Source of the DNA: Marasmius tenuissimus
Taxonomy: Eukaryota > Basidiomycota > Agaricomycetes > Agaricales > Marasmiaceae
Direction of reading: 5' to 3'
Length of the DNA stretch: 64,000 nt
Assembly: GCA_029532415.1 (NCBI GenBank)
Contig: JAQOTA010000020.1
Location: 372,001 to 436,000 of the forward strand
The translations under genes and the position numbers were made by a program. Positions 1-64,000 of the stretch are shown here, in pieces. The notes below the pieces were generated by a model. The model saw only the letters and a program-made list of their open reading frames with translations. It did no database searches and was not told where the DNA came from. The first letter of the stretch is position 1; every line of letters starts with the position of its first letter.

Positions 1-2730
1 TAATGTGTGATATTAGGTGTCGAATAGTACTCCAAGGTGGAAACGACGAGCCTATCGGGCCATATGTCTAACATACTCTCGTATAAAATGTAAGTGACGC
101 CCATGTGATGTTAATTTCCATCCGTCCGCCCGCCCGCTTGTTCAAGTTTAAGATTGATATGGTGCGAGCCTTTGAGCTACACGACTGATATTAGCATAAA
201 CAGTCTTCAATTTAGCTGCATTTGACCAGATCCCGCCGTCTGGTTGCCTTCAATTTACTAAATCTGGCCTTCATTTGGCCTGTTCCTGGCCTTCACTCCC
301 GGGTAACGACCTTCACCTGGCCTTCATTCTCCTAATCTAGCCTTCAATCTGGCCGTCACTTGTGCAAATCTGACCTTCAACTGACCTTCATCTGGCCTTC
401 ACATCTGTGAATCCAACCTGCAGTTGTCCTTCATCTTCACGAATCCAACCTTCACCTGGCCTGCAGTGCACAGCCACATGGCCTGCACTTCCACACTTCT
501 AACCATCACTTAGCCTTCATAAACTAAAGTCTGATCTGCACCCGGACATAGCTTTCTTTGTCATACAACCTCATCATTTCCAATTATTACTTAAATTACC
601 GTTAGTTGAGGTGTACATACTGCAGGTATACCAAGTGAGAGGCAACCAAAACCTCTCGGAATATCGGCCTTCTAACGAACCGCCCCTTTACTGTAATTTA
701 CGTTGTTGAGACTCCCACGGCTAAATGTAAGTCCGGGAGGCCAGCGCGGGCAAACATTAACAAATTTCTTCTCTTTACAGTGGGAGTCGTATATTTCTGA
801 AATCTTTCTCGGGTCGAGCTCTATAGAATGGAGACATAAAATTGAGGACAGTGACCTTCACTTAGTCTGCAACTGTCCTTCCTCTACCCGCCGCGTGGCC
901 TGCACCTAGCCTGCATATGGCCTGCACCTGCATCAGTAAGATGCGGCTTTTCCCGGTGGCTGTTCTTGGCCTTTCTGGGCCTTTTAGCTGGTCTCTCAGG
1001 CTGACAGGTTCACCGGCTGAAAAATGCGGGGGAACGAGGGCTTTTAGCACTGTACCCTGCATGTAATAATAAGCCACCAGCCTTCCAAAGGGGTTCTATA
1101 GCCTAAAAACAGGGATGGGTACAGAAGATGTGGACAAAAAACCTCTGAATACTCGCGTATTTATGCCAAAAACCCAGCTGGTGGGAATTTTGACATAGCC
1201 GGTCAGGGCCTAACCTTTCAGCCGGTACCGGTCAAGAACGGTCGAAACCGGTTATTTGTGATCTTACTGATGTGACCTTCACAAGTTCACACCAGCCTTC
1301 ACCACATGGCCTGCAAATTGTTGTGGCCCGGTTCTTGCTCACCTGACGGGTTCTCGGTCCTCACACCGGCTTCGCTGACAACAACCCATCCCCTTGGTGG
1401 ACTAGTGTTCACAACGATGCCCACCGCCTACTATCTTTTTATCCTTTCTCAGAGCCAGTCGCGGGCGCACTGGATATGGATCCGGACGCCCGCTCCTGAC
1501 GCAGTAGCTGTTTACTATATCTCATACGACATGCTCAATGTATTGTTTGCCTGCACAAGATATTTTGCTTGGAGATTCTCTTTGGTTTTGTAGGATCTCA
1601 GTAGCACTGTGACGACCTATCAGCCATACATTTCAGCCACCAATGGGACCAGGACCGATCTGACGGTGGCCAGGCTGGCAGAGAGACTTCAAGAATGTAT
1701 GCTACTCACGTTGCAAGGCTTCAGGCGAGTCACTTTTTGAGCCCAAGTGGGTTTCCCATTACTCACGTCAGTTTAACGTGGCAGCCTCGACATTGATGTG
1801 AACTGTTCTCCATCCTCTCGCTGTCATCAAGTGAGCCTAGCCGCACTCATCTACACCATTTTTAACAACTTTCGGCGCGACGTCATCTCATATTCGCTCC
1901 ACCGTTAAGGATGCAACCTCTGGCCTGCCTTCATCTTGTTCAAAAATAAAAACCTCCGCCGCTCGTCATTGACCCTCGCCGGGCTCGAGGCTGGGTTGTT
2001 CTTTTGAGCTTGTGCTGCGGTTTGTTTTAGCTTTGGCAAGGAATTATCGTTCAGGGGAGGTGAAATGAGTCTAGAATTTGAGAGCAACTCGAGGTTCAAA
2101 TGATCCCAATACATACTAACAGGCCTGGAAGCGAAAGGATTAGCCTCTCCACGACGGATGTGCCTGCTTCGGCGGGCACGTGAATGCTTACACGACGGGA
2201 AGGACAACCACACGTGAATTCGGCGGTCTTTTCCACTGCTCATCGCCGACAACAACAAAGCTAGGACGCTTTGGACCAGCGGGGGAACTACCCCGTCGTT
2301 GGGGCTTTCGGGATGAGGGCAAATAGGGACGGGTGTCCCTCTAGCTAGGTAGATAGGACTCGTTTACGTGCATCATGGGCACGAGCCTCCTGCTGGCCAA
2401 CAATGAATCAAAAAAAAAAAAAAGATTAGCCTCTGTGGGTGAGAGCTCGCTATTGAACATCTCATTGTTCCCAGTCATACTACGTAGATAGCTCAGATAT
2501 ACTGCCCACAACTATAACCCCTCAGCCAAGTCAAACTCGTGTAGAAACTTCCAGCTGCTTTTATGCCTGTTAAACTGGCTCATGTTTACAGGCATCTATT
2601 GTTGCCTATAGTCATCTAGCTGAGGAGGATTGAGTTATACCCACGCCTCCCAGAGAATCGTAGAACAAACCAATCAGCCGCCGCGCTCCTTCCGCTAAAC
2701 ACTGCTCACGAGAATAGTATGCCGTCCTGC
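1..2730. other. no supportable gene, leftmost 2.7 kb
   Basis: I see only short open frames without recognisable domains or convincing exon structure. The stretch holds the degenerate GGCCTTCA-type repeat listed separately and an A-run near 2409-2424. The minus-strand frame at 1905-2258 (117 codons) has no motif I recognise and I do not call it a gene. Confidence 0.5.
230..530. repeat. degenerate GGCCTTCA minisatellite-like repeat
   Basis: Variants of tggccttca(c/t) and ggcctgcac recur roughly every 9-20 bases, interspersed with 'aatctgacc' and 'ttcacctgg' variants. Stray copies of the same words occur near 845-930 and 1265-1320. Units are too diverged to give one period. It looks like an old short tandem repeat rather than coding sequence. 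Confidence 0.6.
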
Positions 2731-2736
2731 TTGCGT

Positions 2737-4350
2737 CTATCGCAATCCGACTGTATACGACGACACATAATCCGGAGGCTCGTCCGACTCAGTTGCTTCC
2801 AGGACCGCCAACCTCTGCCTCACGGCACGCAACTCTGCCCGCATGGCGGTAATTTCCTGCTGATTGAGCGGGGTTTCGTTCTCCGGTACAGGCTGTGAGT
2901 CTTCAGGCGGTCGCTGAGGCGTGCCTCCCAGCACGAAGGGTTGTTCGGCCCTGATATTTTTTTCGTCTGAAATAGGTGGGAAGAGGAGATGCTGGGGAGC
3001 AAATACTGCTCCTTGGCCTTGGGTTTTGGACTGTAAAGCCAAAGATCCGTTCGGTCTAGCGGACTCGGAAATCGGGAAGGGTTCTAGGTGTGGCATGACT
3101 TCTTCCTCTAAGTCACATTTTTGAAGATCTGGGAGGTTCGTTAATTGCCTAGATGAGAAGTACCTAGCGGCAAATATCAAAGGAACCGGCGTACTTTTCC
3201 TCCTCCGTCTAATGATCCAAAAGCTCACAACAACCAAGAGCAGAAATCCGACAGAGCCAGCCACGGCAGCAATCACACCCACGTTTGATTTACTTGCTGC
3301 AGGTGGTGATGAAGAGTCTGTGGGTAGGTTCGTACTAGGAGCAGTGTATCAGTGCCATTGAATTCAGGAGCAGAAGTCCTTACCTAACAGGTGGCGTAGA
3401 CCGGTCAACTGTTGTACGAGATGTCTGGCTGTTGGTGGGTTGTCCCCCGTCTTAACGTGCAACAACCCGGCGGGTGTAAGTCTCGAGTTGAAAGTCATTC
3501 TTACAAGAGCATGAGACTAACCACCACTACCGGTACCACTAGAACTGCTGGGGTTGGTAGGGTTGATGACGGTATTGGTAATGCTAACACGAGGAGCTGA
3601 GGAAGAAGGGTTTTCTTTGGCTTTGTTCTAAGTTATTGGAAGATGTCAGACACAAACACAACGCAAATATAAAGAATTCATGTACCTGAAAAGTGTCAAA
3701 TGTCTCTTCCTGCGATGGGTTGACTGCAAACACCATCCCCTACCTCCCAATATAAATAACTAGTACAATAGCAACCAGAAGGAATGCCTACATTCTGGCA
3801 GTGGCTTGCTGGAACCACCTGACTGCAGTAAAACCATGTAGGGCTGGTTTCCTTCACAGTTATACTCCAGACCTTGGGACTTTGGGTGATGGCTTGGAAT
3901 CCGGAGTTCAATCCATCCTGTTTAGGGGTACAAGGATCATCAAAAGTTGATTGGATGACCGACTATACACTTGATGATGAGCCAGAAACATTCATTGAGG
4001 TGTTATACTGACATGGTTCTTCGATTGACTGGCTGAGAATCAGTGAGGGTTCTCAGCATACCTCACTCAAGTACTTACAAAGTGAACTGAATGATGTCTC
4101 CTTGATTTGCACCGGCGATGCTTGGATGTAATGGTCAATGTAGTGTTCCCCACCTATATGGTGGAAGAAGTCTACCTGGTAGGGTCAAATGCAAGCTAGC
4201 AGGGATATGACTTGAGGAAATACACAGGGCTCAATGCCAACAAACTGAACTTACCCCAGAGTCTTTTCCTACATTGACCAGGTAGGTAATCTGAGCCCCT
4301 GCACCAACAACAAAAGGTAAATAGATAGCAGTGACTGCAAAGAGACGCAT
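2737..4350 (-). CDS. cupredoxin-like, Ser-rich, single-pass membrane protein (spliced)
   Basis: Exon 1 (4350-4255) starts at an ATG and encodes a signal peptide of about 18 residues, then AQITYLVNVG, ending at a GTAAGT donor. Later exons at about 3962-3792 and 3739-3686 carry SVIQSTFDDPC, TWFYC..HCQN and GMVFAVNP, the blue-copper-type C/H/M ligand pattern seen in fungal cupredoxin-like secreted proteins. A Ser/Thr/Pro-rich stalk follows (about 3660-3384). The last exon (3334-2737) has one membrane helix, an RRRRK stop-transfer and a cytoplasmic tail ending near a PPDYVSS motif. Boundaries between 4255 and 3962 are unresolved because the frame around GDIIQFTF needs a small exon I could not place. 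Inferred: a cell-surface protein whose outer domain may bind copper. A related gene, broken by insertions, lies at 12541-30430. Confidence 0.72.
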
Positions 4351-7150
4351 TTCAATATGGGGAAGAGAGATACACGTGTGTAGAATAGGAGAAAATAGGA
4401 GTCTATGTTGGTGGAAGGATCAGCAAAGCAGAATAGAATTATTGAAGCAATACTCACTTTACTCTGGGCCTCCAAATATGGGGCAGGAGAAAATGGGTTT
4501 GAAATCGATACTTTGCTCTGGACATCTTTATACCTAAGTAGATCAGTATCAAATGTTCCTGACAAAACTCCAGCCTCTCCCAGCCTGATCTTTTACTGAT
4601 TATGCTATGAGATGGTTGCATCCCAACCCTGATCACTATCATTGTACCTTCAGAAATTTCCAGCACGTAAATGGACAGGGTTGTCAATTTGCTTCCACTA
4701 ACATATTTACAGAATTCTCGACCAGCTAGGTATTGCCAGGACCCAAAGAGAGTGAAAGCCAAGATTGCATTGCAGAGAGCCCGCGGAGAGTCAGCAACAT
4801 GTGAAGCATGACAAATCAAGGTAAAAGTACACTCAAATTGAAGTCAAACACTTAGCAATTCATAGAACTACATGGTCCAGCAGCTGGAAATCTGTGGCCA
4901 CGCTTTGACTTACAATCTGCCCATCAGAACCCAAAAGCCGCCTCAAGCCACTACATGGGTCTTCTATATCACATCATCTAAAACAACTATAGTTTCCATA
5001 GTTGTTTTGTCCCACAGCGCTATAACATACCGTCGACATGAAAAAGTATGACTCCGATCCTAATATGTCTTTCAGAATAGTTCATACAGAGCCTCATTTT
5101 GTTGATCCCAACCCATTACTAACAATCCCAAGGAAGAACCATTTGATTGACACGTCAAAAATAGTCCTGAGTTCCAGCCTTTTCACAGGAAGTCATTCGG
5201 ATTTATCCTCGTGCATCACGTTTCCTTTCGTATTTCTCACGTCCACTGTGACAAGTCCGAATGTCGAGCCTAGTGGCTACCTTTGATCCACAGCAGTCTG
5301 AGGGGTTGAAATTGGATAAACAAGATGTAGTACGCTTCGTGCATCCTTTGCCACTCGCAACCAGCTCATTTTTGTACTCACTTCATTACAGATCAAATTC
5401 TTCTATTAGGCGTAACTTGTATAATCAATCTGGTCAGATTTCATTATGGTATGGAAAATAAAGAACTCCTGAAGCTCTGATTTTGAATGCAAGTATTTGT
5501 AATGATCCACGGCGCCATTGTGATTATCAACGATCAGCCTACACCCATTAGTCTCATCTCAATCCGATCTTGTTAGCATCACCACACATCAATATCAAAT
5601 CAAGAGGAACCGTTAGCTAATAATAGCCGTGCCCAAAACTGAAATCCATCTTGCAATTTCCCTGGAGCCATTTCGACTCAAACCCCGCTCATCGTCGGGT
5701 GGAACCAATACCCACTGTTTTCCACGGCAAGAGGACCGGATACCAGATACCAGATATCCACAATATGGCTTCTAGATAGATTTGGTGTGAATCTCGGGAG
5801 GATGGGTAGCCATCCTGCCCGAAAATGCATACAATTCAAATGTCTTCCAAGTAGACCGGGAAGTTGATCCTGTGGGCGCGTTTGCCAGCACATGGTATTG
5901 GGTGCCTGGAAAGGCTTTTCTCCCGTATGAACAAATACTATTCTGTCACACGATCTGCGATGGGGGGGGATAAGCAAAATTTTCTGAACGAAGGTGTTCT
6001 CGCCGTTCCCTCGTCTCGGTAATTTTTTCCAAGCAAATTATAGTACTCAAGGGCTTGCTATTCCCTCTGCTAGCTCAGAGGTCGAAGGGAAGAGGAATGA
6101 GGCCCAAAAAACATCGGAATTTTAGACGTGATATGGATGTGACAGCTCAGGAACAGTCTATTACCGCACCGAATACACAGTAACGAGTACATAGTCATTT
6201 GAAGGTATACTATTAGTGTCTATGCACCAAATTTTGGGGTGGGAGGGGGCGAGGAGCAAGCTCGGTGGAGCGAATGAAACTGACAGAGAGTTGGTGGGTG
6301 ATGTACACGAGCCTTTGATTCCATTACCTGGTCAGTCTGCCGAGGGCCGCCGGTTGTGACAAACCGTGACCCAAAGGGGTCGCAATTCTTGTTCCCTTCT
6401 CGGACATTGCCCGACACAACGAGGGGAGAAGGGAAAAATCCCAGAAAATCAGGTTAAGCATTTTTTAGTATATAAAATGTTTCTATAATGAAGAAATTGT
6501 GGTCGGTATAGTGTAGGAGTGAGGGAGAGAAAATTCACAAAAAGTTGCAATTCTCCCCCCAGAATAGTAGGAACTGCGTGAAGTTTTGATGTAATGAGTC
6601 TTCAACACGCTTCATTACAGCTGTAGAGTAATGAATTTCAATCCCTTGAAGGTGTCTATTCACTATCTGTATGACGGAGAACCTGGTCGAGCACGGCAGA
6701 GATAATTGATAGCCAGTGGACTACTTCATCGGGTTAGCTCGTTGGCCAACGGCGAGGTAGACGGCGGCGCAGCCCACCTAATGATCCAATAGGGAAGTAC
6801 CTCCTTGATGAAGTTCATAACCTGCCTCTTGCACGATTCCTCAGCCTTGGGCCGTGTTAACAAACATCTTCGTCATTGGCCTGATCCTTCCCAGTACTAA
6901 CGATACTCTCTTCGTTGCCACGAAGGAAAAAACTGGGGTTTGTCTTCTTCTGTCATGACCTCTTGCGTTGATCTTGAATCAAATCAGTCTTACACAGCTG
7001 CGGCTTTGCCTTTTGTTGTTGGTAAGGTCCATTGTTCTTTCGCCCTGCTCGAAAGCTAACACAAACATCTTCATTACAGCCCTTAGCGAAAAAGATGGCA
7101 CAATCTGGGCAGATGAGATATATAGATAAATAAATCACAAAGGGTTGAGC
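4351..7150. other. intergenic, nothing recognised
   Basis: Short open frames only. None shows a domain, signal peptide or credible splice pattern. A minus-strand frame at 5678-5977 contains HTGEKPF, resembling a C2H2 linker, but it has no flanking zinc-finger cysteines. Confidence 0.45.
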
Positions 7151-7151
7151 C

Positions 7152-7451
7152 ATGGGGAGAGATACGGGCGGCAGCAAACCCGCTTTAAACACCTCCGAGT
7201 CCACCCCCGACATCTCCGAATTCACCTCAAACACCTCCGAATCCGCATCAAACATCTCCAAAGCCACATCAAACACGTCTAAAGCCACCTACAACCATCT
7301 CTCCCTCTCCCGTACAATGTTCGAAACCTCCGTTGAATGGGTGGAACCACCGTCCACGTTCACTGGATTTATTTTCTATATCTACAACCCGCGAAGAGTC
7401 TGCCAACCTTTCGCAAAGGGCTGTAATAGTAATCACTTTGGTCGACATTAA
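7152..7451 (+). CDS. small hypothetical ORF with Ser/Thr-rich repeats
   Basis: A 99-codon frame starting with ATG. Residues about 13-45 are imperfect repeats of the type NTSES/TPDIS/NTSKAT, encoded by repeated tccgaa/atctcc/aaagcc words at 7185-7290. There is no signal peptide and no known domain. It may be part of a decayed gene continuing to about 8000, where coding-like stretches (for example YGTILPTKLESKAAALI near 7860) appear in shifting frames. I cannot name a function. Confidence 0.25.
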   Translation: MGRDTGGSKPALNTSESTPDISEFTSNTSESASNISKATSNTSKATYNHLSLSRTMFETSVEWVEPPSTFTGFIFYIYNPRRVCQPFAKGCNSNHFGRH

Positions 7452-8463
7452 AAGTTGAATCACATCATCAGCGCTGCTATCTCACCACTCGTATTGAGTG
7501 CGGTCGACTCGGACGTCGCCTCAAGAACGTTATACGGTCTTGCGGCTGGGGGTAATGCCTCTCTTATCTTTTACGCGTCTATTGGATGGGGGTACCGTAT
7601 TCTGCCTCAAGCAGCTTTGCGGGTCTGGTGGCTCTGAATACTGCGACATCGGGCGCGAGAGGTATGTTTCGATCCTTGACGGATTATATCAGACTCTCCA
7701 GTATCAGGGTGGTTTCTCAATCTGGCAAGTTGTCCGCTGACTCGCTCCCATATCATAGCGTTGATCAAGAGCTATTCACTTAAGTATGATCCTCAAGAAA
7801 ACTCGATTCAGAGTGATCATTTGAATCTGTATAACCTATAGGTTCGGTCAAGGTATGGTACTATCCTCCCTACCAAGCTCGAGTCCAAAGCCGCCGCTCT
7901 CATCATCTCCGAGGCCAAGAGCCTCACGTCCAAACTAACGCTCTGTCAATGTCAGACAGCTCCAAATTCCTATCTCCGCATACAAATTACACAAGTCCTA
8001 AGAACCGAAAGGCCGTCCTCGCGACAGCCTCCTTATAAAGCCCCGTTCCATTTATGGGGAAGTTCGTTCGTCTCAACCTGCCTCACCATTGGCACACTAT
8101 TTCGAGGTTTTGATTTGTTTTGCCCGCGGCAAGACGTTTTCGTTGCCTCGTACATCGTCCCACTGATCTTCGTTTCAATGTGTGTGGGGTATGATATTCA
8201 GTGACTATGTTGAGGGAGAATGATGATGAGGGAAGTTATGTTGCGTAGCACTAGATAGAGCTGGAGATTGAGGGGCTAAGGAGCCGAATACAGAGGGTTT
8301 GGGATAGAATGTAGTTCTGTGTTTCGTACTACTGTCATCGGCCCGAAAAGTTCTGCCAGCGTTCCGGCCAAAACTCCGACAGGTTTATCAGGGTTAGGGT
8401 ATCAATTACGGGTTTGATCTGTACCACCATCTCCCGTAACCGACCCACGTCACAATAGCGCGT

Positions 8464-8737
8464 CTGGTATCGTTGGAAGTCTACTCCACTGGATGCCGCT
8501 CAACGCATTTCCATGATAGAGCTCGTCCACCTGCTGAAGGCAATGAGATACAAGCCAATGGCCATTTTGGAGAAGAGCAACATGGCGCAGCACAGGTACG
8601 ATTTAGAGGCATTCATTCGCGACTTATATTACCAACGACTCCCAGAGCACGATACAGTAATGATGGTCCCTTCTTCAACTTTGGGTCAACCGAGTTACAT
8701 TCCCGCAAATGATGGACAAATTCATTTGCCAAGCTAA
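8464..8737 (+). pseudogene. 3' coding remnant of an unknown gene
   Basis: The frame reads WYRWKSTPLDAAQRIS, then a predicted helical stretch around LLKAMRYKPMAILEKSNM, and ends at a stop at 8737. Its composition is protein-like, with charged helices and a C-terminal Pro/Ser tail, but no upstream exons are evident between 8000 and 8460. I do not recognise the family. It ends 75 bases before the start of the next gene on the same strand. Confidence 0.35.
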
Positions 8738-8811
8738 GCCGCGCCGATGATCACCTATATCAAAGTTCGCATTCCCCGCTCACCTGTCCTGGGTTTCCCT
8801 CACCCCCCACA

Positions 8812-10191
8812 ATGTCATCGACGGCTACCATCGAGGAGCTAGAATTCGCTGAGGAAGTATTTCGGTTGGGTATTGTGCCTTCGATGGCAGTCACTGCTGT
8901 GAGTTCAACGTTAGCTCTCCTTCGTGTAGAGTCTGATTATGCCCATCAGGTCCATCTCTTCCTCTATGGACTACACGTTCTTCTATTTCGAGACGTCCTG
9001 GTCGTTATAAGAAGGCGCCAGCGACAGAAGCTTCATGGACACAGATTATTGCAGTTCTCTCTTATTACGCTATTCAGCCTATCCTCAATCGGTGTTCCTG
9101 CTGGCTTGGCGACCGATTTCCTCGCAGTGAGGAAGGCTTATTATCATGCTATCGCTGGGATCGAGTACAATCCCGTCAACACCGAGCGGGCGTTGTCCAT
9201 ATTGACGTGAGTTGCGGTTGAACGCCAGCGGGGCAGTCCATGCTGATCCTGTGTACAGAGTACTTCGAGTAATCGTCTTGTTGCTGATGGGGTGAGATCC
9301 TATCACTTAAATCTTCGGAAGCGTGCTCATATCCACCAATTTTGATGATGGGACACAGGCTGGTCATAGAAGGGCTTTTGGTTGGTTGTCCATACGTTTC
9401 TTCCACGTTTCCCGCGGTGCTGATCGTGGCTGTAGATCTTCCGCTGTTTTGTTATCTGCGGCTGGACAAAGAAGACATACGGTTGGGTTCTGATGGCGGT
9501 TTGTCTCGTACTAAACGGTCAGGCTGATGTTACTCTGAACGGCCAAACCACCATACTCATAACCATACCAGTCTCAGCAGGTTCCTTATTCTGTATCGGT
9601 GACGAGCTCAGTCGCCTGGGATACTTGATCTGTATTGGTTGCCACGTACTAGTGGACATGACCCTCGCAACTATCATAGGTACATCTTTGGCCCGTGATG
9701 AGCTAGTTGACGGTCTCACGCCCAAGTTACACAGTCGTCAAAATTTTGTGGACATCTCGTCTCACCAGTCGAATTGCCGGAATATCGACGATCAAGCGCA
9801 GGCTACGGATAATTGTGGTTTCCGTGTGAGTTCCTTTTTATCACTACTCATCCATCCGTCTCTAAGCAAGTAATAGAGTTGAATCCTGCTTGCTCTACGT
9901 ACTCGGGTGGATCACGTATATTGCTGTCCTGTTCACCGTGGGAGACGTGGCAGGATCGGTGCTGATTCAAATTGCAGTGAGTTCTTCGTGTTATGATACG
10001 CCCGGGAATACCCAGCTGATGAAACTCTGGAGGGAATCGCTCCGACGCTTTTGATCGTCCGCGCAAACACGTCTGACCACGCAGAAAAGCTTATAGAAGG
10101 CGCTCTGCACCTAGGTTCCACTCCTTTGACGGCATCTGCGAAGGAATGTACCGCGATGGACGCTGTAAAACGACGGGACTCGACTGTGTGA
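8812..10191 (+). CDS. multi-pass membrane protein, paralog 1 (spliced)
   Basis: Exon 1 (8812 to about 9208) begins with an ATG and encodes hydrophobic segments, including VHLFLYGLHVLLFRDVLVVI followed by a basic RRRQRQK loop. Further exons lie at about 9258-9290, 9358-9520, 9580-9700 (CHVLVDMTLATIIG), 9880-9975 (LLYVLGWITYIAVLF) and 10030-10191 (GIAPTLLIVRANTS and a hydrophilic tail). GTGAGT donors and CAG acceptors fit. The order of helices, the basic loops and the GIAPT(L)IVR end match a large family of seven-helix proteins I associate with agaricomycete genomes, with no function known to me. A tandem paralog follows at 10761. Exact helix number and middle exons are inferred. Confidence 0.65.
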
Positions 10192-10760
10192 TCCCGATTC
10201 CTAGGAAAAGACTCTGCAACCGGGATGGGAGCCAAAGCTACGGAGAATTCCCTCTATCCCAATTTTCTCCGCATGCGTCACGCATGGAGTGCAAGTAGCG
10301 ATTTAGTGGACTGAGTGCATGTTATATCATATTTGTGCCAGGATATCTTGTCTTCTGACTCTCCAGGCTATTATTCGTCCCCTGGAGCTTACCTGACTGG
10401 ATGCGTGACCATTCTTGATCATTGCCATACAGCATTAGGATGCTGATCTATTTAATCATGCCGCTTGACCCTATGAAAGAAGGTGTTCTGTATCGAAGCA
10501 CTTAGGCCTTTCTGCGCTCGCTTATCATTGCTGAGACATACTGTACAACGTCTGGACGAGTGATCCAAAGTCTTTGGCACCCTAATCTGGTTGAATCTGT
10601 AGAGCAGCCACAACCACAACTGGGTGATGTGAAGTTGTCGGCAATGCTGTGCCTCTGGCCAGATGATCAGACGACAAGCATAGGGGGCCTATTCTCGCCT
10701 CGCAAATACCTGAGTATATGAGTATAACGTTCTGCTACGCAAATATTTGTCTTGCCCATC

Positions 10761-12449
10761 ATGCCCTCGCTAGCAGCAGAAGCCGGTGCTGGAGACAAAG
10801 ATTTCGTCGAGGAACAATACTCTGATTATCATCTCTTCGGTGAGTTGAATCCCGTTCTGCGTTCCTGGGCACACAATGAATCGATTACACCATTAAGATT
10901 CAGTTATTCCTCTACGGTCTGAACGTCCTACTATTTCGAGTTGATCTTGCCGTCTTGAAGAGGCGAGAGCGAGAGATTGTGGACGGTGGGCATCGTTTCT
11001 TCCCAATATCACTTGTTTCTCTTCTCTTCAGTCAGAGCTCCGGCTGGTCTCGTCTATTAAGTCCTTATTACAAGAGTGGCCCTTTGTCATGTCGTGAGCT
11101 TGGAGTGCTCGCTGGTTGGAGTAACCATTGCCCTTCGAGCTTTAAGGTAAGGTTCTTCAGACATATTTTTCACCACTGATATTCACTGCGCGCAGCATTT
11201 GCCAGATTGCGATCGCTTGGTTCATGAGGTAAAATCCTATGTTATCTCAATCGAAACTTGCGACTGACTGCAGGGAAGCTTCATCGTGGACATGATCTTG
11301 GTCAGTGCCATAAGTTTGTGGCAGGTTCACTCCCAATCCCATTCACATATACAGGTATTTCGATGTATTGTCATTTGTGGGTGGCAAGGAAAAAAATATG
11401 CGATTGCCATGGTTGTGGGCTGTCTCGTCCTCGATTGTATGTTATCTCAAAACGAAGTGGATTCGAACGGGAAATTGATTTGGATATATCGGTATGGCGG
11501 CGATGCTCATGATCGATTCCATTGGAAGGTCTCTGTCTTTCCCAATCGGATTCTTAGGGACGCCCAATACTGACATACCTTCCGGGGTGTGGCTTCCAAT
11601 GGATTTCGGCGTAGCGTGTGCTTCCTGTTGAATCCGGACTACCGGATATGTGGACCGTTGTATCGGGCCGCATATATGCTTCAATCGTTTCACTATGATC
11701 TATGCTATTCCTAGTCACTCCTGTTATAGAAGATACAGCCACCTCTGTATAGTATATAAGTAGCTCTGTATCTACATGCAATACCAGGACTTTTACTACT
11801 CTCGTTGCTGCCTCTAAGCCTATCTCCAGGTGAGCTAGTCTGTCCCATGCTGCCACTGCGTGGGCAGGACCTCTGCCTCAACACTTCTGTGCACGTTCTG
11901 ATAAATCTGGTTTTGACGGCCATCATTGGTAAGTGCTTGCTTGTTCGACTTGCGGCCAGCACCCCAATCTCCTCATATTCTCCAAAATCTTACGGTCCAA
12001 AAACGTGTACATGTCTAATGGCTCTCGAAAAACTCCCAAGAGATTCCATACGGTTGCAAGACTCCAGTCAGTCCTACATCATTTCGTATCAGACAATGAC
12101 TTATATAGCTCTGGTTGCGGAACGCTAGGACAGAATCATGTTCACTGTACCTCGTGACATGGGTCGTGTTTATTGCCTGTGCAATTCCTCGTGGTGGAGT
12201 GGAGCTAACGCCGATTTTCATACAAGTCGTGGTGAGCCTCGAAGCCTCAAATATCTATGTGATCTGACGAGCCTTACGCAGGGGATCGGTCCGACCCTCC
12301 TCTTTGTCAGAGGAAACATCAAAAAGACCCAAGAGGAGGGGGACGTTGTCTACAATGTTCAATCCTCATCTATGACAAACTCCGCTCTGCCAGATGAAGG
12401 AATCGTGCTTCAAATCTCGAGAAATACCGACCAGTCGAGAATCAAATAG
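10761..12449 (+). pseudogene. multi-pass membrane protein, paralog 2, split by a solo LTR
   Basis: It starts at ATG 10761 and matches paralog 1 in order: IQLFLYGLNVLLFRVDLAVL with a basic loop KRRERE, then VHVLINLVLTAIIG after the LTR, then LYLVTWVVFIACAI, an intron, and GIGPTLLFVRGNI with a hydrophilic tail to the stop at 12447-12449. A 258-bp solo LTR (11626-11883) sits in an exon. Dropping it and one target copy gives a continuous frame DFGVACASVHVLINL. The region near 11050 (SVRAPAGLVY, then a stop) suggests further decay independent of the insertion. It ends 91 bases from the convergent minus-strand gene end at 12541. Confidence 0.65.
11626..11883 (+). mobile_element. solo LTR of copia family A
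   Basis: 258 bp, starting TGTTGAATCC and ending CCTCAACA. It has the same length and nearly the same sequence as the LTRs of the full element at 43318-49403, read in sense on the plus strand. Flanks are cttcc (11621-11625) and cttct (11884-11888), a 5-bp target duplication with one mismatch. It contains a TATA-like tatataag. No internal sequence remains, as expected after LTR-LTR recombination. Confidence 0.93.
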
Positions 12450-13005
12450 ATAACCACGAGTACGATATAGAGCTGCCCAAAGCTTGACTTTAACAATAGT
12501 CATATGAGTTAGTTGAGTTATCAAGTTCCAAGTTCAACTTCTACACCGACCGACTGGCAGAAGAAATATAATCCGGAGGTGCTTCCTCATCTGCCTCCAA
12601 TAGTATTCCCAGTCTTCTTGTCATGACACCCAGCTGGGTCTGCAGCATCGAGAGATCTACCGCACTGACGGGAAAGGAGAGTGAGCGAGGTGGACGATTA
12701 CTGGACTCTTCTCCATGGCAACTGTCCCGATATGGGTTACTCGTACGATTTGGCCTGTCGTTACTCTGGAAGCTCTGCCGTCCGGTTCCGAACACTGTAT
12801 TGGCCTCATGTGATGATTCTCAAGCTGTAGTGATGGGATCCGTGAGAGTCGACCGCATGAAATCCACTTTCTCTCCATATGAGACTAATGGGGAGATTGG
12901 GCAAGGAACCAAAGTTTTGTTGAACTCTTGCACTGCTACGAATGTCGATCAGAGGTCAAGACAGGGACTCATACACGCAATACATACAAATTCTTCATGC
13001 ATACC

Positions 13006-13326
13006 TGATGAGCCGGCATGACGCCTAGCGCAGAGGACTACAACATGGCTACACTACTACTTACCAGAGAGAAGTTTAGAGAGGTAGAGGTGAGACGTAG
13101 AAGCTCAAGCACACTATTGATTCAGGTAGAGAACTAAGAGCTTATATACATGAAGATACAATAGAGTTACCATATAGAGACGACAATAGAAATTGTACAT
13201 ATGTGCATAGTGAACGATGAAGAATAGAACAATAGCGAATGCATTGTCCCGCATAATACAATGGCGGGAAGTATGAACCAGGACTTCGGATATACTGGGA
13301 TCTAATAATAGTCCATGGATTCAACA
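13006..13326 (-). repeat. 3' LTR of element B
   Basis: In sense it starts TGTTGAATCC and ends GGCTCATCA. It differs from the 5' LTR at about five positions of 321, four of which are C/T or G/A changes at CpG sites. The purine tract (gcgagggggtg in sense) abuts it at 13327-13337. Confidence 0.92.
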
Positions 13327-15895
13327 CACCCCCTCGCTAAGTGCAGCTGAAAAGCGCATCTGAGCGAATCAAGTGGACGAATAGAATTCAAGTCCAAGGT
13401 GATCTCTGAACCGTGAGAACTTCTCATGACTGAGATTCTTTGTAAACATGTCTGCGGGAGTACGACTTTGCCATCTTTAACACACGATCGAATATAATGA
13501 TATCGAATATCAATGTGCTTGGTTCGGCGCTCTTGAACCGGATTAGATGCAATGAAGATAGAGCCTTGATTGTCACCGCAGATTGGAATAGGACCTAAGT
13601 CAATACCAAGTTCAGAGAGTAGCGATCTTATCCAGGAAGCTTGACAACTGCAATCCGACAGTGCCATATACTCAGCCTCAGTGGAAGAAAGTGCTACAGT
13701 CTTCTGGGCATGTGATTGCCATGAGAAGATGCCGCCTGCTAACTTGAAGAAGTAGCCAGTGATCGAACGGTGTTTGATAGGATCGGCAGCCCAATCTGAG
13801 TCTGTGAACGCAAGAAGACCTCCATTGGAGTCACCATCATAAACAAGTGAATAATCTGATTTGCCAGCAAGATAGCAGCAGATATACAGAGCTTTATCGA
13901 GGTGTTCCTTCGTTGGATTAGAAGAGAACTGGGAAAGCTTCGTAACTGCATAGGCAATATCAGAACGTGTGCCTAGCATAATGTACAGAAGTGATCCAAT
14001 CACAGACTGGAACTTGGAGCGAATGGCAGGATTGACTGGACCATCATTGGGAGTTGGCACATAGCCAGCAGGTAAGGGTGTAGGAGCACCTTTCGCATTC
14101 TGCATCCCAAAGCGTTCAAGGACTTTCTTCAGATAATCCTTCTGTTCAATCATGATCTTATTGCCTTCGCGACAAATGCTCATGTGGAGAAACTCACTAG
14201 CATTGCCCATATCACGACATTCCCATCAAGCCATGAACTCGGCTTTCTTCTTGTCAACAAAAGCTTTGTTAGGACCCATGAAGAGTGCATCATCAACGTA
14301 GATGATCGCATACACAACTTCACCACTCTTCGGATCTTTGCAGATGAAGAGTCCAGCATCGGAAGTTAGGCGTTTGAAGCCTAGTACTTCCATAGATGAG
14401 CTGAGGGTTCGCCACCACTCAAGGGCAGCTTGCTTTAGTCCATATAATGCACAACGCAGGCGTAATACTATACATTCTTGGCCCTTGACTTTGAAGCCTT
14501 CAGGTTGTTCCATGTAAATCTCCTCAACAAGATCGCCGTAAAAGAAAGCATTCTTGACATCAACTGAGGTGATGTACCAGTTCTTAAGAGCTGCAAGAGC
14601 AAGCATCATATGAACAGTCTCATAATGAACAACTGGTGAGAAGATGTCATCAAAGTTGACACCTTCGAGCCTGAGAGAAACCTTTGGCAACAAGTCTTGC
14701 TTTCTTGCAACCATTCGACTTAATGTCGAAGACCCATCTATTTCTGATGGCTTTGCGACCTTTAGGCAAGTCACAGAGTTCGAAGACCTTGCGCTTACGA
14801 AGTGCCTCAAGTTCTTTGGAGCAAGTGTTCCTCCATTCCTTCTGTTGCTCAACAGGCAACTTTAGAATATTGCGGAGTGTCCACTCTCTGATGTTAGAGA
14901 AATCAGGAGTATCGGACGTTGGAAGCACATCGTAAACTGGAACAGCATTGTTCAACAGGTAAATCACAAATCCTACTCCCCCTTCTTGGGTCAGTCTTTC
15001 GACTATGCTTTCTTCCTCATGCGACTCAGTGCTTCCACTGGGTTCTGGAGCAGGCAGAGGCAGAAGTGGACCAGGAATCCCCTTTTTACCACCTTTGCCG
15101 TTCCTAGATCACGAAGAGCTAGGACAATCAACTGGATGTGAAGGTTCTTTATCTCCAGTGACGTTTCTCCAAGTATTCTTATTCTCTAAGTCGCAAATAA
15201 TGTCTGAGGGTTTATTTGGGTTCCGCTTTTCCCCAAATATATTACCAGGTTGCATTGTACCCTTCCGCTGCCTCGAAGACCGGCGTGGACCATCCGCTGC
15301 TGGTGCAGGCGGAGGAACGGCGGGTTCGCCTGGAGGCGTCAGAGGACCAGATTGAGGGAGTGGCACATCCCCTGGCGCAGGGCCACCTGAGGTTCTGATC
15401 TCTTAGAAGGTTCGGAGCGACGTCTGAGATCTGGGAACGGAGTATCGTCCCATCCATCATCAGAGTCTTCATCTTCCGAAGGAATGTTGGGATATTCACC
15501 CAAAGTGAATGGTTTACTACCGACAGGTGTAAAACCACAAGTTTTGGCATCAGGACACTTGTTATACAGCGTCTCATCAAATAGTGCAGTGCTACCTTTG
15601 AATACGGAATTATTGCTTTGCATGAACAGGAAGCCTTTCATCCCGTCTTGGTAGCCAATGAAAGTCATCAACTCACTGCAAGGAGCAAGCTTATTCTTCC
15701 TACAATCTTCAGGAATGAAGATGTAGGCTGCACAACCCATAACTCGGAGATGTGAAACATCAGGTGCTTTGCTGTAAAGCATTTCGAACGGAGTTCGCCA
15801 GCTCAATTGTTGCACAGGAGTGTGATTGTAGAGGTGAACAGCGTGCACATGGCAGAATTCCCACCAGGACTGAGGCATACAAGCTTCAAAGCGAA
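13327..15895 (-). pseudogene. element B pol: integrase C-terminus, RT and RNase H, frameshifted
   Basis: Reading down from 15895: the integrase end (SWWEFCHVHAVHLYNHTP, then the GCAAYIF region, 15878-15339), a Pro-rich linker, RT (NRWVFDIKSNG, then DVKNAFFYGDL, then YVDDALFMGP near 14290), and RNase H (AFTDSDWAADP, then STEAEYMALSD) to about 13420. The pieces lie in several frames with breaks near 15350-15580, 14850-14700 and 14220, so no single polyprotein can be made. The catalytic YVDD is retained. The upstream half of the integrase is found inverted at 16351-18304. Confidence 0.88.
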
Positions 15896-16350
15896 TGTTG
15901 ATCCAGCATAGTTAATGTGCACAGTGGTATAACGAAGTAAACCTCACATGGGTAATACACAGAGTGTTCTTGTAGACTTGAGATGCTTGTGAAGAGGTGA
16001 TAATCGAGTAGATTGTCCTTAGGCTCAAGGCCTTGGAATACCAGCTTTTATACACAACTTTCTGTACATGTAAGAGTAATTACAATAGTATGAAACTACT
16101 ACTAGAAGTAGGTATTTAGCCAATACTAATGAGTCTTTCGTCTGTTGTGCCTCGCACTTTGGACTATAAGCATCATACTTGATGCAACTACATATGTAGT
16201 AGATATCTACAGTGTCATTTGTGAAGCAATAACTACGTAGATACATTCTTGCATGAAAGCACAAGTGTTCCTAGAGGTGTAGCTCCATAAATAGTATGAC
16301 GCGTAAACAACACGTCAATATGTATCACATGATATCCATCATGTTCAACA
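15896..16350 (-). mobile_element. lone LTR of family C inside B integrase (C1)
   Basis: 455 bp, in sense TGTTGAACATGATGG to TGGATCAACA, nearly identical to the LTRs at 18305-18760 and 26702-27542 but in opposite orientation. The left flank is gcgaa (15891-15895). The flank on its right (agaac, 16351) does not match it; the partner of gcgaa is found as ttcgc at 18300-18304. This is the first half of the inversion evidence. Confidence 0.9.
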
Positions 16351-18304
16351 AGAACAAGGGTAAGAAGAAGAAGCAGCAGCGTAGTACCCGCAGTGGTATC
16401 AACCAGCACAAGGGTCCCAGCAACGCCAGCAGTAACAACAGCGGTAACAATAGGTCTCATGGTCACTCCCATCTTGTGTCCTACGCATTCGTCGTTGCTT
16501 CCCCTCCTCCTGTCCGTCCTTACTCCTCGATCACTGACCGCAGGGAATGTATTGCATTGAATGCAGTCAACAACTCCTTGTGCACTGAGATTGCTAGCGC
16601 CCCTCCCAGCCGTGCTAGAGGATCTCCGCCCCCAGTGCACTTCACTGGTCACTGGGACAAGTCTTGTGACAGCACTGTTCCTCCCGCTGTCAAGAAGAAT
16701 CCGGCTGCCATGCAGTCCTTCACTGGCTTCAAGCCATCCGAGTCAGTATTTGATGATGTACATGAAGCACGTTCACTTGCTGACAGACTTGGTGTCCCTA
16801 AGACGGCGCGGCATCTCAAACCATTCGAACAGATCGTCACGTCCACCGCCAATTGTTCGCTCCAGGATCGTATCTTGAAGCCTGGTTCCTCGTCCAAGCA
16901 AGTTCTGGAGGACAATTCGGAAGATGAAGGAGCCAGACGTCCTTCTTCTACTTCTTCTAAACATGCTCGCAGCGCTGATCCTGATGAAGATGTAGAGATA
17001 GACTGGGGATCTGACGATGGTATGGACGATATGACTTCTTTTTTCGGTAATGATGTTGACAACAACATTGCCAAAGCTGCAGGAGTAGAGGATGTCCTGG
17101 ATGACGTCTCTCTTGGATTGTTCCACGATGACAGGCAAGTTCCATATCTTGAGCTGCTTTCCCAAGCTGATGCAAACCTACAGCGCTGCTCTCAACTAGT
17201 TGGTATCAGTAGTGTGCGCAGTAGTCGTAGTGATCTGGTATCACTTGTACATTTTTGCAATGCTACTTCGACCCACTTTGTGGGATGTACTCAATATAAG
17301 GGAAAGAAAAGTGTGAACAACGCACAGGGTTGGCTCCTTGATTCTGGTGCCTCCTCTCATTTCACGAATGACATGAATGATTTCACTGAATATGAAATGC
17401 TTGATGGTCCTATTGTAAATACTGCGAATAAGGGCAACCCTATACAGATCAAGGGTAAAGACACAGTCTTCATTAAGCATAACGTAAAAGGACATGACGG
17501 GAAACTTACTGAGCATGTTTCGCGTCTCTATCCTGTCTACTATATACCGCAATTGGATATACACTTGCTATCCATGGGAGAGTTCCTTCAAGATGGTCTA
17601 CCAATTCGTGGAAACGCGAAGTTAGCCTTCTACTCATCACAGCAACGACAGTCGCTTGTTTCCTACCCTCATATGCCTGGTCAAACCATTTATTGGGTAC
17701 ACTTGGGAAAGCAGCTGCTGAGGTTTTAATGGCCAAGTCAGTCGTTTATAACGTCGACTACGATATTGAGCACAGACACTTTGGGCATCCATTGGGTAAA
17801 GCCCTGAACAAAGCACGGAAACATACGCAACGTTTCCCACTTGACCTTAAGATGCCTACTAAGAAGACACCTCTGTGTCGTGGTTGTGCTGAAGGCAAGA
17901 TGCATGAGAAATTGTTCCTCAACTCTACAACGAGAGCTTCTAAACCGTTTGAACGCATATGTTCAGATTTGAAGTTGTACCTGGCTGAATTTTATCACCG
18001 GTACAAGTACTACATCTCTTTTCTCGATGACTGCACGTCCTACGTTTGGACCTCCAAGCTCAAGACAAAGGACGAGGCAGTACCCGCTTTGAGGGACTTC
18101 CTTACTATGGTCAAGATGCAATTCAATGCCGTTGTCAAGACCTGGATGTCTGATGAAGGGGGAGAGTACAAAGGAGATAAGTTCGATGCAGTACTGAAAG
18201 AGTATGGGATCCAAAGGGATCAAAGCATACTGTATACACCACAACAAAACGGTTGTGCTGAACAATTCAACAGGACTATTCATGGGAAGGCTGAAGCTCT
18301 TCGC
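16351..18304 (+). pseudogene. inverted piece of element B: gag end, protease, integrase start
   Basis: Reads on the plus strand although the rest of B is on the minus strand. It encodes the basic gag end (KNKGKKKKQQRS), an intact protease motif WLLDSGASSHFT near 17335, then after a frameshift near 17700-17730 the integrase HRHFGH, CRGC zinc site and catalytic core (CSDLK, MSDEGGEYK, then EQFNRTI). It stops at KAEALR, exactly where the minus-strand piece at 15895 resumes. Its ends are agaac (16351-16355) and ttcgc (18300-18304), the inverted partners of gttct at 27543 and gcgaa at 15891. Confidence 0.9.
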
Positions 18305-18760
18305 TGTTGAACATGATGGATATCATGTGATACATATTGACATGTTGTTTACGCGTCACACTATTTATGAAGCTACGCCTCTAGGAACACTTGTGCTCTC
18401 ATGCAAGAATGTATCTACGTAGTTATTGCTTCACAAATGACACTGTAGATATCTACTACATATGTAGTTGCATCAAGTATGATGCTTATAGTCCAAAGTG
18501 CGAGGCACAACAGACGAAAGACTCATTAGTATTGGCTAAATACCTACTTCTAGTAGTAGTTTCATACTATTGTAATTACTCTTACATGTACAGAAAGTTG
18601 TGTATAAAAGCTGGTATTCCAAGGCCTTGAGCCTAAGGACAATCTACTCGATTATCACCTCTTCACAAGCATCTCAAGTCTACAAGAACACTCTGTGTAT
18701 TACCCATGTGAGGTTTACTTCGTTATACCCACTGTGCACTTTAACTATGCTGGCTCAACA
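18305..18760 (+). repeat. 5' LTR of element C (C2)
   Basis: 456 bp, TGTTGAACATG to GGCTCAACA, followed directly by the PBS. Its left flank (ttcgc) is not the partner of the flank after the 3' LTR (gttct), which is explained by the inversion of 16351-18304. Confidence 0.93.
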
Positions 18761-18773
18761 GGTTATGAGCCCC
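18761..18773 (+). other. primer-binding site of element C
   Basis: ggttatgagcccc directly after the LTR. Its complement, ggggctcataacc, looks like the anticodon arm of initiator tRNA-Met (CAT anticodon), as in Drosophila copia, which is primed by a 5' half of tRNA-iMet. Confidence 0.75.
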
Positions 18774-19729
18774 GCAAGCGGTCGTCAGGTCGATGTTATG
18801 ATCGGAGTAGCTAATACTTTCCATGTGTCACCACCATCCTAACAGACAACCTGTAACCTACATGGGTTAAGGAAGTCTCTAGCGATGTCAAAGGCTCGTC
18901 ATTGACGATTGTCTGGTGTCAGGATCAGGGTTCTTCGTCCCTTATATCCATCCACTCAGGTCCCCGTACAAGTTGCATGTTGCATGAACGCATGTACATA
19001 CTGTCTTGGCCTCATCTTCTTCAGCATGAACCTATCCGTTTTTACGGCTCTGTTCCTCTGCTGACAACCTGGATTAGGCTTTGGCCATCTATTGCCACTG
19101 TCTGATACCGATGATAGTTTAATGGTTGGCGGTGGTCCTCAGCAGAGGCACCAAACCAGTTTGCCATGATTCCTGAAGGCTGAAACATGCCGGGGAAATT
19201 TGATTTCCCTTACAACTAGGACTTTGTATGATACTACTTTTACGGTATCACATGGCCATTTTTAGTATGTACAGGGACTCCCCTCACGTCTGCCTTTCTC
19301 ATCCACGCTATTGTTAGATCTTGTACCAGTCTCTAGTAGTTTGGTCGTTTGTCATATGCTCAAGGCATCTTCGGATGTAGTAACCATACGGAGTAATGGG
19401 GGATCTAGTAATGACTTTCTCAAGGCACGACATTTATATTTGCTAGTCTGGGATTGAGACCAGATAGCACAATGGACACCAGACACACACACTGGAAGGT
19501 TACTGTAAGACCCTTCTCAAGCGGGCAGGGCTATGTAACCAGATTAACTACCTGCACTTACCTGCACGGTGGATTTCCCCATAGCTTGCTTGACGCATAC
19601 AGCCTGTTGAAAGTCCTAGACATTTTGATGCATGTCTTGGTGTGCATTGAACCCTATTTCTTTTATGGGTTGTCTTCTAATGGAAGACTTTATTGATTGA
19701 CACTACTCTTAGCGTCACCCTTCTAATAT
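18774..19729 (+). other. leader of element C, no gene seen
   Basis: About 950 bp between PBS and gag. Only short frames; no motif recognised. Presumably untranslated leader. Confidence 0.5.
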
Positions 19730-21070
19730 TTGAAGAGTATGCTCACAGGACTTTTCGCAGACCTCAATATGTCTAACCAATCAGGCTCTTCTATACATTT
19801 ACCACAATTGCCAGGGGTCTTTTCAGAACCCTCAGCAATGCCGGTCAAAAACACATTGGGACACACCTTTGGTGTGGATGTGGGGAATGCAGTAGAAGTA
19901 TATACTATGGATCCAATTCATTCGCTTGTATCAGAGAGTAGTTTTCCGACTGGGTCGGGAGGCATTAATTTATTTCCAGTTTTGTTAGATGATGGTTTGA
20001 ACTTTGAAGAGTGGTACCGATTAATCAAAGGCTTTCTATTCTCACATGGAATTCCAACCATGGTAGAAGAAGCAGCACCACAACAGTCAAATCCAGCTAT
20101 GGATGCTGAAAATACTGTGCTGAAAGAATGGACAGCCAAACAAGATAAGATAATCGGAATTATTATGATGCAAACAAAGCGTATTCATAAACCACATATT
20201 GATAGAACTTCAGTTCCGAACACTCTGGCAAAATTTAGAGAAATCTTTGGGACTCAGTCTTCTTCTCAGTTGCTTGATATATGCACGCAACTCCATAACG
20301 TCCAATTCTTTGACAGCGTAAACCCAGTTCCTGGGATAAATTTTATGTTGATGAATAAAGAAGAACTTGCTACACTGGGTGTAACAATTTCGGACGAGCT
20401 GTTTTGCCTTATGGTCACAGCTAAACTACCGGAGAAGCGTTGGCAACTCTTCAAGCAGCATGTTACTCGCATGAAGGAAGAATTGAAACCAACAGATATT
20501 ATCACTGGAATCAGTAATGAATGGAATAGAAGAAGTGGAAACTCTGTACCTCCTGCTTATGCTGCGTATAATGCCAAAATATCTGGCATCAATAGATATC
20601 AATCTGCTCCCAACTGGTCTGGTCAATCAAATCGTCCTGGTAACAAATCTGGTGGTTCTTCAAACCAAAAGAAAAATAACAATAGAAACCAGAACCAGAA
20701 CAACCAGAGTCAAAGTGGGAAATCGTCTTCAAAAAAGAAGAAAGGTGGAAAGAAGCAGAAAGGCAAAGGAAAACAGAAAAGTCCTCAAGAAGGGGGGCAA
20801 AAATCGCACGCAGTGGTAATTGAACCTCTTGAGGAACTTTCATCTTCTAAAATTCGTACAAATGCAGTTAAAAAGTTGACAAGTTCAGCTTTTGAACATG
20901 AAATGGCTGGTCCTAAACATGTTCATATGTCCTATCATTATCCATCTGGTAGTACTACTGCACCAAATCCATTCCAAAACACATATGATTTACAACTTGC
21001 ACACCTAGAAGAGAGAATTGCTGCCAATAGAGAAGGATGCCCAGAGCGTTTTATTTCTGTTGCTGAATAG
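19730..21070 (+). CDS. element C Gag
   Basis: A 446-codon frame. After an N-terminal segment of about 75 residues it has a gag-type core (GINLFPVLLDDGLNFEEWYR, then EWTAKQDKIIGIIMMQTK and QLFKQHVTRMKEELKP, residues about 80-270) like the UBN2/retrotransposon-gag families of copia elements. The C-terminal third is rich in Asn, Gln, Lys and Ser, with clustered lysines (SSKKKKGGKKQKGKGKQK). No CCHC zinc knuckle is visible, so the basic stretch may bind RNA instead. It ends at a TAG, after which coding-like sequence continues in the next open stretch; whether this stop is native or a mutation is uncertain. Confidence 0.75.
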   Translation: MKSMLTGLFADLNMSNQSGSSIHLPQLPGVFSEPSAMPVKNTLGHTFGVDVGNAVEVYTMDPIHSLVSESSFPTGSGGINLFPVLLDDGLNFEEWYRLIKGFLFSHGIPTMVEEAAPQQSNPAMDAENTVLKEWTAKQDKIIGIIMMQTKRIHKPHIDRTSVPNTLAKFREIFGTQSSSQLLDICTQLHNVQFFDSVNPVPGINFMLMNKEELATLGVTISDELFCLMVTAKLPEKRWQLFKQHVTRMKEELKPTDIITGISNEWNRRSGNSVPPAYAAYNAKISGINRYQSAPNWSGQSNRPGNKSGGSSNQKKNNNRNQNQNNQSQSGKSSSKKKKGGKKQKGKGKQKSPQEGGQKSHAVVIEPLEELSSSKIRTNAVKKLTSSAFEHEMAGPKHVHMSYHYPSGSTTAPNPFQNTYDLQLAHLEERIAANREGCPERFISVAE

Positions 21071-23400
21071 AATGCACATCAAACTGCTCACATAAATGAA
21101 CAAGTTCAACAAATTGATGAGGCAATTGCTTCATCAGCTTCCACAGCAGACACAGAACAACAATATGACAGCGATGGTGATCCCATGCCAACTCTGGTTG
21201 GGGTCTCTTCCTCAGAAAATGAATCTGAGAACTCTTATGGCGTTGGATCACATAGTGAAGAACATATTAATTTCACTATGCCTCATAGACAGGCGAGTCC
21301 TGAGACAATTCTGTCTGCGGACAGAACTGAGGAAGGACAGAATGTCGAAGAGGAAACTACAAATGTAAACATACAGACTGGAGAATGGCCTCCCCATAAT
21401 GCATTTATAGAATATGATCCTTGGGCCACACATCTTTTACCAAGAGATGATCCTGATCAAACATCCAAGTTTATGCCTGAGAATTATAACTCAGATAATA
21501 AACCTACTCTTAATCCCACTAATAGAAAAATACAATGGCAGTTCCTAGAGAACTACCAATGGGATACTAAGGGTATTACAGATGAGATTAGGATTCCTTG
21601 ACCTCACCCAGAAATATTAAATGGAGTGAGACTTGCGCCACCTAAAGCTCCACACTTCTATGATATAGAAGATACATGGAGAAATGATGATCGCAAGAAA
21701 GATGTGATGGCCAATACTCGAAAGTATATGATTAAGAAACAATCAGATCATAAACTATGGATCTGGATTCTTATCAGAACTACAAATCGAATTGTAATGT
21801 ACCCTATTCGAAGAGATGCAGTTCATAATCTCACTCCGAGACATGCACTCTTCGAATTAGACTTACATGAACCAATTCTACATGTAGAATCAGTAGAGGA
21901 TCAAGGTTTCTTCAGTGACCACAATTATCGAAGCTGGAACATTCAACATCTTTCTAGAGTCATTACTGATATCAATAATCAAAATTGGATCAGTACTGTT
22001 GATGATTACATTGACATATATGGCAGTGTAAAAAACCAAAGAAAGACAATCTTTCAAGTATTTCGCAAGTCGAGATACTTAAGGGAAGAAAATCTTCCTA
22101 TAAACATTCTTAATCCGATTTTTTGGGATTCACTGGTTAAACTAGAATTGGAAGGAAAATGGTTGAATGGAACAATTAATACGCTTCCTTACTCTCATTT
22201 CAGAGCACAAGCATTTATTCGTAGACACCAAACATGGCGTCTTGTGCCGAGAATTTATTTGAGAGAAGCCATTAATGAAAATATGATCTTATATAAATGG
22301 ATGAACAACGAAAATATCGATGTTCCCATGTCTTGTGCTGATGTACCACATAGAACGTCACAGGAAAATGAATCTCCAATTTATTATCCTGAAGACTTTA
22401 TGGTACTAGCTGAAGCTAATGCACTTGAAAGATCAATCCAGGACTATGAATTTGATAGTCGTTATCCTGGAAACTATATTCAAATGGCTGAGGAACAAAA
22501 TTGTCCTTATTCACCACCCTTTCCTTCATATGCATCTATCAATAGACCTGCGACTACTCCACCTGTACTCGAACGTACCCTGGAACGACCTTCACTTTCA
22601 CCACCGGAATCGCCCGGATCTTTTTATGGAGTCCAATCCCTAGAGGAAGACTATATTGATGTACCCAATCGTCCTGGGACTACTATTCCGACTCCTCCTA
22701 TTTCTGAACCGGAAGATAGCAGTATGCTAGATCTGGAAGAACAACCTGAGGTTGATCCTTGGGTAATGTCAGAAGATGATCCCAGAAATCCGCAATTTGA
22801 AAATTACGGACCTGGAGTCAATAATAGTATGGACATTGAAATCAATAGACTTCATGAACGTCAGCAACTAGATTCAGTTCAACAACAAATTGCAACTGGA
22901 ACTAGCATTGGCAACATATCTATGGTTGTTAATGATAACAATCCAGAGCAAGCTAGAAAATTTGTTGAATGGCAGCTTTATCATTCACAAATGTCAGCAG
23001 CAATGGATGCTGAATGTATACAATTAGAAAGGGATCAACGTCAACGACAAGAAGAGTATGATAGAAGAAGAGCTTGTACGCTCGCTCTTATCCAACAAGG
23101 ATATCAACAGATCCAACTCCAATCAAATGAAAGATACTTCGATGATGGAGATTATGGTGATGGAGATTATGGTGATGGCCTTGAAGGAGTAGATGACGTT
23201 GATGGATGGGCAGAAAGTAACGATCGTGGAGACTGGCAAGTATTTCAATCTTCTGATAGTCAAACTTTCACTAAACACTCAATGCAGAACTATCATGTAC
23301 TAAGAAACTCAGTACCTAGAAAAACTAGAATAACTTCTGTATTTGCTATGACAAAACTAGAGTCATATTGTTCTGCATTAATGAGTGATTGTGAAATTGG
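21071..23400 (+). pseudogene. extra unrecognised coding region in element C
   Basis: Open stretches 21096-21601 and 21626-23400, separated by a stop, encode about 770 residues between gag and the protease. Order: an acidic Ser-rich stretch, a mixed hydrophobic domain rich in Trp and Arg (for example KLWIWILIRTTNRIVMYPIR, then NPIFWDSLVKLELEGKW and QTWRLVPRIYLREAI), a Pro-rich linker, a Gln/Arg-rich helical segment (LERDQRQRQEEYDRRR) and an acidic DGDYGDGDYGDG repeat. Element A has only about 250 residues between its basic gag tail and its protease. I do not recognise the domain. It could be a captured host gene or a lineage-specific gag extension. Confidence 0.6.
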
Positions 23401-25115
23401 AAATATGCGAGAAGCCTGGCTACTAGCTAGCAGTGCATCTGCGCATATGACTCCGTTTATGACAGATTTCTCAGACTATCTGATTTTTGAAACGCCTTTA
23501 AGTCTTACAACTTCAGCTGGGGATAAAGCACGAGTGCAAATAACAGGATATGATAGTGTCAATATTCGACATACCAATAGTGCAGGAGTGACACACCTCA
23601 CCAAGCTATTTCCAGTGATGTATAATCCAGACAGCCCACATCGTTTAATCTCTGCCAGAAAATTCAGAAGTATAGGATACTATACTGTTCTGGATTCTCC
23701 AGAGACTTTAATCCGGAGCAAGAAAGACAATTTTCTTCTCATGAGCTTTTATCCGAGCTATGGAGAAGATAATTTGCAATGGATGAATGCGAAGATTCTT
23801 GTGGGAGAAGCTTCCTTCACATCAGTCGCATCTTTCTCAATTGATGATTCCAAACTTTGGCATAGGTGAATGGGACACATAAACCCTAAAGTCTTAGAGA
23901 AACTAGAGGATAATGTTAAAGGGTTTCCAAAGAGATTGGCTATCTCTAAGGAAGATAAACCTTGTTGTGGTTGTGCGAAAGGCAAAATGGTTGCAAAACC
24001 ATACCCTTCTTCTTCAAAATGTGCAAAGAAGCCTCCAGAAGCAGTTCATGGTGATTTGATTGAATTTCCTACCCGCTCTTATTATCAAAACGAATATGCA
24101 TTAACCTTATTTGATGATGCAAGCACCTGAAAATTGGTGGGAATTTGCAATTCTCACAGCAGTCCATATCTATAATAGAACTCCTATACGTTCGAGGAAG
24201 TATAAAACACCTGTTGAATTGTTTGAAGGAAAGAAACCAGATGTCTCATACTTTAAGACATTTGGTTGTGGTGCCTATGTGTACCTACCGAAACGTAAAA
24301 ACAAGCTTTCCCCGCATTCAGAAGCAATAATATTCATTGGATATGAAAGTGGATCAAAAGCTTATCACTTCTTTCGTACAACAAACAATTCAGTGTACAT
24401 TACTCCACAAGCAGTTTTCGATGAAAACTGGTTTCCTAAATGTCAAAAGGAATTGCCCGGATCCATAGAGTTTGATAAAACCGACAAACCTGTTCAGTCT
24501 ATACCCTTTCCATCATACCCCTACAATGGCCATGAGGATCATAATAATGATAATAGTTCATTTGATTCATCACCTCCACCAAATACCCATGATGACAATC
24601 ATGAGCATGGGGGAGATCCTCCCATGGATCCAAACCAAGATGATGAAAGCGATGATGTGCACAACAGTTATCATCCACCTACTGATGGACCCGAATCACC
24701 GAAAGGTTCCGGTACTAATCCTAATCAGTATGGTCCGGATCCACAGTCTGCTGGTCCTTCAGGAGCAACAAATCCTTTTAGTTTTTGTCAAGATGATTAT
24801 GATGAGTGGCAAAATATACAAAATCAGCCACCAGCTCCTAGAAGGAATCCACCAAGAACCAGACTTCCACCTGTTCGACTATTTAATGTCTATGGAAACA
24901 GGACTCCTGTAGAAATAGAGCGCGGCATTGATTCTGAAGCACGCTGGAGAAGTCAGATAAATCTGATAAATGAACCTGAAACAGTACCAGTAAGGGTTCC
25001 TGATCCAGTTACTCCTATGGAGACAGATGAAGATATGTGCGACCTTGCTCAAGAAGGGGGAGTAAATTACCTGGTTTATTTGCTGAATAATGGTCATCAA
25101 CTATATGGTCTTTAA
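23400..25115 (+). pseudogene. element C protease and integrase, inactivated
   Basis: The protease motif normally DSGA(S)H reads LLASSASAHMTP, so the catalytic Asp is lost. At 23867 a TGA splits LWHR and MGHINPK in the integrase HHCC zinc domain (CCGCAKGK follows). At about 24110 LFDDAST runs directly into PENWWEF in another frame. Some 130 residues of the integrase core, including the second Asp and the Glu of the triad, are missing. The integrase C-terminus (GCGAYVYLPKRKN, GYESG) and a Pro/His/Asp-rich linker continue to 25115. Confidence 0.8.
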
Positions 25116-26666
25116 GCCAGTAGTTATGATGATGTTCGTGAATGGACATATAAACAAGTTCAGAAACGTCCTAAAGATGAACGACCATCTTGGGAAGTAG
25201 CATGCAGACTGGAACTACAATCACTGGAAGATTGAAATGTCTTTGATGTGGTTACACTACCTAAAGGCTAAAAAGTGGTTAAATCCTGCTGGGTATTTGA
25301 TATCAAGTCTGATGGCTGTAAAAAGGCAAGACTTGTTGCGAAAGGATTTTTGCAAAAACAAGGAATAGACTATAACGAGTTGTTCTCTCCTGTAGTACGA
25401 TTTGAAACCGTACGACTTTTATTGGCACTAGCAGCGCTTGAAGATTGGGAGATCTCTGTGCTAGACGTTAAAAAAGCATTTCTATATGGTGCCTTAGATG
25501 AGGAGATATACATGGAACAGCCTGAAGGCTTCATTGAGGACTCCAGCAAGGTTTGGAGGTTACGCAAAGCATTATATGGATTAAAACAGGCATCTCGAGC
25601 CTGGTGGCGTCAATGTACTGAATCCATGAAATGTCTGGGATTCAAACGATGCTTATCTGATGCTGGCGTATATGTCTTCAGCAAAAATGGCAATATGGTT
25701 ATTGCTATAGTATATGTTGATGATGCCTTGTTTATGGGTCCAGATCGCAACCTAGTCAATAGACTGAAAAGTGATTTCATGAAAATCTGGGAATGCCGAG
25801 ATTTAGGCGAGCCTACAGAATTCTTACGAATGCGAATTACTCGTAATCGGAAGAACCGCACACTGATCCTTGATCAGCGGGACTATCTTGATAAGATAAT
25901 TCGTAAATTCGGAGTTCTGAACGTCAAAACGGCATATACGCCATTGCCTGATGGCTATAATCCTACCCAAAACCAAGGGAAGGTTAATCCCAAGATTAGG
26001 CATAGATTCCAATCAGTGATAGGATCATTGCTTTATCTGGCACTCGGAACACGTCCAGATATTTCTTTTGTTGTAATCAAAATGTCACAATACGGTGCAA
26101 ATCCTAGTGAGGAACACCTACAGAAGGCTTTATACATCGTGAAATATTTGGTTCACACTGCAAAGTATGAACTTATTTACGATGGGAAATCAAATCATGG
26201 ATTGATTGCCTTTGCTGACTCTGATTGGGCAACTGATAAAGATTATTGTGAATCACAGACTGGATATATCGTAAAGCTTGCCGATGCACCAGTTTGTTGG
26301 GTTTCTCAGAAACAAAAGACTGTTGCATTATCATCCACAGTAGCAGAGTATATGGCTCTCTCTGACTGTATGCATCAGGCATGTTGAATGAAGTCGTTGT
26401 TGAACGAATTAAACTTTCCCATCAAATCAATACCATGTGTCAGTGACAATCAAGGTGCTATCTTCCTCAGTAGCAATGAAGCTACTGATAAAAGGACGAA
26501 ACACATTGACAATCAGTATCATTTTATTAGGGGAGCAGTCGAAGAAAACAAAGTTGAAATATACTTTGTTGAGACTGCTAAACAACCTGCAGACCTTCTT
26601 ACAAAGAATCTTGGCAGAACAAAGTTTGAATTGTTCAGGCAATCTTTAGGATTAACTTTTCACTAG
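25116..26666 (+). pseudogene. element C reverse transcriptase and RNase H
   Basis: Weak coding from 25116, then a 370-codon frame from 25275: CWVFDIKSDG, DVKKAFLYGAL, YVDDALFMGP (catalytic YVDD kept), then RNase H AFADSDWATD and STVAEYMALSD. A TGA at 26385-26387 replaces an expected Trp codon (QACW(I/M) in element A's order), after which SDNQGAIFLSS and ADLLTKNL follow to a stop at 26666. The RT core is thus intact, but the polyprotein is broken. Confidence 0.85.
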
Positions 26667-26690
26667 GCATTATCTTGCATGATGAACTTA

Positions 26691-26701
26691 GTGAGGAAGA
26701 G
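26691..26701 (+). other. polypurine tract of element C
   Basis: gtgaggaagag abuts the 3' LTR at 26702, the expected plus-strand primer site. Confidence 0.65.
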
Positions 26702-27542
26702 TGTTGAACATGATGGATATCATGTGATACATATTGACGTGTTGTTTACGCATCACACTATTTATAGAGCTACGTCTCTAGGAACACTTGCGCTCTCATG
26801 CAAGAATGTATCTAAGTAGTTATTGCTTCACAAATGACACTGTAGATATCTACTACATATGTAGTTGCATCAAGTCTGATGCTGTCAGCAATCACCAGAT
26901 ATAACCTGGTGACGCGTCGCACTAAGCTTTCAGACAAGAGGGAACGAGGCAAAGATAAGAGAACTCTATACTGGTGAAAAATAAACCAGCTCAAGACTGG
27001 GGAATACATGCAGAGTATCTACTTCTTATATACTACTTGGAGGACTGCAGCGTGTGTCTACAGTGAGGTATGACATTGAGGTATGACATTGTGAAACAGT
27101 ATCTGAAACAGGACTGACATGTGTCTACAGCATGTGGGTCCCTTCATATATCTACCATGTGTCCGTATGATAAGATATAAGTCATGTGAGGGATAAGATA
27201 TAGACAAGATGGAAAAGGATAAGATAAGGAGGAAAGATAAGATAGGAGGGAAATTCATGACAGATGCTTATAGTCCAAAGTGCGAGGCACAACAGACGAA
27301 AGACTCATTAGTATTGGCTAAATACCTACTTCTAGTAGTAGTTTCATACTATTGTAATTACTCTTGCATGTACAGAAAGTTGTGTATAAAAGCTGGTATT
27401 CCAAGGCCTCAAGCCTAAGGACAATCTACTCGATTATCACCTCTTCACAAGCATCTCAAGTCTACAAGAACACTCTGTGTATTACCCATGTGAGGTTTAC
27501 TTCGTTATACCCACTGTGCACTTTAACTATGCTGGCTCAACA
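26702..27542 (+). repeat. 3' LTR of element C (C3), split by solo LTR D
   Basis: 841 bp in total; removing D and one gatgc leaves 456 bp, equal to the 5' LTR. It ends GGCTCAACA and is followed by gttct (27543-27547), whose inverted partner is agaac at 16351. Confidence 0.92.
26883..27262. mobile_element. solo LTR D
   Basis: 380 bp starting TGTCAGCAATC and ending TTCATGACA (inverted ends TGTCA/TGACA), flanked by a perfect 5-bp duplication gatgc (26878-26882 and 27263-27267). It contains repeated aagataagat words. No other copy is in the window, so the superfamily is unknown. It is the youngest layer of the nest. Confidence 0.85.
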
Positions 27543-28362
27543 GTTCTGGTTCGAAGAGGGGCATTGCTGCTGCTGCTTTGGTGGGCGAGTGTTGGTCTGC
27601 TGCTGATACCCACGCTGCTGACGTTGCTGCTACAGGCGCTGCTGCTGACCGAACAATGGTTCTTGATTACCAACACGTTTCACCGCAGAGAGGCGGTTGG
27701 CGAGCTGCAGGTTCTGGTGTTCATACTCGACCATGATAGCATCATGGACTTTCAAAACAGTAATGCAATCTTCATCCTCAGGATCCCTAACATGATTTGG
27801 ATGAGGCAGCGTCCCATTCTGGAGGAATAACGGCAATGAGCAAGAGGGATTTGATCAACTCAGGAAGAACCACTCCTACCTCGGAGAATCGTTCGATGTA
27901 GGACTTGAACTTGGCAATGCCGGCTTGGGGATGAGAGGTGATAGGTCTGAAAGAGATGAGTTTCACAAAGTCGCCATAGATGGCAGACAGAGTGGGCTTG
28001 CTGTAGGTGAGGTTCAGCTATTCCCAAGCCTTTTTGGCGTTCATGGCCTTAATCGGATCGAAGACCTCCTTGGTGGTGGTAATCTGGATGATTCCCATGA
28101 GCTGGAGATCTTCCTTGTCCCAAGCAAGACTTTCCTTGACCCAGGCAGCGTGCTCCTCAGGAGGGACGGTGGCGCAGACAACAGGAGTAACCCCTGCAGG
28201 GCTAGTCACAGTGCCAAGGGGCATGGAGGGAGGTGGTGCTTGGCCAGTGAGATGATCGTAAAGACCTTGGGTCTTGCACACAGCTTCCATCTCGCTGTAG
28301 TAGGTCTGTTTGAAGTTGGTGCCATCAAAGCGACCAGAGAAGTATTTCTTAACATCAAACAT
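27543..28362 (-). pseudogene. element B Gag, N-terminal part
   Basis: Starts at ATG 28362 with MFDVKKYFSGRFDGTNFKQ, a copia gag start, and continues through a UBN2-like core (ATVPPEEHAAWVKESLAWD). A TAG near 28018 (CAG to TAG would explain it) is followed by in-frame continuation TYSKPTLSAIYGDF up to LIAVIPPEWDAA, then a frameshift near 27830 and a Gln-rich run to the C insertion point. The missing gag C-terminus is the inverted piece at 16351. Confidence 0.82.
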
Positions 28363-28621
28363 GGTAGTAAGAGGTTGAGAGGTTTGGTGTTGGATCTAGA
28401 AAAGACAGCATCAGCATGCATCTAATCAACACAGGGAGCAGCCATCAAGGCGCTATGCTCAACGAAGAGCATTGGATCCTTGAGATCCAATGTTGTCGAA
28501 GGACATACATCAATGCCATAGATCGAGCACTCAGTTAAGAGGTCGATGGCCACATGCAGGTCTAGCCTGGCTAGCCGATGACAGCGGCCTAGGGGCGCTC
28601 GTTATTGTAGTCGGGCTAACC

Positions 28622-28634
28622 GGGGCCCACAACC
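28622..28634 (-). other. primer-binding site of element B
   Basis: In sense ggttgtgggcccc, next to the 5' LTR. It differs from element C's site at two A-to-G positions, each still able to pair with the tRNA as G:U. Confidence 0.7.
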
Positions 28635-28955
28635 TGATGAGCCGGCATGACACCTAGTGCAGAGGACTACAACATGGCTACACTACTACTTACCAGAGAG
28701 AAGTTTAGAGAGGTAGAGGTGAGACGTAGAAGCTCAAGCACACTATTGATTCAGGTAGAGAACTAAGAGCTTATATACATGAAGATACAATAGAGTTACC
28801 ATATAGAGACGACAATAGAAATTGTACATATGTGCATAGTGAACGATGAAGAATAGAACAATAGCGAATGCATTGTCCCGCATTATACAATGGCGGGAAG
28901 TATGAACCGGGACTTCGGATATACTGGGATCTAATAATAGTCCACGGATTCAACA
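28635..28955 (-). repeat. 5' LTR of element B
   Basis: 321 bp, partner of 13006-13326, followed on the host side by the target copy atacc (28956-28960). Confidence 0.92.
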
Positions 28956-29067
28956 ATACCTCGGTTTCTCCGCCGCCAGCAAATAAGTAACAATCCCAAT
29001 ACTATAAGCATCAGGACCAAACCAATCACTAATCCGGATATGAGGCCTGTATTGGGTTTGTGGCAAG

Positions 29068-29989
29068 TGTGACGAAGCTGCAACCAAACTGATGCACTCG
29101 GGGACCGAGGTTTTAAGACTTAAACGGCAACTGCTAACGCGCAACACAACACAGGACGTGGAGATTGAGGGAGCAAAATGACTGCTCAGGAATTAGAACA
29201 CCAATGTAGATACTTGTGTTAAGTATCTAGGATTTAATACACGCTATTGTAACGTCAAAACTCGAGGCGGGAATCTCAGACTTCGTCTCAGAACCACACA
29301 AGTGTTTGAAACATAATCGGGACTCTTTATTATTATATAAGGAGTCAATGCTATCTACAAGAACAACGAGGGACTCGAAGGATAACCAGGATTGAAGGGA
29401 ACAAAGAATTGTGCACAAAAAGTGCAAAAGAACAGCTATAGGAGCGGGAGAGACAGCTGGAGATAGCTAAGGCTATCTAGAACTAGGAAAATTAGAGAGT
29501 AGGAGAGGGGAGACGAAACAGCACAGAGAAATGGGGCGGAAACAACAATGGGGGCAAAAGACAACACGGGAGGGGCACAAAATATCTGGACTGAGGATTT
29601 CGGGCGAAATCCTCAGTCCTTTTATACATTCACACTATCTATTACACGGAGATCTCGTACCTACGGTCCGGACATGGATAATAGATTTCTCAGAAAGGAA
29701 ATTTGAACAGCTTTTCCGCAGCAGCATGACACAAGAGAACATACCGTTTAGGACTATTGGGTCTTGAAGCTAAAGAATTAAATACGGCAGCGGGAGCAGG
29801 CGGTGGATACTGTGAGAGAACAGGTAATGGGACTTGGGAATAAATCATTGAATAAGTGCGGAGCTGCGGTATTCATTGGTTTTGAAGCCCAGTGCCTGAA
29901 ATTACCACGGGCGTCAGCCGGATCGACCCGGCCCGTTGATAACTCGGAAGTTCATGCGTCAGGGTATGGTCGATTTTTGACTCATGACA
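29068..29989 (-). mobile_element. solo LTR E1
   Basis: 922 bp; in sense it starts TGTCATGAGTC and ends TTCGTCACA. Flanks are gcaag (29063-29067) and gcgag (29990-29994), a 5-bp duplication with one G/A difference at a CpG. It matches the 868-bp copy at 56493-57360, apart from indels in the middle. A TATA motif and a 26-nt hairpin (29591-29616) are conserved with that copy. It separates the stalk and membrane helix of the host gene. Confidence 0.9.
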
Positions 29990-30810
29990 GCGAGCGCCAG
30001 ATCGTGTGGCCAATGATCCTGGAATGAGGCTAGAGGTTAATGGAATTATAGTAGGGGATATGATGTCCGATTGACTGCGGGAACTCGAGTGCAAAGTCGT
30101 TGAATTTGACTGGGATTCCGCTGTTGGGTCTGTTGTGGACAGAAGTTGTGACGATAGCGAAGTATCACTGGAGCGAGGGTTCGATTGTTCCTGGATCCTT
30201 TTTGCCGGAGTAAACATGTGAGATGAACGAGGGACAAAAAAAGAGAGTACATTGCTCACAACTGGGTTGAAGTTATAACGAGGATTATCGATTGAGTTGC
30301 CATCGGTGTAAGTGCAGAGCTGACAATCTTACACGGCGGGATTTTCGATGTCAACTCGGGCTTTGTGGTGTGATGTCAAGTTGTTTGTCAAGCCATCATC
30401 GTAGACCTTGTCAACTCATACACTGTGACCAAAAAATCAAACAAACCTGTCTATTCATTTGAGCTTTCCAGCTGTTATTATTTATTTTTGATTTTTCATG
30501 AAAGGGATGGCTGCCTGTGCACCTTTGGCGAGACCAGCTTACGTATGCCTTGATGTTGTCCAGCTCTTGTCAATGGCTAGTGGATGGATCCTGCACCTCC
30601 CTTTTGGGCGCAATCCTCCCGTAGGCTCATGCACCTCTCTTTCACGCAACAAGGGGAACCGCTAACAAATCATGACCTCTGAATACACCCTGTGGCTTTG
30701 GTTCTTCTACAAAACCTCCCCTTCCTTCAGCGCATCTATCTGTATCCCTCCCCCACCAAAGTCAGTCTGGTACTGCATCCTCTCATTCGCTCTTTCTATC
30801 ACATTCCGAA

Positions 30811-32681
30811 ATGGCATCTGTGCTAGAGAAACTGAAACCCCCACATCAACCGGAGTTCCACCAGGAACAACAGAAATGGCTTGAAGATTTCGTCGGCAAC
30901 ATGCAAGGACATTACCAACATCTGTTGAACGACGCGTCGGAACATAACTGAAAAGAGATAGCTGAAATGAAAGTAGCCTACCAACAACTCATGGAGAAGG
31001 GAGTGAAGGAAACGCTGGCGTCACTTGAACTTATTGATTCAGGCCAGAGGTGTGTGCAATCCAGACTTCCACCATCTTTAGCGATACTTACACGGTACTC
31101 AGCTCCCAGCAGCCGCAGGACAGCCCTTGTACTTTTGCACCGCTGCCACAATCGTCACCTCATGCCCCCGCTCCCATCCATCCTTCCCAACAAATCCAAC
31201 CACAATCATTTCATGCACTGCCCCCCTCCGACCAGGACTCTGAAATGCATGTGCCAGAACCGCCTTCTCCCACTCCTTCCGCCTCATCCTCAAGGTCGAG
31301 GAAAACATCAACGACAACCTCATCAGAGACCTTTACGGCGAGGGCCAACAAGAACCACGCTGGTCCTCAGAGTTCCACCAGACCGGACCCGAAGCCCTTG
31401 GGATCATCATCCACAACCCAACCCAACCCAAACACATCCTCCCGTGCTTCTGAGAAGAGGCCCATTGAATACATGACCGAGTTCCTGAGTTCAATGTCGC
31501 CCATCAAACAAGGGAGCAAGGCTAAACGAAACAAGCCTTCCAAGCCTAAGAAACCTTCTGAACAGTTTCGAATATGGAGGGGTGAACTTTCTCCAGATCA
31601 GGAGCTGCTGCATGTGTGTGCTGCACAAATATTCTGTGATAGCAACCAACTGACGTTCTGTAGCAAGCTTTCTTCCTTTGGGTACGTGTCATATGGGGCA
31701 TGGTGAATAAAACCGACATGCCATCTCTTCCCACTGTAGACGAGCATCTCATCTTCAGTACCTACATGCAATTCGTCCAGCAATTGACCGAGATACGCGC
31801 AAATTCCAAGGGCAAAGGACTAATTCCCGAGTCGATGGTCAGTCTCAACAATCGCGCCTCATTTCATATCAATTGTTGGTCCTCAAAGAATGCGAGGAAT
31901 GCGGCTAAGCTTCCGAATTCCTTCCTCCAACACACTACGGGACAACTTGCTCGATATGGGATCGTGTGGTGGTGTCCCGACCTTTGTTTGGCCCAAGACT
32001 CCCTATACAACCAGGCCTGCCAGTACATTGCCATCGACACCTTACAATCTGGACTGGTTGCTGGAGCGTTTCACTTCCTTGGATGTGCGTCAAATTATGT
32101 GCAGGATATCAATCTCATCACTCAAGTTTATCAACACATCCTCTTCCACTATTTCTACGAGATCTGGGTAAAGGAGGGAAGTCACGAGGGATGCCTTGCA
32201 AAAGCGGCTGTGAAAAATCCCATCTACCAGGATAGAAAACGAGTTCGTCATCACACAGAACACACCAATCCCTATTTTGCTGACACTTGTGATACCGCAG
32301 CGTTCGGACAACCGTCGGAAGTTTATGATAGAAAACCGATACCCTACACAGTACCTACCGATGTGCGACACCAAAGCTACCTCTGAAGACAAGATGGATC
32401 CCGTCACCAAGGGGCGCTGGAGAAAGCGCAAGCCCGAGCGATCAGCAGAAGCTGAGATCTTCATCCGGTTACTTGAGGAGATCATGAAGAGGCATGCAAA
32501 AGCCAGTGGAAAGCCCTGGGTCGAACGCCAACCACACCCATTGCAAGCCGAGACCTGCTTCGAAACCCTCCCTATGGGCATACCTCTTGATTACTACTCC
32601 CTAGCAATGTGGAAATTGTTCACCCCTGCCCAGCACTACAAAGCTCTTCTTGGTGCGGACGGAAAAGGCTACCTGTCATGA
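30811..32681 (+). pseudogene. unknown gene with coiled-coil start, decayed
   Basis: ATG 30811 opens MASVLEKLKPPHQPEFHQEQ; a TGA at 30949 interrupts a helical, coiled-coil-like segment that continues as KEIAEMKVAYQQLMEKGV. A Ser/Pro-rich low-complexity region (31050-31500) and a basic patch follow. Then comes a Trp-rich globular stretch (31740-32250, RYGIVWWCPDLCLAQD), an intron-like GT..AG gap near 31681-31738, and a final segment RWRKRKPERSAEAEIF to GMPLDYYS-like and YKALLG, with a stop at 32679-32681. I do not know a function. From memory, similar proteins are multicopy in mushroom genomes. Confidence 0.45.
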
Positions 32682-32689
32682 AGATGCCA

Positions 32690-34400
32690 CTTTTCCCTCC
32701 ACCATTTGCTCACATGATTATCACATGTTCTTTTCTCACGGTCACTTACTATACATCCTTATTTCTCACAATTCCCTTTCTTAACCCACCATCACGCAGC
32801 TTTAACCCACATCGCGCAGCCATCCCATTATCTCACATCGACTCATTCCTTATTCATCCTTGACTCATACCTACTCATACACGACTCATAGGTAGCCACT
32901 CCGACTCCAGCTCTGACTGTAGGATAAGTATATAAGCTAGCTAGTCTTCACCTGGTCCCTCATCTTGACCTCTTGTCGTTGGGACCAGGTGAGTAGTACA
33001 GTTTCCTTTTCTTTCCTTCTCTACAATAGATCTAACTTGTCGTTGGGACCAGTTCTGCCTTATCTCTGCCTGAGTCAAGCCCGCTGCTCCTCTCCTAGCC
33101 TGCTACCACCGCTCTCTGCCTCTGCCGTCTCCGATAGACACTCAGCACTTCGTGACACTACCCCAAAATTGCATTCCTCCCCAAGCCTGCTGATTTGTTC
33201 GAGCAAGGAGATAAGGAGAGTGCCAGACTGGAGAAGATGTCAGATGATGATTTCTTTGATTTGAGATCGAAAGACATCTTCCCCCTCTATAATTTCGACA
33301 TGGACAAGATGAACTCTCCGGAAGGTCAAGAAGATACTGACAATGACATGTACGTTTAAAACCTAGAATATAGGACTGGCATGCTTTTTTCTAGGTAGAG
33401 TAATCATAATGAATATGACTTATAGAGTTTTACCTCAGTTGAATGGAGTGCTCAAATGAAGCCGTGAGGTCTTGAGCCGGGGCTCAATTACAGTACATCT
33501 TAAACTTCACATCGTTCCAAGGTTGAACAGTGGATCTTCTGTATCATTTCTCGGTGAGGTTTAGATGTGGTATCTACAGCAGACTATGGTCGAATATATG
33601 CGTGTAAGGTAGGCCCGCCCCTAAGGCTACGGAATTCCCGCACCAAGAGCGCACCCTTCATAGTCTACCAAGTACGGAATTGGGAATTGGGTTGCTGAAC
33701 TACTGGTGAGGTGCAACAACAAGGTGACAATAATATAAACATGTCATCGATGGAGACGACAGGGGAGAAGTATTGTAAGAGGTAGTGGGTGTTCCGAGCC
33801 AGGAATGCCAAAAGGTGTCAAAGTCGCTTCTTCCAGACTTGGGCGTTGGAAGTTCACAGTGAAACGATGCCGTGAACAATGAGGAAGTGATCTTGACAAC
33901 GATGGACGAGGGATTGAGGGCAAACAAAACTGGCGATGTCAGCAACGCTACTGGCAATAATTGACGTGGCATCGTCATGAGGATGCTTATGTACTTCCTC
34001 ACATTCACCATTCTAAACCCTCAGTAGGCAGGATCCAGAGGATACTCGTCAACTCAACGCCAGTTCATGCTTGAGTTATGGAAGGACCAACACAAAGTGC
34101 GTTGAATAGGATATGCAATGGCTTGACCGGAAGATTGCACTCACCAACGCAGTCTTTGCAGGTAGTCCAGTCTTCCCAAGCATCGGCGGGTACAACGCTC
34201 AAGAAAATCATGGTTCCGTCTGCACAATGACCTTCCGCTCAGAATCTTCCTGTCCCAAGTTCGCGATACCTCTCCAACCCCATAATCAATCCCTCATATA
34301 TAGACATCCAGTAGTCTCGAGCCAAACCTCCTGGGTGTCCATGCGCTATCTTATCTTATCCCGTTACTCTGTGTAGCTTCCCGATTTAGATAATTACAGT
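32690..34400. other. mostly noncoding; short tandem duplication around a possible intron
   Basis: Pyrimidine-rich sequence with tatataag near 32929. The word cttgtcgttgggaccag occurs at 32972-32988 and again at 33036-33052, with gtgagtag right after the first copy, so the interval has intron-like ends. A minus-strand frame at 33700-34011 (103 codons) begins with a hydrophobic, signal-peptide-like segment but shows no domain. Confidence 0.35.
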
Positions 34401-34920
34401 GTTTTTTATTATTTGTAGCTGGGACGGGCACACGGACACACCAGGAGGTCTGGTGCATTTGAACTGAGGGACCCTCCCTCGGTGACCGTGACATTTTACT
34501 TCCTACCTCTACGCTGCTCATCCGGTCAACCAACGTGTAGGAGGCCTCTAAGACGGACATATCAACATGCTGGGTTTCTATCCAGACACCCCAAACGTGC
34601 GGCATTGCCAAAAATACAGTGAAATTGAAGCAAACCTCTGAGGCACTACAGAGCTCCCCGTGATGACCTTGAGATCGTCTTCACCAATCAAGTTTGGCTT
34701 GTGCTGTTGACTTGAGCTTGCTGGCACTCTTACCTGTGACTAGATTTCTCATTATAGCTGTTGATAAGTCATAGAAAGAGCGGAACTCTCTTGATTGTGG
34801 TTCCAGCAAGCTATCTAATTGTGACGCGGTGTCACCGAGGGAGGGGCGCCCACTAAGGACTGCACCAGACCTCCGGGTGACGTCTCCCCTCCCATCAAAC
34901 GAACAAACAAATGATAAACA
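34401..34920. repeat. inverted-repeat (MITE-like) element
   Basis: The left arm (about 34401-34496) and right arm (about 34821-34920) are imperfect inverted copies of about 95 bp. Shared blocks are ggaggtctggtgca and cctccctcggtga, in mirrored order, plus a weaker match of ttattatttg to ttatcatttg. The 320-bp centre has no open frame of note. No clear target duplication was found, so the outer ends are approximate. Confidence 0.5.
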
Positions 34921-35584
34921 AGAAATTATCTAAAAAGGGAAGTATCCCCGGAGGTCTGATCGAGACTAGACATCCAGGTTTTTGCTGAGTAAATTGAGGC
35001 CCTCTCCTGAGTGACAGCTATAGTTCAAAGGCATTACTGGGTGTTTGAGGGATGCCCAAACAGGATAGTCTGTGCGCGCTGTTGAAACAGACATTCCAAA
35101 ACCGTCAGGACTTCTCCGCTGAGTGGTTGACAAAGGAAACACAGACCTATCCGCTTGTCAGGCCTTCAGCTTCAAGAGTAACTAGCTGTTGTTGTCCTGA
35201 CGCATTGAAGTAGTATTGGTGATAGTGGAACCGATAAAAAATGCGTAGGGACTGTAGTTTGTCGGAAGGCTTGAGCTCAAGTGCTTGAGCAGCCTTGATC
35301 ATGCAGTAGCGCGTGTTGGCCGTATTATTTAATTATCAGTTCTATTTTCAATTCCTATTTATTTATTTAAATACGAATCTCGAAATGGATTATAGAGTTT
35401 GATAATTTAATTTAATAATTTCATCCAAAGTAATTATTTATTTATTCAATAGTAATAAACCCACACCGTCGATCATCTCCGTCTCTCTTTCTTTCTTCAA
35501 GGTGCCTCGGTCCAGAAACATCGAATACTCCTCTCTTCACACATCTCAACCTCACTGGATCTCTTACAAGTATGCCTAGAAAGC
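34921..35584. other. AT-rich upstream region of the F-box gene
   Basis: About 35320-35460 is strongly AT-rich with repeated atttattta words. No gene seen. It probably includes the promoter and leader of the following gene. Confidence 0.4.
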
Positions 35585-37122
35585 TTGGGAGGAAAACAAA
35601 GCATAAGGACTGCCCACACTATCTTGCTCAAATCAACTGAAAACAAAGTTATCATACCCCGTAAACGAAACGAAGTTACTATAGTGGCCCTACCAGTGGA
35701 GATCCTCACCACCATCTTTGCTTACTGCGCTTTTTTGCCCTATCATCCCTTCAACGCTGACAGGAAATGGTTCGCATTCAGTCACGTTTGCTGTCGGTGG
35801 CATGATGTAGCACTAGATGCGCCTGGTGTTTGGACTTGCCCCAATTTCGAGTCTCTGAAGTGGGCTGTCCAGATGCTCGAGAGGTCAAAGGCAGCTTTGC
35901 TTGACCTCCTCTGGAAGTACGGAAGTTCCGAGACCAACAAGGCTTTCTACAAATCCCTACAGCACATTGACCGTGCAATTGGGCTTCGCATAACAGCGCC
36001 ACTGAACGAACACATCTTCGCCCTCATAATCGATAGATTGATCACACCAGCACCACGGCTCAAGATCCTCCATCTCACGAGTCGTAGTCCAACAATGGAG
36101 GTTTTTTGCCTCCCCACTTTTCTTGGCGGACACAGTCCCCTTCTCACTGATCTCATCGTTGACGGCCCTTTCGTTGCATGGGACTCACACCTATGGAAGA
36201 ACAATCTTAGCGTTTTGAAAGTGATCTACTCGTCCGGTAGTCTGAACCACACCCCCTTAGCTTTCAGCCATTTTCTCCTCGCTTTGACCCACATGCCGAA
36301 CTTGAAAGAACTGGAGCTTCATCGTTCCATACCCTCACGTTCTATCCTCTCTTCCAACGGCCCAATAGTTCCGCTGCGTTGCTTACAATCTCTGCAACTT
36401 TCCAGCGCCAGTATAGTGGACATCTCATACTTCATCGACCACATAAACTTCCCAGTACACCCCCTCCATCTCGATTTGTATGGTATTGGAGTTCCCGGCC
36501 TCGCAACTCATGAGCAGATTATTGCTCCACTTCAGCGGGTTTTCCCTTCTGACAATGGAGACCTCTTCAACTTCCTTTATGTTGGAAGTGCTTATCTTGA
36601 GGCGTGGGCCTGTACTTGTGGCAACATATCCGAATACTTTGCTTACTGCCGCTCTAAGCATGTGTTCGTTCGTGTTCACTTCAGTGCAGATTACCCATCT
36701 ACCACCTTGATTGAAAACATCATTCGTGACCTCCCGCTGACAGACGTCCACTCGCTCTGGTTGCAGGCCGATGGGATTGGATATCAGTCGGAGATGGTTG
36801 TTTACAGGCACCTGGAGAGCCTCACTGCCCTAAAAATTAGTAGACCCATGGCTGTCGAGGCTGCAAAGGCCCTTTGGGAGACGGTGCGCGACCCAGGTGA
36901 AAAGGAACAGGTGCTGTTTCCCGTCTGTGTGCAGTTGAGTTGCACACTGTTCGCTTCGACAAGCCACTTTTCCAGCAATTTCAATCATGGCTCAGGCAAT
37001 GGATAGGATACTGTGTTGGGACTCAAAGGGTGATCCTTCACCACTGTATTATCGACCATGAGATGTTAGATCAGATTCGTACAATGGTAGAGGTGGACAG
37101 TGACTTTGAAGGTAGCTTTTAG
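35585..37122 (+). CDS. F-box / LRR-like protein
   Basis: A long frame with an F-box near its start (LPVEILTTIFAYCAF, then FSHVCCRWHDVALDAPGVWT, residues about 37-85), followed by leucine-rich, repeat-like sequence typical of agaricomycete F-box proteins, which recruit targets to SCF ubiquitin ligases. The frame opens at a TTG (35585). The nearest upstream ATG (35572) is out of frame, so a short 5' exon is probably missing. The unspliced frame would run to 37006. Splicing a 38-nt intron (36897-36934, GTGAAA..GCAG) instead leads into LHTVRFDKPLFQQF and VILHHCIIDHEML to a stop at 37122, a better family-like end, though 38 nt is short for an intron. Confidence 0.75.
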
Positions 37123-38320
37123 ATTCTCTTCTCTTTCCTAGACTTTCCTAGACACTTCTTCCGATGTACTTCAGCCTTCCATGTAATTTGTACGCGTCGT
37201 TGTGATGTCAATCCCTCTCCTTGACGAAACTGGCTTGAAGTGTTTTCTCTCTGCTGTTTCAGACTGGCAAACGACACGGATGACGAGTTGCATCAAATAG
37301 AGTTCTCAGTCTTGCCACTCAACCCGTCATAGTCTGTTGGGCGATGGGGTAACCAAGTTATACTCTCTTTCGTGCCTCAAAAAATATCGTATCCCTTCAA
37401 TGGCTGTTGCCTTGCTCTACACACTGGTGTTACCAATTTGCCGTTTCGCCCCTTGGTGGCCAAACTACAAAAGTAATACGTACAGTTTGGTCTCTAGCCT
37501 TCTGAAGCTTGGCAATCGAGGCCTTCCGAAATATCATGGTGCCGGAGGCCTGAGGCCTGACTCTGACTCTCTGAGTATTAGAGTATGATCTAGATTTCGG
37601 ACCGGTTCGAGAAAATTTTGGGACCATTATTATGATTGGTAAGATAGCGACCGATATGTCCATTTTCCGCTTGGTAACCAAATAATGTCAAACATTCTTG
37701 GCGGCGGTGTGATGTATCCCAGTACGTGTTGAAATCTGTGAATGCACATACGTTCTCGCTGCTGATGATCGATGAAGGGGTAGCGCCAACACGAGTCTCT
37801 CCGTCATGCTTCCAATAACGATTTTGCCAATGATGAACAATAAACTAAATCCCCTGAGCCAATGAGACAGCAGACTTCTTCCTCGTAACGATGTAGCCTC
37901 CAACGCCCGTGCCTTCTTCGTAGCGTCTGTCATCATTCCTTTCAACTCTTCCGGAACGGTGAGTGTGAGTGACTTCTTCATCCCATTCAGGTCTACACCG
38001 TCCTTGTGCAGGAATCCGTCATACTCCGATTCCAGCTCGTTTGCCCATGACTGTTGACAGTGAACGAAGTGGTGCACCCAATACTTCCCACTCAATACCA
38101 TCCAAGACGCAATGGACTCGGAATGCAAAGATCATCACTGGGCCATTCGTAGTTCTGGATAGATGGTGGGACCGGCTCGCTATGTGGGTAGAGAATCCAT
38201 GTATATCATATCTACGGCACAAGTTCGCTTGAGACACGGGCCCCGCGTCTTCAAGATCATCTACGGATCTCTTCACCCTGAAACCAGAGTTGATCCACAA
38301 CCTGCATTACTGGAAACCCA
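37123..38320. other. no confident gene
   Basis: A minus-strand frame at 37688-38128 contains a plausible helical stretch (LTLTVPEELKGMMTDATKKA) and may be an exon of an unrecognised gene running to about 38450 on the minus strand. The evidence is too thin for a gene model. Confidence 0.3.
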
Positions 38321-38329
38321 ACCTCTGAT

Positions 38330-38842
38330 GATGCACACCACAGCCACTGTTCAGCATAAGCTGAATTTCTGTCAATGGACAAATTTCCCTGCCAATCGAC
38401 CTGTAGGGGGTCATCTTTTGTGAACAAGGGTAAGTTGTCTGTCAATCCGTCAACAATTGTAACAAAATTGCCTTCATTCTTGACCTTGAGTTATGGCTGA
38501 AGACTCACGCCGTGATTGCGAGAGGTCACTCACATTGCGAGGGAAAGGGGTTCTTGTACATGTTCCAGATTGAACAGTACACCTCGAGCATCGGGAAATA
38601 GAGCGGATCCAGAGACACACCTGGTCATGGCACATTGCCATTCCTTTGGTGAGTTTTCCTTACTATCATTGAGAACAGCGAGACTCTTACCTGTTCGCCA
38701 AATGTCTCGTCTCCAGTGCATTAAGCGAGTTGAAAGTCGACATTGCTCTCGTTTCAACCAAACGGAGGAGATCGATATGGCCAAGCGACATCGCAGCAGC
38801 TCAGGATACAAGTCTGAGTTCAAGCTCATTCTTGAATCCTAG
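38330..38842 (+). pseudogene. decayed copy of the gene at 63556
   Basis: It shares exon 1 (PLFSIS then a stop, about 38337-38428), a GTAAG donor, and part of exon 2 (LKTHAVIARGHSHCEGKGFLYMF, about 38488-38660) with the right-edge gene, but lacks about 60 codons in the middle of exon 2 and has stops. A further exon, after a GTGAG..CCAG intron, encodes RHRSSSGYKSEFKLILES and a stop. The function of the family is unknown to me. Confidence 0.6.
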
Positions 38843-38984
38843 AGTTCCCTCGAGTAGGGATGTCACATCGACACTCGGGACAAGAATCTGAGCACGCATG
38901 CATCATCAGTTCTGTTCATTGTCTCCTGCGTTTCTCGGGTGAGTGGCCAAGGCCAGTCCTCTGAACCTGCTAACAGTCACTGTC

Positions 38985-39870
38985 GGAATGGATGGAGAAT
39001 GGCAGGGAACATGGCTACTCACTGAAATGTCCGTATGGCCTTCCGCAAGCAATTCCAGCTGCTCGGAGCAAAAGAGAGCCCAGCTAAAAGCCCAACCAAC
39101 CTTAGTCAGTAGGCAAGTAGCTGGACACTTTGCATTTGTCCTGGCGAAGAAACCGGCCATGGTCTAAAGTAAATCCTGAGCACTCTTGAGACCGTCTTTG
39201 ACCTCCATTTGCTTGGCTCCCTCCCTATTTACCCCGCTCTCACTTCGAGCCAGCCCAGAAGTGAACAAGACTGGGACGAGACGCAGCAGCGCAGAATACA
39301 AATCTGAGCTCACACTCATCCTCCAGTCCTACACTTCAACCCTCGTTCTGATGTATGCCTGACGACAATGAGCCCGCCGCCTTGAGACTCAGTGCTCAGC
39401 ACTTCTTTGATGTTCCTTGTGAGTTTCATTGGTCCTCCAAAACTGGTTTCATCGTCAAATTTGATAGACAGAGAAGCTAGTAAGTGACGACTCACTGAAA
39501 CCTCCCGGTGGTTGCTTTCAAGCTAATCCAACTCCCCGAAGCGAGAAGAATCTAGCTGAAAGCCCGACCAACCTTAGTCAGTAGGCAAGTAGCCAGAGAT
39601 CTTCCATCCATCCTGGCGTAGAAACCACCCATGGTCCAAACAAAATGCTGGGCACTCTCAATCGTACCGACCGTCTTGGACCCTCGTATGCTCCATTCCC
39701 AATTGACCCCGTTCTCACTCCAAGCCAGCCCAGGAAGTCGACAAGAGCAGATTGAGATGCAGCAGCCTAGAACACAAATCCGAGTTGTGCACGCTCATAC
39801 TCTAGTCCTACGCTTCCCTCGATTACAAACTCGTTTCTTGATAAATGCCGGAGTCGGCGATAAGTGCGGG
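38985..39870 (+). repeat. two further tandem copies of the YKSEL exon unit
   Basis: Units at about 38985-39370 and 39480-39860 share long stretches: gtcagtaggcaagtag, the words around gaaaccgg/cccatggtc, and the exon reading SSAEYKSELTLILQSYTS in the first and SSLEHKSELCTLIL then a stop in the second. The same exon occurs at about 38780-38840 and, inverted, at about 63310-63435. The conserved reading frame shows that the unit derives from a coding exon. Confidence 0.6.
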
Positions 39871-40004
39871 AATGAGTAGGTGACCACCAAAGCGATAGTG
39901 AAAGAGTGGAGAGAGAAAACAGCCCAAGACATCTGAGATATCTGGGCTGAATCGTAGAAGAGGGATGTTGAGATAGTGTGAGTCGAAGATCAAGATGATT
40001 GAGT

Positions 40005-40062
40005 CACTGACAGTGACAGTGACATTGACTCATGTACACAACATGTACATGTCACTGTCAGA
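40005..40062. repeat. short inverted repeat / hairpin
   Basis: ctgacagtgacagtgacat faces atgtcactgtcag around a centre that itself contains catgtacacaacatgtacatg. It could form a stem of about 12 bp. No link to a gene end was seen. Confidence 0.45.
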
Positions 40063-40464
40063 CTGGTAACACGTGCATGCGGCCCGGTCCGATTGCCGTT
40101 CTTGTCACACTCGCTCGAGTTCATAGTACGTACTGTACTATCTTCCATGAGACAATTATTTCTGGATAGCCGGCATTCTCTCTCTCCTCTACCACAACGC
40201 CCACAATCGAGCAAAATCAACAATGAATACAAGCTTAGAGCTCTCATTGGTCTGGACAGTCTGAATGCAGAGAGGTGTCTTCGTGTTTCTTATATAGTAA
40301 TTGCTGAATTTCATCTTCTCGAGTATGTACCTGACATTCACCTAACTCTCTACAACCTATCTTTTTAGGGAGGATGACAAGGTCTCAACGAATGCATTTG
40401 ACGATGTGCTGGGCTTCAAGACACTTTAGAATTTGTGCGTAGCATAAACAAACATCTCCGGCCT

Positions 40465-41510
40465 CTAACCAAATCGATTTCTCTGCTTCTGACAGACCCA
40501 GACCACCAATACCTGCTCGAGGATTATGCACAAGCCGAAGATATTCATGCCGAAGAGCAAGTTACAAGAACTGGAATAAAGGGGTTGTAGACATGAAGAG
40601 AGCAGATTGCAACAAATAGAGATTTGAGATGGGATGAAGGCTTTGGAGAGTTGAAATCGAAACATTTAATCCCCTCCCTTGAGGTGCCCTTCATCCCATG
40701 ACGACGACAATCAGATCAAAAAACGCGATAGTAAAAGGACAGAAATGTCATAAAGTCGTCTTTCATGGAGGGTCGCCTGTCTACAGGTTCGTATCGTAGT
40801 CTTCCTTGTTTTCAACTCCCCTCTAACTTCTTGATCATGTAGGGTGCCCACGTTGCCTCATATGCTTCTCCCTATGCGGACTACAGCTCCCAATACCACG
40901 AAAATGTCCAGGAATTGGCTCCGCGCCCACCAAGATACATTGTAGGACAGCCAGGATACTGGCCGAAGGAAAACCAGGTGAGCACTGTCCCTACTGTTTC
41001 ATCTTTACTGGTCTTCCTGTGCCTTTTTTCTCCTATGGCTATCACCTCTATGGCTTTGCTCTCGGTCGATACAAAGCAAGCTTTCCTTTATCACCAACGA
41101 CTCCCCCTCGACTTCTTTTCTTTTGCTCATTCTCGTGCCTTGAGCTGTGGCTGACTTTGCCCTGTTCATTTAGGGATTGCATACTCTCGAGATTGACTGA
41201 ATTCCCTCCCGTGTTCTATCCATGCCAAAACTATTGACCGTGGACATTGAGCCAGCCTGTGTTGGGCTTCGATCCGGAGCTGTTCTCCGTGTGTTCGTTG
41301 CTGGACGATATCATCCCCTTGAATGCATTACACTTGATATGACAAGTTGATTCAACGGCCGAACCAAAGTCCCCAGTATTCACAACAACCAAGACCAGTG
41401 GCTGGGGCGATGCCAATGCGGAAAACCTGATTAGTCCTTAGATATATGCTGCATGTCCAAAGGGTGCGTGTCCCGTGCGCCCTTCATTTCTAGCTCTCCT
41501 GGTACTCACT
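40465..41510 (+). pseudogene. degenerate locus copy 1 (Pro-rich exon)
   Basis: First of three related copies (others from about 42930 and about 51020). It includes a left module beginning ctctaaccaa, a coding-like exon at 40843-40978 (SQYHENVQELAPRPPRYIVG, then QPGYWPKENQ) with a TGTAG acceptor and GTGAGC donor, and a right module with attgagcc and gtccaaagggtgcg. The downstream reading frame is broken. No known domain; the Pro-rich end suggests an N-terminal cytoplasmic part of the membrane protein whose last exon is at 50059. Confidence 0.45.
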
Positions 41511-42929
41511 CATCTTTCACTGGTCAGGATCCACTCGCCGTTCCTCATGTATTTGTACGCTACAGCCCAGCGGATGAGTTCCAGAACAAGACACCAGGAA
41601 AAGAGAGGAGAGGCTAGAGGCAGGTTGAGAGGGTGACGAAGACGACGACGGAAGGATTTTGATTTATATGTGGGCAGGTTCCGAATGAAATGTTGTGTAC
41701 AGAACAAATGGATCCGTATAGAAAGTGGGTAAAGGAGCGAGTGGATTCCAGGAGCGGCATAGGCTAGTTTAGCCATTTGGTCCACAAAATCATTGGCAAC
41801 GACTTGCGGCGAGGTAGAGTTGGTATACAGACGAGCAAAGGAACGAGATGAAAAGGTTCCCGTCAGAGGGTATAAACAGTTGGCCAGGGTGATGTATGTA
41901 GATGATGGCTGAGATCGCAGGCAATGCTCCGGTTGACTGTTACATCCATGCATCTTACCCTGGTCTATCTCACCTAGTCATGTCACACTTGGCTGGTCAC
42001 ATCACTTCTGGACCTATCCCGGGTATTTCTGGGCTTTTATTCAAGTCCATTCCAACACTATTCCATCCCCGGCACTCAACCCTCACTTCTGCGGTTCAGT
42101 CTCTCACACCAAGTCCATCCCCAGAACCTCCGCTACTTCCGCCTCCGCTTCCGGGACTCTTTCACCTTTCATTCTGACTTGTTCTGACTTACTTATCTCC
42201 GACTTCCGAGATATTCCCACGCTCACTTATTCCATTCATATCTTCATTCCATCACGCACTTATTCATTTCCGGTTCATTTCCCTTCCGGTACATTTCTCC
42301 CCGCATATGACTTCCATATGATACATCAACCTTTCCCGCACTTGACTCACTTATGATTCATTCATTTACTATAACCCTATATAAGCTCTATACTTCTATC
42401 CTGTATCTTTAGACTCGAAATCAACCAGAATCACTCTGGATCAACCAGAATCAACCAGAATCAACCAGGTTTCAATCTGGGTCAATCCCCATCATGACTC
42501 TAATGTCTTTCCTTCTCTCTTGCAACTTGTCCTCTTAGTCTAGTAGAAGGACAGCTCAGTTCATGGTGCTGTTGGCGAAACCTTCAGCTACTGTCTGCTC
42601 TAGATCTGTTGCTCCCACACTCCTTCATCTTATCTCTTTCCTATCCATCTATCCGACAGCATATAAAATCCCATATCTTATCTTATCCCTATCCGATCCG
42701 CACGATCCTAACATTGACTTTGGATAGACACGAGAAATCGAGACCTCGTAGGTCCTCCCAACTTCAAGACTCATTGTGGTAAGCCAAGCTCATACATAGT
42801 AAGTGTCGACATATCTCATCAAATTTGCGTGTTTGTTCAGCGATAACAGCAAGTCCAGAATGGATGGATAAATGATAACGAAGCACCCAGCTCCTGAGCT
42901 CCCGCATAGGCCAACCACATTCAAGTTCT
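41511..42929. other. noncoding; possible old LTR-like segment
   Basis: It contains a segment from about 41981 (tgtcacacttgg) with pyrimidine-rich sequence, tatataagc near 42380 and a short tandem repeat of atcaaccagaatc at about 42420-42470. The layout recalls a gypsy-type LTR, but no end or target duplication could be fixed. Confidence 0.3.
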
Positions 42930-43312
42930 GGCCCCTAACCAACTCTAATTTTGAGACCCCTGGCTCACTGCCTCTCCCCAACACTAACACTCGCTTCAGA
43001 ACAACCAAGCTGAAGATATCTACGCTGCGAAGGGCATGGTCGAACGACTTCTAGTGGCTTGAAGTGGCTAAAGGCGCGAAGAGAGTAGAATTGAGCAAGA
43101 TACAAGATGGACTGGGGGGCTTGTTGAGGAGGCGAGAGGGTAAAGATGAGCAGAAACCGAAGTGAACGTCCGATCCCTTCAACATGTCGACCACCACAAC
43201 AACGAAAACCAGGCCGACATTATCGAGAGACATGGGACGGAAAAAGTGCTCAGCATAGGTCGGACAAAGATATCAGAAAGCCTTCGTTCACAGAGACTCT
43301 TCATTGTTAGGA
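42930..43312 (+). pseudogene. degenerate locus copy 2, left part
   Basis: Matches the left modules of copies 1 and 3 (tctaaccaact.., ctcgctt/ggg words, aaaaccaggccgaca versus gaagatcaggccgaca). It is interrupted after 43312 by copia element A and resumes at 49409. Confidence 0.5.
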
Positions 43313-43317
43313 GTTTT

Positions 43318-43575
43318 TGTTGAGGCAGAGGTCCTGCCCACGCAGTGGCAGCATGGGACAGACTAGCTCACCTGGAGATAGGCTTAGAGGCAGCAACAAG
43401 AGTAGTAAAAGTACTGGTATTGCATGTAGATACAGAGCTACTTATATACTATACAGAGGTGGCTGTATCTTCTATAACAGGAGTGACTAGGAATAGCATA
43501 GATCATAGTAAAATGATTGAAGCATATATGCGGCCTGATACAATGGTCCATACATCCGGTAGTCCAGATTCAACA
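43318..43575 (-). repeat. 3' LTR of element A
   Basis: 258 bp, TGTTGAATC to CCTCAACA in sense. It carries tccAgatt where the 5' LTR has tccGgatt, a CpG change. The purine tract gcgagggggag (in sense) is at 43576-43586. Confidence 0.95.
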
Positions 43576-43616
43576 CTCCCCCTCGCTAAGTGCGGCACAA
43601 GTAGAGCACAAAGCGT

Positions 43617-46600
43617 CTATTCGGACAAATAAAATTCAAGTCCAAGATGTTCTCTAAAAGCGGAGAACTTGACATGACCCAAATTCTTGGTAAACATGTC
43701 TGCAGGATTGTAGGCACCATCAATAAAGAAAAGATCGACCTTGCGGTCTGAAACACATTCGCGAATGTAGTGATAGCGAATATCAATGTGTTTGGTGCGA
43801 CGTTCTTGAACTGGGTTAGAGGCGATGAAAATCGAGCCTTGATTATCTCCACATATGGGAACGGGAGTCATATCAATCCCAAGTTCAGAGAGTAACTGTC
43901 GAATCCACACAGCTTGACGACTACAGTCGGATAGCGCCATGTATTCAGCTTCAGTGGATGAAAGCGCAACAGTCTTCTGGGCGCGTGATTGCCAACAGAA
44001 GATGCCACCTGCCAATTTGAAGAAATAGCCCGTGATCGACCGACGCTTTATAGGATCAGCAGCCCAATCAGAATCAGTGAATGCTAGTAAACCTCCGTCA
44101 GAGGCTCCATCATAGACAAGTGCATAGTCTGGAGTTCCTGCAAGATAGTGGCAAATATAAAGTGCCTTCTTCAGGTGATCCTCCGATGGATTAGCAGAGA
44201 ATTGAGAAAGCTTTGTAACAGCGTAGGCAATATCAGGACGAGTGCCAAGCATGATATACAGAAGCGATCCAATCACTGATTGATATCGAGCGCGACGTTC
44301 GGGATCAACAGGACCTTCGTTAGGTTGTGGAATATAGCCGGCAGGAAGAGGAGTATCTGCTGCTTTTGCATTCTGCATGCCAAATCGCTTCAAGACCTTC
44401 TTCAGGTAGTCGGTCTGGTCAAGAAGGATTTTACGGCCTTTGCGACGAATACACATGCGCAAGAACTCTTTGACTTCTCCAGGATCACGGCATTCCCAAT
44501 GAGCCATAAACTCAGCTTTCTTCTTTTCGACAAAGGCTTTGTTGGGTCCAAGGAATAATGCATTGTCGACATAGATCAAAGCGATACATTCATCACCAGT
44601 CTCACGATCTTTACAGATGAAGAGACCTGCATCGGAAGTTAAGTGTTTGAAGCCCATTACTTCCATGGATGAGCTGAGAGCACGCCACCACTCAAGAGCG
44701 GCTTGCTTCAGTCCATATAATGCATGGCGAAGGCGATAGACTTTGCCTTCCTGACCCTTAACCTTGAAACCTTCAGGTTGATCCATATAGATCTCTTCTT
44801 TAAGTTCACCATAAAGAAAGGCGTTCTTCACATCCAATGCCTGAATGTGCCAGTTTTTGAGAGCTGCTAATGCGAGCATCATCCGTACAGTTTCAAACCG
44901 CACAACTGGTGAGAAGATCTCATCAAAGTCAACACCTTCAACCTGAGAGAAACCCTTGGCAAGAAGTCGAGCTTTCTTTTGACCGTCTGACTTAATGTCA
45001 AACACCCATCTGTTTTTGACAGCCTTGCGACCTTTAGGTAGGTCAACCAATTCGAAGACCTTGCGCTTGTGAAGAGCCTCTAGTTCATCGCAGCAAGCGG
45101 CCTTCCATTCTCTCTGCTGCTCAGCAGGCAGCTTCAGTATGTCATGGAGAGTCCACTCTCGAATGTTAGACATATCGGTGAGGTCATCGTGAACGGGAAC
45201 TGCCTGATTTAACAGATAAATCACGAAACCTACTCCCCCTTCCTGGGATAATTGTTGCACTAAGCTATCAGGCTGACTCCCCCTGGAGTTACACATGGTA
45301 GACAGACTGGCACGATTAGTCCCAGGAACCTTTCTAGGTCTGCCTCTCCTACGAGTAGTAGGTGGATCCATAGGTTCTCTATCACCTGTGGCATCTCTCC
45401 ATGTAGAATTTTTCTCCATGTCACGCACAATGCGCGAGGGATTATTTGGGTCTCGTTGTTCACCAAATACATTATCAGGTTGCTTAGTACCCATCTGTTT
45501 CCTGCCTGAACGCCTTGGCGGCGGAGTCTGCTCTTGCCCACCCACTGGTGTAGGTGGCCTAGGAGGCTGGAACGGAGGATCAGGATCAGGATGTTGACGT
45601 TCACCCTGAGGTACAGGACCATCTCCATCATCGTCATGAGGAGATTCCGATCGCTTTGGAAGGTTCTCGGGAGGATAAAGATCGTCATCAGACGAATCAT
45701 CATCACTATCCGAAGAGAAGTTGGGATTTTCACCCAATACCGGCGGTATTTCTGGGATTTCACCCATCGGGGTAAATCCACGCGGTTTCTTATCAGAACA
45801 CTTCGGGAACAAGTTTTCATCGAACAGAGCAGTAGCGCTTTTGAAGATACTATTGTTGGACATCTTCATGAAGACATATCCTTTCATGCCTTCCTGAAAA
45901 CCGATAAAGGTCATCAGTTCCGAACGCAGAGATAATTTGTTAACTTGACGCTTTTCCGGAATAAACGCATACGCTGCACATCCAAATACTCGAAGATCCG
46001 AAACATCCGGTGCACTGCCATGCAACTTCTCATGTGGGGTCAACCAACGTAAACGCTGGCACGGCGTCCGATTGTGAAGTGCAACAGCGTGCAACACACA
46101 GAATTCCCACCAAGAAGGTGGAAGACAAGCATCAAAGCGAAGAGCTTGAGCTTTCTCGACAATGGTCCGATTGAACCGTTCTGCACGACCATTCTGTTCC
46201 GGCGTATATGGAATGCTGGTCAGAATTTTGATACCGTGCTCCTTCAGTACATCATCGAAGGCATCCGATTTGTACTCTCCCCCTCCATCGGACATCCATT
46301 CCTTAATATCAACACCGAATTGTACCTTCACCATAGCAATAAAATCACGGAGCATTTTGACTGAGTCAGATTTGCGTCGCATGAGCATTGTCCAGCCATG
46401 TGAAGTACAGTCATCAACAAACGACATATACCATTTATATTTGTGGTACGACTCAGTGGGGAATTGTTTGAGGTCAGAGTGGATTTTTTCGAAGGGTTTC
46501 GAGGCACGGGTAGTGGAGTCAGGGAATGATCTGGAGTGCATCTTTCCTTCTGCACATCCTCGGCATAACCGGGTTTGCTTCGGTTTTCGGTCGAATTCCG

Positions 46601-48971
46601 GGAAGTTCTTAGTATGCTTCCGAGCTTTATCCAGAGCCTTGTCTGAACAATGTCCGAAATGTCTGTGTAGAACCTTGTAGTCAACTTTATCCATCGTTGA
46701 CTTGGCCATTAAGCTACGAGCAGAGGCTTTCTGCGAGCTAACCCAATAAATGGTTTGACCAGGCATGAGCGGGTAAGATACCAATGACTGGCGTCGACCC
46801 TTTTGATAAAAAGCCAATTTGCTAGACGATCTGTGTACTTGCAGACCACCTTGCAAGAATTCTCCAAGCGAGAGAAGTCGAATTGACAGAAGCAGAACAT
46901 AATAGACAGGATAGAGTCGCGTAATGTGTTCCTCCATACAATTGTCAGATCCTTCAACAGAATGAGAGATGAACACAGTCCCTTTCCCCTTAATTTGGAT
47001 AGGGTTGTCCTTCTGTGCAGTGTTTAGCTGCAGTCCATTGTTCATGGGTTCATACTCGGCAAAATCTTCGAGATCATAAGTAAAGTGCGATGAAGCACCT
47101 GAATCAATGATCCACTCTTGCGAGTTTCCAGTCGCCTTCTTTCCCTTACAATTGGCACATGTGGCAAAGTGATCACCAATAAATTGCGCAAATTTCATAC
47201 GGGACACGATATCTGAGCTACTACGTTTAGAAGCGGCTAATAAAGCGGCGCACTGTAGGTTCGTATCAGTGTTAGAAGAAAGACTGAGATAAGGCACTTG
47301 CCTGTCATTGTCGGATTCCTCAGATCTGATGGAGACTGAATTGTACTCAACATCGTCGGAAAAACCAGCGGCATCTGCAATCTCGCTGTCAACGTCCATG
47401 GCACTTCCACTCGCAATCTCCGTACGCAAAGAATCATTTACAGCGTTCAAAGCGATACAATCCTCACGCTCAGAGTCGGAGTCCTCATAGAAAGAATCAT
47501 AGAGGTCGTAAACCTTCTCGACACTCTTAGCACGCTTTGCAGGTGGAGCAGTAGAGAAGGGACCATCAATACAATGCTTGAGGGAGGAAGTGGAAGCAGC
47601 CGCATATCCCTGTTCCATAGGTTCAAGGACGTGGGCATACTTGGGGACACCAAGACAATCGGCAAGACTGCGAGCAGCCTGAGCATTCTCAAAAACAGTA
47701 CCACCAGAGGTAGCACCAGAGAAACACTGCATGTGGAGTGGATCCCGGGATCGGTCTGCGGGATGTATGACAGATGGAGTATCAGGAACGATGGGGGGTG
47801 AGGAGATGGACAAATGAGAGAGGGACGCGATATGAGAATGACCCTTGTGAGAGGAGTCACCCTTGTTGTCCTGAGAATCACCCTTCTTCTTCCTGCCACG
47901 TCGGTTATTCTTCTTCTTCTGGTCGTTGTTGTTCTTAGACTGGTTGTTATTATTAGACGTCAACAAAGGAGGATTAGACTGTTGGTTAAACTTCGGGTCC
48001 TTATCCTTCTTCTTGACAGAAGAAATGCACGACGCGAGAGGAGCGGGTTTCCAGGATTCGTAGTGGTTAATGACAGCATCACAAGCCACTTCGAAAGTAA
48101 GTTCAGCTGGCGAGTTACCATTGGTAGCAAATTCACGAGCGTTGGCCCATGACTGTGGAATGATAGAGAGGAGGAGCATGGCTCTGACAAGAGTAGGAAG
48201 ATCGATCTGAGCTTCAGTGAGCTGGCCGAATAGAAGTTCAAGTTTGGCAATCTCGGGAACGGGGTTACCACCGGACAAACAAAACTCCATGACCGACTTG
48301 AAGTCAGCCCAAACAGACACAGAAGTCTGTTGACCATAACGAGCCTTAATCTTCTCCCAAGCGTTCCAAGCTGTATCATCATCCTCGATAATACTCTGCA
48401 CGGCAATGGTGGTGGTGGCACGTAGTGCACCCATGGCTTTGAATTCATCCTTCTTCCAACGTCGATTATCCTTTTCATACCTGATAACATCCTTCTCATA
48501 CCTCTCCAAAGCGTTAGCATACTGCTCCAGGTCCCTAGCATACTGCTGCATCTGAGCGTCAGTAGGAGAGACCGTCTCCGTACGTGTAGTCGCTTCAGTG
48601 GTAGTTGTAGCAGCAACAGTGACATTGCGAGTAGTTGCTTTTGGTTCAGTCGGTTTGGTAGGTTTCTCGGGTTCATCAGGTTCAGGATCGTCGTTGGTGT
48701 AGTGGTCATAGAACTCGTTGATCATGGCATAGGTACCAAGACCCTTGGACCATTTGCGCCAGTTGACACCGCTGAAGACTTCGACAGTGGGGATAAGGGT
48801 AGACATTACAGGAGCCATAGCGATCTGGAGTAATAAAACAACAATCAGCATAGGTTCATCATCATAGGCAATGATAAAAGAAATCACTGCACGGTCAACG
48901 GCGATAGCCATCGATCGTTGTTGAGGACACAGTCCACCATCGTCAAACATCAATGAAGATGTCGACTTCAC
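43617..48971 (-). CDS. element A Gag-Pol polyprotein
   Basis: A single 1784-codon frame. The likely native start is the Met near residue 52 (MAPVMSTLIPTVEVFSG). Domains: UBN2-like Gag (about 55-320); an Asn/Lys-rich basic tail (about 340-365) with no CCHC knuckle; aspartic protease IIDSGASSHF (Asp 623); integrase zinc domain (HRHFGH, CRGC, about 769-806); integrase core with D833, D895 and E931 in a D-35-E spacing; a Pro/Asp-rich linker (about 1075-1220); RT (about 1310-1560); RNase H (FTDSDWAADP, STEAEYMALSD). The RT motif reads YVDN (Asn 1470), where elements B and C have YVDD. That replaces a catalytic Asp, so the enzyme should be inactive. The polyprotein would normally make and integrate the element's cDNA. 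Confidence 0.96.
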   Translation of the reverse strand: MKSTSSLMFDDGGLCPQQRSMAIAVDRAVISFIIAYDDEPMLIVVLLLQIAMAPVMSTLIPTVEVFSGVNWRKWSKGLGTYAMINEFYDHYTNDDPEPDEPEKPTKPTEPKATTRNVTVAATTTTEATTRTETVSPTDAQMQQYARDLEQYANALERYEKDVIRYEKDNRRWKKDEFKAMGALRATTTIAVQSIIEDDDTAWNAWEKIKARYGQQTSVSVWADFKSVMEFCLSGGNPVPEIAKLELLFGQLTEAQIDLPTLVRAMLLLSIIPQSWANAREFATNGNSPAELTFEVACDAVINHYESWKPAPLASCISSVKKKDKDPKFNQQSNPPLLTSNNNNQSKNNNDQKKKNNRRGRKKKGDSQDNKGDSSHKGHSHIASLSHLSISSPPIVPDTPSVIHPADRSRDPLHMQCFSGATSGGTVFENAQAARSLADCLGVPKYAHVLEPMEQGYAAASTSSLKHCIDGPFSTAPPAKRAKSVEKVYDLYDSFYEDSDSEREDCIALNAVNDSLRTEIASGSAMDVDSEIADAAGFSDDVEYNSVSIRSEESDNDRQVPYLSLSSNTDTNLQCAALLAASKRSSSDIVSRMKFAQFIGDHFATCANCKGKKATGNSQEWIIDSGASSHFTYDLEDFAEYEPMNNGLQLNTAQKDNPIQIKGKGTVFISHSVEGSDNCMEEHITRLYPVYYVLLLSIRLLSLGEFLQGGLQVHRSSSKLAFYQKGRRQSLVSYPLMPGQTIYWVSSQKASARSLMAKSTMDKVDYKVLHRHFGHCSDKALDKARKHTKNFPEFDRKPKQTRLCRGCAEGKMHSRSFPDSTTRASKPFEKIHSDLKQFPTESYHKYKWYMSFVDDCTSHGWTMLMRRKSDSVKMLRDFIAMVKVQFGVDIKEWMSDGGGEYKSDAFDDVLKEHGIKILTSIPYTPEQNGRAERFNRTIVEKAQALRFDACLPPSWWEFCVLHAVALHNRTPCQRLRWLTPHEKLHGSAPDVSDLRVFGCAAYAFIPEKRQVNKLSLRSELMTFIGFQEGMKGYVFMKMSNNSIFKSATALFDENLFPKCSDKKPRGFTPMGEIPEIPPVLGENPNFSSDSDDDSSDDDLYPPENLPKRSESPHDDDGDGPVPQGERQHPDPDPPFQPPRPPTPVGGQEQTPPPRRSGRKQMGTKQPDNVFGEQRDPNNPSRIVRDMEKNSTWRDATGDREPMDPPTTRRRGRPRKVPGTNRASLSTMCNSRGSQPDSLVQQLSQEGGVGFVIYLLNQAVPVHDDLTDMSNIREWTLHDILKLPAEQQREWKAACCDELEALHKRKVFELVDLPKGRKAVKNRWVFDIKSDGQKKARLLAKGFSQVEGVDFDEIFSPVVRFETVRMMLALAALKNWHIQALDVKNAFLYGELKEEIYMDQPEGFKVKGQEGKVYRLRHALYGLKQAALEWWRALSSSMEVMGFKHLTSDAGLFICKDRETGDECIALIYVDNALFLGPNKAFVEKKKAEFMAHWECRDPGEVKEFLRMCIRRKGRKILLDQTDYLKKVLKRFGMQNAKAADTPLPAGYIPQPNEGPVDPERRARYQSVIGSLLYIMLGTRPDIAYAVTKLSQFSANPSEDHLKKALYICHYLAGTPDYALVYDGASDGGLLAFTDSDWAADPIKRRSITGYFFKLAGGIFCWQSRAQKTVALSSTEAEYMALSDCSRQAVWIRQLLSELGIDMTPVPICGDNQGSIFIASNPVQERRTKHIDIRYHYIRECVSDRKVDLFFIDGAYNPADMFTKNLGHVKFSAFREHLGLEFYLSE

Positions 48972-49132
48972 AGGTCCAGAACCGGTGTTAACGGTCTGCC
49001 CATCATGACAGCGATTAAGCAGTCACAATGGTTATCGAGTGCAACGACCACAACAGTGCATCATCATAGGCAGCACACAATAAAGCGCACATCTTAGAGA
49101 GCTGCCATCGCAGGGCACATTGATAGGGCACC

Positions 49133-49145
49133 GGGGCCCATAACC
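49133..49145 (-). other. primer-binding site of element A
   Basis: In sense ggttatgggcccc, adjoining the 5' LTR. It has one A-to-G change from element C's site, still pairable as G:U with the tRNA-iMet anticodon arm. Confidence 0.72.
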
Positions 49146-49403
49146 TGTTGAGGCAGAGGTCCTGCCCACGCAGTGGCAGCATGGGACAGACTAGCTCACC
49201 TGGAGATAGGCTTAGAGGCAGCAACAAGAGTAGTAAAAGTACTGGGATTGCATGTAGATACAGAGCTACTTATATACTATACAGAGGTGGCTGTATCTTC
49301 TATAACAGGAGTGACTAGGAATAGCATAGATCATAGTAAAATGATTGAAGCATATATGCGGCCTGATACAATGGTCCATACATCCGGTAGTCCGGATTCA
49401 ACA
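49146..49403 (-). repeat. 5' LTR of element A
   Basis: 258 bp with TGTTGA..TCAACA ends, followed on the host side by gtttt. It contains a TATA-like tatataag. Confidence 0.95.
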
Positions 49404-49408
49404 GTTTT

Positions 49409-50310
49409 TGTCTTCTGAAACCGTACGTTGCACATTCCTCTAGACTGGTTCTACTCTCCTCTGACCCTTCCGCTACATACAGTGCACGCGTAGCCTCATT
49501 GCTGGATGGGCGCCCTTCATGTCATCTTCCTTCATTGGCCTTCCTGTGCTTTCCTCGGCACATAATCTTCGACTCATTTTCTTGCTTCATGCTTGCTGCA
49601 AATGGAGCCGGTATCATGGCCTTTACGCCCTCCAGTGGACGTACCAACTCCCTCTCCACCTTCCTTTCTCCCACATCCATTCTTGAGCCCCAAACCAGAG
49701 CTGACTTGGTTTTGCTCCTGTAGTAGTTCCATGACCTCCAGGCAATGGACGTCCCTTGTCCGACGAAGTCTACCGAAACCTCCTCAGGCGGCTACGGATA
49801 CTTAGCCAGATTGGTCGAGAAATTGGCATCTCGTGAACATCGACCTCGACAAGGCTAGTAACCACACCAATGTCATCGAGGATCAACCAAAATGATTCTG
49901 CCTCCATCCCTGCTCTCAAATAGAGTATATTTGCTGTGTGTTCAAGGGTGCATGTCGCGTCTACCCGTCACGCTCACAATACCTCTTCAAGTTGGGTTTC
50001 CGTATGTCTCCCCTTCATCATGACGATGAACCTTTCATTAACTGGTTTCTCCATACAGGATCCCACCGTTTAGGATAAGGGGAGCCCTCAACTTGATTAC
50101 CCTTTCCGTGCACCCGGCACAGATGTCAACAATCCTGCTCACCCGTATGCCCGACTTTCGAAGAAGACCAAAGTTGAAGAGGCTGTGATCATCTCTCACC
50201 TTCAGAAAGCAGAGCTGAAATGGGCCTGGGGATGCCTTTTTGCGATCTTGGTCGTCACAGTCTTTGGTGTTGCTGCTGGCGTCACCGTTCGGGCCGTTCT
50301 GAGATTGTGA
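49409..50310 (+). pseudogene. degenerate locus copy 2, right part with a tail-anchor exon
   Basis: 49409-50030 repeats the modules of copies 1 and 3. From an acceptor at 50058 a frame runs to a TGA at 50308-50310: after a TAG at 50071 it reads NNPAHPYARLSKKTKVEEAV, then a single hydrophobic helix (CLFAILVVTVFGVAAGVTV) and five more residues. This looks like the C-terminal exon of a tail-anchored membrane protein. No equivalent exon is seen in copies 1 and 3. Confidence 0.45.
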
Positions 50311-51019
50311 AGGCGTCGTTTTCATACTGCTACCCAGCTAGCCTTCTTCACCACTACCTTAACATCGCTGATGTGGTGCTTCTGATACCCTTACGCTTTC
50401 GGTACCACTGGCAACTCTTTCCATACCTGCCTCAGGCCAGTCTGTGCCTTTCATTCAAATTTGGTTCCCCACTCATGGTCATGGCACTCCCACAATGTCT
50501 CTTACATTAGATATGGCTATCAATGGTTCATCATGATTGCTATATGGATGGAACACTCAACTTTACTTCTTGACAAACTACTTTCGGCAAGATTGAGTTT
50601 GAGAAACCTTTTGTCTACGGAGTCGCAGATATAAGTACCTCTGAAGCACGTCTGGCATTGAGTACGAGTTCCGAGAGGACTTCGATCCATTTTCAAGGAA
50701 ATATGTCGAAATTTTGAATTGAAGTAAAGCAGCTCGTTGGCGTGACAGGTGATTCTAGTCAAATCAAAGGCTGGACGAGGCAGAGACGCATCTGAATCAG
50801 TGCCAGTGACTGTCGGCCACCATCATCTACAATGGGCGCTTGTTGAGCTGGTCCCTCTCTCCCACCATGATGATGCCCATGCTCAACAACAGCGAACATA
50901 CCAAACCTCTTTTTAAAGATTTGAAATCCTGAATTACTTGACGCCTGCTCGTCTGAGTAGAATGGCGACCTGCAAACGAACAACATCATGGGGTCCCAGA
51001 TTGTCCAAAACCTTCTGGC

Positions 51020-52310
51020 CTCTAACCAACTCGACTCCTCTGCCTGTGGCAGACCGCTGGCTTGAAAATACTCGCTCGGGGATACAAAAGCCAAGGAAAC
51101 TCGCGCCATAAAGATCAAAGTCAAAGGATGCTGCGAACTGGAATGAACAAAGAGAGCAGGATAGAGATTCGAGGGCGTATTGGATGAGGGATAGGGCAGT
51201 TGGGAAAATGTGTGGAAGCCCAAGTGAATGTCTAATCGTCTTTCAACGAGCTGACAATCATAGCCAGGAAGATCAGGCCGACAGTATTGAGGGAAACAGG
51301 ACAACAAAACCACTCAACCTAGGTCTTGAATGACAATATCAAAATGCCACCGCTCGCAGAGTTGTCTATCTGCAGGATTCTCATGGCCAATCTCAAGGAG
51401 TACCCGCCGCATTTTTCCCTCTGTTTCCATTGCCATCTAACTCTCCCAATATGTAGAAAGCACGCTTCGTCTTTTGGGACTTTCCGGACGCCGACCATAG
51501 CTTTGAATACTGAATATAATGGTTCATGGATAGTGGTGTGACTGGAAGGCAGTGAAGCTGTTGAGGCGTCGGCTTTGGGACGTTCATGGTCAGGATGCTG
51601 CTGACAAGGGAAGCTGTTGGGTGAGTACCTTTCATTTCTACCATCTTATTTTCACCGGTCTTCCTGTGTCTCTCTTCTTGCATGAACATCACCTCCAACA
51701 GCGACCAGTACTGTGGCTTGTCCTTTTACTCTGGATTGACTCACAATTTTTGACCCTTGAGCCTGAGCTGACTTTGTTCTGATTCCAGGCTCCGGTGGCT
51801 CCATGTTGGTCAGGCAAAGGATGTCCCTTGTCCAAAGAGGTCGACTGAAATCTTTTCTCATGTTCTTTCCACACCGAAATATGCTGGTCACGAATATTGA
51901 GCCGGCATGCGAATGTTTTCAAACTTGAATACATCATCCAGAGCCGTTCGGTCTCCTCGCGTTTGTTGCTGGATGAAAGCCTCAATCGCTCACTTGCACA
52001 ACACTCGACACACCGTACTCCCATAACAGGCCGAATGAACCGCTCACAACCGTTGAGGACGATGACAAGGCTGGTGACTGACATCAAAGTGAACTCGACT
52101 CAGACGTGTTGACCTCAATCTCTATTCATGAGCAGAATAAATTTGCTGCATCCCCAAAGGGTGCGTTCCACCTGCACCCTCCCTTTTTTTCCCTCTCTCC
52201 TTTGTGCTCATTACTCATATTTCATCGGTCAGAAAGCACTAGTGGTTAGCCTGAACCACCAGCGTTCTACCCCCACCATTCCCAATGGACTTCCAGCACG
52301 GTGTGATTGA
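51020..52310 (+). pseudogene. degenerate locus copy 3
   Basis: Same module order as copy 1: tctaaccaact start, a caggccgaca block, a central module with tccttttact and gtcccttgtcc, attgagccgg, and gccccaaagggtgcg-type words near 52150. Open frames are short and broken. Copies 1 to 2 are about 2.5 kb apart and copies 2 to 3 about 2.0 kb apart once element A is removed. Confidence 0.5.
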
Positions 52311-53183
52311 GGAGGCGATGCTGGAGGCGAAATGACAGTCAGAGTGATGTGTGAAGGATGGCGAAGGCAACGAAAGGGGGTTTATTTGATGACAGCAGTG
52401 AGGCCGATGAGGTGAGTCCTCGTTCTTATTTAGGCCTGGCGTTGCTGCTCTATATGTGTGGGCATCCTCTTGGCTTTATTTTTGACTCGAACCGAACCCA
52501 CGAGACTCCCTCCTTTTGTTTATCCTCCCTGTCCAGGGCCTGAACTATGACTGACTTTATGATTTTAGAGTGTTGTCTATGCACTCCATCAGCTCTGACA
52601 GCGCTTGCCATCAAGAAATCCACCTATACCCCATTCTCACTATGGTCAACAAAAACGAGCCATCAACCACCGCTGAAACTTGTTGATTTGGAGAAAGCCG
52701 GACCGTATCACGCCTGATGAGGCTAATTTCTGGGCGTTGGCTGTCGATATATCAGTACTGTCGGTGGATGCCACGGAGATTGATCGTTGGGTTTCTAGGC
52801 TTAGAATTTGCACTGCAATACTGGCTTTGGTGTAGATTATCTGGTTGATTGATTTTATCATACACCATTTGTATCTTGTATCTTGGGGACGTTCTATCTC
52901 AACCCCGAGCCTCACACAGCTGTATGTCGTCACCTTGCTCCCTTTTCGCTCACTCCTGCGTATACATCCTCTCATATCGTGTAAATTGTTACTTTTACAA
53001 TACCCAATTGGACAATGTATGTTCTCGCAATCGTGCTACGCAAAACTTGAATATCTTAGAGGATTTTACCATGGCCATCGTTTGAATGGCTCGCGAGGAG
53101 AACGGTCCAAAAAAGGTCTTTGTTTCAAGTCTTTGTCATGAATCACATTATCGCTGGCATTAAGAACACATTGTATGGTAATA
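52311..53183. other. no supportable gene
   Basis: Only short frames. The stretch next to 53184 would be the 3' flank of the GMP synthase fragment. Confidence 0.4.
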
Positions 53184-53600
53184 TTACAACCATTCGACAG
53201 TCTACAGAGGAACCCATTAGTCAAAGAAGCAAGGGGTGTGAGAGTCAGACATACTGCTGGTGGTTTTGAAGATATATCATAGGTAACACGATTGATTCCA
53301 GCGACTTCATTCGTTATCCTTGAGGAGATGCGGCGCAACACCTCCGGGGGGAAAACATACCTTTGAAACATTTATCAGTCCAGAAGGAAGAAAAAAAAAC
53401 ATAATAAAGGATGACGGCTGGTGCAGGGCAGGACGTATCAGTTGGCGGTCATGAGGTCTTCCGACTGGACTGCACGCAGCGCGATGACCTAGACGGAAAC
53501 AAAAAGTCAACACAAGACACATACTCAAGAGTGCGCATCCCATGGGCCTTTCTTCATACCAGTACTCCGACTGATCCTTGCCCTTTAGATAACAATTCTC
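53184..53600 (-). pseudogene. 3' fragment of a GMP synthase gene
   Basis: Minus-strand exons, in order: QGSVGVL..GMRTLEY (about 53580-53520), a short intron, VIALRAVQSEDLMTA (about 53485-53440), a gap, then [19 protein letters not shown] (to about 53254), a GTATGT..GTAG intron, and ATVEWL with stop TAA at 53184-53186. This is the conserved C-terminal dimerisation end of GMP synthase, which makes GMP from XMP with glutamine. After MTA, where the family has D-W-Y, the sequence reads N-stop-Y; TGG to TGA and GAC to AAC are both G-to-A changes. Nothing upstream of about 53600 matches the ATPase or amidotransferase domains, so this is a truncated, dead copy. Confidence 0.75.
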
Positions 53601-55003
53601 ACCAACATCACTGGCCCTGGTAACCTGCCTCATGTGCCCTTTCCCAGCATCTTGGTGAGAAATATGCATAATAACGCCTGGAATTCGCAGCTCCTATTTA
53701 ATCCTCTTGTTTCACGCGGCGTGTCATCTTAGCCTGAACGCGAAATTTTGGTACTATAGATGGGGGAGAGAACTATCAGGAATGACTGACTCGAGATGGT
53801 CCAGGGGCTTGTGCCTTGTCTGACACTGATGCACGGTGATGATACTCAACTCATAGGATGATAACCGTCCTGATACTCTTTACGTCCTGGTTCTCTTGAT
53901 TGACTGGAGCCACAGCAGCAGTCATGATGATCAATCGAGTGCGGGCAAAAGGGACGTTTGCTCATTATGCCCACTTTCCTTTGTTACATTAACTGACCCA
54001 AGGTACAGGTCTAACGCTCTGAGGGATTGCCGGCCTATGAAGGAGAGTTCTACATCTGGTTCAAATCTCGATTTGATTATGCTGCCATTGCCTTATAGGT
54101 GAATTTGTCCCGCACACTTCATTTGCTCCATCTCGGCTCATACTTTTTCAGTGTTTAACACTGAGGTTAGTAGAGACAGGAAGGCTGTATGTGTTGGCTT
54201 TTTACGGTACCTTTCCTGCGTGTGACAACATTCTCGACAGGTCTAAGAGAGTCCAGAAGAGGTGCGCTTCCAATGATATCCTCCCCTTTCTCACTGCGTG
54301 AATCAAAGACTATCGGCGCCGAGAGTGTCGCACGAATAACAACATTCGGGCAATATCCTTCAGATATCCCCCTCCATGTTCCACGATCATGGAATCCCTC
54401 CAGCATCCTCATATTCCCTCAACATTCCGCAAATATTGTGCTGCACCTCAGGTCATCAGCTAAAGAACGGCAAGTCGAAATCGACACGTCACTGCTACGA
54501 CTCAACTTGAGACCATCACCAGATCTGTTGATTCACTCGAGTTATGATAGCGGCAGCAACTACGTTTTCAAGCGAAGTTACGATTGGAGACAGCACCAGG
54601 TAGGAAAGGGACATGGGTGTGAAGCAACAACAATGGGAGGGGAAATAGCGTAACCGTACTAATTTACTCTGAGGAAGAGGACTGCCAAATTGCGAACGAC
54701 CTGGAAGCGACCAGATTTTCCATTGTGATTTGGTCGACTCGACTATTACAGACAACTGTGAAGACAACCCTAAATAGTAGATAACGCATCTATGAGTAGT
54801 ATTGCTCAGAACCCCGTGCTACTGTGTGGGAATCGGGGGCCACAATAAAGCAAAAGCATGATTTGAACAGATCTGTAGGTCAGGTTCCCTCGTTATGGGC
54901 AGGCAGGCAACCACATATCATTTGCAGCATCCCGTCAATCGCCAACTTGGAATGATATCAACGTTGGTATGTCGCCAATATACAGAGATGAAGATTGCTG
55001 CGT
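53601..55003. other. unassigned; possible minus-strand exon at 54167-54412
   Basis: The minus-strand frame 54412-54167 (81 codons, RGTWRGISEGYCPNVVI, then LLDSLRPVENVV) has protein-like composition, but I do not recognise it. No other feature is seen. Confidence 0.3.
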
Positions 55004-56492
55004 TCATTGCTCTAACACATTCCTTGGGCAGGGAAATATCTGGCGCGGTGAGGTCAAAGAGCAGGATCGGATAGTTTTGCCTCGTAGCAATGAGTTGAAT
55101 ATCGTCGAAGGAATCGTAACGTGCGACGACGCCTGGCGCTGGAGCTCTATGGAGTAAGAATCGATGATTTCAGTGACTTGACCTGCATTGGTAGGCAAAG
55201 TACTGGTTATAACACTTTCCAGGAAATGAAGGTCTTGCTTTGCTCCATTCCGATGCACATCTAAGAGCTCGTCAGTACTATGGTCTCTTTGGAAAACTTT
55301 TGAATCGCACTTAAGGAGGAGCACTGAATATGGTGGCCTGAAGCCCAATCAAGCTCCTGGCAGGCTTGCGAGCAGTAGTGCGTTCTACAAGCCGAGCAGC
55401 GTTTGAACTTGAAGATGTTGGTGCTGGTACACTATCATGAAGAGGATCAATCATAGTTAACAACACGAGGAAGATGGCCCTACCACTGCGACACTGCACC
55501 TGTACAGCGCTCCTCTTTCCTTGAGATTCTGTCGGAAAGCGTAAAGATAGGCTGCCTTTTGGAGACAATTCTTCCAACAGTCCCAGAGGAGCGATGCTGG
55601 GGACATATCGGAGTTGTGATTCTGTTCTCCTTTTCTCACAACATGGGAGAACTCGTGAAGGACCTTTGGATAGACCATAAAACTGGATATGATATTCAGT
55701 AGAGTGCACATGGTCTTCTGAGGTTCCTCCGAAAGAATGTTGAGGCAGTGGGGTCTTCTAAGAAAGGTAGAAAGGAGACCACTGGCTAAGGCTTGAGATA
55801 CTGGGCCAGGTCCGTCCAAGGCAAGTGTGAGGATGAACATAACGGATAAAGATGCCGGTTCAATAATACCACTGTTGAGACGAGGGCATGTACTGTCATC
55901 ATGTTTCATTCGCAGGAGCTTAGTCAAGAGACAGGAAAGAACTGGGGTAGCTGCAGCTATGCCTTGAAAAAGTTCGGGAATCTTTGTGAGTGAAACCCTG
56001 GACTTTAGAGCAATGTCTGCGAAGAGATATACAAAAGCGGCGAACCCGGCAAGCTTGTGGACATCCATAGAGGTGAGGCGTGATGTTGCAGAGGTGACAT
56101 GCCGAATGAAGGAAGATGCGTTGCCTGGACTGAAAGCACGGAGAGCATGATTGTCAACCATGTCCACATTTGAGTTGGGTTCACGTTTGAGGTTCATGAA
56201 GAGAACGGACCACGTGTTGGTCAATGGACCCTCGCGCACCACTTGGAGCCAGGCCCTGGCGAGTAACTGTTGAAGTTGGGGGGTAAGAGCATACAAATCA
56301 CTGGCTGAATGAACCAAAGTAAATGGGATCGAGGCGTAGATCATTGTGTTCATGCACCCCGGAATCAAGCGCAAGGTGTCAGCCCAAAAAGTTTGGATGC
56401 TAATGGGGGAGGAGATTGCGTCGTCTACAATGAGGCTCGCGATCAACAGCGCCTTGATCCATGGTTCAAGTCGAGACCTCCAAAGGGGTGGG

Positions 56493-57360
56493 TGTCATGA
56501 GTTGAAAATCGACCATACCCTGACGCATGAACTTCCGAGTTATCAATGGGCCGGGTGGATCCGGCTGACGCCCGTGGTAATTTCAGGCGCTGGGCTTCAA
56601 AACCAATGAATACCGCAGCTCTGCACTTATTCAATGATTTATTCTCAAGTCCCATTACCTGTTCTCTCACAATATCCACCAAAGCACAGCTTGCTCCTGC
56701 TGCAGTATTTAATTCTTTATCTAAGGGCTTCAAGACCCAATAGTCCTAAACAGTATGTTCTCTTGTGTCATTCTGCTGCGGAAAAGCTGTTCAAATTTCC
56801 TTTCTGAGAAATCTATTATCCATGTCCGGACCGTAGGTACGAGATCTCCGTGTAATAGATAGTGTGAATGTATAAAAGGACTGAGGATTTCGCCCGAAAT
56901 CCTCAGTCTAGATATTTTGTGCCCCTCCCGTGTTGTCTTTTGTCCCTGCTCTCTTTCCCTATATTTTCCCAAGTTCTGGACAGCCTTAGCTGTCCCTCTT
57001 TATCTCTCCCTTCCCTATAGCTGTTCCCTTGCACTTTTTGTGCACAATTCTTTGTTCCCTTCAATCCTGTTATTCTTCGAGTCCCTCGTTGTTCTCGTAG
57101 ATAGCATTGACTCCTCATATAATAATAAAGAGTCCCAATTCTATTTCAAACACTTGTGTGGTTCTGAGACTAAGTCTGAGATTCCCACCTTGAGTTTTGA
57201 CGTTACAATAGCATGTATTAAAAATTCCAGATACTTAACACAGCAGTCATTTTGCTCCCTCAATCTCCACATCCCGTGTTGTGTTGCGCGTTAGCAGTCG
57301 CTGTTTAAGTCTTAAAACCTCGGTCCCCGAGTGCATCGGTTTGGTTGCAGCTTTGTCACA
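56493..57360 (+). mobile_element. solo LTR E2
   Basis: 868 bp, TGTCATGAG to TTTGTCACA, with a perfect 5-bp duplication gtggg (56488-56492 and 57361-57365). Sense is taken as plus from TATAAAAGG at 56871 and an AATAAA near 57123. Same family as E1 (29068-29989). Confidence 0.92.
56871..56906 (+). promoter_or_regulatory. TATA box and adjacent hairpin in LTR E2
   Basis: tataaaagga (56871-56880) is directly followed by a 26-nt perfect hairpin, ctgaggatttcg-cc-cgaaatcctcag (56881-56906). The same pair is conserved in E1, reading on the minus strand. Confidence 0.65.
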
Positions 57361-57679
57361 GTGGGGTTATTGCTAACCGGGTGACTGAGGGTGTCGACTT
57401 CGCATGAATACCCAGCACCGTGAAAATGTGAAGGATCTCGATGGATGTTTGGGAGGTGCGAAATGGTGTTGGAGGTCTCCCGATTTGGTCGAGCTGCTGC
57501 GCGACTTGCCACTTAGAGAGCGAGGGAGCGACAGGGGGTGTGGTAGTTCGAGATTGTTGTCTGTTAGACATGACCAAAACAAGAGTCGAGTGGATAGAAC
57601 TAAGACTTGGATTGAAGATTGAAATGAGCTGGGAGTAGCCAGAAACGAAGAGGGGACGCACTCTAGTGAATCTCTTCTA

Positions 57680-59330
57680 AGAATTCAACGACGAAGATCT
57701 TCTGCTGTTTATCTCGTCAATCTATGTGTCAATGAGATGAGAGGAGGATTTACATACAAGGGCAGAAGGTGTTAACGAGCGCAACAGGAAGGGAGTTCTG
57801 GATGAAAGAGGCCGACCATGAAGCCTCTTTATATAGACGCACAAAGAAAGTCATCCTCATACCACGTGTGGGATTTGATCAGCTTGATCAAACAGTTGTG
57901 ACACTGTTCTCTCGAACTCAAGAGAAAGCTCCTGAGCTTTGATGGAGAAGGCGTGAAACTGGCTTGCCAACGATCTCATCTTCTTGTCTTTGGCATTCGG
58001 TATGGGCAGTGTGTTCATTGGGAGCGCAAGGCGATGTACTCAGAGAAGCATGTGCAAGTCGCTTATCTGCAAGTAGATACGCGTCGGTGAAAAAGCTCAA
58101 AGCAGAAGGCTACGGCGGTCTCTTGATAAACAGTGTACTCTGTCACAAGGGATGAGGGTCGACCGACTGTCAAACCTGAGTACAGCGTGAGATGCAATTC
58201 AAGTGAAGACAGGAAATATGGTGGCACTTCGTTCCTCTTCTTCAAGAACGATGGAGACAGATAGAACTGGGCGTCAAGTGGGGGAAGCAGTGAGGATACG
58301 GCCAGCAGTGTCTCAGGACTTGGAGACTCAGAGGCCTGAGGCTCGCTGCCAGAGAGGTGCGTTGGCAAATGAGGGCTGCTTCAGAGTGAGCACAAAACTC
58401 GGATTTCTGATGAAAACATGGACTTGCCTGAAAATCGACTAAGGGGAATTCAAATGGAGTGAACGGTGACAGTTTGGCGGTGCAGGTCTGTCTTTGAGGC
58501 GAGAGAAGAAAGATGGGCTTATGGACACGCAAACTCTACTGCCAGCATCGGATCAGAAAGGGTAAGGGACCTATCCAAGACTTTTGGAAGGCTGAATGTA
58601 TTGCGAGAAAGGTTGAACTGATAAAGTCGAGAATCTGTACAGGCTGGGAGCAAGAGAGGCCCGAGACCTCGGGTAAGTACGGATGATTCTCCCGTATGTC
58701 TAGCGGGTTGTAAAATAGAGACATCCTCAGGGACGGAAAGGTGGAAGAGAGCCAGACAGAAGACGTATTGTTGAACAGACGAGAAAACAACGGAGATAGC
58801 AGGATAGTAGGCAGGTTAGGGGTGAAAGGGGAACCAGAAGGCGTGCTGATAAGACAAGAAGTGCCGTCCGACGACTTGAGAATGCAAGTTCGGTGGCGCA
58901 ACAAGAATGTCGAGACCATTGTAGAGTAGGGGTTTGACTCGGCGACTAGTCCCAGGAGGGGGTCCTTTGAGACCCTGACATTGAACAAGGCAGTTGGGAT
59001 GAATATTCAGAATCTGTTTGCACATTCGTTTGCATAGCTTTTCGCTGCTCTGGGTATGCAACCCAACTCTTGAGGGGTATTTGGACCCACGTCGAATGGT
59101 GGTGGTTCCAGTTTCAGGGACGGCATCCTCAAGCATTGGTAGTGTCAGGCGCACTGGACAGTGCAAGCAACAAAAGATGTTTGTCAATTCATAACTTGTA
59201 AGTATGTACTGCAAATTGGTCAACACGAGATTGAGGCCCAGAGTCAAACATAGCACACACACCATATACTGTGATACCTGAATCACAGTTCTGTAGCTTA
59301 ATATCCATCTGCTACGACTCCGATACATTC
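57680..59330 (-). CDS. hypothetical gene, minus strand
   Basis: Frames 59328-58816 and 58988-58536 overlap in different phases and may be exons of one gene. The first starts with an ATG and hydrophobic stretches (MVCVLCLTLGLNLVL), then a Cys/Lys-rich section (CKRMCKQILNIHPNC) and a Pro/Gly turn. The second is Ser/Pro/Leu-rich. No domain recognised and exon borders not resolved. The lower part (57680-58530) shows only weak frames. Confidence 0.25.
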
Positions 59331-59886
59331 ACCTGAGTCTCAAATGTTGCTAGTGAGAGTCATATGTCAGTATCTAGTCTCCTATCAAGAGTAGAGCCAG
59401 GGGTTGAGCAAAGCAGGCCCTGCAGGCAAACTTCAATCTGGCGAACACGGATGGCGGCAGTTGAGTGAGGCCACGTGTGCTGTCGATCACACTCGAGAAA
59501 ACTTGAAGGCATGTGGAACTTAGGTAAGGCCACCTGGCCACCTTGGCTCTAGCCTCTCACTCTCAGTCTCATTGCAACGACTTATATCTCGCGGCCTCTC
59601 CCCCCCTTCAGCATTTGATCCAAGTGTGATTATGATCAATGCACCTTTCTTCTAGTTTTCCAGGCCAAAAGGACAGGTCCTCAGTACTCAGTTTCCGTGT
59701 GCAAGGCTCAAGCGTATAAGGTCAATGGTCAAGGTCGAAACGGAACATCGCAACTGCGTCTTCCCTGTTTACCGCATTAATCGATGGTGTCTGCACCTTT
59801 GTTTTGCGAGCCTTTACGATAAAAAGGCTCATCCATCAATGTTCTTTTCTTCCCCGTTCCTACCCTTTTCTTACCCCAACTCCATC

Positions 59887-60330
59887 ATGCCTATCGTCCA
59901 CAACATGAACATTTTCCAGCAGGGGGCAAAACGAACAACTAGCCACACCAGAAGTAGAAAATCGGCGTCGAAGGAATATACTGAACGAGCATTGGGGGCA
60001 AACTCGATGGTTGGTCCGAAGGCGTTGGTAAGTGAAAGCACTGCAGTAGTCCAAGTGATTCATTTGACCCCATAGAGTTCAGGAGACTGACATTGAAATG
60101 TCCTCCCCTGCACCATGGGATCCTATTTCAGGGCGAGAAGATCCAGGAAAGCAAGATCCACTTGATAAACTCCACCCACAAGCCACTGGTCAGGTAAGAA
60201 CTGGATCGTTTAATTCGTCTGGTTGGCCTCAAATCACCTCCGAATGGCCAATTAGCCCATTAATCTGTGTATGAAGTGTAGCGGCGCATCAAATGATGTA
60301 GACAGCACCCGTCAGGTAATGTCGAGGTTC
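59887..60330 (+). CDS. small hypothetical protein, spliced
   Basis: ATG 59887 opens MPIVHNMNIFQQGAKRTTSH and a basic, Ser-rich segment to GTAAGTG. A second exon (about 60077-60192) reads QETDIEMSSPAPWDPISG and ends at GTAAGA. A third short exon (about 60282-60319) ends at GTAATG. The end is not found. A TATA-like ataaaaagg lies near 59820. Likely a small, disordered protein; no family recognised. Confidence 0.4.
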
Positions 60331-60664
60331 AAATTCTAGTTGCGTTACCTTTTAGTCCTTCACAGCTCCTTAGTGACAAGGGACGTTTATTGCAAGCTGC
60401 AGAGGCCAGCAATACTATGCTTTGCAACGTTGGTTTCTGTAGCTAGCTATAAACAAGGCCGTATGCAGTCCGAATGGATTTGTTCATTGACCAAAACAGG
60501 TAGACTTCAACTGTAACTTGGCTCAGGTTTTGAGCCTTGGAATGTGAAATCGAAGAAGAGTTGTATATGATATCGGCTTCAGAGACGTCACTCGGCGTCA
60601 GATATCTTTAAGAGTTTGACTGACTTCTCGTAGGGCTTCGAGCTAGTCACTCTATAGAGTAGCA

Positions 60665-60949
60665 TCAACAAAATCGCGACGCGTTATTAGACCCCAGGGT
60701 CCACAGAGTTGTAGTACAATCCACAGTCGCATCTAGGCGGCACAAAGGCTGGCTTGGTATGATAAAAGTAATTTGAGGGAGTCTACGAAAGTAAAGCTTC
60801 GGAGAACCACTGTCCACCAGCGGATTGACTCCCCAAACAGGAATGGTGGCAGCGGTGCAGTTCTGTCGTCCGTTCGGTGCAGAGCGTATGAGTGTGAGTA
60901 GGATCTGATGACGGAGAGAACATGTAGGGCAGTTTAGGTCCTCTGGCAT
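60665..60949 (-). CDS. small hypothetical ORF
   Basis: A 94-codon minus-strand frame beginning MPEDLNCPTCSLRHQI, with seven cysteines including one CxxC near the start. No signal peptide or known domain. It may be an exon of a gene extending to about 61170. Confidence 0.25.
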   Translation of the reverse strand: MPEDLNCPTCSLRHQILLTLIRSAPNGRQNCTAATIPVWGVNPLVDSGSPKLYFRRLPQITFIIPSQPLCRLDATVDCTTTLWTLGSNNASRFC

Positions 60950-61826
60950 GACCTCCTATGACTATCCATTTCTTAATAACCTGGATGCTTGGCTTCGGAA
61001 AGTAGAAACCTGAGTAAGGTATAGCATTCGCGCTCGTTCAAGTTGCGGTTTGATTGGCGTGACCGGTTTGTGAAGTTGTTGACAGAGGTATGATAGCTGG
61101 GGGACATCTTATAGCTCGGACAGTATGCAACCATGGTCCAAATCTGTCGACGAGCACGATCATTGGGGACCATTCATGTATGAGCAATGCGTAAGCATGT
61201 GATTGGTAGTGATATGTACTGTATCAAGCAGCTTCATCGGGGATTGTCCGAGCCATTCATCATGTTTTTGAGGGGCTGAGGAGAGCTTTAGAGGTCATGC
61301 AAAGGGAGTCATCACAGTTTTCGCAAAGCGGTAGTTTTGACATGTTTGAACCATGGCAAATAATTAATAAGCTTGGTCACAATCAAGATCAACCAAAACC
61401 AACGACCGACAGTTTGAATTTCCGAGTCCAAAGTACCAGTTCCATAATTCAAGCTTCAATCCACCCTCATCCCTGTTTGGCTTGTCAAGGGACCCGATAC
61501 GTGCATAGGTTGCCTACAGGCCTATTCTCATTCATGTTCTGCAAAGCCTGGAAAAAATAGACTAGTGATTACTTTGGTGAGAATCAGTGATCACGTCTCA
61601 GATTGTAATACTCAACGAGGCACACAGTACGGACCCCGCTGCCCGGAGCCCCCTTCCTCAGACTTTTCAACGCCACTAAGCACTGAATCTGTAACCACTC
61701 TCCTTACTCGATCTCCCTCTCTCTCCATCTACTCCTTCCGAGATTGATTTCCGCCTCTCGGCCATAAACGTCCCAACTTCTCTGTCTTCCCCTTCCTCTA
61801 GTGAATGTTCCATCACACCTTCCTCA
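60950..61826. other. no confident gene
   Basis: Short frames only. 61600-61820 is Ser/Pro-rich in the plus-strand frames and may be the 5' part of the next gene. Confidence 0.35.
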
Positions 61827-62414
61827 TTGATATTCCAAGCCTCCACCACTCCCTCCTCATCGACATCTCGAGCTACGCCGACCTCAGCCCCCCTGAGACT
61901 GCAAGAATGTGTGTGGCAAACAGCTTTCGTTGATTACCTGTCATTGCCCAATGAAACTTTGTACGACTTATTCCTGAATGAATGGAATGCTGAAGAAGCA
62001 GAAAGGGAGGGCACAACAGGCTTTCCAAAACCACCGGCTCTATTGAATTCCTGGAAGAGGAAGAAATTTGACCAGCGACTGGCCAGTTCAGGAGATCCCG
62101 TGTTCACAAAAGATCTTGCCTCCACTTTACCAGACCAAGTGATCGACTGGTGGCATAGATTACAGCCAAAGTGGAGAGGTGAACCTATCGATGGCGTGCT
62201 CCCCCTAATACAGGCAACTGATTGTGTGCGGTCATGGTTCCCACTCGATCATTGGGGACCAAATGCATGGGCACTTCTCTTTGTATCGTTGAAATGGTGG
62301 TGGCTTGGCATCGTTGTACTTGAGCCGGAGAAACAGGCAGATGAGAAGCAGAGGTGGATGAGGATCATGGATGAGATGAGATTGACATTTAGACATGTTA
62401 CCAAAAAGGCTTGA
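61827..62414 (+). CDS. hypothetical protein with WW..LQPKWR motif
   Basis: A 195-codon frame. After a Ser/Thr-rich start comes a mostly helical domain with many tryptophans: VIDWWHRLQPKWRGE near residue 108, then WGPNAWALLFVSLKWWWLG near 145 and a charged helical end. The FPLDHWGPNA region and WW-LQP-WR spacing match, from memory, a multicopy agaricomycete protein family often found near transposons, with no function known to me. The frame opens without a clear ATG context (ATT or an upstream exon), so the start is uncertain. Confidence 0.5.
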   Translation: MIFQASTTPSSSTSRATPTSAPLRLQECVWQTAFVDYLSLPNETLYDLFLNEWNAEEAEREGTTGFPKPPALLNSWKRKKFDQRLASSGDPVFTKDLASTLPDQVIDWWHRLQPKWRGEPIDGVLPLIQATDCVRSWFPLDHWGPNAWALLFVSLKWWWLGIVVLEPEKQADEKQRWMRIMDEMRLTFRHVTKKA

Positions 62415-63300
62415 CCGCTCAGAGGCTGTCTCATATTCACGGTTGCACTGTACCTCACATGTCACATATCCTGGACATCAGACGAATCAATGTGCATACC
62501 CAGTATGTACTCAGTCGCTACATATCCAATGTGATTGTTGTGATCCTGTTTGAAGGGCAGAGTCAGTTGCTAAGCGCTAAGCGCTGAGGCCTCAATAATT
62601 TATTAGAGAGTCTGTTCTGATTCAGGAGGAGGAGAAAGGACGAATACCTTGTTCGAGGTATAGATAATTATCGATATACTATTCAACTGTGTGATAGTTC
62701 TTTGAAGACATTGTCCATAGCTTCGGCGACAGTGCTCAATCCTATCATTTAATTTGTGGGTCTTGCCAGAGGCCTGGCCTGGGTGCCCGGGCCCAAAAAG
62801 GCCCTCGTGATACACACGTGATACAACCTGTCCAAGTGGCGTGTGTCTATCTCGAGTCCCGGGTCCAAGTCTAAGCACTGCGAGGGAATTGCATGCGTAA
62901 CCCAGAGGATGTCTGTATGTGGCTGTAGCTCCCAGCACTGGAGGGAGTAGGTGGGTGGGTCACGAGAATTTCTGTCGTTTGAAGAGGTAGCGAGAATGCT
63001 CGAGATGAGCACAAGGGAAGAGATGGGAAGATGTGTTGCCGCGTTTAGATGCTGGAGCGCTCACCTCTCAGGACTATCTTATCGCGGATCATCGTCAGGC
63101 ACAAGGTATGGCTATTGGGCCGGTCCTGCGTGCACGTGTAGTGAGACATGAGTCGACAAGACTCAGATCTCATTGTCACTCTTTCTCACTTCCACTTTGA
63201 CTGCAGCATTCCCGACTCAGCCCAGATATCTGTCCTGGGGTGTGTTTGTTCTCTATTCTACTCTCGCTTTGGGAATCACCTCCACACCCTCGCAATTACC
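62415..63300. other. no supportable gene
   Basis: Nothing recognised. A small direct repeat, ctaagcgctaagcgct, lies near 62570-62586. Confidence 0.4.
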
Positions 63301-63309
63301 GCCGATTCA

Positions 63310-63435
63310 GGCATCTATTGAAAGGAGTTTGTAGTCGAGGGAAGTACAGGACTGGAGTACGAGCACAACTCGGATTTGTGTTTTGAGCTGCTGCATCTCG
63401 ACCTGGTCTCGTCGACTTTCTGAGCTGGCTTGAGC
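63310..63435 (-). repeat. inverted copy of the YKSEL exon unit
   Basis: The reverse complement matches about 39717-39840, including gagatgcagcag and acaaatccgagttgtgc. It lies upstream of, and opposite to, the related gene at 63556. Confidence 0.6.
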
Positions 63436-63555
63436 TGTAAGCTGCCTTGGCCATCCTGCTCCCCTTCACCACTACCGGCATCTCATATTCGACCTTTGAC
63501 GAACACGAATCGATAACCAGCATCACTGGCCTCCCAAACCCGACCTCTGACGATA

Positions 63556-63978
63556 ATGAATACGGCACCTGCAGCCCCGCCACTGTTCAGCATAAGCTGC
63601 TTTTCTGTCAAAGACGATTTCCCCTATCGCTTGACATGTACGGCGTTATCTTTCAAAGACAAGGGTAAGTTAACCGTCAATTTGTCAACAATTTTGACGG
63701 ACTTACCTCTATCCTAGACCTCAAGTCACGGTTGAAGACCCACACCGTGATCGAGAAAGGTCATTCACGTTCCGAGGGAGAGGGATTTTTGTATGCTTTC
63801 CGGATCGACGGAGTGGACTATTCCGACGCCACCAACTACGACCTCACCGACACTGCCGCGTTCAAAGTTGGCCAAACAGTGGATCCTCAGCATCGGGAAA
63901 CAGAGTGGAGGCAGCAGTGCCGTTCCCAGACACACACATGGTACACACCCATCCGGGTCGAACACTGTCATTCCGTTG
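63556..63978 (+). CDS. unknown gene, first two exons, cut by the window end
   Basis: Exon 1 (63556-63664) starts at ATG: MNTAPAAPPLFSISCFSVKD, ending at GTAAGT. A 53-nt intron (63665-63717, ending CCTAG) joins in frame to exon 2 (63718-63978; DLKSRLKTHTVIEKGH, then GFLYAFRIDGVDYSDATNYD and TWYTPIRVEHCHSVG), which ends at a GTGAGT donor 22 bases from the window edge. There is a decayed paralog at 38330. The mix of beta-type sequence and His/Tyr suggests a globular domain, but I do not know the family. Confidence 0.55.
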
Positions 63979-64000
63979 GTGAGTTTTCCTTCATACCCTG

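What the first reader, a model, noticed from the sequence alone, without database searches (positions are those of the whole stretch)
15891..27547. Inversion between two LTRs proven by exchanged target-site duplications
Two inverted family-C LTRs (15896-16350 and 18305-18760) bound a 1954-bp piece of element B that reads in the opposite direction to the rest of B. The 5-bp flank gcgaa left of the first LTR reappears inverted (ttcgc) at the far end of the piece. gttct after the C element's 3' LTR reappears inverted (agaac) at its near end. This is what one crossover between a lone C LTR in the integrase region and the 5' LTR of a C element in the gag region would leave.
Basis: partly seen in the sequence, partly recalled or inferred. 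Interest (0 to 1): 0.88.

Follow-up and report, generated by a model that had tools for sequence, protein, structure and literature searches.

The report
Inversion between two retrotransposon LTRs
In a mushroom-type fungal genome, two copies of a jumping gene that sat in opposite directions recombined and flipped the DNA between them, and the swapped 5-base insertion footprints still show it; two more pairs with the same swapped footprints turned up elsewhere in the genome.

Summary
A copia-type element B (13006-28955, minus strand) holds a 1954-bp piece (16351-18304) that reads backwards between two inverted C-family LTRs. The 5-bp target duplications are exchanged: gcgaa 15891-15895 with ttcgc 18300-18304, agaac 16351-16355 with gttct 27543-27547. 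Compared piece by piece, 29 of 29 other B copies fetched (of 39 listed) have the three pieces collinear on one strand; they overlap by exactly 5 bp at 27 of 29 (gag side) and 25 of 29 (integrase side) junctions. The two LTRs share a 329-bp identical tract (P about 0.0003), as gene conversion would leave; the second pair shows no such tract. A flank census found two more reciprocal pairs, C37:415168/425287 (C family) and C37:1072672/1097880 (D family). In the LTR lists examined, 3 of 3 same-family inverted insertion pairs closer than 20 kb are exchanged. The mechanism is known (Galileo inversions of Drosophila): a new member of a known kind. Its repetition in one genome, readable without an uninverted strain, is the interesting part. 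Misassembly is unlikely but cannot be excluded without reads.

The parts
13001..13005 (.). left TSD of element B (atacc)
   Evidence: sequence; repeats at 28956-28960
13006..13326 (-). 3' LTR of element B
   Evidence: 98% match to 28632-28955
13327..15895 (-). B piece 1: integrase C-terminal side and reverse transcriptase
   Evidence: tblastn, A aa 945-1783; RVT_2
15891..15895 (.). gcgaa, one half of the first exchanged TSD
15896..16350 (-). LTR1: C-family LTR at the first inversion junction
   Evidence: 98% to 18760-18305; 98% in own-genome search
16351..16355 (.). agaac, one half of the second exchanged TSD
16351..18304 (+). inverted B piece 2: gag C-terminal side, Pol_BBD and integrase core
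   Evidence: tblastn, A aa 348-945 on plus strand; PF22936, PF00665; at least 40 places in the genome (capped list)
18300..18304 (.). ttcgc, other half of the first exchanged TSD
18305..18760 (+). LTR2: 5' LTR of element C, second inversion junction
18761..26701 (+). element C interior (copia-type, coding frames interrupted)
   Evidence: tblastn to A polyprotein; Retrotran_gag_2, Pol_BBD, SH3_retrovirus, RVT_2
26702..27542 (+). 3' LTR of element C, split by nested D LTR
26883..27262 (+). nested solo LTR of family D (TG...CA, 380 bp, TSD GATGC)
   Evidence: at least 40 places in the genome (capped list)
27543..27547 (.). gttct, other half of the second exchanged TSD
27543..28634 (-). B piece 3: 5' leader and gag N-terminal side
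   Evidence: tblastn, A aa 167-275
28635..28955 (-). 5' LTR of element B
28956..28960 (.). right TSD of element B (atacc)
43318..49403 (-). element A, related copia-type element used as yardstick (TSD gtttt)
   Evidence: LTRs 99%; open 1784-aa frame with five copia domains

Best explanation
Element B inserted first. Two C-family elements then inserted into B in opposite orientations, one in the integrase region (target gcgaa) and one in the gag region (target gttct). The first was, or became, a solo LTR. One homologous crossover between that LTR and the 5' LTR of the other C element inverted the 1954 bp between them together with the inner LTR parts, so each junction LTR now carries one TSD half from each insertion. 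Gene conversion made a 329-bp central stretch of the two LTRs identical. At a time not known, a D-family element inserted in the C 3' LTR and was reduced to a solo LTR. Shown here: anatomy, exchanged TSDs, empty sites in paralogous B copies, the identical tract. Inferred: the crossover and its place in the LTR, the conversion, and that the flip happened in the organism.
For: Exchanged TSDs on all four flanks. Collinearity in 29 of 29 fetched B copies, exact 5-bp overlaps at 27/29 and 25/29 junctions. Protein collinearity with A, the outer and inner pieces meeting at residue 945. LTR1 and LTR2 identical over positions 95-423: P 0.00027 uniform, 0.00015 weighted, 0 of 80 pairs of other LTRs with 6-10 differences. 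The minority alleles shared by all three LTRs of the locus lie in that tract; one of them, 293G, is in 3 of the 65 genomic copies found within one mismatch of a 26-base word, all three here. TSD control: 36 of 45 C insertions have exact and 4 one-off TSDs; 4 of the 5 mismatched ones form two reciprocal pairs (with two registers corrected by hand). Second pair: flanks as expected from the first LTR alone, and joined on two A-family copies with a 5-bp overlap. Third pair in another family, one of its two joined empty sites found at 7 places.
Against: No uninverted allele or read data could be examined. A mosaic of two parents is not resolved in the junction LTRs: of eight LTR1/LTR2 differences seven fit a single switch between 66 and 73 and one (55) does not, and six of the eight are states seen in none of 28 other copies, which say little. 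LTR1 and LTR2 share states at 65, 90 and 325 that the C 3' LTR lacks, so one bare crossover does not account for everything. The second pair shows no conversion tract (11 differences, longest identical run 136) and no convincing mosaic. One joined empty site of the third pair was not found.
Confidence: 0.9

Rival explanations
1. Assembly artefact: the assembler turned the stretch between two inverted LTRs, which would also exchange the TSDs on paper.
For: A false flip between inverted repeats gives the same picture, and all three cases involve close inverted copies.
Against: 456-bp LTRs 2 kb apart are short for an assembly whose contigs reach 6.9 Mb in 70 pieces, which points to long reads (inference). 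It recurs with 456-bp repeats and 9.7 kb between them.
Confidence: 0.06
2. One-step hybrid integration: two C cDNAs integrated together at two sites of B with their ends exchanged, leaving the swapped TSDs and the inversion without later recombination.
For: Gives the same TSD pattern; all three LTRs here share 293G, found in no other of the 65 copies, as sister cDNAs would.
Against: Predicts that LTR2 groups with the C 3' LTR and that differences are scattered; instead LTR2 is closer to LTR1 (8 differences) than to the C 3' LTR (11), and the LTR1/LTR2 differences avoid a 329-bp tract. 293G lies inside the tract, so conversion can explain it. In the second pair the two LTRs differ at 11 sites and one of them is only 3 differences from another genomic copy. 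Differences gathered after integration blur this test.
Confidence: 0.03
3. Variant of the best explanation: the partner at the integrase site was a complete C element at the time of crossover and lost its interior later.
For: Nothing here excludes it; solo LTRs with intact TSDs are common in the family (25 of 32 solos exact after register correction, 23 as scored).
Against: Needs no extra event in total, but its order of events is untested.
Confidence: 0.3

Closest known systems
Galileo-mediated inversions of Drosophila buzzatii (2j, 2q7, 2z3; PMC2775673, passages and part 1 of section 10)
   Same: Same-family TE copies in opposite orientation at both breakpoints, exchanged TSDs, single target copy in the unrearranged sequence, no deletion or duplication.
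   Different: [quoted passage not shown] here copia-type LTRs with 5-bp TSDs turn 2 kb inside another retrotransposon. Chimeric copies were shown there; here only a shared tract.
Inter-element recombination between LTRs (PMC2672092 REANNOTATE and PMC7156093 wheat, passages)
   Same: Recombination between LTRs of different copies.
   Different: The REANNOTATE passage says the program does not check TSDs; the wheat passage proposes a deletion between LTRs of the same orientation. Here the LTRs are inverted and exchanged TSDs are the evidence.

Membership tests
Inversion by ectopic recombination between TE copies (Galileo type) | Two same-family copies in opposite orientation at the two breakpoints | tested here: met
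Inversion by ectopic recombination between TE copies (Galileo type) | Exchanged TSDs | tested here: met
Inversion by ectopic recombination between TE copies (Galileo type) | One copy of each target in the unrearranged sequence, collinear order | tested here: met
   29 of 29 fetched paralogous B copies collinear; paralogues, not alleles
Inversion by ectopic recombination between TE copies (Galileo type) | No deletion or duplication at the breakpoints | tested here: met
   exact 5-bp overlaps at 27/29 and 25/29 junctions; the rest differ by local alignment ends
Inversion by ectopic recombination between TE copies (Galileo type) | Chimeric TE copies | tested here: inconclusive
   shared 329-bp tract significant, but no clean mosaic of two parents
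Inversion by ectopic recombination between TE copies (Galileo type) | Uninverted chromosomes known in the species | not testable with these tools
Ty1/copia LTR retrotransposons (elements A, B, C) | Integrase before reverse transcriptase, copia-type gag and RVT_2 | tested here: met
   A: gag 160-306, rve 824-924, RVT_2 1304-1542; B pieces and C match A in the same order; the order as defining feature is recalled
Ty1/copia LTR retrotransposons (elements A, B, C) | LTR ends TG..CA with 5-bp TSD | tested here: met
   36 of 45 C insertions with exact 5-bp TSD (with two registers corrected)
Hybrid-end (aberrant) integration | Junction copies match their donors throughout, without recombination footprint | tested here: inconclusive
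   leans against: LTR2 nearer to LTR1 (8) than to the C 3' LTR (11), differences avoid a 329-bp tract; later mutations blur the test

The most novel reading that the evidence does not exclude
Close inverted LTR pairs in this fungus are freely reversible switches: they flip and convert so often that orientation is near equilibrium and polymorphic within the species. In the LTR lists examined (66 C and 40 D LTRs) every same-family inverted insertion pair closer than 20 kb, 3 of 3, is in the exchanged state, while the next-nearest inverted pairs, 45 kb and more apart, show no exchange where flanks were read.
Probability: 0.2. Interest if true: 0.72.

Novelty: new member of a known kind. Interest (0 to 1): 0.5.

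Why it matters
A single long-read genome can yield its own list of small inversions, with no second strain: an LTR whose two 5-bp flanks disagree is matched to a partner with the reciprocal flanks. Applied to two families it gave three candidate inversions, each with at least one empty site seen, which makes the rate and distance dependence of ectopic recombination between dispersed repeats directly measurable. It also warns that 5'/3' LTR divergence cannot date such elements, because junction LTRs may be recombinant or converted.

Tried and rejected
Mosaic mapping of the crossover inside LTR1/LTR2: seven of eight differences fit a switch between positions 66 and 73, one disagrees, and most are private, so no breakpoint is claimed. 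Mosaic test for the second pair: no convincing parents, and no long identical tract. A reciprocal partner for the mismatched C element on C28 (GGCAC / ATACC): none with up to one mismatch in 18-base words; left unexplained. Joined empty site of the CAATC target of the third pair: none; of its GTCCT target: 7 places. No Rfam family and no tRNA in the window.

Papers: the phrase search gave two papers, both on Drosophila (PMC2775673, read as stated; PMC3355041, listing only). Searches gave none. Searches gave 7, 2, 4, 4 and 4 papers; of these I saw passages of PMC11844451, PMC10085805, PMC2672092, PMC7156093 and PMC3024322, and none of those passages describes an LTR inversion with exchanged TSDs. 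The rest I saw as listings only. The library holds openly licensed papers only.

Rows dropped before counts: 8 of 66 C LTRs (unpaired or truncated: C69:538799, C57:256667, C61:225850, C21:277332, C23:3313440, C23:3322085, C28:974011, C49:262998) and 8 of 40 D LTRs (unpaired halves). The C list is the 65 places (within one mismatch of a 26-base word) plus C62:200947; more diverged copies are not in it. The D list is the 40 scored places. LTR alignments used 28 other copies (matches under 400 bp or under 90% left out) or 36 (matches under 450 bp left out). Two C solos (C69:17157, C9:269571) were scored as mismatched because the match ended two bases short; in the right register (strings) they are exact. 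The flank table was typed by hand; full elements were paired by distance, orientation and inner flanks. Of the 39 other places matching the B piece, 29 were fetched.
Full report
What is there. The window (C11:372001-436000 of an unnamed 71-Mb genome in 70 contigs) holds a copia-type element B on the minus strand. Its LTRs are 13006-13326 and 28635-28955 and its own TSD is atacc. Inside B lie C-family LTRs at 15896-16350 (minus; LTR1) and 18305-18760 (plus; LTR2), the latter opening a C element that ends with its 3' LTR at 27542. That 3' LTR is split by a 380-bp solo LTR of another family, D (26883-27262, TSD GATGC). The host is probably a Marasmius-like mushroom: an F-box-like frame at 35585-37003 has its only two named relatives (of 3 hits, the third being the window's own protein) in Marasmius tenuissimus, 65-67% identical.

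The TSDs. The flanks of LTR1 are gcgaa and agaac, and those of the C element ttcgc and gttct. In LTR orientation they are GTTCT|TTCGC and TTCGC|GTTCT: neither insertion has its own duplication, and each has the other's half. As a control, of 45 C-family insertions with both flanks read, 36 have exact TSDs and 4 differ by one base; one search scored 34 exact, and two more are exact once a two-base register error is corrected. Five are mismatched, four of which form two reciprocal pairs; the fifth, on C28, has no partner found. By chance 0.0009 reciprocal pairs are expected.

Collinearity, tested piece by piece. Against the related element A (43318-49403, open 1784-aa frame), B piece 3 matches residues 167-275 on the minus strand, the inner piece 348-945 on the plus strand and piece 1 residues 945-1783 on the minus strand. 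The own genome holds at least 40 places matching the inner piece, this one included (a capped list). In all 29 other copies fetched the three pieces lie in one order on one strand. The gag-side join overlaps by exactly 5 bp in 27 of 29 copies; in the other two the matches end at a local difference (overlaps 8 and 1). The integrase-side join overlaps by exactly 5 bp in 25 of 29; in the other four the match stops one base short. These overlaps are the TSDs, so both empty sites are seen.

A recombination footprint. LTR1 and LTR2 differ at 8 positions, all in 1-94 or 424-456, leaving a 329-bp identical tract. That is unlikely by chance (0.00027 for random positions, 0.00015 weighted by variability; 0 of 80 pairs of other copies with 6-10 differences), although the C 3' LTR differs from both at five places in the tract. 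The six minority alleles shared by all three LTRs of the locus all lie in this tract. One, 293G, is in 3 of the 65 genomic copies within one mismatch of a 26-base word, all three here, and in 0 of 36 other aligned copies. Gene conversion with the crossover explains this. Where the crossover fell is not resolved. LTR1 and LTR2 also share states at 65, 90 and 325 that the C 3' LTR lacks, which calls for conversion, repeated exchange or repeated mutation; 90 and 325 stand in CpG-like contexts (my reading), so only 65 weighs much.

A second case. One C solo LTR, C37:415168-415623 (minus), had mismatched flanks CCGCA|AAGCC. A C LTR in the opposite orientation lies about 10 kb away. The fetched flanks are exactly that. 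The outer flank of one and the inner flank of the other meet on element A with a 5-bp overlap, CCGCA at 47600-47604, and also with a 5-bp overlap in a second A-family copy, L008. So this inversion has one breakpoint in an A-family element. Its two LTRs differ at 11 sites with a longest identical run of 136, so no conversion tract is seen there.

A third case, in another family. Among the 40 D LTRs scored, 22 are solos (16 exact TSDs, 4 one-off, 2 mismatched) and 10 make 5 full elements (2 exact, 1 one-off, 2 exchanged); 8 are unpaired halves (pairing by distance, orientation and inner flanks, by eye). The exchanged two are C37:1072672+..1078078+ (CAATC|GTCCT) and C37:1097880-..1081169- (GTCCT|CAATC). 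The LTRs of the second are 16.7 kb apart, against 5.4 kb in others, so it probably holds a nested insertion. The joined GTCCT target exists at 7 places in the genome (2 exact, 5 with one mismatch; reversed control 0); the joined CAATC target was not found.

Distance. In these two lists every same-family inverted pair of insertions closer than 20 kb (3 of 3) is in the exchanged state; the next nearest inverted pairs are 45 kb or more apart and show no exchange where flanks were read. The pattern fits easy recombination between close inverted copies, perhaps reversible. A misassembly would favour the same pairs, so reads are needed.

Compared with what is known. The signature is that of the Galileo inversions of Drosophila buzzatii: opposite orientation, exchanged TSDs, single target in the unrearranged sequence, and no deletion or duplication (PMC2775673: passages, part 1 of section 10). 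The same paper uses chimeric copies to exclude hybrid-element insertion; here that point is only partly met. The phrases for exchanged target duplications occur in two papers of the library, both on Drosophila. No LTR-based or fungal example was seen in the passages read or the listings, which cover openly licensed papers only and mostly titles and abstract beginnings, so this is not a claim of first sight.

Verdict. The event is an ordinary mechanism in a small, unusually readable form. Its interest lies in repetition within one genome and in the partner-free test that found the further cases.

Noticed in passing
G000:C37:415168-415623 and 425287-425742 (L028, L072): Second C-family LTR pair with reciprocal flanks CCGCA|AAGCC and AAGCC|CCGCA, one breakpoint inside an A-family element.
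   Followed up: yes
G000:C37:1072672-1098259: Two inverted D-family elements with reciprocal flanks CAATC|GTCCT and GTCCT|CAATC; GTCCT target found joined at 7 other places, CAATC target not.
   Followed up: partly
G000:C28:898067 and 907042: Full C element with mismatched flanks GGCAC / ATACC and no reciprocal partner found: perhaps a deletion or a partner lost.
   Followed up: partly
G000:C19:1963739 and C70:160492: Two D-family solo LTRs with mismatched flanks (TTGAC/TGTTC and ACACT/GTACT) and no partner in the list.
   Followed up: no
43318-49403: Element A: copia-type, TSD gtttt, LTRs differing at 2 of 258 positions, one open frame of 1784 aa.
   Followed up: partly
11626-11883: Solo LTR of the A family, 97% to A's LTRs, flanks CTTCC / CTTCT.
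   Followed up: no
29068-29989 and 56493-57360: Inverted dispersed repeat, 85% identical over about 0.9 kb, one copy close beside B.
   Followed up: no
LTR position 293 in 15896-16350, 18305-18760 and 26702-27542: A base found in 3 of the 65 C LTR copies, all three at this locus.
   Followed up: partly
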